64,000 bases of DNA, from NCBI RefSeq assembly GCF_021049265.1, contig NZ_CP088018.1, positions 2,790,001 through 2,854,000 on the forward strand. The letters run 5' to 3'. A program made the position numbers and the translations under genes. The notes beneath the pieces were generated by a model, which was not told the DNA's origin, made no database searches, and saw only the letters and a list, made by a program, of their open reading frames with translations. Within the stretch, counting starts at the first letter, position 1, and every line of letters begins with the position of its first letter. The stretch is from Ruania suaedae. Lineage in GTDB: Bacteria; Actinomycetota; Actinomycetes; Actinomycetales; Beutenbergiaceae. Of this stretch, positions 1 to 64,000 are shown piece after piece.

Positions 1-44
1 GCCTCGGCGGCGCGGACGGCGTCGGCTCCGTAGCCGCAGATCAT
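1..44 (-). CDS. NAD(P)HX epimerase/dehydratase, N-terminal fragment (runs off the left edge)
   Basis: Only the first 14 codons lie in the window, reading [14 protein letters not shown]. That resembles the N-terminus of the bifunctional NAD(P)H-hydrate repair enzyme (NnrE/NnrD, YjeF family), which usually follows acpS in actinobacteria. Its ATG overlaps the acpS stop codon in an ATGA arrangement, so the two are probably translationally coupled. The assignment rests on this short match plus synteny. The catalytic parts are outside the window. Confidence 0.6.
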
Positions 45-397
45 GGGTTCCCCTCCGCGATCGCGACCGCCGACGCGATCCCGGCGTCGTGCGAGATCGA
101 CAGATGCCACGAGGCCACGCCACGTGCCTGCGCGGCGGCGAACACGGTGCCGCGCAGGTCGACCACCGGTGCGCCTCCGGGTACCCGGTGCACGGTCGCA
201 TCCTGCCAGCTCATGCCCCCCGGGGCGCCGAGCGCCTTCGCAATGGCCTCCTTGGCCGCGAACCGTGCGGCGAGCGAGGCCGGAGGCAGCTCGCGCTCGT
301 CCGGGGTGAACAAGCGCTCGCGCAGCCCGGGTGCGCGCTCGAGGGTGGCGAGGAAGCGCTCCACGTCCACCACGTCGATCCCGACACCCACGATCAC
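41..397 (-). CDS. acpS: Holo-[acyl-carrier-protein] synthase AcpS (primary copy)
   Basis: AcpS moves the 4'-phosphopantetheine arm of CoA onto the serine of apo-ACP. The 118-residue product matches the usual AcpS length. It opens with the [12 protein letters not shown] motif, whose Asp binds Mg, carries [14 protein letters not shown] with the second Mg ligand Glu, and ends with the [15 protein letters not shown] stretch. I chose the GTG start at 397 because the protein begins VIVGVGID there and a GGAG-like ribosome site lies about 9 nt upstream; in-frame sequence further upstream runs into glmS and looks non-coding. It lies 19 nt after glmS and overlaps the NAD(P)HX repair gene by 4 nt. This is the housekeeping copy; a second AcpS homolog lies at 33547-33990. 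Confidence 0.95.
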
Positions 398-416
398 GCG
401 ATCACGTCTCCATCCG

Positions 417-2276
417 CTACTCGACCGTGACCGACTTGGCGAGGTTGCGCGGCTGGTCCACGTCCAGGCCCTTCGCAGTCGCGAGGGCGGCGGCAAAGAT
501 CTGCAGCGGGACCACGGTCACCAGCGGCGCGAGCAGCGTCGGGGTCTGCGGCACGCGGAAGACGACGTCGGCGAACGGCTCGACGGCGTCGTCCCCCTCC
601 TCGGCGATCACCAGGGTGCGGGCACCGCGGGCCCGGATCTCCTGGATGTTGGAGATGACCTTGGCGTGCAGCGCATCCCGCCCGCGTGGGGAGGGCGCGA
701 TGACGAAGACAGGCTGCCCCTCCTCGACGAGCGCGATCGGGCCGTGCTTGAGCTCGCCGGCCGCGAACCCCTCGGCGTGGATATAGGCGAGCTCCTTGAG
801 CTTGAGTGCACCTTCGAGCGCGACCGGGAAGCCGACGTGGCGTCCGAGGAACAGCACGGTGGGTTCGTCGGCGAGCTCACGGGCGACCCGCGTGACGTGG
901 TCCTCGGTGTCGACCACCTGCTGGATGCGCTCAGGCATCAGCCGCAGCTGCTCGAGGTCCTCGGCGATCTCGTCGGGGAACTTGTTGCCTCGCAGCTGCG
1001 CGAGATAGAGGCCGAGCAGGTAGCAGGAGGTGATCTGGGCGAGGAACGCCTTCGTCGACGCGACGGCGACCTCGGGACCGGCGTGGGTGTAGAGGACCGC
1101 GTCGGACTCGCGCGCGATGGTCGAGCCGTGGGTGTTGACGATGGCGAGCACCTTGGCACCCTGCTCGCGGGCGTGACGCACGGCCATGATCGTGTCCATC
1201 GTCTCCCCCGACTGGGAGACCGCCACGACGAGCGTCTTCTCGCTGACCACGGGGTCGCGGTATCTGAACTCGTGCGCCAGCTCGACCTCCACCGGGATGC
1301 GGCACCAGTGCTCGATCGCGTACTTGGCCACGTGCCCGGCGTAGGCGGCCGTGCCGCAGGCGACCACGACGATCTTGTCCACCGAGCGCATCACGGTCTC
1401 GGAGATGCGCATCTCGTCCAGGATCAGCTCGCCGGTCTCGCCGATACGGCCGAGGAGGGTGTCGGCCACGGCCTGGGGCTGGTCGTGGATCTCCTTGTTC
1501 ATGAAGGTCGCGAACCCGCCCTTGACGGCCGCGTCGGCCGACCAGTCGACGGTGAAGCGGCGCGGCTGGACGACCGTGCCGTCGGCCGCGGTGACGACCA
1601 CGTTTTCGGCGGTGATCGTGACGATCTCGTCCTGGCCCATCTCCATGGCCTCGCGAGTGGAGGCGATGAAGGCGGACACGTCACTGCCCAGGAAGTTCTC
1701 CCCCTCGCCCAGGCCGATCACCAGCGGCGAGTTACGCCGTGCACCGACGACGGTGCCCGGCTGGTCGGCGTGCACGGCGAGCAGGGTGAACGCACCCTCG
1801 AGCCGTTCGACGACCTGGCGCATGGCGGCGGTCAGGTCGGCCGTCTGCGCGTAGGCCCGGCCGAGCAGGTGGGCGACGACCTCGGTGTCGGTCTCGGAGA
1901 GGAAGGTCACGCCGTCGCCCGCCAGCTCGCTCTTGAGGGAGTGGAAGTTCTCGATGATCCCGTTGTGGATGACGGCGAGGCGCCCGTCGGCGCCGAGGTG
2001 GGGGTGGGCGTTGACGTCGGTGGGGGCGCCGTGGGTGGCCCAGCGGGTGTGGCCGATCGCGGCGGTGCCCTCCGGCAGCGGATGCGCCTCGAGCTCACCG
2101 ACGAGGTTGGTCAGCTTCCCGGCCTTCTTGGCCGAGGCGAGACCGGCCGGGGCGGCGATCGCGATGCCGGCCGAGTCGTACCCCCGGTACTCGAGCCTGC
2201 CCAGGCCCTCCATGACGACGTCGAGCGGGCGGCTGCTCGCAGCCGCGGGCCCGACGTATCCGACGATTCCGCACAT
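417..2276 (-). CDS. glmS: Glutamine--fructose-6-phosphate aminotransferase (isomerizing)
   Basis: GlmS makes glucosamine-6-phosphate from fructose-6-phosphate and glutamine, the first committed step to UDP-GlcNAc. The 619-residue protein starts MCGIVGYVG, so Cys2 becomes the N-terminal nucleophile of the class II glutaminase domain (about residues 1-230). Two SIS sugar-isomerase domains follow; the SQSGETMDT phosphate loop and the C-terminal [13 protein letters not shown] tail are typical. Upstream in-frame sequence exists but Cys2 must follow the initiator Met, which fixes the start at 2276. GlmM, the next enzyme of the pathway, is also in the window (11638-12984). No glmS ribozyme is visible in the 56 nt before the gene, which are shared with the divergent coaA. 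Confidence 0.97.
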
Positions 2277-2332
2277 GGGCCCAGCGTAACGGCGAGTACA
2301 CGGCAGGACGGCAGGAGTGGAAGAGTAGGAAC

Positions 2333-3298
2333 GTGACTGCATCCGACCTCGCTCGGACCGGCGCACCGGTGAGCCCCTACGTGGAGTTCGACCGCAGCGC
2401 CTGGAGCCGGCTGTCCTCGTCCACACCGCTACCGCTGACCGCTGACGACGTCGAACACCTCCGTGGCCTGGGCGACCCGATCGACCTGGCCGAGGTGGAC
2501 ACCGCCTACCGCCCGCTCTCCCGGCTGCTGACGCTTTACGTGGCGGCCTCGCAACGGCTGCGGGCGACGACGTCGACATTCCTGGGTGAGCGCACCAGCC
2601 GCACCCCGTTCGTGATCGGGATCGCCGGCTCGGTCGCCGTCGGGAAATCCACGGCGGCACGCGTACTGCAGGAGCTGCTGCGCCGCTGGCCGGAGACGCC
2701 GAGAGTGGAGCTGGTGACCACCGACGGCTTCCTCTACCCCAACGCCGAGCTCGAACGCCGGGGCCTGATGCAGCGCAAGGGTTTCCCGGAGTCCTACGAC
2801 CGCCGGGCGCTCATCGACTTCCTCATCCAGGTCAAGGCAGGGGCCGATCGGGTCAGCGCCCCGGTCTACTCCCACCTCACCTACGACATCGTCCCCGGCG
2901 GATCGGTGGAGGTCCGCGCGCCGGAGGTCCTCATCGTCGAGGGACTGAACGTCCTGGCTCCGGCACGGGTGACGGCCCAGGGCGAGACCTCGCTCGCGGT
3001 CAGCGACTTCTTCGACTTCTCGATCTACATCGACGCCGCGACCGCGGACATCCGCCGATGGTACGTCGAGCGGTTCCTGGATCTGCGCCGGACGGCCTTC
3101 GCGGACGAACGGTCCTACTTCCATCGGTACGCCGACCTCGACGACGCCCAGGCCCGCGAGCGTGCCGCCCAGATCTGGCGGTCGATCAACGAACCGAACC
3201 TGCTCGAGAACGTGCTGCCCACGCGGGGTCGGGCGACGCTGGTGCTGACCAAGGATGGCGACCACCGGTTGAGCCGGTTCGGCCTACGGAAGATCTGA
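2333..3298 (+). CDS. coaA: Type I pantothenate kinase
   Basis: CoaA phosphorylates pantothenate in the first and rate-limiting step of CoA synthesis. The 321-residue length is normal for the bacterial type I enzyme. The P-loop [12 protein letters not shown] sits near residues 96-107, followed by the TTDGFLYPN segment and the [11 protein letters not shown] motif of the PRK/PanK fold. The start is GTG at 2333, just after a GGAAGAGTAGGAAC stretch that could hold a weak ribosome site. It is divergent from glmS and only 3 nt upstream of the carboxylesterase, so those two are probably one transcript. CoA is the donor used by the neighbouring AcpS. Confidence 0.96.
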
Positions 3299-3301
3299 CC
3301 G

Positions 3302-4813
3302 GTGCCTCCCACCGGCGAGACCGTGCGGGTCGAGACCCGCAGCGGCACGGTGCGCGGACAGGCGCGCCCCGCGTCGCTCGCGTTCCGGGGCATCCCCTAT
3401 GCGGCGGCGCCCGTGGGCGCGCTCCGGTTCGCGGCGCCCGCGCCCCATCCCGGGTGGGACGGCGTGCGGGACGCTCGCACCAACGGGCCGACACCGTCCC
3501 TGGGCCCGGTGGGTGAGGGCTACTCGATCCCGGAGCCGGTGGTGGCCGGGGAGGAGATCCTCAACCTCAATGTCTTCACCCCGGGCACCGACGCCCGGTT
3601 GCCGGTGTACGTGTGGGTGCACGGCGGTAGCTACGTCGGCGGGTCGCCCGGTGGTCCCTGGTTCGACGGTGCCTCCTTCAACGCCTCGGGCGTGGTCGTG
3701 GTCGCGATCACCTACCGGCTCGGGTTCGAGGGCTACGGGGACATCCCCGGGGCGCCGTCGAACCGGGCACTGCGCGACATGATCGCGGCGCTGGAGTGGG
3801 TCCAGGAGAACATCGCGCGGTTCGGCGGCGACCCGCGGCAGGTGACGCTCGGCGGCCAGAGCGCCGGCGGTGGCGCGGTCCTGGCCCTGCTCGCCGCGCC
3901 GGCTGCTGCGGGTCTGTTCCGCGCCGCGGTCTGCCACTCGGGCCCGCTGCCCGACATCGACGTCGCCACGGCCGCGCGGGTCGGACGCGAGCTCGCGTCG
4001 GCCTGCGGGGTCGAGCACAGCGTCCACGGCTGGCGCGAGGTCCCACGGCCGGCCATCGTCGCGGCCGAACGCGCGACCGGCGCGGCTGATCTCGTCTCGG
4101 CGCTCACCAATCTGCACCGCATGCTGGCCGGGGTGGAGCCGGTCACGACCTTCGGGCCGGTCCTCGACGGCGATCTCCTCCCCACCAGCGGGGCGGAGCT
4201 GCTCGAGTGCGACCCGTCCGTTCCGCTGCTGCTCGGGACGACCAGCCATGAGTTCAACCTGGTGACCGCACCGATCGAGCGGTACCTGGCTCGCGGAGTC
4301 GGCGGCGCCGTGCTGATGGGCATGGGGCTGGCGCCGAGGCTCGCCCGTGCCTATCCACGTGCCTTCCCGCAGTGGAGCCCGGCCGAGCTCCTCGGCCAGG
4401 CCGTGACCGGCCGGGTCTTCCGCATCCCCGCGGTCCGGGTGGCGATGGCCCGGGAAGCGCAGGCCCGGGGCCGCACCTGGATGTGGGACTTCCGGTGGCG
4501 CTCGCCGGTCTCCGGGCGAGCCGTGCACTGCGTCGACCTGCCGTTCGCGTGGGGACGGCTGGAGGCCGAGCGGGTGAGGAGGATCGCCGGCCCACACCCG
4601 CCTGACGAGCTGGCCAGGGAGATGCACGCGGCGCTGGTGGCCTTCATCGCCGGCGCTCATGCCCCCTGGCCCGCGTTCGGTCTCGACGCACCGGTGGGCC
4701 AGGTCTGGGACTCCCCCTCCTGGACCGCACGGGACCCCTACCGGTTCGAACGCATCGCCGCCGAGGTGGTTGGCTACGCCGGACCCGCGACGGAGCGCAG
4801 TACGACGGCGTGA
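3302..4813 (+). CDS. Type-B carboxylesterase (alpha/beta hydrolase)
   Basis: A 503-residue carboxylesterase/lipase type B protein. It has the family's N-terminal FRGIPYAAAPVGALRF segment, the oxyanion-hole HGG near residue 107, and the nucleophile motif GGQSAGG with Ser187 (the family consensus is GESAG). A later THSHEF-like segment (TTSHEFNL) probably supplies the acid, and the His of VHCVDLPFAWG completes the triad. No signal peptide is seen, so it is likely cytoplasmic. The natural ester substrate cannot be told. The start GTG lies 3 nt after coaA stops, implying co-transcription, although no functional link is obvious. Confidence 0.88.
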   Translation: MPPTGETVRVETRSGTVRGQARPASLAFRGIPYAAAPVGALRFAAPAPHPGWDGVRDARTNGPTPSLGPVGEGYSIPEPVVAGEEILNLNVFTPGTDARLPVYVWVHGGSYVGGSPGGPWFDGASFNASGVVVVAITYRLGFEGYGDIPGAPSNRALRDMIAALEWVQENIARFGGDPRQVTLGGQSAGGGAVLALLAAPAAAGLFRAAVCHSGPLPDIDVATAARVGRELASACGVEHSVHGWREVPRPAIVAAERATGAADLVSALTNLHRMLAGVEPVTTFGPVLDGDLLPTSGAELLECDPSVPLLLGTTSHEFNLVTAPIERYLARGVGGAVLMGMGLAPRLARAYPRAFPQWSPAELLGQAVTGRVFRIPAVRVAMAREAQARGRTWMWDFRWRSPVSGRAVHCVDLPFAWGRLEAERVRRIAGPHPPDELAREMHAALVAFIAGAHAPWPAFGLDAPVGQVWDSPSWTARDPYRFERIAAEVVGYAGPATERSTTA

Positions 4814-4863
4814 GGGCGTCCTGTCGCCAATGGCGCACCAGCCGTTCCGGGCGCGCCTCCCTC

Positions 4864-5544
4864 TCAGGGCCGGGAGTGCAGCGCTCCGGTGTCCCCCGAC
4901 TCCTTCTTCTGCTCGTACTCCAGCACCTGGGCCACCGGGTCGACTCCCCGACGGCGCAGCACCAGCCGGACCACGCCGTCGACGGCGAATCCCAGCACCA
5001 CACCGAGCGCCACCCCGGCGACGACCCCGAGGATCGGGTTCGCGTGCAGCGCCGCCCCGGCACCGGCGCCCAGAGCGATCGAATAGCCCGCCCACATCAC
5101 GGCCGCCACACCCGCAATCGGCACGAAGCGGCGATAGGGGTAGCCCACCGCACCGGCCGTCATGTTGACTGCCACTCGTCCGATCGGCACATAGCGCGCC
5201 GCCAGGATGAAGACGGCGCCGCGCCGAGCGAGGGCATGCTCGGCCCAGGCCAGGGTCTTCGCACCGCGCCTGGTCCGGAAGATCCGGAACCGGTGGATCG
5301 GGAGTTTGGTCCCGATCAGGTAGGCGATGTTGTCCCCTACGAAGGCACCAGCGGCCGCGACCAGCCCGATCAGCCACAGGCTCGGCGCCTCGTGCGAGAT
5401 CGACAGACTCGTGAGCGCAATGACCACCGACTCGCTCGGGATGGGCGGGAAGAAGCCGTCCACGATGCAGCAGACCAGCAGGACGAGCAGGACCCACGGC
5501 GACGCCGCCATCTCCAGGACGGGACCTTCTACAGCTTCTAGCAC
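4864..5544 (-). CDS. DedA-family membrane protein
   Basis: A 226-residue polytopic membrane protein of the DedA/VTT family, a group now linked to undecaprenyl-phosphate or phospholipid flipping. Recognisable segments are PPIPSESVVIALTSL near the N-terminus, FVGDNIAYLIG, and the ARYVPIGRVAVNMTAGAVG stretch with the family's arginines. Hydrophobic helices alternate with these, and the tail is charged. It lies downstream of the rrn operon terminator on the same strand and converges with the carboxylesterase. A 7-bp inverted repeat (TCCGACC/GGTCGGA, 5649-5664) about 105 nt upstream of the start could be an operator, but that is a guess. Confidence 0.88.
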   Translation of the reverse strand: MLEAVEGPVLEMAASPWVLLVLLVCCIVDGFFPPIPSESVVIALTSLSISHEAPSLWLIGLVAAAGAFVGDNIAYLIGTKLPIHRFRIFRTRRGAKTLAWAEHALARRGAVFILAARYVPIGRVAVNMTAGAVGYPYRRFVPIAGVAAVMWAGYSIALGAGAGAALHANPILGVVAGVALGVVLGFAVDGVVRLVLRRRGVDPVAQVLEYEQKKESGDTGALHSRP

Positions 5545-5709
5545 CGGTGCTCCTCGGGTGTGTATGCGCTCCGACCACCGTACGCAACGCTCGGGCCGCA
5601 GGCATCAGGGTCTCCCCCGAATCATCCCTGACGATGTCCCTGACGACGTCCGACCGTGGTCGGATGTGTGCGGCCGCAGCGGCCGGACATCAGAGCACCG
5701 CCACCACGC

Positions 5710-5744
5710 AACAAGGGCCACCCCGTGGTGGGGTGGCCCTTGTT
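5710..5744 (-). terminator. rrn operon terminator
   Basis: A perfect 15-bp inverted repeat (AACAAGGGCCACCCC / GGGGTGGCCCTTGTT) with a 5-nt loop starts 9 nt downstream of the 5S 3' end. There is no long T tract after it, but a strong hairpin in this position is the usual end of an actinobacterial rrn transcript. Confidence 0.85.
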
Positions 5745-5752
5745 GGAATGGG

Positions 5753-5873
5753 TGTCCGGCGGTGTCCTACTCTCCCACGACCTCGCGGTCGCAGTACCAT
5801 CGGCGCTGAGGGGCTTAGCTTCCGGGTTCGGAATGGGACCGGGCGTTTCCCGCCTCGCTATAGCCGCCGTAAC
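5753..5873 (-). rRNA. rrf: 5S ribosomal RNA
   Basis: On the minus strand the sequence runs from GTTACGGCGGCTATAGCG to the GTAGGACACCGCCGGAC end. It includes the conserved CCCGGTCCCATTCCGAACCC-type loop and the GGTACTGCGACC region. The length of about 121 nt fits 5S. The ends pair with each other, as expected for helix I. Boundaries are by eye, within a few bases. Confidence 0.95.
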
Positions 5874-5984
5874 TCTATGGAGATGACATGGCACCGCCCG
5901 ACTCACCCCGCCGAATGGGGGGTGGTGGGGGTGGCGGTCTCTCGGGAACCGCACAGTGGACGCATACACGCAGTGATTATGTAT
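5874..5984 (-). other. 23S-5S internal transcribed spacer
   Basis: About 110 nt between 23S and 5S on the minus strand. It contains a C-rich stretch and no tRNA-like T-loop (no GGTTCGA-type motif). I see no other gene here. Confidence 0.6.
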
Positions 5985-10961
<4,977 letters not shown>

Positions 10962-11333
10962 AAAGATTCCATCAACACCCCGACCACGAAGGCCAGAGCA
11001 TCAACAAACCATACGAAACAAAAATCCCGGCAGATGCACACCCCAACGAGGCAGGGCACACATCAACCAATAAAAAACTGGCATCAATCACTATCAAACA
11101 CACTGTTGAGTTCTCAAACAACGAACGCGCACCGCCACGATCCCCACGGGGACCCTGATCGGGACTTGTCGCCGACCCCGGCTCTTCAGCAGTGGGAACG
11201 ACCGGAGGTCCATCCTACCGCATCCGGACCGTCCTACGCACATGGCGGAGGGCCGTCTTTCCGAGGGCTGCTCCGGCGGGATCGGCCACCTTGTCGGTGT
11301 CCGTTCCTCCCTGCTCCGGGGCAACGAGTAGAT
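10962..11333 (-). promoter_or_regulatory. rrn leader with boxA antitermination region
   Basis: The transcribed leader of the rrn operon. At 11099-11128 the minus strand reads GTTGTTTGAGAACTCAACAG followed by TGTG, the boxA-type segment found before 16S in many Actinobacteria; the same theme recurs before 23S. A second TAGGAT-like -10 lies at 11212-11217 and could mark another promoter, but no good -35 goes with it. No protein gene is seen here. Confidence 0.7.
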
Positions 11334-11362
11334 ACATTACGCACGCCGCGGGGCCCGGTCAA
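11334..11362 (-). promoter_or_regulatory. rrn promoter (TTGACC-17-TAATGT)
   Basis: On the minus strand, TTGACC (11357-11362) is followed by exactly 17 nt and TAATGT (11334-11339). This is a near-consensus housekeeping sigma-factor promoter in an otherwise very GC-rich stretch. It points into the rrn operon and lies downstream of the glmM terminator. Confidence 0.8.
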
Positions 11363-11579
11363 ATCCCGGCCGAGGCGGGGCCGGGGCCGGCTCGGCCGGC
11401 CCCGGCAGCGCCCTGCCACGAGCGACAATCGTTGCGCTGGTGCCGATTCGGACGGGTCCGAGGTCGCCGGCGCCGGGCCGCGAAGGCGGTATCGGGGCGC
11501 TCCGAGCGATGAGATCGAGGCGGGATGTGCTTCAGCACACACGGGCAGCTCGTCCCGGCACGCGTTGCTCGCCAGACGA

Positions 11580-11618
11580 CGATGCCCGGGACGTCACGGG
11601 TGGACGTCTCGGGCATCG
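11580..11618 (-). terminator. glmM terminator
   Basis: A 16-bp stem with one mismatch (CGATGCCCGGGACGTC / GACGTCTCGGGCATCG) and a 7-nt loop lies about 20 nt past the glmM stop codon. It separates glmM from the rrn promoter. Confidence 0.75.
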
Positions 11619-11637
11619 GGCGCAGGGCGAGAGCGGG

Positions 11638-12984
11638 TCAGTCGAGTCCGAGCCGGTCACGGACCACGTCACTCAACATCCCGGCCTCCTGCTCGGCCTG
11701 CTCGAGGGTCGCCGCTTCGACCATGACCCGCACCAGCGGCTCGGTGCCCGAGGACCGCAGCAGGACCCGCCCGTGCTCGCCCAGTCGTTCTTCCGCAGCC
11801 TCAACGGCCTGATTGACCACCAGGTCCTCGCGCACCCTCGCCTTGTCCACCCCGGGAACGTTCTGGAGGACCTGCGGCAAACGGGTCATCACCCCGGCCA
11901 GGTCCGCCAGCGGCCGACCGGTCTGGGCCACCCGCGCAGCCAGATGGAGGGAGGACAGGACGCCGTCGCCGGTCGTGGCGTGCTCGGCCAGGATGATGTG
12001 GCCCGACTGCTCCCCCCCGAGCCCGTATCCGCCGGCATGCATCCGTTCGAGGACGTACCGGTCCCCGACAGCGGTCTGCTCGACCGCGATGCCCGCCTCA
12101 CGCATGGCAAGGAGCAGACCGAGATTGCTCATGACGGTCACCACGAGCGTGCTCGAGGGGAGAGTGCCGGCCTCGTTCATGGCGACGGCGAGGATGCCCA
12201 TGATCTGATCACCGTCGACGATCGCCCCGGTGTGGTCGACAGCCAGGCACCGGTCGGCGTCACCGTCGAAGGCCACCCCGAAGTCCGCCTCGGAGGCGAC
12301 CGTGACCGCCTGCAGCTGCTCGGGGTGCGTCGATCCGCACTTCTCGTTGATGTTGCGACCATCGGGCGAGGCGTTGATGACCACCACATCGGCGCCCGCC
12401 GCGCGTAATGCTTCCGGGCCCACCACGCTGGCGGCTCCGTTCGCGCAGTCCACGGCGATCCGCAGCCCGGTGAGGTCGGCGTCGATGCTGCCCAGCAGGT
12501 GTTCGATATAGGTCTCACGGGCCGACCCGTGATCGGTGGTGACGCGGCCGACGTCGGCCCCGGTGGGCAGGTCCCACTCCTCGTGCAGGCGGGCCTGGAT
12601 CTCATCCTCGACCTCATCGGGGAGCTTACGCCCCCCACGCGCGAAGAACTTGATCCCGTTGTCGGGCATCGCGTTGTGCGAGGCCGAGATCATGACGGCG
12701 AGATCGACCTGATCGGCGTGGGTCAGATGAGCCACCGCCGGAGTCGGCAGGACGCCGAGATCCTCGACGTCGACCCCGGCGCTCGCCAGCCCGGCGATGA
12801 CCGCGGAGGAGAGGAACTGCCCGGAGATGCGCGGGTCCCTCCCCACGATCGCCCGGGGGCGATGGCCCTGGCGGCGCTCGGTGACCACATGGGCTGCCGT
12901 GGCCCCCAGCTGCAGCGCCAGTAGCGCCGTCACCTCGCGGTTGGCGAGTCCTCGGACCCCATCGGTCCCGAACAGTCGAGCCAC
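11638..12984 (-). CDS. glmM: Phosphoglucosamine mutase
   Basis: GlmM converts glucosamine-6-phosphate to glucosamine-1-phosphate on the way to UDP-GlcNAc. The 448-residue product has normal length. It starts [12 protein letters not shown], and the phosphoserine loop [16 protein letters not shown] (Ser near residue 104) and metal-binding DGDADRC are clear. I chose the GTG start at 12984 because AAAGGA lies 7 nt upstream and homologs begin here; 29 extra in-frame codons upstream look non-coding. It follows rpsI after a hairpin, so it may be partly uncoupled from the ribosomal genes. Confidence 0.97.
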
Positions 12985-13038
12985 GCGCTCGTCCTTTCCC
13001 TGCGTCGCCCCGGCCGGAGCCGGGCTGGATACACGGAA

Positions 13039-13069
13039 GGCCCCGGACGACGTCGAGTCGTCCGAGGCC
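13039..13069 (-). terminator. Hairpin between rpsI and glmM
   Basis: A 13-bp stem with one mismatch (GGCCCCGGACGAC / GTCGTCCGAGGCC, loop GTCGA) lies just after rpsI and before glmM. It can end the rplM-rpsI transcript or reduce read-through into glmM. Confidence 0.6.
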
Positions 13070-13084
13070 ACTACCGCGAGCGCG

Positions 13085-13576
13085 TCAGCGCTTGGAGTAC
13101 TGCGGAGCCTTACGAGCCTTCTTGAGACCGGCCTTCTTGCGCTCGGTCACGCGTGCGTCGCGGGTGAGGAAGCCGGCGCGCTTGAGGGAAGCGCGGTTGG
13201 AGTCCTCGTCGATCCCGTTCAGCGCCCGGGCGATCGCCAGGCGCAGCGCGCCGGCCTGGCCGGAGGGGCCACCGCCGTCGATACGCGCCACGACGTCGAA
13301 GCGCCCCTCGAGGTCGAGCAGCGTGAACGGGGAGTTCACGAGCTGCTGGTGCAACTTGTTCGGGAAGTAGTCCTCGAGCGTGCGCCCGTTGACCTTCCAG
13401 GTTCCGGTGCCCGGCACGAGGCGGACACGGGCGACGGCTTCCTTGCGGCGGCCGAGTGCCTGGCCGGGTGCGGTCAGCGAGCTGCCACCACCGGTGGTCG
13501 GGGCGGTGCTCTCAGAGGTGTACGAGCTCGGGGCGTCGCCCTCGAACTCCTGGGTCTCGGCGGTCGTCTGGGACAC
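13085..13576 (-). CDS. rpsI: 30S ribosomal protein S9
   Basis: The 163-residue protein has an acidic, low-complexity N-terminal extension (about residues 1-40), common in actinobacterial S9. The conserved body starts at [13 protein letters not shown] and ends with the invariant KAPQYSKR tail, which reaches the P-site tRNA. It lies 40 nt after rplM in the usual rplM-rpsI pair. The start ATG has a GGAG-like site upstream. Confidence 0.97.
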
Positions 13577-13616
13577 GGTTCTCCTCGTTCAGTGCGTCAG
13601 TGGCGCGGACGTCGCG

Positions 13617-14075
13617 TTACTGCGCGACCTGGGTGATCTCGAAGGTCTTCGGCTGCTGCGCACCGTGCGGGTGCTCGGCCCCGCGGTAGACCTTGAGCTT
13701 GCGCAGCTGGGCACGGCCCAGGCGCGTCTTGGGGATCATGCCCCGGATCGCCTTCTCCACAGCCCGCTCGGGGTTCTTCTCGAGGAGCTCGGCGTAGTTG
13801 GTCGCCTTGAGCCCGCCCGGGTAGCCCGAGTGGCGGTAGGCGATCTTCTTGTCCCGCTTCGCACCCGTGAGCGCGATCTTGTCGGCGTTCACGACGACGA
13901 CGAAGTCACCGCCGTCCACGTGCGGCGCGAAGGTGGGCTTGTGCTTGCCGCGCAGCAGTGCGGCAGCGTGGCTCGCCAGTCGCCCGAGCACCACGTCGGT
14001 AGCGTCGATGACGTACCAGGAGCGCTCGGTGTCGCCGGGCTTGGGGGTGTACGTACGCACGGTCGTAGCCTTCAT
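13617..14075 (-). CDS. rplM: 50S ribosomal protein L13
   Basis: The 152-residue L13 carries the [16 protein letters not shown] and [20 protein letters not shown] segments and the YRHSGYPGG motif of the family. It is followed by rpsI. A promoter-like sequence sits about 155 nt upstream (14232-14261), after truA, so the rplM-rpsI pair probably has its own promoter and a long 5' leader. Confidence 0.97.
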
Positions 14076-14231
14076 TTCTCTGCTGGTCTGCCGGGATCGC
14101 CCGCCGCGGCGCTACACGCTCGCGGACCAGGCGGTTCCCTCTGGTCACTTCTACGGTGGTGAGCGTCCTGAAGGTCCCGGAACGGTGAGTGGGAGCACCG
14201 ACCAGCGTGCATGGACGCACAACGACTCATC

Positions 14232-14261
14232 AGAGTACTGTGCCGCGGCCGAGCCGGTCAA
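14232..14261 (-). promoter_or_regulatory. Likely rplM-rpsI promoter (TTGACC-18-TACTCT)
   Basis: On the minus strand TTGACC (14256-14261) is followed by 18 nt and TACTCT (14232-14237). It lies in the 207-nt gap between truA and rplM, leaving a leader of about 150 nt before rplM. Such leaders often hold autoregulatory structures for ribosomal proteins, but I could not identify one. Confidence 0.5.
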
Positions 14262-14282
14262 AGCGGAGCCGAGGGATCTGCG

Positions 14283-15188
14283 TCACGTCGGCGGCGACGC
14301 CGGCAGGGACCGGACTGCACGCGCCGTCCGGGCACGCGTCGCCAGCTGGGTCGGCGGAGGGTAGCCGACCTCCTCGAGCACGAGTCCGCGCGCTGGAGCC
14401 ACCCCTGCCGCCGGGTTCCGCTGCCCCGAACGCAGCACCTGCGCCGGCCAGTCCACAGGGCGGCGGCCCTCGCCCACCGCCAGGCCGGCTCCGACCAGGG
14501 CACGCACCATCGAGTGGCAGAACGCGTCGGCGCGTACGTGCGCGACCACGAGCCCGTCATCATCACGGACCCACCGCAGCTCGGTCAGCGTCCGGATGGT
14601 CGTGGCACCGGGGCGCGGCTTGCAGTAGGCCGCGAAGTCGTGCTCACCGAGCAGCAACTGGGCGGCGAGGTCCATCGCGGCGACGTCGAGCGGGCGCCGG
14701 TGCCAGGTCACCCACGTCCGCGTCAACGGGTCACGCGCCTCCCCGGAGTCGGCGATGCGGTAGGTGTAACGACGCCAGGTCGCGGAGAAGCGGGCATCGA
14801 AGCCGAGGGGCGCCTCCGCGGCCGCGCTCACGTGCACGTCCTCCGGCAGCACCGCGCCCAGGCGTCGTGTCAGCGCCTGTGCCGGCGTGCGCTCGCTACG
14901 TCCGGGCGCCGCGAGCCAGGCGTCGAGGGGCACATCCACATGGGCGACCTGGCCGCGGGCGTGCACGCCCGCGTCGGTGCGGCCCGCCACCGTCACGCGG
15001 ACCCGGTCCAGCCGCAGGACGCGAGCCAGGCCGGCGCTCAGCTCACCCTCGACGGTGCGCCGTCCGGGCTGGGCCGCCCACCCGGAGAACCCCGTGCCGT
15101 CGTAGGCGAGGTCGAGCCGCACCCGGACCAGGCCCGGGGGTACCGCATCACGGTCGGCAGGCGCGGCAGGATCGGTGGGCACGGGCAC
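14283..15188 (-). CDS. truA: tRNA pseudouridine synthase A
   Basis: TruA makes pseudouridine at positions 38-40 of tRNA anticodon stems. The 301-residue product has the [10 protein letters not shown] opening, the catalytic [18 protein letters not shown] motif with its Asp, and the [15 protein letters not shown] segment near the C-terminus. The first start is GTG at 15188, and a later in-frame GTG may be used. It normally follows rplQ directly. Here it is 36 kb away and divergent from a ROK kinase gene only 34 nt away, so its promoter must be in that gap or overlap the kinase gene. Confidence 0.95.
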
Positions 15189-15210
15189 CCCGACAGTTCA
15201 CCACACCGCG

Positions 15211-15216
15211 TACAGT
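15211..15216 (+). promoter_or_regulatory. -10 element for the ROK kinase, probably leaderless
   Basis: TACAGT ends 6 nt before the GTG start at 15223, so transcription would begin at or next to the start codon. No convincing -35 is seen. The same spacing recurs at 19219, 36679 and 51348. Confidence 0.4.
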
Positions 15217-15222
15217 CGAGGC

Positions 15223-15981
15223 GTGCACGAGTCTCCCGCCACCCTCGCCGTCGACTGCGGCGGTGGTGGCATCAAGGCCTCGGTCCTGGACGCCGCGGGC
15301 ACCATGCACGCCCAGCCCGTCCGGACCGCGACGCCCTACCCGCTCCCGCCGCAGCGGCTGCTGCAGGTGATCGCGGACCTCGCCGATCAGCTGCCCCCGG
15401 CGGGCCGCGTGACCGTCGGGATGCCCGGGATGATCCGGCACGGGGTGGTGATCGCGACCCCGCACTACGTCACGCGGGCGGGCCCGCGCACACGCCAACT
15501 GCCGGAACTGGTCCAGGCGTGGGCGGGCTTCGACATGCGGGCCGCCGTCTCCGACCGCCTCGGGCTACCCGCCATCGTGCTCAACGACGCCGAGGTCCAC
15601 GGCGCGGGCGTCATCGCCGGTGCGGGCCTGGAGCTGATGCTCACCTTCGGCACCGGCCTGGGCAACGCCCTCTTCGACGGCGGCACCCTCGCCCCGCACC
15701 AGGAACTCTCCCAGGGTCCGGTGCGCTGGGGCCTGAGCTACGACGAATACGTCGGTGAGCACGAGCGCCTCCGGCTCGGCGATGCCATGTGGTCACGACG
15801 CATCCGCCGGGTGGTGGAGGTGCTGCGCCCGGTCTACCTCTGGGACCGGCTCTACATCGGGGGCGGCAACTCGCGTCGTCTCGCGCCCGCGGTGCTGGAC
15901 CGGCTCGACGACGACGTCGTGGTCGTGCCCAACAGTGCCGGCATCATCGGCGGCGTGCGGGTCTGGTCCCTGCGGACCTGA
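15223..15981 (+). CDS. ROK-family sugar kinase (polyphosphate-glucokinase-like)
   Basis: A 252-residue actin-fold sugar kinase. The phosphate-1 motif DCGGGGIKASV (family DxGGTxxK) is at the N-terminus. LNDAEVHGAG carries the likely catalytic Asp, and TFGTGLGNALFDGG is the phosphate-2 loop. The ROK zinc motif CxCGxxGC is absent, and the short length suits polyphosphate glucokinase (PpgK) relatives. The GTG start agrees with an upstream -10. It is the first gene after the truA boundary of the accessory block and is followed by a hairpin. The substrate is probably glucose, by family only. Confidence 0.78.
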   Translation: MHESPATLAVDCGGGGIKASVLDAAGTMHAQPVRTATPYPLPPQRLLQVIADLADQLPPAGRVTVGMPGMIRHGVVIATPHYVTRAGPRTRQLPELVQAWAGFDMRAAVSDRLGLPAIVLNDAEVHGAGVIAGAGLELMLTFGTGLGNALFDGGTLAPHQELSQGPVRWGLSYDEYVGEHERLRLGDAMWSRRIRRVVEVLRPVYLWDRLYIGGGNSRRLAPAVLDRLDDDVVVVPNSAGIIGGVRVWSLRT

Positions 15982-16002
15982 GGGCCCCACCCGGGTCCGG
16001 CA

Positions 16003-16043
16003 AAACCGGTGGCCCGCTCCCCGTACAGCGGGGGCCCCGGTTT
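16003..16043 (+). terminator. Imperfect hairpin after the ROK kinase
   Basis: AAACCGG and GCT on the left pair with AGC and CCGGTTT on the right around a GC-rich imperfect centre, 22 nt past the kinase stop. The final GGTTTGG gives a short T run. It probably ends the kinase transcript before the ABC gene. Confidence 0.5.
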
Positions 16044-16082
16044 GGTTCAATGAGATCCGGCACGCGGGCGAGGAGACGCTGG

Positions 16083-17954
16083 ATGGCGGCTGGCGCGGAC
16101 GAGGAGGCAGATCCGATCCTGCTGCGCGCGCAGGCCCGGGCCCAGCGCAAGTCGCTCGGTCGACTGTCGGTGCTGCTGCGCCGGAGTGTGCGGCTGGTCT
16201 GGGCCTCCAGCCCCCGCCTGTTCCTCGGGCTGCTGGTGCTCCAGGTGGCCGCTGCGGTGGCGCTGGCCGGCCAGGTGCTGGTGGTGCAGGCGGTGCTCAC
16301 CGCCGTCCTCGCCCTGGAGCAGGAGTCGGGTCTCACGCCCGCCCTGTGGATCCCCGTGGCCGGCCTGGCCGGTCTCACGGCCGCAACGGCCATCATCGGT
16401 GCCGTGCAGGGCCACATGCAGCGGATGCTGGGGGAACTGGTCGCGCGGGCGATGTGGGACCAGGTGCTCGGCGTCGCCACCGGGGTGGATCTGGCGAGCT
16501 TCGAGTCGCCGGGCTTCTTCAACCGGCTGCAGCGGGTGCAGTCGAACGCCCTCTCCCGTCCCTATCAGGTCACCCAGGGGCTGATCGCCATGGGAGGCGC
16601 TCTCGCCGCCAGCGTCGGCGTCGGTGCGGCGCTCGCGACGATCAGCCCGCTGCTCCTGCCCTTGCTGGTGATCGGCGGCCTGCCCGTGCTGCTGGCCAGC
16701 CGGCGCGAGAGCAGGCTGGAGTTCGACTTCTCGGTGCGGCAGACACCGTCGTTGCGGATGCGTCAGTACCTCACGCTGCTGCAGACCGGCCGGGACGAGG
16801 CCAAGGAGGTGCGGGCGTTCGGGCTCACGAACTGGCTGCACACGCGTTTCGCGGCGGTCTACGACGGGTACCTCGAGCACCTCGGCCAGCACCTGCGCCG
16901 CCGCGCGAGGCTGTCGATCCTGGGCAACCTGGCCAGTGCGGTGGTGCTGGTGCTCACGCTCGGCGTCCTCGTCTGGATGATCGTCCGGGGGCAGGTCGAC
17001 GTCGCCGGCGCCGGCGCCGCGATCGTCGCGATCCGCGTGCTGGCCACTCAGGTGCAGACGCTGTTCGCGGGTGTCCAGCGCATCTTCGAGTCCGGTCTCT
17101 TCCTCGACGACCTGCAGGGGTTCCTGCAGCTCGCCCGGCCTGCGAGCGAGGCGGCACCCCGGCCCCCGGCTCCCGCGGCTTTCGCCGTCGTCCAGGCCGA
17201 CCGCGTGAGGTTCACCTACCCGGGCTCGCAGGAGCCGGCGGTACGCGAGGCCTCGGTGGAGCTGCGCGCCGGTGAGGTGGTGGCCATCGTCGGCGAGAAC
17301 GGCTCCGGCAAGACGACGCTGGCGAAGCTCGTCGCCGGACTGTACGAACCGGACGACGGCGCGATCCGGTGGGACGGGACCGACATCCGCACCTGGTCGC
17401 CGGCCAGCGTGCACAGCAGGATCGCGGTGATCTTCCAGGATTTCGTCCGCTACGCCCTCAGTGCCGAGGACAACGTCGCGGCCGGCGACGTGTCCGGTCC
17501 TGCGCACGAGGGGAAGGTGCGCGCGGCTGCAGGAGCCGCCGGTGCGGCCGAGGCGATCGAAGCGTTGCCGCAGGGTTATCGGACGCCGTTGTCGCGACTG
17601 TTCGCCGGGGGCCATGACCTCTCCGGCGGCCAGTGGCAACGGGTCGCCATCGCCCGCGGGTACTACCGGGACGCACCGCTGGTGATCCTCGACGAACCCT
17701 CCGCCGCTCTCGACCCCCGCGCCGAGGCCCAGCTCTTCGCCAACCTGCGCAGCACGCTCGAGGGCCGGACCGCGATGTTCATCTCCCACCGGTTCTCCAC
17801 CGTGCGCACCGCCGACCGGATCTACGTGATGGCGGCGGGATCAGTGGTCGAGCACGGCACGCACGAGGAGCTGATGAGGGCCGAGGGTCACTACGCCGAG
17901 CTGTTCCGGATCCAGGCAGCCGCCTACCTCCCCACCGAGCCCCCGGGCGGATGA
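16083..17954 (+). CDS. ABC transporter, fused permease and ATPase (exporter type)
   Basis: A 623-residue half-transporter. An N-terminal membrane domain with several hydrophobic helices (about residues 35-330) is followed by a nucleotide-binding domain with Walker A GENGSGKTT, signature LSGGQWQRVAIAR, Walker B LVILDEPSAALDP and the H-loop SHRFS. I prefer the ATG at 16083 because GAGGAG lies about 8 nt upstream; an in-frame ATG at 16050 is possible. It most likely acts as a homodimer. The substrate is unknown, and it sits alone between a sugar kinase and a lipoprotein dehydrogenase. It converges with the latter with a 16-nt gap. Confidence 0.88.
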   Translation: MAAGADEEADPILLRAQARAQRKSLGRLSVLLRRSVRLVWASSPRLFLGLLVLQVAAAVALAGQVLVVQAVLTAVLALEQESGLTPALWIPVAGLAGLTAATAIIGAVQGHMQRMLGELVARAMWDQVLGVATGVDLASFESPGFFNRLQRVQSNALSRPYQVTQGLIAMGGALAASVGVGAALATISPLLLPLLVIGGLPVLLASRRESRLEFDFSVRQTPSLRMRQYLTLLQTGRDEAKEVRAFGLTNWLHTRFAAVYDGYLEHLGQHLRRRARLSILGNLASAVVLVLTLGVLVWMIVRGQVDVAGAGAAIVAIRVLATQVQTLFAGVQRIFESGLFLDDLQGFLQLARPASEAAPRPPAPAAFAVVQADRVRFTYPGSQEPAVREASVELRAGEVVAIVGENGSGKTTLAKLVAGLYEPDDGAIRWDGTDIRTWSPASVHSRIAVIFQDFVRYALSAEDNVAAGDVSGPAHEGKVRAAAGAAGAAEAIEALPQGYRTPLSRLFAGGHDLSGGQWQRVAIARGYYRDAPLVILDEPSAALDPRAEAQLFANLRSTLEGRTAMFISHRFSTVRTADRIYVMAAGSVVEHGTHEELMRAEGHYAELFRIQAAAYLPTEPPGG

Positions 17955-17970
17955 CCCAGGCCCTACGGCC

Positions 17971-19098
17971 TCAGGAGAGCTCGAGCCGGAGGATCCGGTC
18001 GTCGTCCGGACCGGCCTCTCCCCGGCCGTCGGTGTTCGAGGTGAGAACCCAGAGCCCGCCGTCGGGGGCGGTGACCACCGTGCGGAGCCGCCCGACATCC
18101 AGGAAGGCCTGTGGCTCGCCCGTCTCCCCGTCCGGCCCGAGCGGGACGTGCCAGAGCCGTTGGCCCCGCAGGCCGGCGAGCCAGACGCCGGTGTCGGTCA
18201 CCGCGATCCCCGACGGCGACGCCTCCTCGGTCGGCCAGGTCACCACGGGATCGATGTACCCGGCCTCGTCCGCCCAGCCCTCGATGTGCGGCCATCCGTA
18301 GTTGCCCCCCGGCTCGATGAGATTCAGCTCGTCGAACTCACTGGTGCCGAACTCGGAGGCGTACATGCGGCCGTCGCTGGTCCAGCCGAGGCCCTGCACA
18401 TTGCGATGACCGTAGCTCCAGACCTCATTCCCGAACGGGTTGCCCGGCGCCGGCTCTCCCGTCGTCGTCACCCGCAGGATCTTCCCGGCCAGGCTGTCGG
18501 TGTCCTGCGGGAGGTCGACCTGCCGGGCATCGCCCGTGGTCACGTACAGGTACCCGTCAGGCCCGAAGGCCAGCCGTCCACCGTTGTGATTGGGATCGGA
18601 CGGGATGCCGTCCAGGATCACCTGGGGGTCGGTCAGCGCGTCCCCGTCCAGGTCGAATCGGACCACGCGGTTGTCCGAGGCGGTGGTGAAGTACAGGTAC
18701 ACGCCATCGTCGGGGCCGAGGGCGAGGCCCAGCAGGCCGTCCTCGTTCTCGTGCTGGACCTCCGGGACGCTTCCGTCCGGGCCGCCGGCGTCGAGGCGCG
18801 TGGCACCGTCGTCGTCGATACGGACCACGTGTGCGCTGTCGCGCAGGGTCACGAGCGCGGCGCCGTCGGGCAGGAACGCGAGGTCCCAGGGTGCCTCCAG
18901 CCCGGTCGCGATGGTCTCCGCCACGGTGACCTCCATGGTCCCGGAACCACTCTCTGCCGGTGTACCCCCGGTCGCCGTCGGCGCCGGACCGCCCCGGGGC
19001 TGCTCGTCCGCGGACGGATCGGTGCATCCCGCGACCGCCACCGCAACCGCCACCAGGACTGTGAAGACGTGGGGCGCGCGCGCCGTGCATACCGTCAT
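17971..19098 (-). CDS. Lipoprotein PQQ-dependent sugar dehydrogenase (glucose/sorbosone type)
   Basis: A 375-residue exported lipoprotein with a six-bladed beta-propeller of the glucose/sorbosone dehydrogenase family (related to soluble aldose dehydrogenase Asd/YliI). The signal ends in VAVAVAGC, giving a lipidated Cys. Family motifs are GLEAPWDLAFLPDG, ENEDGLLGLALGPD, NHNGGRLAFGPDGYLYVTTG and YGHRNVQGLGW, the last two around the catalytic and PQQ or Ca sites. I chose ATG at 19098, with GGGAG upstream, because the lipoprotein signal begins there. It should oxidise sugars outside the membrane, but PQQ synthesis genes are not in the window. Confidence 0.88.
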   Translation of the reverse strand: MTVCTARAPHVFTVLVAVAVAVAGCTDPSADEQPRGGPAPTATGGTPAESGSGTMEVTVAETIATGLEAPWDLAFLPDGAALVTLRDSAHVVRIDDDGATRLDAGGPDGSVPEVQHENEDGLLGLALGPDDGVYLYFTTASDNRVVRFDLDGDALTDPQVILDGIPSDPNHNGGRLAFGPDGYLYVTTGDARQVDLPQDTDSLAGKILRVTTTGEPAPGNPFGNEVWSYGHRNVQGLGWTSDGRMYASEFGTSEFDELNLIEPGGNYGWPHIEGWADEAGYIDPVVTWPTEEASPSGIAVTDTGVWLAGLRGQRLWHVPLGPDGETGEPQAFLDVGRLRTVVTAPDGGLWVLTSNTDGRGEAGPDDDRILRLELS

Positions 19099-19218
19099 GG
19101 GAGTCTCCCGCCTGTGCCGGCCGATGGGCTCGGTGCACCTCGACATCGTCCCACCATGTCGCCGTCACCGGCAGGGATATCGGCACCGCATCCGAGCCCG
19201 CGGCTCCGGGCCCGACAG

Positions 19219-19224
19219 TATGCT
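19219..19224 (+). promoter_or_regulatory. -10 element for asnB, probably leaderless
   Basis: TATGCT ends 6 nt before the ATG at 19231. No ribosome site precedes the ATG, so a leaderless message is likely. The -35 is not clear. Confidence 0.4.
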
Positions 19225-19230
19225 CGGCTC

Positions 19231-21090
19231 ATGTGTGGGGTAGCCGGGATCCGGCACTTCTCCGCGGAGCCGGTCCCACCCGCCCGGCTGCTGATGATGG
19301 CCGACGCGCTCCGGCACCGCGGGCCCGATGACGCCGGTGTCTGGCACGAGGGGCCGGTCGGGTTCGCCCATCGGCGGCTGTCGGTGATCGATCTCGCCGG
19401 TTCACCCCAGCCGATGCACAGTGCGGACGGTCGGTGGACGATCGTCTTCAACGGCGAGATCTTCAACTACCGCGCGCTGCGACGTGGGCTGCGCTACCCC
19501 TTCCGGACCGAGGGCGATACCGAGACGATCGTCGCCGGGATCGCCGAGGAGGGACTCCCCTTCGTCGACCGGCTGGTGGGACAGTTCGCCTTCGCGCTCC
19601 ATGACCACCGCGGCGGGGTCGTGCACCTCGTGCGGGACCGGCTCGGAGTGCTCCCTCTCTACTACCACCTGGATCGGGAGCGCCTCGTCTTCGGCTCGGA
19701 GATCAAGGCCGTGATCGCTGGGCTGCCCGAGTCCCCGGCAGTCGATGCCGCCGGCCTGGACGCCTATCTCACCGCGCTGTCCGTGCCGGCGCCGCACACC
19801 CTCTTCACCGGCGTCTCCAAGCTCCCCGCCGGGCACCGCGCCGAGATCGACGCCACCGGTGAGATGCACCTGGTGCGCTACTGGTCGGTGCCCGAGCCGG
19901 ACGCCATCGACCTCTGGAGCCCTGACGCGGTGGTCGAGGCCGTCGCCGAGGCCGTGACCGAGGCGGTCCGCGCCAGCCTGGTCGCCGACGTGCCGGTCGG
20001 CGCCTACCTCAGCGGTGGAGTCGACTCGAGCCTGATCGCCGCGACCGCCGCAGCGTTGGACCCGGGCCGGGAGCTGCACACGTTCGCCGCCGGGTTCTCC
20101 GGCACCGACGACGACGAGCTGCCCTGGGCGCGACGTGTCAGCGAGCTCCTCGGAACCCGCCACCACGAGGTCCTCGTCGACGCCGAGGACTTCGAGCAAC
20201 TGTGGCCGAGACTGACCTGGCACCGCGACGCCCCGGTCTCCCAGCCGGCCGACATCGCCGTCTTCCGGCTCGCCCAGGCCGCACGCGAGGAGGTGACGGT
20301 GGTGCTCTCCGGCGAAGGCGGCGACGAGTTGTTCGCCGGATACCCCAAGCATCGCGCTGCGCGCGCCGCCGCGATGCTCGCCACGGCTCCCGCCGGTCTG
20401 CGCGCCGGTCTCGGCAGCCTGGTCGAGGGGCACCTGCCCCGGCGAGCCGCCCGGCACCGTACGGCGGTGCGTGTCCTCTCCGAGCCGACGGCGACCCAGC
20501 AGCGCCGCGCATGGTTCGCCCCGTTCACCACGACGGAACGCCGGCGGCTGCTCCAGGGCCTGCCGCAACGCGCGCCCCGAGACGCCGGCGCCGGCGGCAC
20601 CGACCCGCTGCGCGCGATGCTGCTCGACGACCTGGACTCGTGGCTGCCCGACAACCTGCTCGAGCGCGGGGACAGGATGTCGATGGCCGCCTCGCTCGAG
20701 CTGAGGCCGCCGCTGCTGGATCATCGGCTGGTCGAACTGGCGTTCCGGCTGCCATCGCAGTACAAGGTGCGCCGGGGGACGACCAAGTGGGCGCTGAAGG
20801 AGGTGGCCCGCAGGGCCCTGCCCGATTCGGTCGTCGACCGCAGGAAGGTGGGGTTCCGTGTCCCCCTCGATGCGTGGTTCCGGAAGGATCTTCGTGACAG
20901 CGTGCGGGCCCGCCTCACCGACTCCGGTTCCTTCGTCGCCGAGACCTTCGACCGCGCAGCCGTGCGCGCACTCCTCGAGCGCCACGAGAGCGGACGGTTC
21001 AACGAGGAGGCACGCATCTTCGCGCTGCTCTCCCTGGAGGTCTGGCACGAGACGTTCTTCAGGCAACCCGCCGGTGACCGGATCCGCTAG
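19231..21090 (+). CDS. asnB: Asparagine synthase (glutamine-hydrolysing), polysaccharide-locus copy
   Basis: A 619-residue class II amidotransferase. The N-terminal glutaminase domain begins MCGVAGIRHF with nucleophile Cys2 and includes RHRGPDDAG and FNGEIFNYR. The C-terminal ATP-pyrophosphatase domain has LSGGVDSSLIAA and SGEGGDELFAGY. All key residues are present, so the enzyme should be active. Housekeeping asparagine synthesis is possible, but such genes also sit in surface-glycan loci, where they amidate sugar acids or other carboxylates. Its neighbours on the opposite strand are glycosyltransferases, converging with a 3-nt gap. It is one of three AsnB-type proteins in the window. Confidence 0.9.
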   Translation: MCGVAGIRHFSAEPVPPARLLMMADALRHRGPDDAGVWHEGPVGFAHRRLSVIDLAGSPQPMHSADGRWTIVFNGEIFNYRALRRGLRYPFRTEGDTETIVAGIAEEGLPFVDRLVGQFAFALHDHRGGVVHLVRDRLGVLPLYYHLDRERLVFGSEIKAVIAGLPESPAVDAAGLDAYLTALSVPAPHTLFTGVSKLPAGHRAEIDATGEMHLVRYWSVPEPDAIDLWSPDAVVEAVAEAVTEAVRASLVADVPVGAYLSGGVDSSLIAATAAALDPGRELHTFAAGFSGTDDDELPWARRVSELLGTRHHEVLVDAEDFEQLWPRLTWHRDAPVSQPADIAVFRLAQAAREEVTVVLSGEGGDELFAGYPKHRAARAAAMLATAPAGLRAGLGSLVEGHLPRRAARHRTAVRVLSEPTATQQRRAWFAPFTTTERRRLLQGLPQRAPRDAGAGGTDPLRAMLLDDLDSWLPDNLLERGDRMSMAASLELRPPLLDHRLVELAFRLPSQYKVRRGTTKWALKEVARRALPDSVVDRRKVGFRVPLDAWFRKDLRDSVRARLTDSGSFVAETFDRAAVRALLERHESGRFNEEARIFALLSLEVWHETFFRQPAGDRIR

Positions 21091-21093
21091 GTC

Positions 21094-21933
21094 TCAGACG
21101 CTGCGGGAGCTGACGTCGCGCTCCCATCGCGGCGCCGTCCCGATCCGTGCGCGCACCCGGGCGAGGCAGATCAACGTGAGGTAGACACCGACGTCCACCA
21201 GGCGCGCCGGGTGACGGCGCACCAGGTCGAGCATGTCGTGGAGCTGGGCCCGCTGGCCGGCCGAGATCGGTCCGGCACCGTGCGCGGGTGCGTCGGTGTG
21301 CTGCGAGCGGTAGCTCCGACGCAGGATGCGCGTCAGGTCGGCCACTGTGCGGGGCCCGTGCACGATCACCGGATCGGTGGCGACGATCACCACCTCCCGC
21401 TCGGTGAACAGGCCGTCGACGAAGAGGTCGTCCGAGACGATCTCCGGGAACTCCCCGAAGCGGGCCCTGCCCTCGCGGGAGAGGCCGTAGCACCCCGCCC
21501 CCCACAGCGCGCCCGCGATCGAGGGCAGTCGCTCCCGGACGGCGTACCACCGCCGCACGGACCACCGCGAGCGCGCGACGTCGAAGCGATGCGGTGGGCG
21601 CCCGGCGATCGCCCCCGCGGACAGTGCGCGCATGGTCGCCACGGCGGCCCGCCCCGTCAGTTCGACGTCGGCGTCGAGGTAGAGACGCGGCCCGGGTAGA
21701 GCGAGACGATCCCCCGCTCGCAGGGCGGCGGTCTTCGACGGCTTCGCCAGTTCGTGGACCCGGACTCCGAAAGCACGCGCGACGTCGGCCGTGGCGTCCG
21801 TGCACCCGTTGCACACGACGACCACGTCGAGCAGCCCGTTCCGGACCACCTCGTCGAGGTGCTGCAGCGTGCGGGCAAGGACGGCTTCCTCCTGGTGCGC
21901 CGCGATCACCACGGTGCCGAGCGGGGCACTCAT
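21094..21933 (-). CDS. Family 2 glycosyltransferase
   Basis: A 279-residue GT-A glycosyltransferase. It opens GTVVIAAHQEEAVLARTLQ, then VVVVCNGCTDATADVA, and the DxD-like YLDADVELTG motif binds the nucleotide-sugar metal. A further SDDLFVDGLF segment is family-like. I set the start at ATG 21933, which overlaps the stop of the preceding gene (ATGA), so the genes are coupled. It is the last gene of a minus-strand polysaccharide operon (25070 to 21094). The sugar specificity cannot be told. Confidence 0.88.
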   Translation of the reverse strand: MSAPLGTVVIAAHQEEAVLARTLQHLDEVVRNGLLDVVVVCNGCTDATADVARAFGVRVHELAKPSKTAALRAGDRLALPGPRLYLDADVELTGRAAVATMRALSAGAIAGRPPHRFDVARSRWSVRRWYAVRERLPSIAGALWGAGCYGLSREGRARFGEFPEIVSDDLFVDGLFTEREVVIVATDPVIVHGPRTVADLTRILRRSYRSQHTDAPAHGAGPISAGQRAQLHDMLDLVRRHPARLVDVGVYLTLICLARVRARIGTAPRWERDVSSRSV

Positions 21934-22823
21934 CGCGGGCCGCCGGGCAGGGCCGCGCGTGCGGCGGGTGAGAGCAACGCCCGCAGGGCCGCCCGGTTCC
22001 GGGGCCGGTGGCAGCGGAGCACGTTGGACAGCACCGCGACGGCGGTGAATGCGGCGGCGGCGGCCCGGCCGTGCCACTTGCCGAAGTAGCGGGTGCGGTT
22101 CACCTCCTGCAGGGCGTGCAGGGCATCAGAGGTCCCAGATCCACCGCCGCGGTGACTGACGACCGCCTCCGGCAGGAACCGGATACTCGCTCCCGCCGTA
22201 CGCAGCCGCCGGCAGTAGTCCGTCTCCTCGGAATAGAGGAAGAACCGGTCGGCGTCCCACGGCCCCACCCTCGCCACGACGGCGGTGGGCACGAGCATCA
22301 CCGCCCCCGTGGCCCAGTCGACGGTGCCCGGTCGCTCGTAGGCGGCCCGGGTGCGCACCATCTCGCTGAGTGCCCGGGGGCGGGACGGCCACCGGTCACC
22401 GAGGAGAGCCTCACCCAGCGAGCCGAGGATGGTCGGCTCCCGGCGCAGGGAGTACTGAATCCGGCCGTCCTCGTCCTCGATGGCCGGGACCACCGCATCC
22501 CGCCCACCTGTGGCCATGGCCAAGGACTCGAGCGCACCGGGACCCAGCCGCAGATCCGGGTTGAGGAAGACGATCCACCTCGAGGCCGGTGCGGCCGCCA
22601 GGCCACGGTTGATGCCGCCGGCGTAGCCCAGGTTGGCTCCGGCCTCGATGAGCTCGGCCTCCGGACGGCCGGCGAGGATCGGTCGCAGGTCATCGTCGGG
22701 GTCGTTGTTGACGACGACGGCGCGCCACGAGAGGGTCCCGGCAGCAGCCGGCACCGTGGCCAGCAGAGCGTCGAGGTCCGAGGCGCTCCGGTAGGAGACG
22801 ATCACGAGCACGCAGTCGATCAC
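21930..22823 (-). CDS. Family 2 glycosyltransferase, rhamnosyltransferase-like
   Basis: A 297-residue GT2 enzyme of the WbbL/rhamnosyltransferase type. It has LVIVSYRSASDLDALL, the VVVNNDPDDDL segment, ANLGYAGGINRGL, and the FLNPDLRLGPGAL DxD-type site, then the FLYSEETDYCRRLRTAG motif. The chosen GTG start at 22823 overlaps the stop of the ligase gene (GTGA), so the 22 in-frame codons upstream are not needed. Rhamnose genes lie at 45637-48919, which supports dTDP-rhamnose as a donor, but that is inference. Confidence 0.87.
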   Translation of the reverse strand: MIDCVLVIVSYRSASDLDALLATVPAAAGTLSWRAVVVNNDPDDDLRPILAGRPEAELIEAGANLGYAGGINRGLAAAPASRWIVFLNPDLRLGPGALESLAMATGGRDAVVPAIEDEDGRIQYSLRREPTILGSLGEALLGDRWPSRPRALSEMVRTRAAYERPGTVDWATGAVMLVPTAVVARVGPWDADRFFLYSEETDYCRRLRTAGASIRFLPEAVVSHRGGGSGTSDALHALQEVNRTRYFGKWHGRAAAAAFTAVAVLSNVLRCHRPRNRAALRALLSPAARAALPGGPR

Positions 22824-24361
22824 CGCTGCCCTCCTCGCCCACTCCGCGTCGCCGTCCGCCCGTAGTGGCGTGGGCGCGTCGCCATCCACGCGGCCCGCAG
22901 CCGCCGGCGCAGTTGCGCCATGAGCGGCGTCGTGACGAACGTGTCACCCGGGGTGGCGAGTTGCAGCGGGCGCGCAACGCTGGTGCCGTCGAGGCGCCAG
23001 AGCGCTCCGGTGGCTCCGATCAGGACACACATCACCCCGACGAAGGTGGCGAAGGAGAACGAGTCGAAGGTCGCGCTGGCCACGACGGCGGCAGGCATCG
23101 TGACCGCCAGGGTGTGGCCGAGATGCCGGGTCTCCTGGTCACGCCCACGCAGGCGAATGCTGCGGCCGAGCAGGTACGGAAGGACGAAGAACACCAGGAA
23201 GCCGGCGACGCCGATCACGCCGCCGGCGATGAGGAACATGTAGACCTGATTGTCCAGGAGCAAGAACTCCTCGGGAGTGACCATCCCGGCTCCCCATCCG
23301 AGGAGCGGCCGATCGCGCCACAGTTCCAGCACCGTCGCCGTCCGCTCGATCCGGGCGAGGACGCTCGGATCGTTCTCCGCGTTCGTGAACAGGCCCCTGA
23401 TCGTGCCGAGCACCCCGCGGTTCAGCACGTGGAACGCCCCGGTGGCCAGCACCCCGATCACCGCGGCGTTGTATCGCTGCCGCCAGGGCCAGATGATCGC
23501 CATCAGCACCATCACCACGAAGACCGTCACGATCGCCGAGCGGGAGATGGACAGGGGGATGCCGAGAGCGATCAGGCCCACGGCGGACCAGCGCCACATG
23601 CGGGAGTGTCCGGGCGGGGAGAACAGCGCGTAGTGCATCGCGACCGGCAGGACCAGCGCGAGCACGACGCCGAACTCGATGTAGTGGTTCGCCGTACCCG
23701 CGACCCGGGGAAAGTCGCCATCTCCGCGCGCGCCGACGTGGATGAGCTCGTAGTTCTGCACCAGCCCCGGAATACTGATGGCGCGGGTCAGATCGAGCTC
23801 GGCGAAGAACTGCAGCGCACCGACCAGGGACATCGCACAGGCGAAGACCACCAGCAGCCGCAGGAGTCGATCCAGGTCGCCGCGCGTGCGGATACCGTCC
23901 GCGACCGCCAGGGTGACACCGCACAGGGCCGCCATGAGAATCAGCCAGCGGTCGGCGGCGCTCGCCTGGGCCGCCGTCGGGAGGCGATCGAAGCCCACCA
24001 CGTGCCCGACCAGCTGGACGGCGAGGAAGACACCGACGGCCCAGCGGATCGGCTGCCGTCCTGCCGGAAGGTGATGCGGGCGGATCGCCGAGACGACCCA
24101 CAGGAACGCCAGCAGTATCCCGATCGCCACGGACGGTCGCCCCACCGCACCCATCCCGCCGATGACGAGGCGCGCGGGGATGAGGAACTGCAGCGCGAGG
24201 AAGAGGGCGAGGAGCCCCAGCGTGGTGATCGTGCCACCACGGATCAGCACCGGCACCCACTCCTCGCGCGCCCGCAGCAGCGGGGCCGGGATCCGCAACA
24301 GGATCGGTTGCCACCGCGGGGACCCCGGCGCCTCCACGCGCCGGTCAGGACCTGCCATCAC
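22820..24361 (-). CDS. O-antigen ligase/polymerase-like membrane protein
   Basis: A 513-residue polytopic protein with about 10-12 hydrophobic helices and one large extracytoplasmic loop (about residues 330-370) ending in the RPLLGWGAGMVTPEEF segment, typical of the Wzy/WaaL (O-antigen ligase) superfamily. It would polymerise or ligate the glycan outside the membrane. The start codon region MMAG overlaps the end of the Wzz-like gene by 17 nt. No flippase is seen next to it. Confidence 0.85.
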   Translation of the reverse strand: MMAGPDRRVEAPGSPRWQPILLRIPAPLLRAREEWVPVLIRGGTITTLGLLALFLALQFLIPARLVIGGMGAVGRPSVAIGILLAFLWVVSAIRPHHLPAGRQPIRWAVGVFLAVQLVGHVVGFDRLPTAAQASAADRWLILMAALCGVTLAVADGIRTRGDLDRLLRLLVVFACAMSLVGALQFFAELDLTRAISIPGLVQNYELIHVGARGDGDFPRVAGTANHYIEFGVVLALVLPVAMHYALFSPPGHSRMWRWSAVGLIALGIPLSISRSAIVTVFVVMVLMAIIWPWRQRYNAAVIGVLATGAFHVLNRGVLGTIRGLFTNAENDPSVLARIERTATVLELWRDRPLLGWGAGMVTPEEFLLLDNQVYMFLIAGGVIGVAGFLVFFVLPYLLGRSIRLRGRDQETRHLGHTLAVTMPAAVVASATFDSFSFATFVGVMCVLIGATGALWRLDGTSVARPLQLATPGDTFVTTPLMAQLRRRLRAAWMATRPRHYGRTATRSGRGGQR

Positions 24362-25070
24362 CCGCTGACGTCAGTAGCCGGGATGCGGACGCAGCCTGGT
24401 CCACCGCGCGGACGACCTCATCCTCGGGCGTCCCGGCGCCTGCCGCTTCCCGTGGTGCGGCCCGCCGCTCGCGTCGTCTGCCGATCCCACGCCTGATGAG
24501 CCCCACCATGTCGTCGAAGAGGATCGCGATGAGGACGGAGACGGCGGCGCCGAGCATGGCGACAATCGCCATGTTGCGCATCTTCCCGTCAGCGACCACG
24601 GCCGTCACCGACGGCGCCTGCAGGATCTGCACACCCACCTGAGCATCGGCAGGGATGCCGACAGCCCCCTGCCGCTGCGCCAGCTCCTCGCTTGCCAGGT
24701 CCAGGACGGCTTTGCCCGTGGCCAGCCCCATCTGGGGGGTCTCTCCCACCACGGAGAAGTCCACGATCGTGGTGCGTGAGCGCGGATCGACCACGTACTG
24801 CGAGTTCAGGCCGAGGGACTCGATATGGGCCCGGCTGGCCGGGTTGTCGAGCACGATCGCGAGCACGGTGGCCGTGTCCTCCAGCCCCCCGTAGGGGTTG
24901 GCGATCTCCGACTCGACGATTCCCGGCACCAGGATCCCCGTCGCGGTCACCTCGTACTGCGGTCTGACGCTGTCACCGACCGTGACAGTCGCGTAGCCGG
25001 TCAACGCAAGCAGTGGCAGCAGGATGTACCAGCGCCGCAGCGCCGCGACCGTGATCCGCCAGACATCCAT
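24345..25070 (-). CDS. Wzz/chain-length-determinant-like protein
   Basis: A 241-residue protein with a transmembrane helix at about residues 15-37, an extracytoplasmic domain, and a second helix near residues 165-185 (MAIVAMLGAAVSVLIAILF), then a basic, disordered tail. This matches Wzz or CapA-type polysaccharide copolymerases that set chain length. There is no tyrosine-kinase domain. ATG at 25070 is preceded by GGAGGGAGAG and fits better than the earlier in-frame Met. It is the first gene of the minus-strand operon and is divergent from the pyruvyltransferase. Confidence 0.8.
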   Translation of the reverse strand: MDVWRITVAALRRWYILLPLLALTGYATVTVGDSVRPQYEVTATGILVPGIVESEIANPYGGLEDTATVLAIVLDNPASRAHIESLGLNSQYVVDPRSRTTIVDFSVVGETPQMGLATGKAVLDLASEELAQRQGAVGIPADAQVGVQILQAPSVTAVVADGKMRNMAIVAMLGAAVSVLIAILFDDMVGLIRRGIGRRRERRAAPREAAGAGTPEDEVVRAVDQAASASRLLTSAGDGRS

Positions 25071-25207
25071 CGAGGACTCTCCCTCCGGGCAGCGCCATCG
25101 CACGCCTAGAAGCCGAGATTACCCGCGGGAGCAGCGCCAGGCAGGCTTCTCACGAAAACTTCGCAATATCTCCGCGCCGTGCTGCAGTCGCGAGCATACT
25201 CATCACC

Positions 25208-26488
25208 ATGACAGGGCTCCGTCTCGTCCTCGCGGGAGCCGCCATCGGGAACGGCAACCGTGGCGTCGAGGCACTCGGCCGATCGGTCATCGACGCCGTC
25301 GAACGGGACAGTCCGCACACGCTCCTCAGCGTCCTCGACGACGGCTGGGGGGTGCGGCGTGACGGTCGTCGACCGGAGCTGCTCGAGTACGTCGGAGTGC
25401 GGCTGTCCCGGCGCTGGCACCGACCGGAGAGCTGGGCGCAGATCCGCCTCGCCCAGGCCCTTCGGCCTCGCATCAACCCTGTGGCGCGGCGGTTCGCCAG
25501 AGCCGACGCCATCCTCGACCTGAGCGCCGGCGACAGTTTCACCGACCTCTACGGTCCCGCTCGCCTGGCGATGGTCTGCGCACCGAAGGATGCTGCGCTG
25601 CGCGCCGGCCGCCCGCTCGTGCTGCTACCGCAGACCTATGGCCCCTTCAAGACCGCAGCGGGTCGACGCCGTGCGGAGCGCATCGTCCGATCCGCTGCCT
25701 TGGCCTACGCACGCGACCCGTGGAGTCACGACCGCCTGCTCGAACTTGCCGGTCGGGATGGGGACGATACCCGGTTGCGTAGCGGCGTGGACGTCGCTTT
25801 CGCCTTGGAACCGCGCCTCCCGCGCGCGGAGATCACCGAGCGGATCGAGCAGGTGGGGAGTGAGGGGCCGCTCGCCGGGGTCAACGTCAGCGGTCTGCTG
25901 GTCGGCGCAGCGGGGCACGCTCGCTTCGGGCTCGCCGGCGACTACCTCGAGACGATGGTCGCCGTGGTTCGTGGCCTGATCTCGGCGGGAGCCCACGTGC
26001 TCCTCGTCCCGCACGTCCACGTGCCGGGCGGGCGGGACGAGAGCGACGTGGCCGCGCTCAGGCTGGTGCTGGAACACCTCAGCGAGCGTGAACGGGTTCG
26101 CACCACTCTCCTTCCGCCGCAGCTCGACGCAGCCGAGCTGAAGTGGAGCATCGCCCGGTGCGACTGGTTCGTCGGCAGCCGGATGCACGCCACCATCGCC
26201 GCGCTCTCGACGCTGACACCGGCTGCCGCGTACGTCTACAGCGACAAGACCCGGGGCGTCTTCGACACGTGCGGCGTGGGCGATGAGGTGGTCGACGCCC
26301 GGCGCACGGCAGGGCGCGATGCGGCGGACCGGATGATCGGCTCCTTCGAGCGCCGGGCAGTGACGAGAACAGTTCTCGAGGACCGCGCGCCCCAGGTTGT
26401 CGAGCGGTCACGCGCGCAGCTGCGCGAGGTCCTCGACACGGTCCGCCGATGGCGTGAGAGCCCGCACCGGGCGGTGTCGGCGGGATGA
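25208..26488 (+). CDS. Polysaccharide pyruvyl transferase family protein
   Basis: A 426-residue protein of the polysaccharide pyruvyltransferase (CsaB/WcaK) fold. It opens with LRLVLAGAAIGNGNRGVEAL, contains the LDLSAGDSFTDLYG segment, the LLPQTYGPFK motif and the C-terminal SRMHATIAALSTLTP stretch seen in this family. It would add a ketal pyruvate to a glycan, giving it negative charge. It is the first gene of a plus-strand operon and overlaps the FrhB-like gene by 4 nt (ATGA). The pairing of these two families is common in polysaccharide loci. Confidence 0.88.
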   Translation: MTGLRLVLAGAAIGNGNRGVEALGRSVIDAVERDSPHTLLSVLDDGWGVRRDGRRPELLEYVGVRLSRRWHRPESWAQIRLAQALRPRINPVARRFARADAILDLSAGDSFTDLYGPARLAMVCAPKDAALRAGRPLVLLPQTYGPFKTAAGRRRAERIVRSAALAYARDPWSHDRLLELAGRDGDDTRLRSGVDVAFALEPRLPRAEITERIEQVGSEGPLAGVNVSGLLVGAAGHARFGLAGDYLETMVAVVRGLISAGAHVLLVPHVHVPGGRDESDVAALRLVLEHLSERERVRTTLLPPQLDAAELKWSIARCDWFVGSRMHATIAALSTLTPAAAYVYSDKTRGVFDTCGVGDEVVDARRTAGRDAADRMIGSFERRAVTRTVLEDRAPQVVERSRAQLREVLDTVRRWRESPHRAVSAG

Positions 26489-27759
26489 AGGACAGGTCAC
26501 TCTCGACGATCGGCGCGGTGGTCGATGCCCACCTGTGCACGGGCTGCGGGGTCTGTGCCTATCTTCGCCCCGACGAGCTGGCCATGGCGGACGTCCCCCG
26601 CGTGGGCCGGCGCCCCCTGCCCATCGCCGCCGTCACCGGCGGCGCCGGCGGCGCCGGCGGCAACCCTGTCACCGCCTGCCCCGGGCGTCGGCTCGAGCAT
26701 CCCGCCGGAGCGCTCGACGGCGCCCCCTACGGCGGTGAGTGGGGGCCGGTGCTCGCGCTGTACGAGTGCTGGTCCACCGACCCTGACCTGCGCCATCGGG
26801 GTTCCTCCGGGGGCGTCGTCAGCGCCCTGTCCGCCCACGGCGTGACCTCGGGCTCCGCCGTCGGAGTGCTGCAGATCCAGGCCGCCAAGGACGACCCGCT
26901 GCAGAACGAGACGGTCCTCAACCGCACCTACGAGCAGATCGTCGGAGCCGCCGGCTCCCGGTACTCCCCCGCGAGCCCGTGCGAGCGGCTCGACCTCGTG
27001 GAGGAGGCCGAGGGGCCGTGCATCGTGGTCGGGAAGCCCTGTGACATCGCCGCGGTCCGTACCGCCGGCGAGCTCCGGCCCGCACTCGCCGAACGGCTGG
27101 CGCTGACGATCGGCATCTTCTGCGCCGGGACACCCTCCACCGCGGCCACCGGCCAGGTGATCCGCAGTCTCGGTGTGGATCCGGCCGAGGTGAGCAGGCT
27201 CGACTACCGGGGTGAGGGCTGGCCCGGACGGTTCCGCGTGGTGACCGCCGGTGGCGACTCGGCCTCGACCACCTACGAGAAGTCCTGGGGCGCACTCACC
27301 AAGCACCGACAGTGGCGCTGTCTGATCTGCCCCGATCACACGGGTGAGTTCGCCGATCTGGGAATCGGCGACCCCTGGTACCGCAAGCTCCAGGAGGGCG
27401 AGTCCGGTCGATCCTTGGTCATCGTCCGGACCGAACGTGGCCGGGCGGCGCTCGCAACTGCACTGGCAGATGGCGTCGTGGCGGGGCATGAGCTCCCGCT
27501 CGAGCGGCTACGGGAGTCACAACCCGGCCTGGAGTCCACCCGGGGGGCGGTCTGGGGACGGCTGCTGACCATGCGTCTGCTCGGTCTGCCGGCCCCCACC
27601 TATCGCGGTATGCCTGCGTTCCGGCTGTGGTGGAAGCTCTCGCTCAGGGACAAGGTGACCTCGACCGGTGGCACCTGGCGGCGCGTCCGGGCACGTCGGC
27701 TCCGGCGCCCGGAGGTAGGAGCCCAGGAGGCCCAGGAGGCCCGGGAGGGCCGCCGATGA
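26485..27759 (+). CDS. Coenzyme F420 hydrogenase/dehydrogenase beta-subunit (FrhB)-like protein
   Basis: A 424-residue FrhB-family flavoprotein. The N-terminal cluster CTGCGVC (residues about 18-24) resembles a 4Fe-4S site, but the fourth Cys of the usual CxxCxxCxxxCP is missing; a later TACPG gives another Cys-Pro. The body has RGSSGGVVSAL, GSRYSPASP, VGKPCDIAAVR and WRCLICPDHTGEFADLGIGDP, all family hallmarks. In glycan loci such proteins accompany pyruvyltransferases, with unknown chemistry. The tail has a tandem repeat coding AQEAQEARE. It overlaps both neighbours by 4 nt, so the three genes form a tight operon. Confidence 0.85.
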   Translation: MKDRSLSTIGAVVDAHLCTGCGVCAYLRPDELAMADVPRVGRRPLPIAAVTGGAGGAGGNPVTACPGRRLEHPAGALDGAPYGGEWGPVLALYECWSTDPDLRHRGSSGGVVSALSAHGVTSGSAVGVLQIQAAKDDPLQNETVLNRTYEQIVGAAGSRYSPASPCERLDLVEEAEGPCIVVGKPCDIAAVRTAGELRPALAERLALTIGIFCAGTPSTAATGQVIRSLGVDPAEVSRLDYRGEGWPGRFRVVTAGGDSASTTYEKSWGALTKHRQWRCLICPDHTGEFADLGIGDPWYRKLQEGESGRSLVIVRTERGRAALATALADGVVAGHELPLERLRESQPGLESTRGAVWGRLLTMRLLGLPAPTYRGMPAFRLWWKLSLRDKVTSTGGTWRRVRARRLRRPEVGAQEAQEAREGRR

Positions 27760-28601
27760 GCCATCGCGCCGACGTCGTCATGATCACCTACCGCAGCGCG
27801 GGGTACCTGCACCTGAGCCTGCCTCGCCTGCTGGAGACGCTGGGTGAGCACGACCGCGTCTGGCTGTGGCACAACGGTGACGACGAGGCCACGATCGAGG
27901 CGCTCCGGCCGTTCGTGGCGGACGCTCGAGTTCACCGTTACCACCACAGTCGCGAGAACGTGAAGCTCCGCGAGCCGACATCGTGGCTGTGGCGTGACTC
28001 CTCGGCACGGTTCGTGTCCAAGGTGGATGACGACTGCCTCGTCGCTCCGGGCTGGCTGGACACCTTCACCGAGGCGCACGACGCGAACCCGCAGTTCGGG
28101 GTGATCGGGAGCTGGCGCCATCCGCCCGAGGACTTCCGACCGGAGCTGGCCGCGCGCAAGATCGAGACATTCGCGGGCGGGCATCGGCTGATGCGCAACC
28201 TCTGGGTCCAGGGCAGCGGGTACCTGATGCCCCGAGCCCTGGTGGATCGCCACGGGACGATCGGCCCCGAGGAAACCTTCACCGACTACTGCATCCGGAC
28301 CGCGCGAACTGGTTCCGTGAACGGCTTCTACTACCCGTTCGTGCCCGAGGATCACATGGATGATCCGCGCTCGCCGCACACGCTGATCCGGACCGATGCC
28401 GACCTCTCCGCACGGATGCCGTTGTCCGCCGCTGCGAACGGGGTCTCGACGGTAACCGAGTGGACGGAGCAGCTGCGCCGGAGCGCTGCCATCCTTCAGA
28501 CAGCCTCCCTCGACCCGCGCAGCTACGCGGGCTGGCGTGCCAAGGTCCGGGCGGGGCGCCGCCGTCTCGCGCTCCTGCGGGGGCGCCCAGCCCGTTGGTG
28601 A
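27756..28601 (+). CDS. Family 2 glycosyltransferase
   Basis: A 281-residue GT-A protein. The opening ADVVMITYRSAGYLHLSL and the SKVDDDCLVAPGW metal site (DDD) are typical of GT2. The ATG at 27756 overlaps the preceding stop (ATGA). It ends the pyruvyltransferase-FrhB-glycosyltransferase operon and converges, with a 1-nt gap, on the beta-helix gene. The substrate is unknown. Confidence 0.85.
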   Translation: MSHRADVVMITYRSAGYLHLSLPRLLETLGEHDRVWLWHNGDDEATIEALRPFVADARVHRYHHSRENVKLREPTSWLWRDSSARFVSKVDDDCLVAPGWLDTFTEAHDANPQFGVIGSWRHPPEDFRPELAARKIETFAGGHRLMRNLWVQGSGYLMPRALVDRHGTIGPEETFTDYCIRTARTGSVNGFYYPFVPEDHMDDPRSPHTLIRTDADLSARMPLSAAANGVSTVTEWTEQLRRSAAILQTASLDPRSYAGWRAKVRAGRRRLALLRGRPARW

Positions 28602-28602
28602 C

Positions 28603-30081
28603 CTACCGGGCCGGCTCTCCGGTGTCGGCCCAGACGTTGGACGAGTCCCAGTCGCTGTTCTGGAGATTGCCGGCCACCCCGAACTTGAAGTCGCGGCCGA
28701 ACTGGTTGTCGCTGTACGTCGCGCTGTCGACCTCACCCCGGCCGCCACCGTTGATCGTGTAGTTCCCGCCGTTCATCAAGTTCCCGGTGACCAGCAGATT
28801 CGAGATCCGGTCGCTCCCGGAGAGCGAGCCGATCTGGATCGCCGAGTTCATCGGATCGTCCGTCGAGGCCACATAGGCCTGCAGGTTGTTGCCGCGGATC
28901 GTGACGTCGTCGCCGCTGCGGATCTGGATCGCGTCGTGGTGACCGCCCTGCTGACGCTGCAGGTCATGGATGTAGGAGTCCTCGATCGTGACACCGTCCG
29001 CCTGGATCCGGATGCCGTCCTCCGCCGAGTGGATGTCCGCGTGACGGACGGTTCCGCTACCGCTCATGAGGATCCCGATGCCGGTGCTCCCCAGGTTGTC
29101 CAGCTCGACGTGCTCGATCAACGTGCCCGTCACGCCACTGCTGACATCGATGGGGTAGCCGCCACCACCACCCTGGACCAGGGTGTTCCGGATGGTCACG
29201 TCATCGGCCTCGACGGTGATCGTGCCCCGGACGTGGAGTCCGTCGATGACGGTGCCGTCCTCGGTGATCGTCAGGCTGTCGGAGGAGGTCAGGCTCACCC
29301 CGCTCGGGACGCCGGTGCTGCTCTCGTCCGGGAACTCGGATGACGGCTCGGGGCTCGGCTCCGGACTCGGCTCAGGGCTCGGCTCCGGCGTCGGCTCGGG
29401 GCTCGGCTCGGGGCTCGGCTCAGGGCTCGGCTCGGGTGTTCCGGGCACGGGGGCTCCCGGTGTCTCGAACGGCTCGCCGTCCACGGTCGAGTTCACGACG
29501 TCCGCCGGCTTGCGCTCGGAGAACATGAAGTCGTTGCGGCACCCATGAAGCGCCACTCCCTCGGCGTAGTAGTTGCCGAAGACCACGCCGTTGGTGCGAG
29601 TGCGCATGCAGTGCACGTCGGTGTCGAGGATTCGCGTGCCCTCGGCGCCGGGGAAGACCCTGATGCTGTGGTATCCGGTGTAGGCGACGACCGAGTTCTT
29701 GATCGTCACGTCGTCGGCCTGCACATTGATGGCACCGCGGACGTACATGGCGTCGACGACAGTTCCCGGTTCGGTGATCGTGATCGTGCCGGAACGCTCC
29801 TCAAGATCCGCGACCGCTGCCTCGGTCGGACCGCCGCTGTCACCGGCATCGGTGGAACCGGCAGCCCAACTACCCGCCTCTCGCACCTGGGCCACCGCGG
29901 CCGACGGCGCGACGGAGGCCACGGCGGCGACCAGGCCGAGGGAGAGGACGGAGAGGATGGCGGGCGCTCGCCGCCACCTTCTGGGCTGAACAGAGCCGGT
30001 TCTGCGAAGTCTGCGCAGGTCATTCTCACGGTTGGCCACTGGCTGGTACTCCTTGGGGTTCAGGGCGATCTCATCACGCAA
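28603..30081 (-). CDS. Secreted right-handed parallel beta-helix protein with Pro-Glu-Pro-Ser linker
   Basis: A 492-residue exported protein. A basic stretch and hydrophobic core at about residues 32-64 end in PSAAVAQ, a likely signal-peptidase site; the 30-residue N-terminal tail before it is unusual. Two beta-helix regions follow: residues 98-200 and 268-492. Their first rungs are near-copies (GTVVDAMYVRGAINV and GTVIDGLHVRGTITV), so the gene holds an internal duplication. They are joined by a PEPS repeat linker at about 211-252. Beta-helix folds of this type bind or cut polysaccharide, so it may act on the exported glycan. No catalytic set could be named. Confidence 0.8.
   Translation of the reverse strand: MRDEIALNPKEYQPVANRENDLRRLRRTGSVQPRRWRRAPAILSVLSLGLVAAVASVAPSAAVAQVREAGSWAAGSTDAGDSGGPTEAAVADLEERSGTITITEPGTVVDAMYVRGAINVQADDVTIKNSVVAYTGYHSIRVFPGAEGTRILDTDVHCMRTRTNGVVFGNYYAEGVALHGCRNDFMFSERKPADVVNSTVDGEPFETPGAPVPGTPEPSPEPSPEPSPEPTPEPSPEPSPEPSPEPSSEFPDESSTGVPSGVSLTSSDSLTITEDGTVIDGLHVRGTITVEADDVTIRNTLVQGGGGGYPIDVSSGVTGTLIEHVELDNLGSTGIGILMSGSGTVRHADIHSAEDGIRIQADGVTIEDSYIHDLQRQQGGHHDAIQIRSGDDVTIRGNNLQAYVASTDDPMNSAIQIGSLSGSDRISNLLVTGNLMNGGNYTINGGGRGEVDSATYSDNQFGRDFKFGVAGNLQNSDWDSSNVWADTGEPAR
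29346..29436 (-). repeat. 12-bp-period repeat coding (PEPS)n linker
   Basis: Repeats of GGGCTCGGCTCC-type units with small changes, in frame, inside the beta-helix gene. They encode the PEPSPEPSPEPT-type linker. Such repeats are prone to length change by slippage. Confidence 0.85.
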
Positions 30082-30418
30082 CCGCCTCGGACGTTGTCTG
30101 TGCTACTGCGCTGTGTCACCCACACACTGGGGCAACCGCTGTAGCGCAGTCGGGTCCCGGCCCCCAAGAACGACTCCGGCCCAGGACACAGGCAGTACGT
30201 CCGGTGACCCGACATGTGCGACCCGGCGAGGGCCGCTTTATTACGAGACCGTAACAGTATGCGTGTCGACTGGCTATTGTCGTCGATCTCTGTATGTGCC
30301 CACGGTCACCCATCGGCATGCACCGACACGAACGTGCGTGAGTCACGCAACAAGAGGTGCTCACCGATGGCGGGTGGTCAGGGCCCCAATCGTTGTTCAC
30401 GGCCTTGATGCTCCGCGA
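30082..30418 (-). promoter_or_regulatory. Gene-free leader of the beta-helix gene
   Basis: 337 nt with clearly lower GC than its surroundings, upstream of the beta-helix gene and downstream of the GT4 gene. On the plus strand ATTAC-GAGACC-GTAAC (30240-30255) loosely resembles the direct-repeat box of the response regulator MtrA (GTAAC-6-GTAAC), which controls cell-wall and secreted proteins in actinobacteria. The first half-site has two mismatches, so this is weak. I found no reading frame with protein-like features. Confidence 0.35.
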
Positions 30419-31654
30419 TCAGCGCGCGGGCGTCGCGGTCAGCGCGTCGAAGACCCGCACATAGTTCCGCGCCTGGAGTGCCCATGCCAGCTCGGTCTCG
30501 ATCCGAGCGCGTCCGATGCGACCCATCCGCGCACGGCGAGCCGGATCATCGAGCAGCTCGGCGATCGCGCGCGCGCTCTCGGCCGGGTCCTCCCCCGACA
30601 CGTAGACAGCTGCACCCGCGGCGCATCGCCTGGTCTCGCGCAGGTCGGTCGCCACCACGGCGACCTCGTGGGCCATGTACTCCAGGGTCTTGTTCATCGT
30701 CGATCGGTGGTTGAACTCGTTCTGCGGGTCCGGTGTGACACCGACGTCCGCACTGGAGAGCCACCGCCCGAGCTCCTCGTGGTCCACACGACCGGTGAAG
30801 GTCACCCAGCGGTCGAGACCGAGTCGTGAACACTCACCACGCAGACCCTCGAGGCTGTCACCGAAGCCGAGAAGGGCGAACCGGGTATCCAGACGGCCGA
30901 GCTGGTGGACGTACGCGTCGATCGCCGCGAGCAATGCTCCGACGCCATCCTGAGGGCCCATGATCCCGACATAGCACACAAGATGATCCGAGGTACCGCG
31001 CAGCTCAGGATGGTCCTCGCCCCGACGCATCCGCCCGGCGTCCGGCGTGCTCATCACGACGGCGGTGCGGCGGCGCGGGACCCCACCTCGTGCCTCGGCC
31101 ACCTCACGGTAGGCAGGGTTGGGCGAGATCACCCGGTCGGCGACGCGATAGGTGCGGCGCTCGAGCCAGAGCAGCGCCCGGTACAGCGGGCCGCGCCTGC
31201 CGAAGCGCGCCTCGAACACCTCCGGGCACAGGTCGTGCTGATCGAAGACGAACCTACGGCCCCGCACCTTCCACAGCGCGCCCAGGAGCCAGTACGTGTC
31301 GGGCGGGTTGCATGCCTGCAGCACGTCGAAGGGCGCCTCCCGGTTCACCCGCAGGCTCAGGCGCGCGGCCTGCAGCCAGCAGATGACGAACTCCCGCGCG
31401 TACGAGAGTGGTCCGCGGGCGCCGACCGGTGCCTGATACGAGTGCACCGCGACACCGTCGATCTCGTGCCGGTCGGCCTCGCCCGGCTCCTCCTTGGGGC
31501 AGATCACGCTCACCCGATAACCGGCGTCGAGCAGCGCCGAGCACTCGTTGCGTACCCGACGGTCGAGTCGCAGCGGCAGGTTCTGGATGATGATCACGAC
31601 GTGCGCCGGTCGCGAGGTGCGGGCGCGGCGGCGCCGGCGAAGCGCGCCGGGCAT
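30419..31654 (-). CDS. Family 4 glycosyltransferase
   Basis: A 411-residue GT-B glycosyltransferase. The N-terminal half has HVVIIIQNLPLRLDRRVRNE and FDQHDLCPEVFEARFG (a donor/acceptor region seen in GT4 enzymes). The C-terminal half has the FTGRVDHEELGRWLSSADVG segment and the MNKTLEYMAHEVAVVATDL motif that binds the nucleotide. The start ATG overlaps the ACP stop by 1 nt (TGATG), so it is translated with the carrier protein. That coupling suggests the glycosyltransferase and ACP work on the same product. Confidence 0.9.
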   Translation of the reverse strand: MPGALRRRRRARTSRPAHVVIIIQNLPLRLDRRVRNECSALLDAGYRVSVICPKEEPGEADRHEIDGVAVHSYQAPVGARGPLSYAREFVICWLQAARLSLRVNREAPFDVLQACNPPDTYWLLGALWKVRGRRFVFDQHDLCPEVFEARFGRRGPLYRALLWLERRTYRVADRVISPNPAYREVAEARGGVPRRRTAVVMSTPDAGRMRRGEDHPELRGTSDHLVCYVGIMGPQDGVGALLAAIDAYVHQLGRLDTRFALLGFGDSLEGLRGECSRLGLDRWVTFTGRVDHEELGRWLSSADVGVTPDPQNEFNHRSTMNKTLEYMAHEVAVVATDLRETRRCAAGAAVYVSGEDPAESARAIAELLDDPARRARMGRIGRARIETELAWALQARNYVRVFDALTATPAR

Positions 31655-31917
31655 CAGACCGGCGTCCCGGCTCGCTTCCGCACCACGAACTGGGCGATGT
31701 TCTCGATACTGTCCAGATTCGCGGGGACCGTCTCCTGGTCCGCCACCGCCACCCCGAGGTCGTCCTCCAGGAACTCCACCAGCTCGAGGACCCCGGTGGA
31801 ATCGACCACTCCGGACGACAGGAGCGACTGGGTGTCTTCCGGCATCCGGGCGGTATCGCCGAACAGGAAGTTCGTCACGATGAATTCTCGGATCTGGTTC
31901 CGCACTGCGTCTTCCAT
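31654..31917 (-). CDS. Acyl carrier protein (1)
   Basis: An 87-residue phosphopantetheine carrier. The motif VVDSTGVLELVEFLEDDLG holds the attachment serine (Ser40), equivalent to DSL in standard ACPs. Ser40 lies about 40 residues from the start, as normal. ATG at 31917 has GAGGAC upstream. The downstream partner is the GT4 gene. Divergent on the other strand are an acyl-AMP ligase and an AcpS, which together could load and charge this carrier. Confidence 0.88.
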   Translation of the reverse strand: MEDAVRNQIREFIVTNFLFGDTARMPEDTQSLLSSGVVDSTGVLELVEFLEDDLGVAVADQETVPANLDSIENIAQFVVRKRAGTPV

Positions 31918-32030
31918 CGTGTCCTCACTCGCAGAAAAGACTCCCAAGCCGAACACGGTCACGGTATCCTATTCATGCGCAGTTCATCCCGAGAATTCGC
32001 GGAATTTCCGGCTCTGACGAAGGAGTGCAG
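31918..32030. promoter_or_regulatory. Divergent promoter region between ACP1 and the acyl-AMP ligase
   Basis: 113 nt, relatively A/T-rich around TATCCTATTCATGCG (31965-31979). TATCCT (31965-31970) could serve as a -10 on the plus strand, and its complement AGGATA gives a weak match on the minus strand. The two halves of the module could thus be co-regulated. I see no clear operator. Confidence 0.3.
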
Positions 32031-33524
32031 GTGACCCAGCAATCCGCGAACGTCGGTGAGTATCTCCTGCAGCCTGCGCACGCGGACGAGGTCGCCGTCA
32101 TCGATCGAACGGGAGCGCACACCTATGCACACCTGCACGAGACGGTCCGGGTGCTGGCCCGGCGCCTCACGACATGGAACCTCGAGGCGGGTGCACGGAT
32201 CGGCCTGCTGAGCAGGAACTCGATGTTCTGGGCCGCCGCCTACCTCGCCATTCTGCGTTCAGGGCACGTCGTCGTGCCCCTTGCGACGACTCTGACACCT
32301 CAGGATGTGCTGCTCAAGGCGCAGTTCGTCGGCTGCGAGGCCTTCCTCGTCGACTCGACCCTGACGCGGCGCTTCGCCTCGGTCCTCTCGTCCGCGCGAC
32401 GTGTCGCCGACGAGACGGCGACGACCGATCCACAGCCGGGCGGACCGGACGTGATCCGTCCCGTCGACCCCGATGACGACGCGGTACTCGCCTTCACGTC
32501 CGGCACGACGTCGCGACCGCGCGCGGTGCGGGTGAGCCACCGGAACATCCAGGTGAACACCGATTCGATCGTCCGGTATCTGGATCTGCACGCCCGCGAC
32601 CGCATGCTCGTCGTCCTGCCGTTCTCCTACTGTTACGGCGCGTCGTTGCTCCACACTCACCTGCGCACCGGAGCCAGCCTCTCGATCTGCGACACCTTCG
32701 CCTTCCCGGAGACGGTGGTCGAGGCGATCCGACGCGACCGGTGCACCGGCATCGCCGGCGTCCCCTCCACCTATCAGCTGCTCCTGCGCGCCAGCTCCTT
32801 CGCGACCACCAGCCTGCCCACCTTGCGCACCATGCAGCAGGCAGGCGGACGATTGCCGCAGCCGCAGATCGACCGCCTCGCTGCCGCGCACCCCGGCGCG
32901 CGATTCTTCGTGATGTACGGCGCCACCGAGGCAACCTCACGCATGTCCTATCTTCCCCCCGAGCTGCGATGGGAGCGTCGGGGCTCGATCGGGCGAGGAC
33001 TCCCCGACGTCTCGCTGACCGTCATCGACGCCGCAGGCCATCGGGTCCGGCCCGGCGTCGTGGGCGAGATCTTCGCGCACGGTGCGAGCATCACCAAGGG
33101 CTACTGGAACGATCCCGCCGGTACAGCCGCGAAGTTCGTCGACGGCGGGCTGCGGACCGGCGACCTGGCCGAGGTCGACGACGACGGCTACATCTATATC
33201 GTCGACCGGCAGGATGACTTCATCAAGTCGTGGGGCTACCGCGTGTCCAGCCACGAGATCGAGGACACGGTGGTCGCCATCCCCGGGGTCAGCAGCGCCG
33301 CAGCGGTCGGGCGAGCCGACGACGACGCCGGCGAGGCGATCGTCGTGTTCTACGCGAGCCCGCCGGACGCCGCGATCACTCCGGAGGACGTCCTCGCCCA
33401 CTGCCGCGAGCGCCTGGCGCGGCATCTGGTGCCACACGAGGTACGACACCTTCCCGAGCTCCCGCTCAACCAGAACGGGAAGGTCCTGAAATCGGAGCTG
33501 AAATCGTTGGCCGCCGGTTCGTGA
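32031..33524 (+). CDS. Acyl-AMP ligase (ANL superfamily)
   Basis: A 497-residue adenylate-forming enzyme that would activate a carboxylic acid and pass it to a carrier protein or CoA. Motifs in order: FTSGTTSRPRAVRVSH (P-loop; the usual GxPKG is changed to SRPRA), YGATEATSRMSYLPPE, GDLAEVDDDGYIYIVDRQDD, KSWGYRVSSHEIE, and the C-terminal NQNGKVLKSELK with the catalytic Lys. The start GTG at 32031 lies 5 nt after AAGGAG; a GTG at 32025 overlaps that site and is less likely. The substrate is unknown; the adjacent ACP and AcpS point to a carrier-bound product. Confidence 0.87.
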   Translation: MTQQSANVGEYLLQPAHADEVAVIDRTGAHTYAHLHETVRVLARRLTTWNLEAGARIGLLSRNSMFWAAAYLAILRSGHVVVPLATTLTPQDVLLKAQFVGCEAFLVDSTLTRRFASVLSSARRVADETATTDPQPGGPDVIRPVDPDDDAVLAFTSGTTSRPRAVRVSHRNIQVNTDSIVRYLDLHARDRMLVVLPFSYCYGASLLHTHLRTGASLSICDTFAFPETVVEAIRRDRCTGIAGVPSTYQLLLRASSFATTSLPTLRTMQQAGGRLPQPQIDRLAAAHPGARFFVMYGATEATSRMSYLPPELRWERRGSIGRGLPDVSLTVIDAAGHRVRPGVVGEIFAHGASITKGYWNDPAGTAAKFVDGGLRTGDLAEVDDDGYIYIVDRQDDFIKSWGYRVSSHEIEDTVVAIPGVSSAAAVGRADDDAGEAIVVFYASPPDAAITPEDVLAHCRERLARHLVPHEVRHLPELPLNQNGKVLKSELKSLAAGS

Positions 33525-33546
33525 ACCCCGATCGAGGGAGCTGTCC

Positions 33547-33990
33547 GTGCACGGGCCCGACCTGATGACTGTCCTCGGCATCGGCACCGATCTCGTGGCC
33601 GTCGCACGGTTCGACCGGCTGATCGAGCGCGGCGGGCGCCGGTTCCTCGAGCGCTGGTTCGCCGAGGACGAGGTGGAGTACTGCCTCGCTCGCAGCGCAC
33701 CGGCGCCACACGCCGCGGCACGATTCGCGGCGAAGGAGGCGGTGTTCAAATCGCTGCGCATCCCCGGCGCCGGGCCTCCACGATGGCGTGAGATCGAGGT
33801 GACCCGGACCGCTGCGGGACTGCCAGGGGTGCGAGTGCACGGATCCATCCGGGACCTGGCCGAGCAGGCTGGAGTCGTGACCGTGCACCTGTCACTCTCC
33901 CACGACCGAACCTACGCGACGGCTACTGCGGTAGCTCTGACCATGGCTGCGGCAGCAACCGTCACTCCCCCGCGCCGTGACGACCAGTGA
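33547..33990 (+). CDS. Second holo-ACP synthase (AcpS-type)
   Basis: A 147-residue AcpS homolog. TVLGIGTDLVAVARFDRL and [13 protein letters not shown] carry the Mg ligands Asp and Glu, and LSLSHDRTYATATAVAL matches the C-terminal strand. It is longer than the housekeeping copy (118 residues). The GTG start at 33547 has GGGAG about 7 nt upstream; ATG 33565 is the alternative. It follows the ligase by 22 nt. Its tail overlaps the 3' end of the ABC exporter gene by 29 nt in convergent orientation. It probably primes the carrier proteins encoded at 31654 and 40743. Confidence 0.9.
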   Translation: MHGPDLMTVLGIGTDLVAVARFDRLIERGGRRFLERWFAEDEVEYCLARSAPAPHAAARFAAKEAVFKSLRIPGAGPPRWREIEVTRTAAGLPGVRVHGSIRDLAEQAGVVTVHLSLSHDRTYATATAVALTMAAAATVTPPRRDDQ

Positions 33991-35779
33991 TCTGATTCAC
34001 CTCGCGGAAGAAGTCGCTGCGCTGCATCAGGTCCTCGCGCGAGCCGATCGCCGAGACGCGGCCATCGACCATCACGACGATCCGGTCGCACACCGACAGG
34101 GTCGACAGCCGGTGGGCGATCAGGATGATCATGGTGTGCTGTTTGATCAGCCGGAGCGACTCCTGCACGAGTTCCTCGGAGCGGACGTCCAGCGCACTGG
34201 TCGGCTCGTCCAGCACGAGGACCTCCGGGTCTCCGGCCAACGCCCGTGCGAGACAGATCCGCTGGCGCTGCCCGCCGGAGACCGCACTGGCGCGTTGCCC
34301 GATGATCGTGTCGTAGCCCGAGGGCCAGGACATGACGTCATCGTGGATGTGCGCACGCCTCGCGGCTGCCACCACCTGGTCGTCGTCGATCCACTCGCGA
34401 TAGAAACGGATGTTCTCCCGGACGGTGCCCCAGACGACCTGCGAGGTCTGGGGAACGTAGGCGACCTTCGCCTGCCACTGTGACCGGCTGATCTCCCGGA
34501 CGTCGCGGCCGTTCACCCGCACGGCCCCCGAGTCGGGATCGCGCAATCGCAGCAGGAGCTGGACGATCGAGGACTTGCCCGCGCCGGAGGGGCCGACCAC
34601 GCCGATCGCCTCTCCCCGGCCGAGTTCGAAGCTGACGTCGTGCAGGACCTCCTGCCCGGCCCGATAGGCGAAGGTGACGTGCGAGAGCGCCAGGCTCTGG
34701 ATGCCGTCGAGGCTGTCGGGTCCGTCCTGCTGCGGACTGAGCCGATACCGCTCGAGCGCATCGACGATCTGGTTCATGAACGGCAGCCGCTCATCGATCC
34801 CGGTCAGCGAGAACTGGATCTGTTGAGCGTAGGTCAGTGCACGGATGAGCATCAGGATGACAGCAGCGAGTGCTGCGAGATGAGCCATGCCCGAGATCGA
34901 GATGGCGATCAGCGCAATCACCAGGAGCAGCAACGCGACGCTGTGGTACAGGGCGGGGACGACGACAGCCAGGAAGCGCGTCCGTGCGTGGGGCCGGCGG
35001 ACCTCCTCGACCTGATCGCGGAAACCGGACCGGTAGGTCTCGGTCGCGCCGAAGACCTCGGTCTCCTCGGCGATCAGGACGACTTCCTGGACGGTGTTCG
35101 TGAACTCCATCTCCTCGGTGCTCAGTTGCTTGGCGTGTCTGCGCAGCTTGCGCGACAACGGGCGGAGCGCGACGAACAGGATGAACGCCGAGGCCATGAG
35201 AGCGGCGGCCGCGACAAAGCTCTGCAGGAATGCGGCCACGACCATGGTGAGGAACATGATCGTCGCCGTCACCGCAAGAGCCAGGTTGATCACCGCTTGG
35301 GCCGCATTGGTGACGTTGCGCGTCATCAGCATCTGGAAAGCGCCGTCGCGCTCGCTCGCCTTCACCGACCAGGTGCTCGCCGTGAACGACTGGAAGAGCT
35401 GATTGCGCAGGTCGGCCAGGACTTTCGAACTCATCTGGGCCGGCACGTACGCGAGCCCGACCTGCAGGCCGGCACGAAGGAGCGCCATCGCGACGGCGAT
35501 GGCGAACGCAGCAGTGCGCGAGGTCTCCAGGGACAGGCTCCCGAACTGCTGGGTGATCGTCTGATCACCGACCGCGAGCGCCGCAGCCATCGCGGCGATG
35601 GCGGCGAGCAACCCGGCCTCGACGAGTCCCGTCACCACCGCCAGCGCGACCAGCAGGGCTATCCGGGTCCGAGATGCCTGGAAGAACGGGGAGAGCCGCC
35701 GCCAGGACCGGCGGACACGGAAGAGCGCGCGGATCGGGCCCGGGCGCGACCGGCCCTCACCCGCACCGGCGTCATTCAC
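33962..35779 (-). CDS. ABC exporter, fused permease and ATPase
   Basis: A 605-residue half-transporter. An N-terminal six-helix membrane domain (about residues 35-320) leads to an ATPase with Walker A GPSGAGKSS, Q-loop PQTSQ, signature AVSGGQRQR, Walker B VLVLDEPTSALD and H-loop AHRLS. A similar protein (LasD/McjD type) exports mature lasso peptides, and the lasso cluster lies about 5 kb away, but glycan or lipid export is equally possible here. It overlaps the acetyltransferase gene by 8 nt and AcpS by 29 nt. Confidence 0.87.
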   Translation of the reverse strand: MNDAGAGEGRSRPGPIRALFRVRRSWRRLSPFFQASRTRIALLVALAVVTGLVEAGLLAAIAAMAAALAVGDQTITQQFGSLSLETSRTAAFAIAVAMALLRAGLQVGLAYVPAQMSSKVLADLRNQLFQSFTASTWSVKASERDGAFQMLMTRNVTNAAQAVINLALAVTATIMFLTMVVAAFLQSFVAAAALMASAFILFVALRPLSRKLRRHAKQLSTEEMEFTNTVQEVVLIAEETEVFGATETYRSGFRDQVEEVRRPHARTRFLAVVVPALYHSVALLLLVIALIAISISGMAHLAALAAVILMLIRALTYAQQIQFSLTGIDERLPFMNQIVDALERYRLSPQQDGPDSLDGIQSLALSHVTFAYRAGQEVLHDVSFELGRGEAIGVVGPSGAGKSSIVQLLLRLRDPDSGAVRVNGRDVREISRSQWQAKVAYVPQTSQVVWGTVRENIRFYREWIDDDQVVAAARRAHIHDDVMSWPSGYDTIIGQRASAVSGGQRQRICLARALAGDPEVLVLDEPTSALDVRSEELVQESLRLIKQHTMIILIAHRLSTLSVCDRIVVMVDGRVSAIGSREDLMQRSDFFREVNQITGRHGAGE

Positions 35780-36506
35780 GGTGCGTGGTCGCTGTCGTCC
35801 CGCGTGCGCGGCCCGGGTCGGTGTCGTACCGGTCGATGAACACCTGGATATCGTCGGTCATCATGAACTCCATCGCCTCGATGAGCCGTTCCTCGCTCCA
35901 GTCCCACCACTTGATCCGCAACAGCGCCTCGATCTGAGCGGGGGGGAATCTGAAGCCGGCCACCCGGGCCGGGTTGCCTGCGACGATGGCGTAGGGCGGA
36001 ACGTTCTGGCGGACGACGCTCCCTGCTCCCACCACGACCCCGTCGCCGAGCGTGACGCCCGAGAGGATCACGCTCTCGTGCCCGATCCAGGCGTCGTTGC
36101 CGATCGCCACATCGCCGTGTGTGACCGATGTGCGGTCGGCGAGGTACCCGAACGAGTCACTGAAGGGTGGGTAGGCCGGAAAGCGGTAGGTGGACACATA
36201 GTCCACGCGGTGCTCACCCCCGAGGAGCACTCTGGTGCCGTAGGCCAAGGAACAGAACTGACCGATCCGCAGCATGCAACCGGGCGTTCGTGACGACACG
36301 ACGAGATGCCCCCACGTGTAGCGTCCGATGTCGTACTCGCGCAGATCAGACCGCTGATCCAGCCTGCTCGGCGGCGGCAGGGCGCCGGGGCGGCGCCGTT
36401 CCAGACGCCGTCGAAGCCTTCCGGCACCGGCTCGGAGCACACGTCCTGCACTCACCGTGGTACCGATCGCGAGCCACGACAGTCGATGGTGGTCGCGGCC
36501 GGACAT
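35772..36506 (-). CDS. Left-handed beta-helix acetyltransferase (CatB/WcaF type)
   Basis: A 244-residue hexapeptide-repeat acyltransferase. The repeats are at about residues 75-180 (for example LRIGQFCSLAYGTRVLLGG, DVAIGNDAWIGHESVILSGV and DGVVVGAGSVV), and YAIVAGNPARVAGFRF is the CoA-binding end of the xenobiotic acetyltransferase group. It probably O-acetylates a sugar or small molecule using acetyl-CoA. It is coupled to the ABC exporter by an 8-nt overlap. The first 50 residues are basic and variable, so the true start could be later. Confidence 0.86.
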   Translation of the reverse strand: MSGRDHHRLSWLAIGTTVSAGRVLRAGAGRLRRRLERRRPGALPPPSRLDQRSDLREYDIGRYTWGHLVVSSRTPGCMLRIGQFCSLAYGTRVLLGGEHRVDYVSTYRFPAYPPFSDSFGYLADRTSVTHGDVAIGNDAWIGHESVILSGVTLGDGVVVGAGSVVRQNVPPYAIVAGNPARVAGFRFPPAQIEALLRIKWWDWSEERLIEAMEFMMTDDIQVFIDRYDTDPGRARGTTATTHRE

Positions 36507-36678
36507 CGCCGGTTGACGCTGTGGTCCACAGTTCTCCTCACGCCCGTGGTGAGACCAGGGGCCATGAAGGCACCTGAGACCCCCAGGCTAGCCGAGCACA
36601 CGAATCCCGTCCCGAGTTCGGCCACAGTGGTTCGGGCGCACGGCCCACCGTCGCCACCAGGACAGCCGCGAGCGACGC

Positions 36679-36684
36679 TAGAAT
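36679..36684 (+). promoter_or_regulatory. -10 element for the APH-like kinase, probably leaderless
   Basis: TAGAAT ends 5 nt before the ATG at 36690, so transcription would start at the ATG. No ribosome site is present upstream. The -35 is weak. Confidence 0.4.
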
Positions 36685-36689
36685 CGTGC

Positions 36690-37742
36690 ATGCCCGCTCA
36701 CGGCCCAGCAGGGAGCCCGACCGCTGCTGAACGCGCCGTGCGGCGCGTCCTCGCCCGGTACGGCTTCGCCGACTCCTCCGTGGAACGCGTGGAGCCGTTA
36801 ACTCGACGGCTCAAGAACGAGAACTACCGCGTGCGCGCCGGCGACGCCGACTGGGTCGTCAAGTGCCATTCGTCCACGCCGGACCTGCAGCGCCTCGAGC
36901 TCGCCCAGACGTTGGAGAGGCGGCTCGCCGACGTCGGGTTCCCGGTGGCCCCGATCCAACAGTCCGACAGCGGTCACACTCTCGTCCAGGAGGGCGGCGC
37001 ACACTACTCGCTGCACGCCTGGGTCGATGGTCGGCAGACCACGATCGCAGAGCGGGATCGGGTGATCGCACGCCACCCGGGCTTCGTGCCCGGAATCGCC
37101 ACCGCGCTCGGCACGATGCATGCCGTCGCCGGCACTCTCCCTCGCCCTCCCGGCGAACCACCCGCGGCAAGAGCCGACGACCTGCTGACGGGACCCGCCC
37201 GCGCCTCCCGGCGGCTACGACGCCTTCGGCCACGCCCCCCGCTGCTCTCGGCGATGCACATGGTGCGCCTCAAGCCGGGAAAGTCGACCTTCGACCGATG
37301 GATCATCGGGAACCTCCCCGGCGTTGCCAGGTCGGCCGACCGGCTCGCCGCCCAGTCCCTGCGCACCTCGCCTGAGCCCATCGCGATCCACAACGACATC
37401 AACTGGGAGAACCTCATCTTCGATGAGGACTTCACCCTCCGGGCCCTGCTCGACTTCGACAATGCGATGTATGCACCGCCCGTCATCGAGGTCGGTGCGG
37501 CCGCCGTGGTACTCGTGGGAACGCAGCGCAGTCGAGTGGATGCATTCCTCGCGGCATACGAGGACGCCTCACACCGTCGCACGGACCGGGACGCCGTCGA
37601 GCTCGCGATGAGGGTGAAGTGCGCCCAATCCATCCTGAACTCGGTCGGTAGCCACCTCGCCGGTCGCGTCGGTGACCCGGACCTGCTGGCGTCGTGGTGT
37701 TCCCATCTCCTCGACTCACTACGCGAGCTGGAGCGGTGGTGA
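36690..37742 (+). CDS. Aminoglycoside-phosphotransferase-family kinase
   Basis: A 350-residue protein with the APH/choline-kinase fold. The catalytic loop AIHNDINWENLIFDEDF holds the HxDxxxxN signature, and RALLDFDNA supplies the metal-binding Asp. The N-terminal VEPLTRRLKNENYRV resembles the ATP-binding region of this fold. The target may be an alcohol on a small molecule, a sugar, or a resistance substrate; self-protection is possible but unproven. The start ATG at 36690 follows a -10 element directly. It is the only plus-strand gene between the acetyltransferase and the NadE-like gene. Confidence 0.82.
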   Translation: MPAHGPAGSPTAAERAVRRVLARYGFADSSVERVEPLTRRLKNENYRVRAGDADWVVKCHSSTPDLQRLELAQTLERRLADVGFPVAPIQQSDSGHTLVQEGGAHYSLHAWVDGRQTTIAERDRVIARHPGFVPGIATALGTMHAVAGTLPRPPGEPPAARADDLLTGPARASRRLRRLRPRPPLLSAMHMVRLKPGKSTFDRWIIGNLPGVARSADRLAAQSLRTSPEPIAIHNDINWENLIFDEDFTLRALLDFDNAMYAPPVIEVGAAAVVLVGTQRSRVDAFLAAYEDASHRRTDRDAVELAMRVKCAQSILNSVGSHLAGRVGDPDLLASWCSHLLDSLRELERW

Positions 37743-37775
37743 GCCGGAGCGCGCCACCGGGGGCGGGTTCACGGC

Positions 37776-38756
37776 TCACACCTCCGGGACGTCCCCGGCC
37801 AGGACGGGTTCCAGATGCAGGTACTCGGTGGCCCGGCGCTTCTGCTCGATGTCGCGGAACACCCGGTCGACCTGTGTCACCGTGAGACCGGCGGCACGGG
37901 CGATCTCCTCCTGCGGCACGTCGTTGTTCTTCCCGTACAGGCACAGGTCCATCTGCTCGTGCGGGAGCGAGAAGTAGAACTCCTCCTGCGACTGGGGCAG
38001 CGAGTAGGTGTCGGTGGTGGAGGGACGCATCCTGATCTCCTCCGGCACCCCCAGGTGTGCGGCGAGGGCGTAGACCTGGCTCTTGTACAGGTGCGCGATC
38101 GGCTTGACGTCCGCAGCCCCGTCGCCCAGCTTGACGAAGAAACCCTGGTCGTACTCCAGCCGGTTCGGTGTGCCCGCCACCGCGTAGTTCAGCCGGTCGG
38201 CGTGGTAGTACTCCAGCATCTTGCGCACCCGCTGCTTGAAGTTGGTCGCGGCGACGATCCCCAGATAGGCCTCCCGCGTCAACCGGTACTGCTGCTGCCG
38301 GCCGTCGGGGTCGAGCACCACGACCGAGTAGAGCCGGTAGCTGTCGGAGTCCACGACCGAGGGCAGTACGATCTTCGATCGGTAACCGGGCCCGTACTCC
38401 GGGCAGACGAGCCGGATGGCCTCGTCCCGGCGGGCATAGGCCCCGACGGCGTCCAAGGTCGCCGAGATCTCCTCGACCACCGAATCGACCCCGAAGGCAT
38501 CGGACAGACTCGTGCTGATCCTGAGGGTCTCGGGCGAGGACTCCCGCTCGGGCATGTGGATACCGAACACCCGTTCCGGGCCGAGGCCGCGGCACGCGAG
38601 CGCGGCGACCACGCTGGAGTCGATGCCGCCCGAGAGCGCGACGACCAGGCCCTTTCTCCGGGTCCGCGCGAGGTAGGCGGTGAGGCGCTCACCGATGGCG
38701 GTGGCCGCCGCTTCGAGGTCGAGGTCGAGGGACTCCCGGCCGAAGGACTGCGTCAT
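37776..38756 (-). CDS. NAD synthase-like (NadE) adenylating amidotransferase
   Basis: A 326-residue ATP-pyrophosphatase. The P-loop is ALSGGIDSSVVAA (near residues 40-52). The substrate-binding NFKQRVRKMLEYYHADRL, GTPNRLEYDQGFFVKLGDG and KPIAHLYKSQVYALAAHLG segments follow NadE family patterns closely. It has no glutaminase domain, so it would use free ammonia or ammonia from a partner. It lies in the same direction as, and 10 nt after, AsnB (38767-40743) and a carrier protein, so it may amidate a pathway acid instead of making NAD. Classic NadE cannot be excluded, as this window shows no other nadE. Confidence 0.82.
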   Translation of the reverse strand: MTQSFGRESLDLDLEAAATAIGERLTAYLARTRRKGLVVALSGGIDSSVVAALACRGLGPERVFGIHMPERESSPETLRISTSLSDAFGVDSVVEEISATLDAVGAYARRDEAIRLVCPEYGPGYRSKIVLPSVVDSDSYRLYSVVVLDPDGRQQQYRLTREAYLGIVAATNFKQRVRKMLEYYHADRLNYAVAGTPNRLEYDQGFFVKLGDGAADVKPIAHLYKSQVYALAAHLGVPEEIRMRPSTTDTYSLPQSQEEFYFSLPHEQMDLCLYGKNNDVPQEEIARAAGLTVTQVDRVFRDIEQKRRATEYLHLEPVLAGDVPEV

Positions 38757-38766
38757 CTTCTGTCTC

Positions 38767-40743
38767 CTACCCGTGCACCAGATCGGTCACTGTCATGGGG
38801 GCCGCCGGCGCCCGATCCTGATCCGACGAGGCGTCGCCGGCGATGAAGTGTCGGTGGATGAGCTGGGTCGAGAGCACGGCGAGGATCCGCATGTTGTCGG
38901 TGTTACTCATCCGCACTCCCCCTGTCCGGCGGCACTTGCCGACCAGCGCGGCGACGGCCCGCGGCTCGAAGACACCCGCGGCCGCGACCGCGTCGCCGGA
39001 GGTGACCTGGTCGACCCATGGCTGCCCCCTGCCCGCGAAGAAGCTGGCGGCGTCCGGTGCGCGGTAGGGCTGCTTGGGCCGGGAGAGGATCCGTTCCGGG
39101 ACCAGGTCCCGGAACGCCGTCTTGAGGATGTGCTTCTCGCTGAGCCCGAGCAGCTTGTGGCGGGCCGGCAGGCGGTTGGCGAGGTCGACCACGTCCGGGT
39201 CGAGGAAGGGGAAACGGCCTTCGACCGAATGCGCCATCAGCATCCGGTCGCCCTGCGCCGCGAGGATGTAGCCCGACAGCAGCGTGGACATCTCCAGCCA
39301 TTGCGCGCGGCTGAGCGGGTCCCACTCCCGGTGACCGGAGGGCATACGCGCGAGGAGCGGTCCGGAGACGTCGGCATCCCAGTCGGGGTGCGGGACGGTC
39401 ATCCGCAATAGTGCCGCGCTGGTGTCCCATCGTGTCCGGTGGGACATGGCCGGGTCGGCGGTATCGAGGTGACGCCCGAAGAACTCCCGCGCGAAGGCCG
39501 GTACCTGACCCGGTGAGCGGGTCAGCCACGGGTACAGCAGCTCCAGACCGCGCGCCCGGACGGTCGAGGCCGGGTTCCTCGCCACGAACTCCCGCAGACG
39601 TGCCTCGCGAAAGAGGTCGTAGCCGGCGAAGACCTCGTCCGCACCTTCGCCGGTGACCACGACCTTGTACCCGTGGTCCTGAGCGAGGCCGGAGAGCAGG
39701 AACATCGGCGCGGGCGCGGAGCGGAGCACCGGCATCTCGGCATGGCGCACCACCTCAGGGAAGACCGCGCCGATATCCTCGGCACGGACGGTCACCTCGT
39801 GGTGCTCGGTGCCGAGGTGGTGCGCCATCGTGGCCTGGAAGGGCCCCTCGTCGAAATCTTCGTCGGCGAACCGGAGCGAGAAGGTCTGCAGCGGCGCCTC
39901 GGTGTAGGCCGCGATCACCGCCGCGGTGATCGCGGAGTCGAGCCCACCGGACAGGTACGCGCCCACCGGGACGTCGCTGCGCAGGAACCGCAGCCGGACC
40001 GCCGCGATGACGCGTTCGCGCACGTCGGCGGCGTTGCGCTCGAGGTCCTGCGGTTCCTCGCCGCCCCGAGGCGGGAACTCGGGCTGCCAGTACGGCACCG
40101 TCCGGTGGCTCCGCTCGTCCACGAAGGCGACGTGCCCTGGCGGGAGCTGTTCGATCCCCGAGAACACCGTGCGGGGGGCGACCGGGCTCCAGAACGTCAT
40201 CGTCTCGGCCAACCCGAGACGATCGAAGGCCCGGGGCACGCGGGGATCGGCGAAGAGCGCCTTCACCTCGGAGGCGAACAGCAGCCGGCCTCCCACCCGC
40301 GTCAGGTACAGCGGCCTCACTCCGAGACGATCCCTGGACAGGATCAGGCGCCGCCGGTCCCGTTCCCAGATCGCGAGCGCCCACTGGCCGTTGAACCGGG
40401 GGAAGCACCCCTCCCGCCACTGCTCCCACGCGTGCAGGATCACCTCGGTGTCGCTGCTGGTCCTGAACCGGTGGCCGAGAGCGAGCAGCTCGCGGCGCAG
40501 CTCGATGTAGTTGAAGATCTCACCGTTGAAGGTGACCCAGACCGAGCCGTCGCCGTTTCCCATCGGCTGCGCGCCGCCGCCGACGTCGATGATCGCCAGT
40601 CGCGCGTGACCCAGGCCCACGTGGTGGTCGCGGTAGATGCCACTGCCGTCCGGGCCCCGATGGGGCAGCCGGGAGAGCATCCGGGTGAGGAGCGCGAGAT
40701 CCGGGGCACTGTCGAAGGAGAGCTCCCCGACGATGCCGCACAT
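38767..40743 (-). CDS. asnB: Asparagine synthase (glutamine-hydrolysing), carrier-protein-linked copy
   Basis: A 658-residue class II amidotransferase. Cys2 in MCGIVGELSF, LPHRGPDGSG and FNGEIFNYIE are intact glutaminase motifs. The synthetase domain has LSGGLDSAITAAV (Ser replaced by Ala after the SGGxDS core) and TGEGADEVFAGY. It is longer than the housekeeping type. The start ATG shares one base with the ACP2 stop (TGATG), so it is translated together with that carrier. It is unlikely to be the lasso cyclase because its glutaminase is intact and the lasso genes have their own partner, but it could supply ammonia to the NadE-like enzyme. Confidence 0.88.
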   Translation of the reverse strand: MCGIVGELSFDSAPDLALLTRMLSRLPHRGPDGSGIYRDHHVGLGHARLAIIDVGGGAQPMGNGDGSVWVTFNGEIFNYIELRRELLALGHRFRTSSDTEVILHAWEQWREGCFPRFNGQWALAIWERDRRRLILSRDRLGVRPLYLTRVGGRLLFASEVKALFADPRVPRAFDRLGLAETMTFWSPVAPRTVFSGIEQLPPGHVAFVDERSHRTVPYWQPEFPPRGGEEPQDLERNAADVRERVIAAVRLRFLRSDVPVGAYLSGGLDSAITAAVIAAYTEAPLQTFSLRFADEDFDEGPFQATMAHHLGTEHHEVTVRAEDIGAVFPEVVRHAEMPVLRSAPAPMFLLSGLAQDHGYKVVVTGEGADEVFAGYDLFREARLREFVARNPASTVRARGLELLYPWLTRSPGQVPAFAREFFGRHLDTADPAMSHRTRWDTSAALLRMTVPHPDWDADVSGPLLARMPSGHREWDPLSRAQWLEMSTLLSGYILAAQGDRMLMAHSVEGRFPFLDPDVVDLANRLPARHKLLGLSEKHILKTAFRDLVPERILSRPKQPYRAPDAASFFAGRGQPWVDQVTSGDAVAAAGVFEPRAVAALVGKCRRTGGVRMSNTDNMRILAVLSTQLIHRHFIAGDASSDQDRAPAAPMTVTDLVHG

Positions 40744-40946
40744 CAGGCCCGGCCGGGGAGCGCCTGCAGGAGCGACTCGACCGACTCGCGACGACCGAGA
40801 TCGGCCGGGTTCATCACCTCGTCCGGGAGCGTCACACCACAGCCGTCCTCGATGGCCACCGCGATCTCGATCGCCTCGAGCTGGCTCGCCCCGGGCCCGA
40901 GCGGGAGCGAGAGCTCGGACAGGATGCGGCGTCGTCGAGCGGTCAT
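40743..40946 (-). CDS. Acyl carrier protein (2), short and atypical
   Basis: A 67-residue carrier-like protein. GPGASQLEAIEIAVAIEDGCG aligns with the ACP attachment region, placing the likely phosphopantetheine site at Ser21 (ASQL instead of DSL). The rest (LPDEVMNPADLGRRESVESLL) is ACP-like. Only about 20 residues precede the serine, so helix I is shortened; a longer version with an upstream ATG (41039) is possible but lacks a good ribosome site, whereas GGAG lies 8 nt before 40946. It is coupled to AsnB by 1 nt. Confidence 0.7.
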   Translation of the reverse strand: MTARRRRILSELSLPLGPGASQLEAIEIAVAIEDGCGVTLPDEVMNPADLGRRESVESLLQALPGRA

Positions 40947-41123
40947 CCGATCTGCTCCATCCCAGCGTCGTGGCGGGCACAGTCTAGTGAGGGAAAGAAT
41001 GACACAACCCCGCGAGGCCGGCACGGAGTTCGTCACCATTCCTCCTGTCCGGCCGGAGTCGATGCGCTACATTCCGCAAAGAGGTCCGGTGCGGTGCCCA
41101 CCGTCGAGGAACGGGAGTCGTTG

Positions 41124-41405
41124 ATGAGACTGCGAGCGCAGGACGTGAGCTGGCGGGAGATCGACGGCGAGATGGTGCTCCTCGACCTGCGCACGTCGAC
41201 ATACCTCACCGCCAACCGCGTCGGCACCCTACTGCTGCGGCTGCTCTCGGAGCACGAACGCACGGTCGACGAACTCGCCGACGCGCTGGTGACCGAGTTC
41301 GAGATCCCGCGATCGAGAGCGCAGGCGGACGTCGAGGCGTTCATCGCCGATCTTCGCACCCGGAAGCTGCTCGCGGGAGTCGACCCGGCGGACGATCCCA
41401 CGTGA
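41124..41405 (+). CDS. Lasso peptide leader-binding protein (PqqD/RRE, B1 type)
   Basis: A 93-residue winged-helix RiPP recognition element of the PqqD family. LRAQDVSWREIDGEMVLLDL then STYLTANRVGTLLLRLL is the PqqD signature, with the later LADALVTEFEIPRSRAQADV helix region. It would bind the precursor leader and hand it to the protease. I prefer ATG at 41124 (GGGAG about 7 nt upstream); GTG at 41094 would add 10 residues. The stop overlaps the protease start (GTGA). It is divergent from the ACP2-AsnB operon. Confidence 0.9.
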   Translation: MRLRAQDVSWREIDGEMVLLDLRTSTYLTANRVGTLLLRLLSEHERTVDELADALVTEFEIPRSRAQADVEAFIADLRTRKLLAGVDPADDPT

Positions 41406-41824
41406 TCCCCGTCCGCGAGCTCACCGCCGCCACCGCAGCGGCCCTGTGCGCCTGCGCGGTGGAGGTCTGCCTGCGCACCCTTCCACTGCCACGCACCGCG
41501 CGGATCTTCGGGGTGTCGCTGCGGACCACCGGCGGGAGCACGGTGGCCCCACGACAGGCGGTGCTGGGCCGGCGCGGGCGCCTGCAGGCGCGCGCCGTGC
41601 AACGGGTGATGCGTCACTGGCCGTTCGACGACACCTGCCTGCGGCACGCCCTCGTCGCGGGCCATCGGCTGCGGCGCTTCGGGCCCGAGCTGGTCATCGG
41701 CGTGACGAAGGTGGACGGAGCCGTCCGGGCGCACGCCTGGTTGGAGTTCGACTCCGGCATCTACGATCCGCTCGGCGCGGCTCCGGCCTATCACCCGCTC
41801 ACCTCCAGCCCGCCGGAGGGGTGA
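41402..41824 (+). CDS. Lasso peptide leader peptidase (B2, transglutaminase-like Cys protease)
   Basis: A 140-residue protein of the lasso B2 family, which cuts off the leader. The catalytic Cys79 lies in DDTCLRHALVAGHRL, and His111 in RAHAWLEFDSG, with the nearby acid (Glu115 or Asp117) completing the triad. Length and spacing match stand-alone B2 proteins. It starts at GTG 41402 inside the RRE stop codon and overlaps the kinase by 1 nt, so the three plus-strand genes form one tight operon. Confidence 0.9.
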   Translation: MIPVRELTAATAAALCACAVEVCLRTLPLPRTARIFGVSLRTTGGSTVAPRQAVLGRRGRLQARAVQRVMRHWPFDDTCLRHALVAGHRLRRFGPELVIGVTKVDGAVRAHAWLEFDSGIYDPLGAAPAYHPLTSSPPEG

Positions 41825-42867
41825 TGGCGCTCGCGTCGCTGTACGGGCTGGTGGTCGACAGCGAGATCGACCTGAAGCTGGAGCAGCGCCCCGCCGACGC
41901 AGCTCCCGACATCCGGATCCGGATGGTCGCACCGATGGCGGCCACACGGGAGCGTCCGGCCGGGCGCACGCTCCTGCACCGGCAGACCGAGGACGAGGAC
42001 CTCTTCACCGCCGTGCGCACCCGGGAGGGCTACCTCGTCCGCTTCTACCGGACCTGCGACTTCTCGATCGACGCGGACCTGCGCATCGTCGAGGCACGCC
42101 TGGTCCACGGCGCCGACCCGGACACCGTCGGGGTGCTGATCTGCGGCACACTGCTCTCGTTCATGCTCGCCATGCGCGGCGAACCCGTGCTGCACGCCAG
42201 CGCGGTGGAGATCGACGGCGTGGCAGTGGCCTTCGTGGGCAGCTCCGGGATGGGCAAGTCGACCATGGCCACCGTGATGTGCGCACACGGCGGGCGGCTG
42301 ATCACCGACGACGTGCTCCGCCTCGATCTCGGTCCCGAGTCCGGTCCGGCCCGCCCGCGCTGCTTTCTGGGCGGCGCCTCGCTCCGGCTGCGCAAGGCCG
42401 CCGGCGATCTCTCCACGCTCTTCGGATCCCCACCGGCACATCGCACCACCGGCGACGGCCGGGCGGCGCTCTCGATGGCCCCCTCGACGGCGGAGGGGCT
42501 CCCGCTCGAGGCGATCGTGATCCCGGTACCGAACCACGACCCCGCCCTCGCGGGACCGGAGCTTCTCCGGCTCAGCCGCACTCAGGCGCTGCTCGCCCTC
42601 CTGCAGTTCCCCCGGATCGTCGGCTGGGAGGACGCCACCGTCCTCGACCGCCAGCTACAGGACATGGGGGCGATCGCCGCTACCGTGCCGCTCCACGTCG
42701 CCCGGGTCCCCTGGGGCCCTCCCTTCTCGCCCACCCTGGCCGCGGAACTGATGGCCGCACTGGCTCAGCCGCGGCCTGCGACCGGTCCGACCCCGGCCCC
42801 ACCCCCGCCTGGTGCAGCCAGGCCATCTGCGCCAGGAAGAAGCTCGCCGGATGCGGTCGGGGGCTGA
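41824..42867 (+). CDS. HPr-kinase-like lasso peptide kinase
   Basis: A 347-residue protein with the HPr kinase fold in its second half. HASAVEIDGVAVAFVGSSGM leads into the Walker A GSSGMGKST (about residues 139-147), and GGRLITDDVLRL matches the following HPrK segment. HPrK-like enzymes in lasso clusters (paeninodin type) phosphorylate the C-terminal Ser of the precursor; here the precursor ends in Ser. The ATG overlaps the protease stop by 1 nt. The C-terminal 30 residues are Pro-rich and probably disordered. Its last 188 nt overlap, on the opposite strand, the cyclase gene. Confidence 0.82.
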   Translation: MALASLYGLVVDSEIDLKLEQRPADAAPDIRIRMVAPMAATRERPAGRTLLHRQTEDEDLFTAVRTREGYLVRFYRTCDFSIDADLRIVEARLVHGADPDTVGVLICGTLLSFMLAMRGEPVLHASAVEIDGVAVAFVGSSGMGKSTMATVMCAHGGRLITDDVLRLDLGPESGPARPRCFLGGASLRLRKAAGDLSTLFGSPPAHRTTGDGRAALSMAPSTAEGLPLEAIVIPVPNHDPALAGPELLRLSRTQALLALLQFPRIVGWEDATVLDRQLQDMGAIAATVPLHVARVPWGPPFSPTLAAELMAALAQPRPATGPTPAPPPPGAARPSAPGRSSPDAVGG

Positions 42868-43945
42868 GCCACTCGGCCCGCAACCGCTCCTCGTCCACGA
42901 AGTCCGGATCGAACCCACCGGGCTGGAACTCACGGGCGAACGCGCGCTCCCGCTCCCCCCACCGGGAGGAGTTGAAGGCCGCCTTGCTCCGCCGGGCGAG
43001 CACCTCATCCGGCAGCAGATCCGAGCCGAGGCGGCGGAACAGGCTGGTGCGTCCGCGGAACCCCCAGGCACCACCCTCCCGGGCGAGTGCCCCGACGACG
43101 GGCGCCTCGGCGAGCGGATGGCGCATCCGGAGGCCGTACTCGGCAGCGCTCACCACCGCGTTGTCCAGTCCGAGCCTCGTCGCTCGCTGATCGAAGTCCG
43201 CCCAACACGAGGCGTCCCAGCGCAACGGGCCCCGGAGCGCCGCCTCGTCCGCGGCGAGAATCTCCCGGGCCGCCGGCCGTAGCCACGGCAGCAGGTCGGG
43301 GTCGGCCCAGCGGCGACGGACCTGGCGACGCAGGAGAGCACCCGGCGCCAGCGACATGGCCGCTGCTCGGACGAGCGCGCCGCTCGGACGTCTCCGGCCC
43401 CCGTGGACCAGTAGATGGAGGGGGGTGATCCGGCGGCCCTCCACGAAGATGTCCCCGCCCTCGCCGGTGAGGATCGTGCCCGGATCGAGCTGTTCGAAGA
43501 ACAGCGGTTGCGTGTGCACCGCCTCGGGCCACACCAGACCGCGCCGGCGGAGGTGACGCGTGGCCAGGTCGCCCAGCGTCGAACGCTGATCGGTCACCGG
43601 CAGGACGATGCGCTCGGTCAGGCCGAGGTGGCCGAGGACGAGCGCCTGCCACGAGCTCTCGTCGGCACGCTCGTCGCCGGGGTACACGGCGGTCACCGGG
43701 ATCGGGAGCGGCGCGCCGACGAGCCGGGCCGCCCGCGTCGCCAGGGCCAGCACCAGCGAGGAATCACGTCCGCCGGAGAAGAGCACGTAGCAGGGCCCGG
43801 CCCCGAGTGCCCCGGCGACAGCCTGCTCCAGGGCCGCGCGGGTACTGAGCCGGCCGTCAGCGCGGCGCACCTCACGCGAGGGTGGCATCGCACCCAGCGG
43901 AGCCGCGACCGCACGCTCGCGGGCGGTCAGGCGCTGGTAGGACAT
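42680..43945 (-). CDS. Lasso peptide macrolactam synthetase-like (asparagine synthase C-terminal domain only)
   Basis: A 421-residue protein with the AsnB ATP-pyrophosphatase fold: SGGRDSSLVLAL (P-loop, residues 57-63), and TGEGGDIFVEG at about 160. It begins with about 50 unrelated residues instead of the class II glutaminase domain, so the usual Cys2 domain is absent. It lies directly downstream of the precursor gene (93 nt), so it is the best cyclase candidate, forming the ring amide by adenylating an Asp side chain. ATG at 43945 has GAGGCGGGG upstream. The last 188 nt overlap the convergent kinase gene; the conserved part ends before most of that overlap. Confidence 0.78.
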   Translation of the reverse strand: MSYQRLTARERAVAAPLGAMPPSREVRRADGRLSTRAALEQAVAGALGAGPCYVLFSGGRDSSLVLALATRAARLVGAPLPIPVTAVYPGDERADESSWQALVLGHLGLTERIVLPVTDQRSTLGDLATRHLRRRGLVWPEAVHTQPLFFEQLDPGTILTGEGGDIFVEGRRITPLHLLVHGGRRRPSGALVRAAAMSLAPGALLRRQVRRRWADPDLLPWLRPAAREILAADEAALRGPLRWDASCWADFDQRATRLGLDNAVVSAAEYGLRMRHPLAEAPVVGALAREGGAWGFRGRTSLFRRLGSDLLPDEVLARRSKAAFNSSRWGERERAFAREFQPGGFDPDFVDEERLRAEWLSPRPHPASFFLAQMAWLHQAGVGPGSDRSQAAAEPVRPSVPRPGWARREGPRGPGRRGAAR

Positions 43946-43994
43946 CCCCGCCTCACCCACGTGCGTTCGCCCGCTCATGCCCGCACGGGCACCA

Positions 43995-44029
43995 GCGCGC
44001 CGCGTGCCGGACAACGGCACGCGGCGCGC
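43995..44029 (-). terminator. Strong hairpin between lasso precursor and cyclase genes
   Basis: A perfect 15-bp inverted repeat (GCGCGCCGCGTGCCG / CGGCACGCGGCGCGC, loop GACAA on the plus strand) begins 10 nt after the precursor stop. Because there is no T tract, it may act as a partial terminator or RNA stabiliser so that precursor message exceeds cyclase message, as is common in RiPP operons. Confidence 0.65.
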
Positions 44030-44038
44030 AGTGGGTGA

Positions 44039-44179
44039 TCAGCTGAACTCACCCGGTGCCGGCAGGGTGATCCTCCAGAGCCGGATCTCATCCGACCAGT
44101 CCTGCAGGTTCGCCCCGCCCAGAGTCATCTCGCGCACGCTACCCACTTCGGTGAGCGTGGGAGCCTCATATTTTCCCAT
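44039..44179 (-). CDS. Lasso peptide precursor
   Basis: A 46-residue precursor. The leader contains YEAPTLTEVGSVREMT, an exact fit to the lasso leader motif YxxPxLxxxGxxxxxT. With Thr at -2, cleavage would fall after Leu20 and give a 26-residue core starting GGANLQDWSD and ending APGEFS. Gly1 could close a ring on Asp7; if cleavage were one residue later, Asp9 would be available instead. The C-terminal residue is Ser, matching the adjacent HPr-kinase-like gene. The ATG at 44179 has GAGG 5 nt upstream; an in-frame ATG at 44197 lacks a ribosome site. It lies directly after a T-tailed terminator, so it has its own promoter. Confidence 0.88.
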   Translation of the reverse strand: MGKYEAPTLTEVGSVREMTLGGANLQDWSDEIRLWRITLPAPGEFS

Positions 44180-44291
44180 GCGTCCTCTACCCTTCATGCT
44201 CGTGGTTCGGGCCACGCCTCCTGGGCGGACGCCCAAGCGGTGAGTTCGACACTAGGAGCAACGGGGTTCTCGCACCCGGGTGATCCAGGGG

Positions 44292-44339
44292 TGAAAAAAC
44301 CGGCTCGTCCGCCCTCACCCCGGGGTGAGGGCGCCGGTT
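44292..44339 (-). terminator. Rho-independent terminator after the nucleotidyltransferase
   Basis: An 11-bp perfect stem (GCCCTCACCCC / GGGGTGAGGGC, 44311-44332) is extended by AACCGGC/GCCGGTT and followed on the minus strand by six Ts (44294-44299). The nucleotidyltransferase stop codon lies within the base of the stem. It isolates the precursor gene from upstream transcription. Confidence 0.9.
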
Positions 44340-45466
44340 CAGCACCCCGGACCGGCCGCCGCCTCGACCCGCGCGAGGTAGAGCTCGAGCGCACGGTCAT
44401 CGGCCAGGACTCGGTCGCCGGGCACTGGGGGCCTCCGGACCAGCACGTGCCGGACGACGCTGCGAGACGAGCCGGCGGCGGTCCGGGCCGCCCCCGGTGC
44501 TACCGCCCGGGCGACGAGGCGGGCCAGTCCCGGCTCCTGTCGCGCCCGATCGACGGGGGCGAGGCGCCCGACACCGGCAGTGAGCGCCCGGAACGCCCAG
44601 GACATGGGCAGGGTGCGTCCCATCTCCTCCGGGAGGTCGCCGCCGAGCGTGTCGCGGGCGCGGAGCAGCACGAGGCAGACGTGCGGCGCCACCTTCCAGG
44701 CACGGGCCCGTCGTCCGACCTCGCCCCAGTCGGTGACGCGTGCCGCCATCCGTTGCGCGTCCACCAGGTAGAGCAGCCGATTGGCGCCGGTCAACGCGGC
44801 GTGCAGGCAGACGTGGATGAAGCCGTCCTCCGGGTCGAGCGTCCACCCGGTGGAGAAGCCGAGACGGATCGGCACCCGCCGGGCGAGCAGCTGCTCGGTG
44901 GGCACGGCGAGCGTCCGGCGACGTTCGGCCATGTTGATCATGGACCAGTGCAGATCCACGAGCACGCCAGACGGGCTCCGCCAGTGCATCTCACCCGGCG
45001 CCTGAGGATTGCGCAGCATGTCGTCGAAGTCGGCAACCGTCCATCCCGCCTCCCGCAACCGCGTGCTGACCGTCCGCAGATCGCCGGCGGCGACGAGCAG
45101 GTCGAGATCCTTGTAGCTGCGCAGGCCCACGACGGGGTGGGCGAGCTCGGACAGGACCGGACCCTTGAACACCGCCCAGGGGACGCCGTCGAGCAGGTCA
45201 CCGACGTGCCCCAGCAACGTGGTGACGTGCAGATGCATCGCCGCCGCCCGGTCCCGGTCCGGCCGGAGCAGGTGCCCGAGCGCGGGTTGGCTGTCGCGGA
45301 GGAGGACGTGGGCCAGGGGTGCCAGCCGGTGGAACCGCACGGCGCCGAGGAACTCCTCCGGATCGGCGGCGACCTCGCGCGCGAGGGCGGGGGTCTCGCC
45401 CCGGGCGATCGAGACGAGGCTGTGGGAGATCGCGTGCTGCTGCCTGCTCGCGGTACCGCTCCACAT
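44339..45466 (-). CDS. Nucleotidyltransferase-family protein of the lasso cluster
   Basis: A 375-residue protein of the nucleotidyltransferase-fold family found next to lasso or PqqD/HPr-kinase clusters. The GVPWAVFKGPVLSELAHPVV segment and LRSYKDLDLLV (DxD metal site) are typical of the fold. The role is not established; I recall that in the pseudomycoidin cluster a similar protein acts with the kinase on the C-terminal phosphate. The start ATG has GGAGGAGC about 8 nt upstream. It ends in a strong terminator, so it is transcribed apart from the precursor. Confidence 0.75.
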   Translation of the reverse strand: MWSGTASRQQHAISHSLVSIARGETPALAREVAADPEEFLGAVRFHRLAPLAHVLLRDSQPALGHLLRPDRDRAAAMHLHVTTLLGHVGDLLDGVPWAVFKGPVLSELAHPVVGLRSYKDLDLLVAAGDLRTVSTRLREAGWTVADFDDMLRNPQAPGEMHWRSPSGVLVDLHWSMINMAERRRTLAVPTEQLLARRVPIRLGFSTGWTLDPEDGFIHVCLHAALTGANRLLYLVDAQRMAARVTDWGEVGRRARAWKVAPHVCLVLLRARDTLGGDLPEEMGRTLPMSWAFRALTAGVGRLAPVDRARQEPGLARLVARAVAPGAARTAAGSSRSVVRHVLVRRPPVPGDRVLADDRALELYLARVEAAAGPGC

Positions 45467-45636
45467 CGCAGCTGCTCCTCCGCTCCCGCCACGCCGGCCG
45501 GCGCTGTGCGGGTCAGACTAGGTCATGGCCCGGCTGACCGGTGGGGCAACGGTGTGCGGAAGTTCGGTACGCGGCCGCCGCTCCGGCGCTATCCTGCCGA
45601 CCAGGGCACCGCTCATCCCCAGGGAAGGGGGAGGCT

Positions 45637-47503
<1,867 letters not shown>

Positions 47504-47504
<1 letters not shown>

Positions 47505-48919
47505 TGGACCTGGACAAGGAGCTGGGCCTGTCCACCACCCCGATCGAGGGGTTGCTGCTGGTCGAGCTACCGGTGCGGGCGGACAGCCGGGGCTGGTTCA
47601 AGGAGAACTGGCAGCGGGAGAAGATGCTCGCCCTCGGCTTGCCGGACTTCGGTCCGGTGCAGCACAACGTCTCCTTCAACGACCGTGCCGGCACCACCCG
47701 CGGCATCCACGCCGAACCGTGGGACAAGTGGGTCTCGGTCGCGAGCGGCCGCGTCTTCGGCGCCTGGGTCGACCTGCGCGAGGGCCCGGGGCTGGGCCGG
47801 CTCGTCACCGCCGAGCTGGATCCGTCCCGCGCCGTCTTCGTCCCCCGTGGCGTGGGCAACGCCTTCCAGACCCTCGAGGCGGGGACGGCCTACACCTACC
47901 TGGTCAACGGCCACTGGCGGGCGGAGGCCACCTACACCGTCCTCGACCTCGCCGATGCCACCGTCGGGATCCGCTGGCCGATCCCGCTCTCGCGAGCCGA
48001 GATCTCGGACAAGGACCGTCACCACCCTCCGCTCGCGCGGGTCACGCCCCTCCCGGCGCGCAGGACTCTGGTGCTCGGCGCCGACGGTCAGATCGGCCGC
48101 GCCCTGCGGAGCCGGTGGGGCGAGGTCCCCTCGGTCGAGTACACGACTCGCTCCCAGCTGGACCTCACCGACACCGGGCTCGCCGGCGCCCGCCCGTGGC
48201 AGGACTGTGGAGTCCTGGTCAACGCCGCCGCCTTCACCGGTGTCGATGCGGCAGAGACGCACGAAGGGCGCCGAGCCGCGTGGGAGGCGAATGCCACCGC
48301 CGTCGGCCGCCTCGCCCGCATCGCCACCGACCACCGCCTCACCCTCGTGCACCTGTCCAGCGACTACGTCTACGACGGAACTGCGCCGCCGTACCTGGAG
48401 GATGCGCCGGTGAGCCCGATGGGTGTGTACGGGCAGACCAAGGCCGCCGGCGAGCTCGCCGCCGCCACGACACCGCGGCACTACATCATCCGGACCTCCT
48501 GGGTCCTCGGAGACGGCCACAACTTCGTGCGCACCATGCAGCGTCTCGCTGCCGCCGGCGTCGATCCGCGGGTGGTGGGTGACCAGTGGGGCCGGCTCAC
48601 CCTCGCCGATGACATCGCCGCGGCCATCACGCACCTGATGACCACCGGCGCCCCGTTCGGCACCTACAACGTCACCGGATCCGGCCAGGTGCGCTCCTGG
48701 GCCGAGATCGCCCAGGCGGTGTTCCGCCTCAGCGGGCACGACCCGGCACGAGTCACCGAGGTGACGACGTCGCAGTACCTCGCCGATGCGCCCCAGCCGA
48801 CCGCTCCGCGCCCCACCAGCAGCGTGCTCGACCTCACCAAGATCACCGCGAGCGGCTTCCGGCCCACCGACACCGATGCCGCGCTCGTGCGCTATCTCGC
48901 CCCCAACGTCCACCAGTGA
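47504..48919 (+). CDS. Fused dTDP-4-dehydrorhamnose 3,5-epimerase and reductase (RmlC-RmlD)
   Basis: A 471-residue fusion finishing dTDP-L-rhamnose. Residues 1 to about 185 are the RmlC cupin: FKENWQREKM, TTRGIHAEPWDKWVSV with the catalytic His, and VFVPRGVGNAFQTLEAGTAY. Residues about 190-471 are RmlD, an SDR reductase with LVLGADGQIGRAL, LSSDYVYDGTAPPYLED and VYGQTKAAGEL (YxxxK). Such fusions occur in a range of actinobacteria. It is the last gene of the operon and converges on the initiating transferase gene, with a 2-nt gap and no terminator between them. Confidence 0.93.
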
Positions 48920-48921
48920 GG

Positions 48922-50430
48922 TCAGTACGCTCCCCTACCCCCGAGGACTGCTCGGACGGTCCGCCACAGGATGGTCAGATCCATCATCACGCTCCAGTTG
49001 TCGACATACCGCAGATCCAGCCGCAGCGACTGGGCCCACGACAGATCCGACCGGCCGCTGACCTGCCACAGGCCGGTCAGCCCGGGCTTGACCCGCAGCC
49101 GCTGGATGGCGTCGTGATCGTAGGTGGCGACCTCCTCACCGAGCGGGGGGCGCGGGCCGACCAGCGACATGTCCCCGCGGACCACGTTCCACAGCTGGGG
49201 CAGCTCATCGATGGACATCCGCCGGAGCAGCCTGCCCACCGGTGTGACCCGGGGGTCCTCGCGCATCTTGAACAGGACCGCGTTGCCCTCGCTCGACGCC
49301 AGCAGCGCGGCCCGGGCCCTGTCGGCGTCCACATGCATCGTGCGCAGCTTGATCATGGTGAAGGGCGCTCCGTCCAAGCCGGTGCGCGTCTGCCGGTAGA
49401 ACGCCGGCCCCGGTGAGGAGGCCCGTACGAGCACCGCGCTGATGGCCAGTACCGGCAGCGCCATGACGAACAGCACCACGCCGAGGGTGCGGTCGAGGAC
49501 CGATTTCGCGGCCCGCCTGGGCCGGCCAGCCCCGATGTCGACGGTGAGGAGCGGAGTTCCGCCGACCGAGTGGAGCCTGACGCGCTCACGTACGACGTCG
49601 TCCATGTGCGGGGCGACGACCAGCTCGATGTGGTGGCGCTCGAGCTGCCAGCAGAGTCTGCGCAGCTCGACGGCGCTGACGGTGCCCGCCGCGACGACGA
49701 CCGTCGAGATGCCGTGCTCGACCACGATGTCGGTCACCCGCTCAAGGGTGCCCAGCACCGGCGCGCCTCGCCAGTCGCCGTCCCGCGCAGGGGCCGCCGG
49801 CAGACTGGCCCCGATGATCTCGAAGCCGAGCTCCGGATCCGAACGGAAGAGGTCGACGAGCGGGTCCAGCTGCCCAGGAGCCCCGACGAGCAGAGTCCGC
49901 CGGAGCGAGTGCCCGCGACGACGGCGACGCCTGAGCAGCGCCAGTTGCACCCGCCGGCTCAGGACGACAGCAGCCAGGGTGCCGGCGATGGCGGCCACCA
50001 GTGGCACCGGCGGTACCTCGACCGACCCCAGGAAGGCGAGACCGATCAGCAATGAGGCCCATGCCCATCCTGCCCGGAGGACGCCGCGATAGCGGTCGCT
50101 ACCCATCATCGCGCGGCGGCTGTCATATCCGTGGACCATTGCGATCGCGGCCGCGAACACGAGACCGGCGCCGGTCGGGCCACCGATCAGCAGTCCCACC
50201 GATGCCACGGAGGACCGCATCGCGATCGCGATCATGAGGGCTGCGATCATGGCGTCGCCGATGGGCAGTGCCCACCGGTACGCGTGACTCCAGGTGCGTT
50301 CTGGCTCGATCGTCGAACGAGCGCCGGTCCTCAGTTCAGCCAGTGAGATCGGGACGGTAGGCCCGGGGGAAAGCACCGACCCGCGAGACGAACGATGCAC
50401 GCCGACCTTGATCACCTGGTCAAGCGACAC
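48922..50430 (-). CDS. Undecaprenyl-phosphate sugar-phosphate transferase (WbaP/polyprenyl glycosylphosphotransferase)
   Basis: A 502-residue initiating transferase. The N-terminal half has about four hydrophobic helices, then a CoA-binding-like domain, and the C-terminal third is the bacterial sugar-transferase domain: LDRTLGVVLFVMALPVLAIS (reentrant helix), KLRTMHVDADRAR, RMSIDELPQLWNV and VGPRPP, with VKPGLTGLWQVSGRSDL near the end. It starts the repeat unit by moving a sugar-1-phosphate onto the lipid carrier. GTG at 50430 has GGGAGGTGAG about 8 nt upstream. It should feed the glycan built by the GTs at 21094-31654. Confidence 0.92.
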   Translation of the reverse strand: MSLDQVIKVGVHRSSRGSVLSPGPTVPISLAELRTGARSTIEPERTWSHAYRWALPIGDAMIAALMIAIAMRSSVASVGLLIGGPTGAGLVFAAAIAMVHGYDSRRAMMGSDRYRGVLRAGWAWASLLIGLAFLGSVEVPPVPLVAAIAGTLAAVVLSRRVQLALLRRRRRRGHSLRRTLLVGAPGQLDPLVDLFRSDPELGFEIIGASLPAAPARDGDWRGAPVLGTLERVTDIVVEHGISTVVVAAGTVSAVELRRLCWQLERHHIELVVAPHMDDVVRERVRLHSVGGTPLLTVDIGAGRPRRAAKSVLDRTLGVVLFVMALPVLAISAVLVRASSPGPAFYRQTRTGLDGAPFTMIKLRTMHVDADRARAALLASSEGNAVLFKMREDPRVTPVGRLLRRMSIDELPQLWNVVRGDMSLVGPRPPLGEEVATYDHDAIQRLRVKPGLTGLWQVSGRSDLSWAQSLRLDLRYVDNWSVMMDLTILWRTVRAVLGGRGAY

Positions 50431-50633
50431 ACCGTCTCACCTCCCTCGCTCGCACCTGGAGTCACGCCCGGCGTTCAGGGGAACGAGGTCCGAGCGGCTC
50501 ACTGACACTCAAGCAGGTGGGCCCGCCGCTGGCACGGGTGAAGACGAGGTGAACGCGCGGTATGAGGCGCACGCCGTCCAGGGTGATGGAGGGCGACGCC
50601 AGGGTGAGGTGAGCCGCTCGTGCCGGGAGCGCG

Positions 50634-51341
50634 CTAGCGGGAGACGATCACCGTCAGGGAGTGGATCAGGCGGGCGAGGATCTCGGGCTGATCGACCGAG
50701 ACGATATGGCCGGCACGTGGCACGCGGACCAGCCGCGCGAGTGGTGCCGCCGCTGCGAAACGGCGTTCGTCGAACCGGAAGTGGTCCCATCCGCCGTTGA
50801 CCAGCCAGACCGGGACCTCCAGCCGCGCGAGATCGGCCAGGGGGCGCACGTCCCGCATCGCGCGAAGCGCCGGCACCATGGCGTCCAGCGCCACACCGCC
50901 GGCCGAGACCTCCCGCGCACCCTCCTCCCCGAGGACGAGGCGCGCCATCACCCGGTGCAGCGCCAGACCGCGGTCCGGCAGCCGCGCGATGACAGCGGCG
51001 AGCGCCTGGTAGCCGGCCAAGGGCAGCCCGCGGGGCTCAGCACTGCACGAGGCGGCCACGACGCCCAGCACCGGCATCCGGGTGCGGGCGGCCCACCGGA
51101 GCGCGAGATACCCCCCGAGCGACAACCCGGCCAGCACGATCGGGCCGCCGGCATCGGAGGCCGCACGGTCGAGCACCCGGTCGCATCCGTCGAGGGTGAA
51201 GGGGGTGTCGATCAGGGCGCCATGGCCGGGCAGGTCGGCCGAGATCACCGGGATGTCCCGCTCGCGCAAGCGGCGCTCGACGCCGTCCCACATGCTGCGC
51301 GAACTCCGGATCCCGTGCACGAGCACCACCGTCGCAGCCAC
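50634..51341 (-). CDS. Alpha/beta-hydrolase fold protein
   Basis: A 235-residue hydrolase with VLVHGIRSSRSMW (oxyanion loop), the nucleophile elbow GLSLGGYLALRW and the C-terminal GHIVSVDQPE with the His; the acid is probably the Asp in NGGWDHFRF. The substrate is unknown. It lies at the right edge of the accessory block, after the rplQ terminator. I set the start at GTG 51341, 6 nt after a TACAGT -10 (51348-51353), giving a leaderless message; a GTG at 51365 would lie upstream of that -10. Confidence 0.8.
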   Translation of the reverse strand: MAATVVLVHGIRSSRSMWDGVERRLRERDIPVISADLPGHGALIDTPFTLDGCDRVLDRAASDAGGPIVLAGLSLGGYLALRWAARTRMPVLGVVAASCSAEPRGLPLAGYQALAAVIARLPDRGLALHRVMARLVLGEEGAREVSAGGVALDAMVPALRAMRDVRPLADLARLEVPVWLVNGGWDHFRFDERRFAAAAPLARLVRVPRAGHIVSVDQPEILARLIHSLTVIVSR

Positions 51342-51347
51342 ATCAGG

Positions 51348-51353
51348 ACTGTA
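51348..51353 (-). promoter_or_regulatory. -10 element for the alpha/beta-hydrolase, probably leaderless
   Basis: On the minus strand TACAGT ends 6 nt before the GTG at 51341, the same sequence and spacing as before the ROK kinase (15211). Confidence 0.45.
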
Positions 51354-51368
51354 CCGGTCCGGCACAGC

Positions 51369-51407
51369 GAAGGGCCCGGCCGGGAGGTCATCCCGGCCGG
51401 GCCCTTC
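51369..51407 (-). terminator. rplQ (spc/alpha operon) terminator
   Basis: A perfect 17-bp inverted repeat (GAAGGGCCCGGCCGGGA / TCCCGGCCGGGCCCTTC, 5-nt loop) lies 63 nt past rplQ. It closes the ribosomal operon at the boundary with the accessory block. Confidence 0.85.
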
Positions 51408-51470
51408 GGGAGGCGGCGCAGACCGGTCAGGTCCGCAGCCACCTCGCGATCCTCACGAGGAGGACATCTT

Positions 51471-52037
51471 TCACTTGGAGTCGGTGGACTCCTCCGCGGT
51501 CTCGTCGGACCCCTCGGCCTGAGCCGTGGTGTCCTCGTCGTCGCTGCTCGCGGCGTCCTCGACCTGGTCGTCGCTGCTCGCGGTGGTCTCCGCAGCGGCC
51601 TCGTCGGCCGCAGCGTCCTCCTTGACCGCGCGCTTGGTGGCGCCCTCGGCCTCGGCGACCGTGGCCTGCTTGGGGCTCAGCGGCTCCATCACGAGCTCGA
51701 TGACGGCCATGGGTGCGTTGTCACCCTTGCGAGGGGCGATCTTCGTGATGCGGGTGTAGCCACCCTCCCGCTCGGCCATCGCCGGCGCGATGTCCGCGAA
51801 CAGGACGTGCACGACGTCCTTGCGGGACAGCACGGCGTGCACCTGGCGACGGGCGTGCAGGTCACCGCGCTTGGCCTTCGTGATCAGCCGCTCGGCAAGC
51901 GGGCGCAGGCGCTTCGCGCGGGCTTCCGTGGTGCGGATGCTCTGGTGCTCGAACAGGGACTGGGCCATGTTCGCCAGCATCAGCCGCTCGTGCGCCGGTC
52001 CGCCACCGAGGCGAGGACCCTTCGTGGGCTTGGGCAT
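51471..52037 (-). CDS. rplQ: 50S ribosomal protein L17
   Basis: The 188-residue protein has the L17 core ([39 protein letters not shown]) in residues 1-120, then a long acidic Ser/Asp/Glu/Ala tail seen in many actinobacterial L17 proteins. It is the last gene of the alpha operon. Normally truA follows; here the operon ends in a hairpin and the accessory block begins. Confidence 0.97.
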
Positions 52038-52073
52038 AATGTTTCCTCAGTTCTTCTTGATGGGGCCGGCTGC

Positions 52074-53078
52074 TCAGTTGTAGGCGTCGAAGTCGTCGCC
52101 GTCGTCGTAAGCGCTGGCCACGAGCGTCGGATCGAAGTCGGCGGGGCTGTCCTTGAGGGACAGGCCGAGTCCGACCAGCTTCTCCTTGACCTCGGTGATC
52201 GACTTCGCGCCGAAGTTGCGGATGTCGAGGAGGTCCGCCTCACTGCGGGCGACCAGCTCGCCGACGGTGTGGATCCCCTCACGCTTGAGGCAGTTGTAGG
52301 AGCGGATCGTCAGGTCGAGCTGCTCGATCGGCAGGGCGAGGTCCTCGGCCAGTGCCGAGTCCGTCGGCGACGGGCCGATCTCGATGCCCTCGGCCTCGAC
52401 GTTGAGCTCGCGGGCCAGCCCGAAGAGCTCGACCAGCGTCTTGCCGGCGGAGGCGAGCGCGTCCCGCGGTGCCATGGACCGCTTGGTCTCGACGTCGACG
52501 ATCAGCCGGTCGAAGTCGGTGCGCTGCTCCACACGGGTTGCCTCGACCTTGTAGGTCACCTTGAGGACCGGCGAGTAGATCGAGTCCACCGGGATGCGGC
52601 CGATCTCGGCGTCGAACGGCTTGTTCTGGGCCGCCGAGACATATCCGCGACCCCGCTCCACGGTCAGCTCGATCTCCACCTTGCCCTTGGCGTTGACGGT
52701 GGCGATGTGCAGCTCGGGGTTGTGGACCTCGACCCCCGCAGGCGGGGTGATGTCGGCCGCGGTGATCGTCCCGGGGCCCTGCTTGCGCAGGTACATCACG
52801 ACCGGCTCGTCGTTCTCGGAGGAGACCACGATGTTCTTGATGTTCAGGATGATCTCGGTGACATCCTCCTTGACCCCGGGGATCGTGGAGAACTCGTGCA
52901 GCACACCGTCGATGCGGATGCTGGTCACGGCGGCGCCGGGGATCGAGGAGAGCAGCGTGCGGCGCATGCTGTTGCCGAGCGTGTAGCCGAAGCCCGGCTC
53001 GAGCGGTTCGATGACGAAGCGCGAGCGGTACTCGTCGACGACGTCCTCGGTCAGGGTGGGGCGCTGTGCAATGAGCAC
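52074..53078 (-). CDS. rpoA: DNA-directed RNA polymerase subunit alpha
   Basis: The 334-residue alpha subunit has the N-terminal assembly domain ([22 protein letters not shown] near residue 24) and the C-terminal domain that binds UP elements and activators ([28 protein letters not shown]). The start is GTG at 53078. It lies between rpsK and rplQ; rpsD, often found here, is absent. Confidence 0.98.
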
Positions 53079-53199
53079 GGTGTGTGTCCTTTCGGCGGAC
53101 GTCCGCTATATGACGTCGCGGGTTTCCCCTCACCCATCCGTCCGGGAGAGAGGGTCCTGCTGTGCTGGTGCGCTGGCTCGGCGAGCCGCCGCAAGCGGG

Positions 53200-53607
53200 T
53201 CAGACGCGGCGGCGCTTCGGCGGGCGGCAACCGTTGTGCGCCTGCGGGGTGACGTCCTGGATCGAGCCCACCTCGAGTCCGGTCGCCTGCAGCGACCGGA
53301 TGGCGGTCTCGCGGCCGGAACCCGGACCCTTGACGAACACGTCGACCTTCTTCATGCCGTGTTCCTGCGCCTTGCGGGCCGCGGCCTCGGCGGCGAGCTG
53401 AGCGGCGAAGGGGGTCGACTTGCGCGACCCCTTGAAGCCGACCTGGCCGGAGGAGGCCCAGGAGATCACGGCGCCGGAGGGGTCGGTGATCGAGACGATG
53501 GTGTTGTTGAACGTGGACTTGATGTAGGCGTTGCCCTGGGAGACGTTCTTCTTCTCCTTGCGGCGCGGCTTGCGCGCGGCGGTCGCCTGGCGAGTCTTGG
53601 GAGGCAT
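53200..53607 (-). CDS. rpsK: 30S ribosomal protein S11
   Basis: The 135-residue S11 has a basic N-terminus, [32 protein letters not shown], and the [20 protein letters not shown] tail. It lies 72 nt after rpsM. Confidence 0.97.
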
Positions 53608-53679
53608 GTGCGTTCTCTTTCTTCGTGAGGTCGTCGGTCCGGCCGGGCCGGCGGTGTCGGGCAGCCCGGGAGCGGACTA

Positions 53680-54057
53680 CTAGCGACCGGCCTTCTTCTT
53701 GCCGGCGACGGTCCGCTTGGGACCCTTACGAGTGCGTGCGTTGGTCTTCGTGCGCTGGCCGTGCACGGGCAGGCCGCGACGGTGACGCAGGCCCTGGTAG
53801 GCCCCGATCTCGACCTTGCGGCGGATGTCCGCGGCGATCTCACGCCGCAGGTCACCCTCCAGCTGGTAGGTCGCCTCGAGGTAGTCACGCAGGGCGACGA
53901 CGTCGTTGTCGCCCAGATCCTTCACACGCAGGTCCGGGCTGAGCCCGGTCGCCTTCAAGGTCTCGGCCGCGCGCGTGCGCCCGACGCCGAAGATGTAGGT
54001 GAGTGCCACCTCGAGCCGCTTGTCGCGGGGGAGGTCGACACCGACGAGTCGTGCCAT
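53680..54057 (-). CDS. rpsM: 30S ribosomal protein S13
   Basis: The 125-residue S13 begins [20 protein letters not shown] and has the [20 protein letters not shown] signature near its basic C-terminus. It follows rpmJ in the alpha operon. Confidence 0.98.
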
Positions 54058-54209
54058 TCGTTCTCACTCCTGTGAGTCGCGGAGGTCGTTCGCACCATCA
54101 CCCCGGGCTACCCCGGGCCCCGGCCTCCGACCGGGGGTGGACCCGCCGGGTTCGGCGGGCGACGATGCGCTTGTGGAGTGCGTCACCGGGAGGTGACGCG
54201 GTCGGGCTC

Positions 54210-54323
54210 TCAGCCCTGGCGCTGCTTGTGGCGCAGGTTCGTGCAGATCACGCGCACGGTCCCGCTACGACGGATGACCTTGCAGTTGTCGCAGATCTTC
54301 TTGACGCTCGGCTTGACCTTCAT
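54210..54323 (-). CDS. rpmJ: 50S ribosomal protein L36
   Basis: A 37-residue protein beginning [19 protein letters not shown] and ending [10 protein letters not shown]. It keeps the Cys residues of the zinc-binding form (C11, C14, C27, and the His near residue 32). It lies between infA and rpsM, as usual. Confidence 0.96.
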
Positions 54324-54401
54324 GATGGGTTCCTTTGCCGGGCGCGACTCACCGGACCCGTCAGGGCCGCGGCGCCGGGACCGGCGTGCTCGGAGGGTGG
54401 A

Positions 54402-54623
54402 TTACTTGTAGCGGTAGACGATGCGGCCGCGGGTCAGGTCATACGGGCTCAGCTCGACCACCACCCTGTCCTCGGGGAGGATCCGGATGTAGTGCTGTCG
54501 CATCTTGCCCGAGATGTGAGCGAGAACCTTGTGACCGTTGCTGAGCTCCACGCGAAACATCGCGTTCGGCAGAGCCTCGACCACACTGCCCTCGATCTCG
54601 ATGACACCGTCCTTCTTACCCAT
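54402..54623 (-). CDS. infA: Translation initiation factor IF-1
   Basis: The 73-residue IF-1 ([20 protein letters not shown]...) is a single OB-fold protein, almost full-length conserved. The start is ATG at 54623; a GTG 9 nt upstream is in frame but adds only three residues. GGAGG lies very close (about 2 nt) to the ATG, a short spacing that leaves the start slightly uncertain. A promoter is predicted upstream (54761-54790). Confidence 0.96.
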
Positions 54624-54760
54624 GTCCTCCACTATCTGCAGTGCTGTTCTGACACCGGCCGCACTCCTCGCGACCTCCGCGGCACCCCACGGTCGATCCG
54701 CCCCCAGGACGAGTCGAGCGATGTGTCGCGGACGTCACGGCAGAGCACGCCCAACGAGCG

Positions 54761-54790
54761 ATCCTACTCCATCACGGCCGGAATGAGTAA
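54761..54790 (-). promoter_or_regulatory. Likely infA promoter (TTACTC-18-TAGGAT)
   Basis: On the minus strand TTACTC (54785-54790), 18 nt, then TAGGAT (54761-54766), about 138 nt before infA and just after the LuxR gene. It would let the infA-to-rplQ genes run independently of the upstream regulators. Confidence 0.55.
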
Positions 54791-54821
54791 CCGCGGACTG
54801 ACCCGAACAGTGCGGTCCCGC

Positions 54822-57230
54822 TCACATCGGCTCAGGAGTGCTAGCGCTCCCGCCGTCGGGATCGCGGCCCTGATCCGCCGCCAGCAGCCCGGACGTCCGC
54901 GCTCGAAGGACGGCGGCCTCCCTCGTGTGGACGCCGAGCTTGCTGTAGATCGCTCTCAGATGGGACTTGACCGTGTTGGAGGAGACGTAGAGGCGCTGAG
55001 CAATCCTCGAGAGCGTCTGCCCCGTCGCGAGCGCCTCGAGTACCTTGATCTCCTGCGCGCTCAGTGGCACCCGCTCCAGCGGCGGCGGGAACAGGTCCTC
55101 GCCGGAGGCGACACCGCAGCGACGCAAGTAGGCGGTCAACCGACTCGAGCTCTCGGCGATGAGCAGCAGGTCGGCGCTGGGAACCGCGCGGAAGGGCCGG
55201 ATGAGATCGTGCATCTCGCCCACGGCAGCCGCGAGATGCAACGAGGTCGCCGCGGCGGAGTCCTGGCCGGTCCGCAGCTGGGCACAGCAGCGCACGAGCA
55301 GGAGGTCCAGCGCCCGCCGCGGGTGGCTCGCGATCCAGTGCTCACAGTCCGCGGCATGGTGCAGCGCCCGATCGAAGTCGCCGGCGTAGAAGGCTAGGCG
55401 TGCGAGCACCGGATCCACACCGGCCACCGAGGCAGGCGGGTGCGCGACCAGCTCCAGCCCGTGCTCCAGGTCGCCGTTCAGGACCAGCACGTCGGCCCAG
55501 ACGGCGTAGACGACCGTGGCCGCCAGGCTCGGCTCGGCCCGGTCGGCCATGGCCTCCCACTGCGCCTCCAGCATGGCCACCAGGTCGGGACCGGACCGAC
55601 CCTCCCGGGTGGCGATCCGCAGGAGGTCGGCGAGCACCAGCAGCTCGGCCTCGTCGCTGTCGGCCGGGTCGAGGAGGTCGTCGAGCTCGTCGGTGGGCCA
55701 TCGCACGTCCACGCCACCGTCGAGGTCGAGCACACAGCCCGCGAGCGCGCGCAGGGCCGGCTCCCGGGGCGCGATCGTCGCGATCGTCCCGATCTCCGCG
55801 GCGGCCTGCAGCGCGCGGCCGGCCTCGCGCCGCTTCCCGAGCATCGCCAGTGCGAGTGCGCGGTGTACGAGACCGTGCCGCCGCTCCTGCGGCAGCGCCG
55901 CCCGCTCGGCCACCTGCACCGCTGTCTGTGCGGCGCGCTCGGCGCCGATGGGATCCACGCGGGCCAGGCGGTGCACGGCGTACTGAGTCAACAGCTGGGG
56001 CAGCCGCAACGCCTGCGCGCGGGGCAGACCCAGCTCGAGGCCCTGCCAGGATGGATCGCGGGCGCGGCTCGACTCACGCAGCAGGGCGAGTTCTGCCCTA
56101 CTCTCGGCCACCTCCGGCGGGAGGATGTCGAGCGCGGCGCGGACCAGTACGGGTCGCGCGCTCAGCTCGCTCCAGTGGTCGGTCAGCAGTGCCTCGACAT
56201 GACCGGCGTCGCCCGCGCGGCTGGCGTGATGCAGCGCCGAGGCGAGGTCCCCGTCACGTTCGCGCAGGTGGGCCGCGGCCTGGTGTGCCGCTCGGGCGGC
56301 CGCGGGGTGCAGGTCGGCGAAAAGGCCGGCGGCTGCCAGACGTACGGTGTCCGGGACACCACCCGAGGGGCCGATCAGTCCGGCGTCGGCCAGCGCCTCG
56401 ATCACCGCGTGCGGTGAGGTCCAGGACTCGAAGAGGGCCTGGGCGATGCCAGGATCCAGGGTCTCGGTGAGCGAGGCTCGCATCACCATGTCCAGCAACC
56501 GGCGCGGTTCCTTCTCCTCGTGCAGAGCCTCCAGGTAGGGAAGGATCGACTGCGGATCGCCCCGCCGGTCGAGGAGGCCATGGCGCAGGGCCATACGCAC
56601 GAGCACCGGCCACCCCCCGAGATCCCGGGCCAGGGTCTCGGCGCTCTCCGGATCGAGGGGCGAATGCAGGCCCCGGGCGAGCTCGGCCACGGCCGGGCCA
56701 CCGAGCGCAAGGTCACGGGCACGCAAGGAGACGCCGTCCAGATCGGTCTCGGCCAGCGCCTCGACCGGTCGGGCCACCCGCGAGAGCACGGTCAGCCGGA
56801 GAGTGCCAGCCACGCGCAGGATCTCGACCAGTTCCCGATCGACCGTGGTATCGGTGACGTGGTGGAAGTCGTCCACGACCAGGTGCACCGAGCCACCCGG
56901 TCCCACGACCAGCCCATCGAGAGCTGCACCGTCCGGTGGGACAGCCTGCCCACCCTCGCTGGCGCCGGGCAGGCCGAGACCGTGGCGCAGCAGGCTCCAG
57001 AACTGTCCGCGGGTCGACCCGGCGGGGACGGTGATCCAGGCGACGGCCTCTCCCTGCGCGGCCGACCGCCTCAGCCAGCTCGCCATCGTCGTGGTCTTAC
57101 CCCAGCCGGGTGGAGCCCGCAGGACCACCATCGGCGCGCCGCCTGAGAGAGCCTGCGCGAGCGCCGTCGGGACGACGACGACGCCGGGTGTGCGTGGAAG
57201 CATCGGCCCCGGTCGGATCGGGGCAGCCAT
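54822..57230 (-). CDS. Large LuxR-family regulator with STAND-type ATPase (second of two)
   Basis: An 802-residue MalT/LAL-type regulator. Walker A APPGWGKTTT lies near residue 43, Walker B HLVVDDFHHV near 120, then a long helical region resembling TPR repeats, and a C-terminal LuxR helix-turn-helix (LSAQEIKVLEALATGQTLSR, then VSSNTVKSHLRAIYSKLGVH). I chose ATG 57230, but starts at 57203 or in the upstream overlap with the neighbour are possible, as no strong ribosome site is seen. It sits between a related regulator and infA, inside the ribosomal operon, transcribed in the same direction. Confidence 0.87.
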   Translation of the reverse strand: MAAPIRPGPMLPRTPGVVVVPTALAQALSGGAPMVVLRAPPGWGKTTTMASWLRRSAAQGEAVAWITVPAGSTRGQFWSLLRHGLGLPGASEGGQAVPPDGAALDGLVVGPGGSVHLVVDDFHHVTDTTVDRELVEILRVAGTLRLTVLSRVARPVEALAETDLDGVSLRARDLALGGPAVAELARGLHSPLDPESAETLARDLGGWPVLVRMALRHGLLDRRGDPQSILPYLEALHEEKEPRRLLDMVMRASLTETLDPGIAQALFESWTSPHAVIEALADAGLIGPSGGVPDTVRLAAAGLFADLHPAAARAAHQAAAHLRERDGDLASALHHASRAGDAGHVEALLTDHWSELSARPVLVRAALDILPPEVAESRAELALLRESSRARDPSWQGLELGLPRAQALRLPQLLTQYAVHRLARVDPIGAERAAQTAVQVAERAALPQERRHGLVHRALALAMLGKRREAGRALQAAAEIGTIATIAPREPALRALAGCVLDLDGGVDVRWPTDELDDLLDPADSDEAELLVLADLLRIATREGRSGPDLVAMLEAQWEAMADRAEPSLAATVVYAVWADVLVLNGDLEHGLELVAHPPASVAGVDPVLARLAFYAGDFDRALHHAADCEHWIASHPRRALDLLLVRCCAQLRTGQDSAAATSLHLAAAVGEMHDLIRPFRAVPSADLLLIAESSSRLTAYLRRCGVASGEDLFPPPLERVPLSAQEIKVLEALATGQTLSRIAQRLYVSSNTVKSHLRAIYSKLGVHTREAAVLRARTSGLLAADQGRDPDGGSASTPEPM

Positions 57231-57306
57231 CAGGAACCGACCCGCTGCGTTCCCACGTGCCGTAGCTGGTCCCCTCCGCCTGGCCACGCCGGCAGCATCG
57301 CCGCGT

Positions 57307-59739
57307 TCACGGCGCCGTCCCCCGGCGCAGGGCGAGCAGCGCCTCACCCCTGTTGCTCGCCCCCAGCTTCTTGTACACGGCGCGTAGGTGGGTCTTGACG
57401 GTGTTGACCGAGAGGCCGAGCTCGTGGGCGATCCCCACGGCCCCGGAATGCTCCGCGAGGGCCCCGAGCACCTGGGCCTCGCGGAAGGTCAACCCGTCGA
57501 CCACGGCGGATGGAGGCGCGCTGGTGGCCGTGCGCGACCCGGGCCACAGCGCGAGCTCGTCGGGATCACCGGCAGCAAGCGCCAGGAACGCCGCCCGGCC
57601 CATCAACAGGAAGGGACGCCGCTGCCCCGTCTCCCGTGCGAGTCCAACCGCGGCGCTGAACGCCTCGGCCGCCCGGCTGGTCTGCCGGATGGCGTGGTGA
57701 GCTGCGGCGAGCAGCACGTAGCACTCCATGGTGTAGCGCTGCGTGAGCGCGCCCGAGCGCAACGCTTCGGCCCCCTGCCGGATCACCTCGTCGTAGGCGT
57801 GCTCGTCGAGCGCGATCTTCATGTGGCTGACGCAGATCAGCTCCGGGGGCTCGACCCGGGCGGCCACCTGCTGCGCCACATCCGAGATGCCGACGCGCAA
57901 CAACGCTTCCACCAACGCCTCGGTGAGGAACACCTCCGCACGGGAGCCGCGGCGCAGGTACCTCACGGCCGCTCGGAGCTCGTTCGTGACCGAGACGATC
58001 TGATCCCGTGCGCCCACCAGGACCGCATGGTGCGCGCGTACGAAGATGGTCAACGCCCACAGTTCGTCCCGATGCCGGCGCTCCGGCAGGTCCGCGACCC
58101 GCTCCGCCGCGTCCTCGCTCGCCTCGTCCACGCTGGCCAGCGCCCGGGCCACCGCGGCAGTCTCAGCGACGACCCCGTCGTCCTGGACGTCGTCACTGTC
58201 GAGCTCGGCCAACCATCGCCGCGCGGTGGAGACCTCGCCCAGCACCGCGTGCACGAGCGCCAGACCGGTCGCCCCCAACCGGGCGGCATGCGCGTTGGAG
58301 TGATCGAGCAGGGCGACCGCGCGGGCCTGCGAGAAGGCGTACAGTGCGACGTCGAGGTCACCTTGCAGCGTGCTCGCCACGCCCCATTCCAGCAGGACCA
58401 GCTGCACGGTCGACTCGTCGCGACCCTCCCGACCAGGACCGAGGAGACCGGCGTGCTGCCAGAGCACCTCGGCGTGCAACGTGGGCGAGTCCACGGTACG
58501 GCGCCAACTATGGCGCTGGTCGGGGACAACGTCAGCGTCCAGGTGCTCCACCGCCACCCGCAGGCGAGCGTTCTCCGCCACCAGCGGCGCAGGGAACATC
58601 CGTGCCACTCGCCCGAGCAACAGCGGCTCCTCCATAAGCAAGCGGTCCCAGTCCTGCTCGAGCACGTCGAGCGCCCGCTCCCACTCCCCTGCCCTCGCCG
58701 CGTGTTCGAGCACCTGCGCCGGCACCTGTCGGCGCTCGGCGTGGCGCATCAACGCATGATGGACCTCGACCTCCAGCTGCGGGTGGTGCTCGCGGACCAT
58801 CCGCCTCAGCGCCGACCGGATTGCCGGTGCGTAGGAGTAGCGCGGTCCCGCCACTGTGCCCCGCTCGGTGATCAGGCCGGCCATCAGGACGTTGCGCAGT
58901 AGTCGGGCGATGTTGCCCTCGGTGACGATCTCGCGCGCGATGTCCAGGTCGAAGTCGTCCGGGATCGCGGTGCGGAGCAGGAAGGCGCGGACCTTCTCGA
59001 AGCGCAGGTCGCGCACCATCGTGGCCACGTAGTGCTCGACGGTGTCCCGGTCGATCGTCACCGGGCCACCGTTGCCGTTGGAGCGCACCAAGCCGGCTCG
59101 GACGGCGGAGGGCCAGCCTCCGAGTTCCACTGCCACCTGCTGTGCCTCATCCTTGGTGATGTGGGCTCCGAGTCGCTGGGCCAGTCGGAAGACCCCGTCC
59201 CCCGTGAGCCGAAGGTCATCCGGGCCGATCACCACAGCATCGACCGACAGCGTTCCGGTCGTCTCGAGCGGGCGCAACGTGCGCCCGGCGACGACGAGGA
59301 AGAAGCGCTCGTTGTGCTTGAGTAGGTCGACGAGCTCGTCGTCGATCTCCGCCGGTTCGTGGTGCAGTCCTGCCTCGTGCATATCGTCGATGACCAGCAG
59401 CAAGGGCTCGGCGCAGGTGCGGAGCAACTGGGAGACACCGGTGTGCGCGTGCGTGGAGGACTCGAGCAATCCGGCCCCCACCAGGACGGCTGCGAGCTCA
59501 TCCCAGAAGCCGGCACCGTCGTTGCTCGCGGTGGTCAGAGCAGCGTAGACGGTCCGCGGCCGGTCGGCGCTGGTGTCGAACCATCGCAGCAGGGCACTGG
59601 TCTTGCCGTACCCCCGCGGGCCCCGGATGACCGTCAGAGGATACTGTGAGGCCAGACGCTCCAGAACGCCGGCAGGGACCTCAGCATCCTGCGGGAGTCG
59701 CGGGACACCGCGAGGACGTTGCGGTCTTGGCAGCGCCAT
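57307..59739 (-). CDS. Large LuxR-family regulator with STAND-type ATPase (first of two)
   Basis: An 810-residue MalT/LAL-type regulator, related in layout to its neighbour. RGPRGYGKTSALLRWF is the Walker A (about residues 42-57), PLLLVIDDMHEAG the Walker B, a long helical TPR-like sensor region follows, and LTFREAQVLGALAEHSGAV with LSVNTVKTHLRAVYKKLG is the LuxR DNA-binding domain. ATG at 59739 has GGGAGGTGAGG upstream. It lies 72 nt past map and on the same strand. The ligand is unknown. Confidence 0.88.
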   Translation of the reverse strand: MALPRPQRPRGVPRLPQDAEVPAGVLERLASQYPLTVIRGPRGYGKTSALLRWFDTSADRPRTVYAALTTASNDGAGFWDELAAVLVGAGLLESSTHAHTGVSQLLRTCAEPLLLVIDDMHEAGLHHEPAEIDDELVDLLKHNERFFLVVAGRTLRPLETTGTLSVDAVVIGPDDLRLTGDGVFRLAQRLGAHITKDEAQQVAVELGGWPSAVRAGLVRSNGNGGPVTIDRDTVEHYVATMVRDLRFEKVRAFLLRTAIPDDFDLDIAREIVTEGNIARLLRNVLMAGLITERGTVAGPRYSYAPAIRSALRRMVREHHPQLEVEVHHALMRHAERRQVPAQVLEHAARAGEWERALDVLEQDWDRLLMEEPLLLGRVARMFPAPLVAENARLRVAVEHLDADVVPDQRHSWRRTVDSPTLHAEVLWQHAGLLGPGREGRDESTVQLVLLEWGVASTLQGDLDVALYAFSQARAVALLDHSNAHAARLGATGLALVHAVLGEVSTARRWLAELDSDDVQDDGVVAETAAVARALASVDEASEDAAERVADLPERRHRDELWALTIFVRAHHAVLVGARDQIVSVTNELRAAVRYLRRGSRAEVFLTEALVEALLRVGISDVAQQVAARVEPPELICVSHMKIALDEHAYDEVIRQGAEALRSGALTQRYTMECYVLLAAAHHAIRQTSRAAEAFSAAVGLARETGQRRPFLLMGRAAFLALAAGDPDELALWPGSRTATSAPPSAVVDGLTFREAQVLGALAEHSGAVGIAHELGLSVNTVKTHLRAVYKKLGASNRGEALLALRRGTAP

Positions 59740-59811
59740 CGTCCTCACCTCCCGGGCTCATGGAGTGACGCTAGCACCAGGCGCCCACATGCACGTGCGG
59801 ATGAGGGCCGC

Positions 59812-60633
59812 TCACTCGAGCGGCGCCACCGCCACGCCTCGCCGGCCCAGGGCCCGCGCACCCCCGTCGCGTGCGGTCAGCACCCAGAGCCCGTCCGCAT
59901 GCACTGCCACGGTGTGCTCGACGTGAGCGGCACGGGACCGGTCGACGGTGACGACCGTCCACTCGTCCTCCAGCACCTCGGTCTCCGCCTCGCCCCGGGC
60001 GATCATCGGCTCGACGGCCAGGCACAGGCCCGGTCTGATCTTCGGCCCGCGCTGGGTCGACCGGTAGTTGAGGACGTCCGGTGGCTGGTGCATGGCGCGC
60101 CCGATGCCGTGCCCGACGTAGTCGCGCACGATCCCGTAGGAGGCACCGGAGGCTGTGATCGCGTCCTCGATGGCGTCACCGACGACGCCCAGCCGGCCTC
60201 CGCCCGCCAGCGCCGCGATGCCGTCCCACATCGCCGACTCGGTCACGGCGATCAGGTCGGCGTCGGCTGCATCTGCGGCGCCGGCCACGGCGGTGAAGGC
60301 GGCGTCGCCGTGCCATCCCTCGACGACGGCGCCGGCGTCGACGGAGACCACGTCACCGTCCTGCAGGACCCGGTCACCGGGGATGCCGTGAACGACCTCG
60401 TCGTTGACCGAGACGCACAGGACGCCGGGGAACCCGTGGTAACCCAGGAAGTTCGAGCGCGCCCCGGCGTCGGCGAGGACTTCGCGCGCGATGGCATCGA
60501 GGTCCCGCGTGCGCACCCCCGGGCTGATGGAGGCCCGCACGGCGTCGTGCACGTCGGCGACCACGAGCCCGGCTCGGCGCATCCGGCGGATCTGGTCCGC
60601 CGTCTTCAGTTCGATCGAGGGCCGCCCGAACAC
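59812..60633 (-). CDS. map: Methionine aminopeptidase, type I
   Basis: Map removes N-terminal Met. The 273-residue protein shows the five metal ligands: Asp in VDAGAVVEG, Asp in WHGDAAFT, His in VGHGIGRAMHQPP, Glu in AVEPMI and Glu in AHVEHTV. GTG 60633 is the start. It follows adk by 5 nt, as usual. A type I enzyme without a zinc-finger extension. Confidence 0.96.
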   Translation of the reverse strand: MFGRPSIELKTADQIRRMRRAGLVVADVHDAVRASISPGVRTRDLDAIAREVLADAGARSNFLGYHGFPGVLCVSVNDEVVHGIPGDRVLQDGDVVSVDAGAVVEGWHGDAAFTAVAGAADAADADLIAVTESAMWDGIAALAGGGRLGVVGDAIEDAITASGASYGIVRDYVGHGIGRAMHQPPDVLNYRSTQRGPKIRPGLCLAVEPMIARGEAETEVLEDEWTVVTVDRSRAAHVEHTVAVHADGLWVLTARDGGARALGRRGVAVAPLE

Positions 60634-60638
60634 GGTGC

Positions 60639-61202
60639 TCAGGCGAGCGCGGCCGTGAGGCGCTCGGTGACCTCGTCGACCGGGCCCATGCCGTCGACCT
60701 GCACGAGCAGACCGCGCTCGGCGTAGACGTCCACGAGCGGCGCCGTCTGCTCGGCGTAGACCTCGAGACGCCGGCGGATGACCGACTCGGTGTCGTCGGC
60801 GCGACCCTGCTCGCGTGCACGGTTGAGCAGGCGCTGCACCACCTCGTCGGTGTCGGCGGTCAGCTCGATCACGTGGGTCAGGCCACGGCCGGCCAGCATG
60901 CTGTCCAGTTCGCTCACCTGTGCCGCGGTGCGCGGGTACCCGTCCAGCAGGAAACCGTCGACGGCGTCCGGTTCCGCGAGCCGGCCGGCGACCATCTTGT
61001 TGGTCACCTCGTCCGGGACGTACTCGCCGGCGTCCATGTACTTCTGCGCGAGCTGGCCCAGCTCGGTCCTGTCGGCGACGTTGCGGCGGAAGATGTCCCC
61101 GGTCGAGATCGCCGGAACCCCGAGGTGCTCCGCCAGGCGCGCCGCCTGGGTGCCCTTGCCGGCTCCGGGCGGGCCGAGCAGGACCAGCCGGGTGTTCGTC
61201 AT
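60639..61202 (-). CDS. adk: Adenylate kinase (short LID form)
   Basis: Adk balances AMP, ADP and ATP. The 187-residue protein has the P-loop [29 protein letters not shown] and [13 protein letters not shown] segments. The Cys-containing zinc LID domain is missing, as is common for the short actinobacterial type. The start ATG overlaps the secY stop by 4 nt. Confidence 0.97.
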
Positions 61203-62497
61203 CGCAGGAACCCTTCGTAGTGCCGTTGCTGGAGCTGGGAGTCGATCTGCTTGACCGTCTCGAGCCCCACGCTCACGAGGATGAGCAGCGAGGTGCCACC
61301 GAACGGGATCGTCGTGCTGATTCCCATCAGCTTGAACGCGATCGTCGGGATCAGCGCGACGATGGCCAGGTAGATGGCGCCCGCCGTCGTGATCCGGGTG
61401 ATCACGTACTGCAGGTACTCGGCCGTGGGCCGGCCGGCCCGGATCCCGGGGATGAAGCCGCCGTAGCGCTTCATGTTGTCGGCCACGTCATCCGGGTTGA
61501 ACGTGATCGAGGTGTAGAAGAAGGCGAAGAAGACGATCAGCACCACGTAGACCGCGATGTAGATGTTCTGGCCGGGATCGGCGAGGTTGCTCGCCACCCA
61601 CTGCACCCACGGGGTCGTCTGGTCCTCGACGAACTGCGCAGCCAGCACCGGCAGCGCCATCAGCGAGGAGGCAAAGATGACCGGGATGACGCCGGACATG
61701 TTGATCTTGATCGGGATGTAGGTGCTCGAGCCGCCGTACATGCGCCGGCCCACCATGCGCTTGGCGTACTGCACCGGGATCCGGCGCTGGGACTGCTCGA
61801 CGAACACGATCAGGCCGATCACCAGCAGCGAGATGACGACGAAGATCGCCAGCTTGATCAGGCCGTCCTCGGCGAGCTGGATCTGGCGGAACGCCGACGG
61901 GAAGCTCGAGGCGATCGAGGTGAAGATGAGCAGCGACATCCCGTTGCCGACGCCGCGCTCGGTGATCAGCTCACCGAGCCACATGATCAGGCCCGTACCC
62001 GCGGTCATCGTCAGGATCATCAACAGGATCGTCACGACCGAGTCATCCACCAGGATGTCCAGGGTGCAGCCCTGATAGAGGTTGCCCGACCGCGCCACGG
62101 TGATGATGGTGGTCGCCTGCAGGATTGCCAGACCGATGGTCAGGTAGCGCGTGTACTGGGTGAGCACCGCCGTGCCCGACTGCCCCTCCTTGTGCAACGC
62201 CTCGAAGCGAGGGATGACCACGCGCAGCAACTGCACGATGATGCTGGCAGTGATGTAGGGCATCACCCCGAGGGCGAAGACCGACAGCTGCAGCAGCGCG
62301 CCGCCACTGAACAGGTTGACCAGCCCGAGAACACTGCCGTCCGTCCCCGGCTCGGTACAGGCCCGGACGTTGGTGTAGTCGATCCCCGGAGTCGGAACGA
62401 ACGAGCCGAGCCGGAAGATGGCCATGATCCCGAGCGTGAAGAGCAGCTTCCGCCGCAGATCCGGCGTTCGGAACGCGCGGACGAATGCGCTGAGCAA
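61199..62497 (-). CDS. secY: Protein translocase subunit SecY
   Basis: The 432-residue membrane channel has ten hydrophobic helices, the plug region near the N-terminus, and conserved segments such as LGIMPYI-like ([16 protein letters not shown]) and the [18 protein letters not shown] loop. It is preceded by a hairpin (62649-62688), so it may have its own promoter. Confidence 0.97.
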
Positions 62498-62648
62498 TGG
62501 TCCTCCTGGGAGGGATCAGAGGGTTCTCGAGGCCGACGCCACCAGCCCCGGCGAACAAATGACAGGTACCGACTGCCTACCGTACGGCATCGGCGCCGCG
62601 GATCGGTCCGGCAGACGCCAGGCCATGGACACGACCATGGCGTCAGAC

Positions 62649-62688
62649 GAGGACGGCGGCGCGGGAGCATTCCCACGCCGCCGTCCTC
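62649..62688 (-). terminator. Hairpin between rplO and secY
   Basis: An 18-bp stem with one mismatch (GAGGACGGCGGCG.. / ..CGCCGCCGTCCTC, 4-nt loop GCAT) lies 18 nt after rplO, inside the spc operon. It could reduce ribosomal transcript flow into secY-adk-map. Confidence 0.7.
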
Positions 62689-62706
62689 GAAGAGTTCATG
62701 CAGGCC

Positions 62707-63198
62707 TCAGGCGAGCTCGACGCTGCCTCCAGCAGCGACCAGCTTGTCCTTGGCGGACGCCGAGACGGCGCTGATCCCGGTGATGTCGAGCTTGACGCTC
62801 ACCTCACCGGTGCCGAGCACCTTCACCGGACGGCCGCCGCGGACGGCGCCCTTCGCGACGAGGTCCTCGACCGTGACCGCCCCACCCTCGGGATAGAGAG
62901 TACTGAGCTTGTCCAGGTTCACCACCTGGTACTCGATCCGGAACGGGTTCTTGAAGCCGCGCAGCTTCGGCAACCGCATGTGCAGCGGCGTCTGGCCACC
63001 TTCGAACGCGGCGGGCACCTGGTAGCGGGCCTTCGTGCCCTTGGTGCCTCGTCCGGCCGTCTTACCCTTCGAACCCTCACCGCGACCTACACGGGTCTTG
63101 GCGGTGTGCGAGCCCGGTGCCGGGCGCAGGTGGTGGACCTTCAGGGGCGCGTGCCCGGCGGCGTTGTCGCCGGATGCCCCGCTCTTCTTCTCGGCCAT
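62707..63198 (-). CDS. rplO: 50S ribosomal protein L15
   Basis: The 163-residue L15 has the [21 protein letters not shown] glycine-rich start of the core and the [20 protein letters not shown] signature. ATG at 63198 begins MAEKKSG, adjacent to the rpmD stop at 63200; in-frame upstream residues belong to the rpmD region. Confidence 0.97.
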
Positions 63199-63199
63199 G

Positions 63200-63382
63200 T
63201 CAGTCAACCTCCTCGACAGTGACAAGGTGCGCCACTGTGGTGACCATGCCGCGGACCTCGGGACGGTCCTCCTTCACCACGGTGTCGCCGATCCGCTTGA
63301 GACCGAGCGAGCGCAGCGTGTCACGCTGGTTCTGCTTGCCGCCGATGACGGACTTCTTCTGGGTCACCTTGAGCTGCGTCAT
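63200..63382 (-). CDS. rpmD: 50S ribosomal protein L30
   Basis: A 60-residue L30 ([20 protein letters not shown] and onward) with the [20 protein letters not shown] motif. It overlaps rpsE by 4 nt (ATGA) and is followed directly by rplO. Confidence 0.97.
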
Positions 63383-64000
63383 GAGGCCACCTCGGTGCTT
63401 TCCTTGTCGGCGCCGCTGGCGGCCCGGCCGGCGGCCTGCGCGCGCAGCAGCGCGTGCGGCACGACCTCGTCGAGCGGCAGGCCTCGCCGGGCCGCCACTG
63501 CTTCGGGCTGCTCGAGGGCCTTGAGGCCGGCGATGGTGGCGTGGACGATGTTGATCGCGTTCGCCGAGCCGAGCGACTTGCTCAGCACATCGTGGATGCC
63601 GGCGCAGTCCAGGACCGCACGCACCGGGCCTCCGGCGATGACTCCCGTACCCGGGGAGGCCGGACGCAGGAGTACGACACCCGCGGCCTCCTCACCCTGC
63701 ACCGTGTGCGGGATCGTCTTCTGGATCATCGGGACCTTGAAGAAGTTCTTCTTCGCCTCCTCGACACCCTTGGCGATCGCCGCCGGCACCTCCTTGGCCT
63801 TGCCGTAGCCGACGCCGACGGTTCCGTCGCCGTCCCCCACCACGACCAGGGCCGTGAAGGAGAACCGGCGACCGCCCTTGACGACCTTGGAGACGCGGTT
63901 GATCGTCACCACGCGCTCGACGAAGGTGTTGCGGTCGTCGCCGCGGCGGTTGTCGCCCCCGCCGCGACGATTGTCACGACGGTCGTTGGTGCGCTCGCCG
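63379..64000 (-). CDS. rpsE: 30S ribosomal protein S5 (5' end outside window)
   Basis: The coding frame continues to the right edge: an Arg/Gly/Asn/Asp-rich N-terminal extension (about residues before [13 protein letters not shown]) is still open at 64000, so the start lies outside. The core has [38 protein letters not shown] and [19 protein letters not shown]. It is joined to rpmD by a 4-nt overlap. Confidence 0.97.

Follow-up and report, generated by a model that had tools for sequence, protein, structure and literature searches.

The locus at positions 41124-45466 of the window, the 64,000-nucleotide stretch of the Ruania suaedae genome analysed here, is on sequence evidence a genuine lasso peptide gene cluster. 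An earlier note had claimed six genes here (an RRE, a B2 protease, a kinase, a cyclase, a precursor and a nucleotidyltransferase), and each of them is present at the coordinates below, in agreement with that claim. The features of the cluster and its surroundings are:

33962..35779, minus strand: ABC exporter near the cluster, a possible export pump (PF00005)
41124..41405, plus strand: B1, discrete RRE (PqqD-like), predicted leader binder (PF05402, NF033530)
41402..41824, plus strand: B2, leader peptidase, transglutaminase-like (NF033537, PF13471)
41824..42867, plus strand: K, HprK/PEPCK-fold Ser kinase (predicted fold and invariant residues; below the Pfam cut-off)
42680..43945, minus strand: C, minimal lasso cyclase with a lone Asn_synthase domain (PF00733 only)
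44039..44179, minus strand: A, precursor (NF033521; cores nearly identical in genomes G007 and G009)
44284..44345, minus strand: terminator-like hairpin with a U6 tract, where the N gene ends, upstream of A (RNA fold)
44339..45466, minus strand: N, NTP_transf_5 nucleotidyltransferase (PF14907; invariant residues)
48922..50430, minus strand: polyprenyl glycosylphosphotransferase, context (TIGR03025, PF02397)

The cluster is laid out as convergent units, with B1-B2-K on the plus strand and N, A and C on the minus strand. The hairpin (-32 kcal/mol, z -2.5 by RNA folding) gives N its own terminator-like end before A; it is absent from the output of a consensus scan, which also detected no sigma-70-type promoter. 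The same layout, including the convergent overlap of K and C, recurs in G007 and G009, two genomes of the same family with cyclase identities of 70-75%. Since these genomes also carry near-identical cores, the cluster is not a chance assembly. The K profile matches in 80, and the N profile in 63, of 88 dereplicated loci that were selected on their cyclase and counted after removal of ten unnamed copies of named loci; some of the 25 loci without an N match lie on short contigs.

The lasso assignment of the earlier note is borne out by homology scoring, in which the RRE, B2, the cyclase, the precursor and the nucleotidyltransferase each exceed the cut-off of a curated family model. B1 scores 65.9 bits with the PqqD model PF05402 (cut-off 23.4) and 58.3 bits with the lasso-specific PqqD model NF033530, which is under the cut-off of 70. 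B2 reaches 58.3 bits with NF033537 (cut-off 33) and 52.8 with PF13471 (cut-off 26). A reading of K and the RRE as an HPr-rel-A/exosortase system was rejected, as TIGR04352 and TIGR04353 both fall below their cut-offs and the locus also has B2, C and a lasso leader.

Found a single time in the 3.56 Mb genome, the precursor scores 31.4 bits with the lasso leader model NF033521 (cut-off 19). Its leader, YEAPTLTEVGSVREMT, matches YxxPxLxxxGxxxxxT as previously described and ends in YEAPTLTEVGSVREMTL. The core that follows, GGANLQDWSDEIRLWRITLPAPGEFS, comprises 26 residues and terminates in EFS, so that the C-terminal Ser noted earlier is present. Relatives with a strong K match have 53 distinct cores, of which 44 end in Ser and nine in Ser-Arg; three chance leader matches (L023:17381, L040:14020 and L082:11580) were removed before the cores were counted.

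K scores slightly under the cut-off of PF07475 (30.3 bits against 33.3) and far under that of TIGR04352 (31 bits against 200). With these curated cut-offs unreached, its assignment as an HprK/PEPCK-type kinase is supported by the predicted fold (AlphaFold model, pLDDT 92.1; PEPCK, Z 15.9; HprK, Foldseek E 3e-5) and by the residues H124, K145, D162 and D163, identical in 45/45 alignment rows. The VIA rows for K are headed by PEPCK, not HprK, which appears in the Foldseek list, and the P-loops of ABC proteins equal HprK in sequence score against K. N matches PF14907 at 122.4 bits (cut-off 31.2), with K101-G102, D120 and D122 identical in 41/41 rows. We take PsmN of the pseudomycoidin cluster to belong to this same Pfam family.

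With A, B1, B2, C, K and N, the cluster corresponds in its genes to pseudomycoidin and paeninodin, and by analogy the best reading is therefore phosphorylation of the C-terminal Ser, then N-dependent addition of a sugar; the product is probably phosphorylated and sugar-tagged. Like the psm cluster of Bacillus pseudomycoides, the window's cluster has an HprK-like kinase and an annotated nucleotidyltransferase beside its lasso genes; in pseudomycoidin, PsmK phosphorylates the terminal Ser, and one or two hexoses are added via PsmN (PMC9266682, PMC8498205). With the paeninodin family (PadeK, ThcoK) it shares a Ser-terminated core and the essential His-Lys-Asp-Asp residues of the kinase (PMC9266682). 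The proposal of the earlier note that the kinase acts on the terminal Ser gains support from the PsmK precedent and the 53 core termini, and PsmN offers a precedent for its suggestion that the nucleotidyltransferase makes a further C-terminal modification. In contrast to pseudomycoidin, the window's cluster is actinobacterial and convergently arranged, with a cyclase of a single synthetase domain, a conserved Asp10 and no exporter inside the cluster. Paeninodins are described as restricted to Bacillota (PMC13381572), whereas the window's lineage spans Actinomycetota.

The cyclase, 421 residues long, consists of a single synthetase domain after a stretch of 35 residues. It matches PF00733 (Asn_synthase) at 62.9 bits (cut-off 21) and no glutaminase model. 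Its SGGRDS site and Lys321 are invariant among the relatives compared, and the matches of its predicted model fall mostly on the synthetase portion of AsnB-type enzymes and beta-lactam synthetase. C is thus predicted to share the synthetase-domain fold of beta-lactam synthetase and asparagine synthetase B (Z 16.4 and 14.7). These two enzymes carry an N-terminal glutaminase or glutaminase-like domain, for which C, in contrast, has no room. The full-length AsnB at 38767-40743 was rejected as the cyclase; it is a glutamine-hydrolysing asparagine synthase (TIGR01536, 495 bits) and adjoins an NAD synthase.

This stripped-down, single-domain cyclase is, as far as sequences tell, common to relatives in many actinobacteria. 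All 17 cyclases scanned, with N-termini trimmed manually at a start codon, match Asn_synthase and no glutaminase model. Read from stop to stop, 78 of the relatives' 90 cyclase frames leave fewer than 150 codons ahead of the domain profile, and 12 open at least 150 codons upstream, which is taken as chance in GC-rich DNA. The canonical actinobacterial clusters (A C B1 B2 D) share the leader motif, the discrete B1, B2 and an AsnB-type cyclase with the window; however, same-order controls of this kind have long cyclases, and the K and N profiles, built from the window's lineage, match in 0/9 of their loci. Five long control frames, also read from stop to stop, span 531-642 codons, and in them the domain starts about 140-210 residues after the first Met. 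Pfam identifies no glutaminase domain in these five, and the glutaminase half of the window's AsnB has no match in them or in any of the relatives' 90 frames. Their extra N-terminus is presumably a vestigial glutaminase. Bacillus lasso cyclases, too, are as far as is known longer than the single-domain type. A literature search on short lasso cyclases, partly judged by title and with thin coverage of subscription journals, found no relevant paper. With about 400 residues in one domain, such a cyclase would make structural work and engineering easier.

Within the window's cyclase clade, 15 distinct cores carry Asp10; the group was sorted on this residue, so that 15/15 holds by construction, and the Gly1 present in 15/15 and the cyclase tree are independent of the sorting. 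Position 2 is occupied by nine different residues (G, K, L, R, W, S, A, D, Q), and the leader spacing from Gly to Thr is identical in every core of both groups, with a search pattern that allowed ±1 residue. No acid occurs at positions 7-9 in five of the 15 cores; seven have one at position 7, and the window's core has Asp7 besides Asp10. The Asp register co-segregates with the cyclase clade. For the tree, the cyclase of L086 was left out for its bad frame, and L052 was stripped of its label. A single branch (SH-aLRT 94) has all 13 labelled cyclases of the Asp10 type on the same side, and the registers 9, 10 and 13, the last comprising three cyclases, need two changes, the minimum possible. 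Occultella belongs to the Asp9 clade. In genome G151 there is one detected B2, yet Asp10-type and Asp8/Asp9-type precursors coexist, each paired with its own cyclase; if this B2 cuts both leaders alike, the ring sizes differ.

The Gly1/Asp10 pattern predicts a natural ten-residue macrolactam in the window's clade. Reviews give lasso rings 7-9 residues, and the one ten-residue ring that our search met in print is an analogue from the fusilassin/fuscanodin in vitro system (PMC8498205). Our literature search, with subscription papers largely outside its coverage, returned nothing relevant on ten-residue rings or Asp10 beyond this engineered analogue.

In the pathway that we infer, with its chemical steps, their order, threading, ring size and sugar, B1 would bind the YxxP leader and K would phosphorylate the terminal Ser26. 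B2 would then cleave the leader after the residue following the conserved Thr, and C, as an AsnB-type synthetase domain, would adenylate Asp10 and couple it to the Gly1 amino group to form the ten-residue macrolactam. N would then enable the attachment of a sugar to the phosphate, like PsmN in pseudomycoidin, and the donor may be dTDP-rhamnose or another sugar nucleotide from the neighbouring polysaccharide locus. For the macrolactam from Gly1 the calculated monoisotopic mass is 2909.446, rising to 2989.412 with one phosphate and to 3151.465 or 3135.470 when that phosphate bears a hexose or a deoxyhexose; a core starting at Gly2 would give 2852.425. We give this pathway as a whole, leading to a phosphorylated or phosphoglycosylated lasso peptide with a Gly1-Asp10 ring, an even chance of being correct.

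The main rival retains the lasso pathway and places the B2 cut one residue later, after Thr-Leu-Gly, with a core that starts at Gly2 and a nine-residue ring closed by Asp10. Rings of nine residues are normal, the Thr rule has a published exception (PMC10368454), and the Asp13 group points to a leader boundary that may move, making the count from the Thr less reliable. However, the invariant Gly at position 1 beside a variable position 2, the constant leader spacing and the single detected B2 serving both precursor types in G151 argue against a later cut, which we consider possible but unlikely. A seven-residue ring between Gly1 and Asp7, with Asp10 kept for another reason such as plug formation or kinase recognition, would fit the Asp7 or Glu7 of the window's core and its closest relatives; it appears improbable given that eight of the 15 cores in the same cyclase clade have no acid there.

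Readings without a lasso product fare worse. The product could be linear or a different RiPP, with C not cyclising, as for the linear polyphosphorylated peptides of Bacillota, whose clusters share an RRE, a kinase and an NTP transferase with this one and have no cyclase (PMC13381572). The B2 peptidase makes this very improbable, as does the conserved cyclase, which has the SGGRDS site, the synthetase fold and an invariant Lys321. That the cluster has decayed and yields no product, as its missing exporter and the convergent overlap of K and C might suggest, is hardly credible when all frames are open, the motifs are intact, and layout and overlap are shared with G007 and G009.

The ten-residue reading extends to a broader proposal, which we advance tentatively and with slightly more doubt than belief: an actinobacterial branch of phosphoglycosylated lasso peptides with stand-alone synthetase-domain cyclases, in which cyclase lineage would set ring size (nine residues in one clade, ten in that of the window, possibly more in a third), and natural rings would then extend beyond 7-9 residues. 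A natural Gly1/Asp10 clade with a cyclase clade of its own makes the determinant of ring size testable through cyclase and precursor swaps.

No ABC exporter D was detected between 41124 and 45466 in the frames or the family scan of the cluster. The nearby exporter is 27% identical to the one accompanying relatives, and 36 of 50 strong-K loci contain a member of an exporter-type frame group, of which the two members scanned are ABC proteins. This group alone was taken from an all-against-all neighbour comparison that was swamped by antisense shadow frames. The absence of an exporter, the single-domain nature of the cyclase and the conservation of Asp10 are additions to the earlier reading of the cluster.

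The polysaccharide setting described earlier is confirmed and recurs. The glycosylphosphotransferase at 48922..50430 scores 386 bits with TIGR03025 (cut-off 296) and is the sole PF02397 match in the genome. Paeninodin clusters in Bacilli often adjoin capsular polysaccharide loci (PMC13381572). In 12 of 20 genomes, a cluster of the present type has an exopolysaccharide sugar transferase no more than 30 kb away, against a random expectation of 0.6; that kinase-type lasso clusters turn up at such loci again, in a second phylum, is a hint of a function at the cell surface, not of chance placement.

In gene content this is an ordinary kind of lasso peptide cluster; what differs in the window's actinobacterial lineage is the architecture of the cyclase and, probably, the size of the ring. 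Gene calls and family matches bear out the six cluster genes at the positions proposed in the earlier note, in a window that spans bases 2790001-2854000 of a genome consisting of one contig of 3.56 Mb:

41124-41405, plus strand: RRE (B1)
41402-41824, plus strand: leader peptidase (B2)
41824-42867, plus strand: HprK-like kinase (K)
42680-43945, minus strand: cyclase (C)
44039-44179, minus strand: precursor (A)
44339-45466, minus strand: NTP_transf_5 nucleotidyltransferase (N)

The minus-strand genes run in the order N, A, C, and C meets B1-B2-K tail to tail with a K/C overlap of 188 bases (42680-42867), an arrangement also seen in two relatives, G007 and G009 (212 and 98 bases). The C tail is poorly conserved inside the overlap. 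The N gene ends in a hairpin (-32 kcal/mol) with a U6 tract behind it, which makes it probable that A and C are transcribed separately from N.

B2, the precursor, the cyclase, N and, through PF05402, the RRE pass curated cut-offs, and K falls below those of its family. The AlphaFold model of K (37-row alignment, pLDDT 92.1) matches PEPCK across 272 residues (Z 15.9, rmsd 4.6) and HprK in Foldseek (E 3e-5); its sequence profile finds HprK at 4e-5, a level at which ABC-type P-loops score just as high. His124, Lys145, Asp162 and Asp163 of K are invariant in 45 of 45 rows. Lasso kinases are described in a review as having an essential His-Lys-Asp-Asp set (PMC9266682), and we infer that these four residues correspond to it. 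In N, Lys101-Gly102, Asp120 and Asp122 are invariant in all 41 rows.

The synthetase domain of the cyclase stands almost alone. Asn_synthase was found in 17 of 17 members scanned and a glutaminase model in none of these 17, most of which had been cut back at the N-terminus to a start codon close to the domain. The window's cyclase has 35 residues ahead of the domain. Taken from stop to stop, cyclase frames have <150 codons ahead of the domain profile in 78 of 90 cases and <60 in 48, and no cyclase frame matched the glutaminase half of the window's own AsnB. Structure comparison aligns the cyclase's predicted model (pLDDT 91.0) chiefly with the C-terminal synthetase portions of a hydroxyamidotransferase (7ylz, Z 19.0), human asparagine synthetase (17.3), beta-lactam synthetase (16.4) and carbapenam synthetase (16.1). 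As controls we took nine same-order genomes with a B2 match outside the window's group. Five of their loci have cyclase frames of 531-642 codons, with the domain starting about 140-210 residues past the first Met; in one of the nine genomes, G392, B2 was below cut-off and no lasso genes were found. Profiles of K and N, built from the window's lineage, matched none of the nine control loci. In this sample, therefore, K and N occur with the short cyclase and not with the long one.

With the window's own genome counted, the genus contributes 2 short-cyclase genomes out of 8, the family 8 out of 24 and the order 20 out of 396. The family also includes Occultella and Pseudactinotalea and falls within the Micrococcales as the earlier note uses that name. 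The best 80 matches of a named-genome pattern scan, representing 78 distinct loci, are Actinomycetota throughout, judged by titles; they include Georgenia, Isoptericola, Jiangella, Tessaracoccus, Nocardioides and MAGs labelled Acidimicrobiia and Solirubrobacterales. Among 88 dereplicated cyclase-bearing loci, several of them cut by contig ends, profile matches were found for B1 in 76 and B2 in 74 (>40 bits) and for K in 80 and N in 63 (>100 bits); 79 have a leader match, and 59 have B1, C, K and N together.

Fifty of these loci form a strong-kinase class and 38 have a weak or no kinase match. Cores were collected with a leader pattern blind to the core C-terminus. In the strong-kinase class all 53 distinct cores end in Ser (44) or Ser-Arg (9); the 38 cores of the other class end in Ser (25), Ser-Arg (1) or otherwise (12). 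The nine Ser-Arg cores end in GSR (L030, L031, L032, L033, L046, L050, L065, L071), and either K accepts a Ser in the last-but-one position or the Arg is removed. Cyclases of these loci, or named copies, form one eight-row branch within the clade of Asp10-type cyclases.

Pseudomycoidin offers a precedent for maturation: the terminal Ser is phosphorylated by its kinase PsmK, and the one or two hexoses attached to the phosphate depend on PsmN, either as the glycosyl transferase itself or in another role (PMC9266682). The paeninodin-family kinase PadeK acts on the precursor ahead of cyclisation (PMC9266682), so phosphorylation would be expected first. Leader cleavage and ring closure would follow, and then sugar addition, its final position being a guess. 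Of the 50 strong-class loci, 36 contain a member of an exporter-type frame group, and the window's cluster contains none; the window's ABC protein at 33962-35779 has just 27% identity to one member.

The evidence on ring size comes from the register of the conserved acid, counted from a leader Thr at -2. An acid stands at core position 10 in 15 of the 53 strong-class cores, the window's among them; within this group, where Asp10 is invariant by construction, Gly1 is present throughout and position 2 varies among nine residues. Further acids occur at position 7 in seven cores, 8 in one and 9 in three, and five have none at 7-9. The 13 labelled Asp10-type cyclases fall on one side of a branch with SH-aLRT 94, and the tree of Asp9 (23), Asp10 (13) and Asp13 (3) types needs two register changes, the minimum, against 13.6 in shuffles. 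The simplest reading is that the Asp10 clade makes a ring larger by one residue, closed by an adapted cyclase lineage. Lasso rings are stated as 7-9 residues (PMC8498205, PMC5067487), and the in vitro fusilassin/fuscanodin system is described as having given an analogue with a ten-residue ring (PMC8498205).

Alternatively, leader cleavage may fall one residue further on. A boundary that can move is conceivable in view of the Asp13 group, whose cores include GYPQNCKYGHGADN; the leader Gly-to-Thr spacing is equal across groups in a search that allowed ±1 residue and held the Tyr-to-Gly spacing fixed. Georgenia satyanarayanai (G151) has one B2 match and precursors of Asp10 and Asp8/Asp9 type, each with its own adjoining cyclase and kinase. 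For the window's peptide alone, which also carries Asp7, that residue is a possible acceptor. Cellulosimicrobium arenosum (L043) offers a natural test of whether register is set by cyclase or peptidase: Asp13- and Asp10-type precursors adjoin two cyclases, with one detected B2.

Both loci have further features. The two G. satyanarayanai sets (L030/L045) lie on one contig and together have a single detected B1, B2 and N, the Asp10-type precursor ending GSR and the other GS. L043 (3871-11790) has two short cyclases, one K and one N, and its Asp13-type precursor has two Cys.

One flank of the cluster encodes an acyl ligase, ABC exporter, acetyltransferase, NAD synthase and asparagine synthase; the other holds dTDP-rhamnose-type genes (PF00483, PF16363, PF00908 fused to PF04321) and the genome's sole PF02397 exopolysaccharide sugar transferase. 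A PF02397 gene lies <=30 kb from the cluster in 12 of 20 short-cyclase order genomes, where random placement would give 0.57 (counted by genus, 6 of 8, where it would give 0.54), with 1-5 such genes per genome and with genomes or genera taken as independent. The exceptions are four Occultella and three Isoptericola genomes and G151, where the cluster sits near the contig end. None of the nine controls has one nearby, just four possessing PF02397. Paeninodin-type clusters, called Bacillota-restricted, are reported in Bacilli as co-located with capsular polysaccharide loci, with a speculated biofilm role (PMC13381572), and in rumen Firmicutes glycosyltransferase genes adjoin kinase-bearing lasso clusters (PMC7533575).

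G009 and Pseudactinotalea terrae also have pieces of the acyl ligase-asparagine synthase block near their clusters. NadE and AsnB are 81% and 80% identical to their G009 counterparts, and relatives of both adjoin the P. terrae cluster. This flank (30905-41039) also encodes a small acidic protein, and its asparagine synthase is full length.

In the weak-kinase class, for example L104, L107, L109 and L111 (Blastococcus, Modestobacter, Nocardioides), K and C lie on opposite strands. Cores of this class have a conserved Asp-Gly and by the Thr rule often begin with Gln or Arg, so that rule may fail here. An Acidimicrobiia MAG (L089, 6556-6892) has four mini-precursors in tandem, each with a YxxP leader and a core of just 10-13 residues, adjoining a short cyclase, an RRE and a weak K match.
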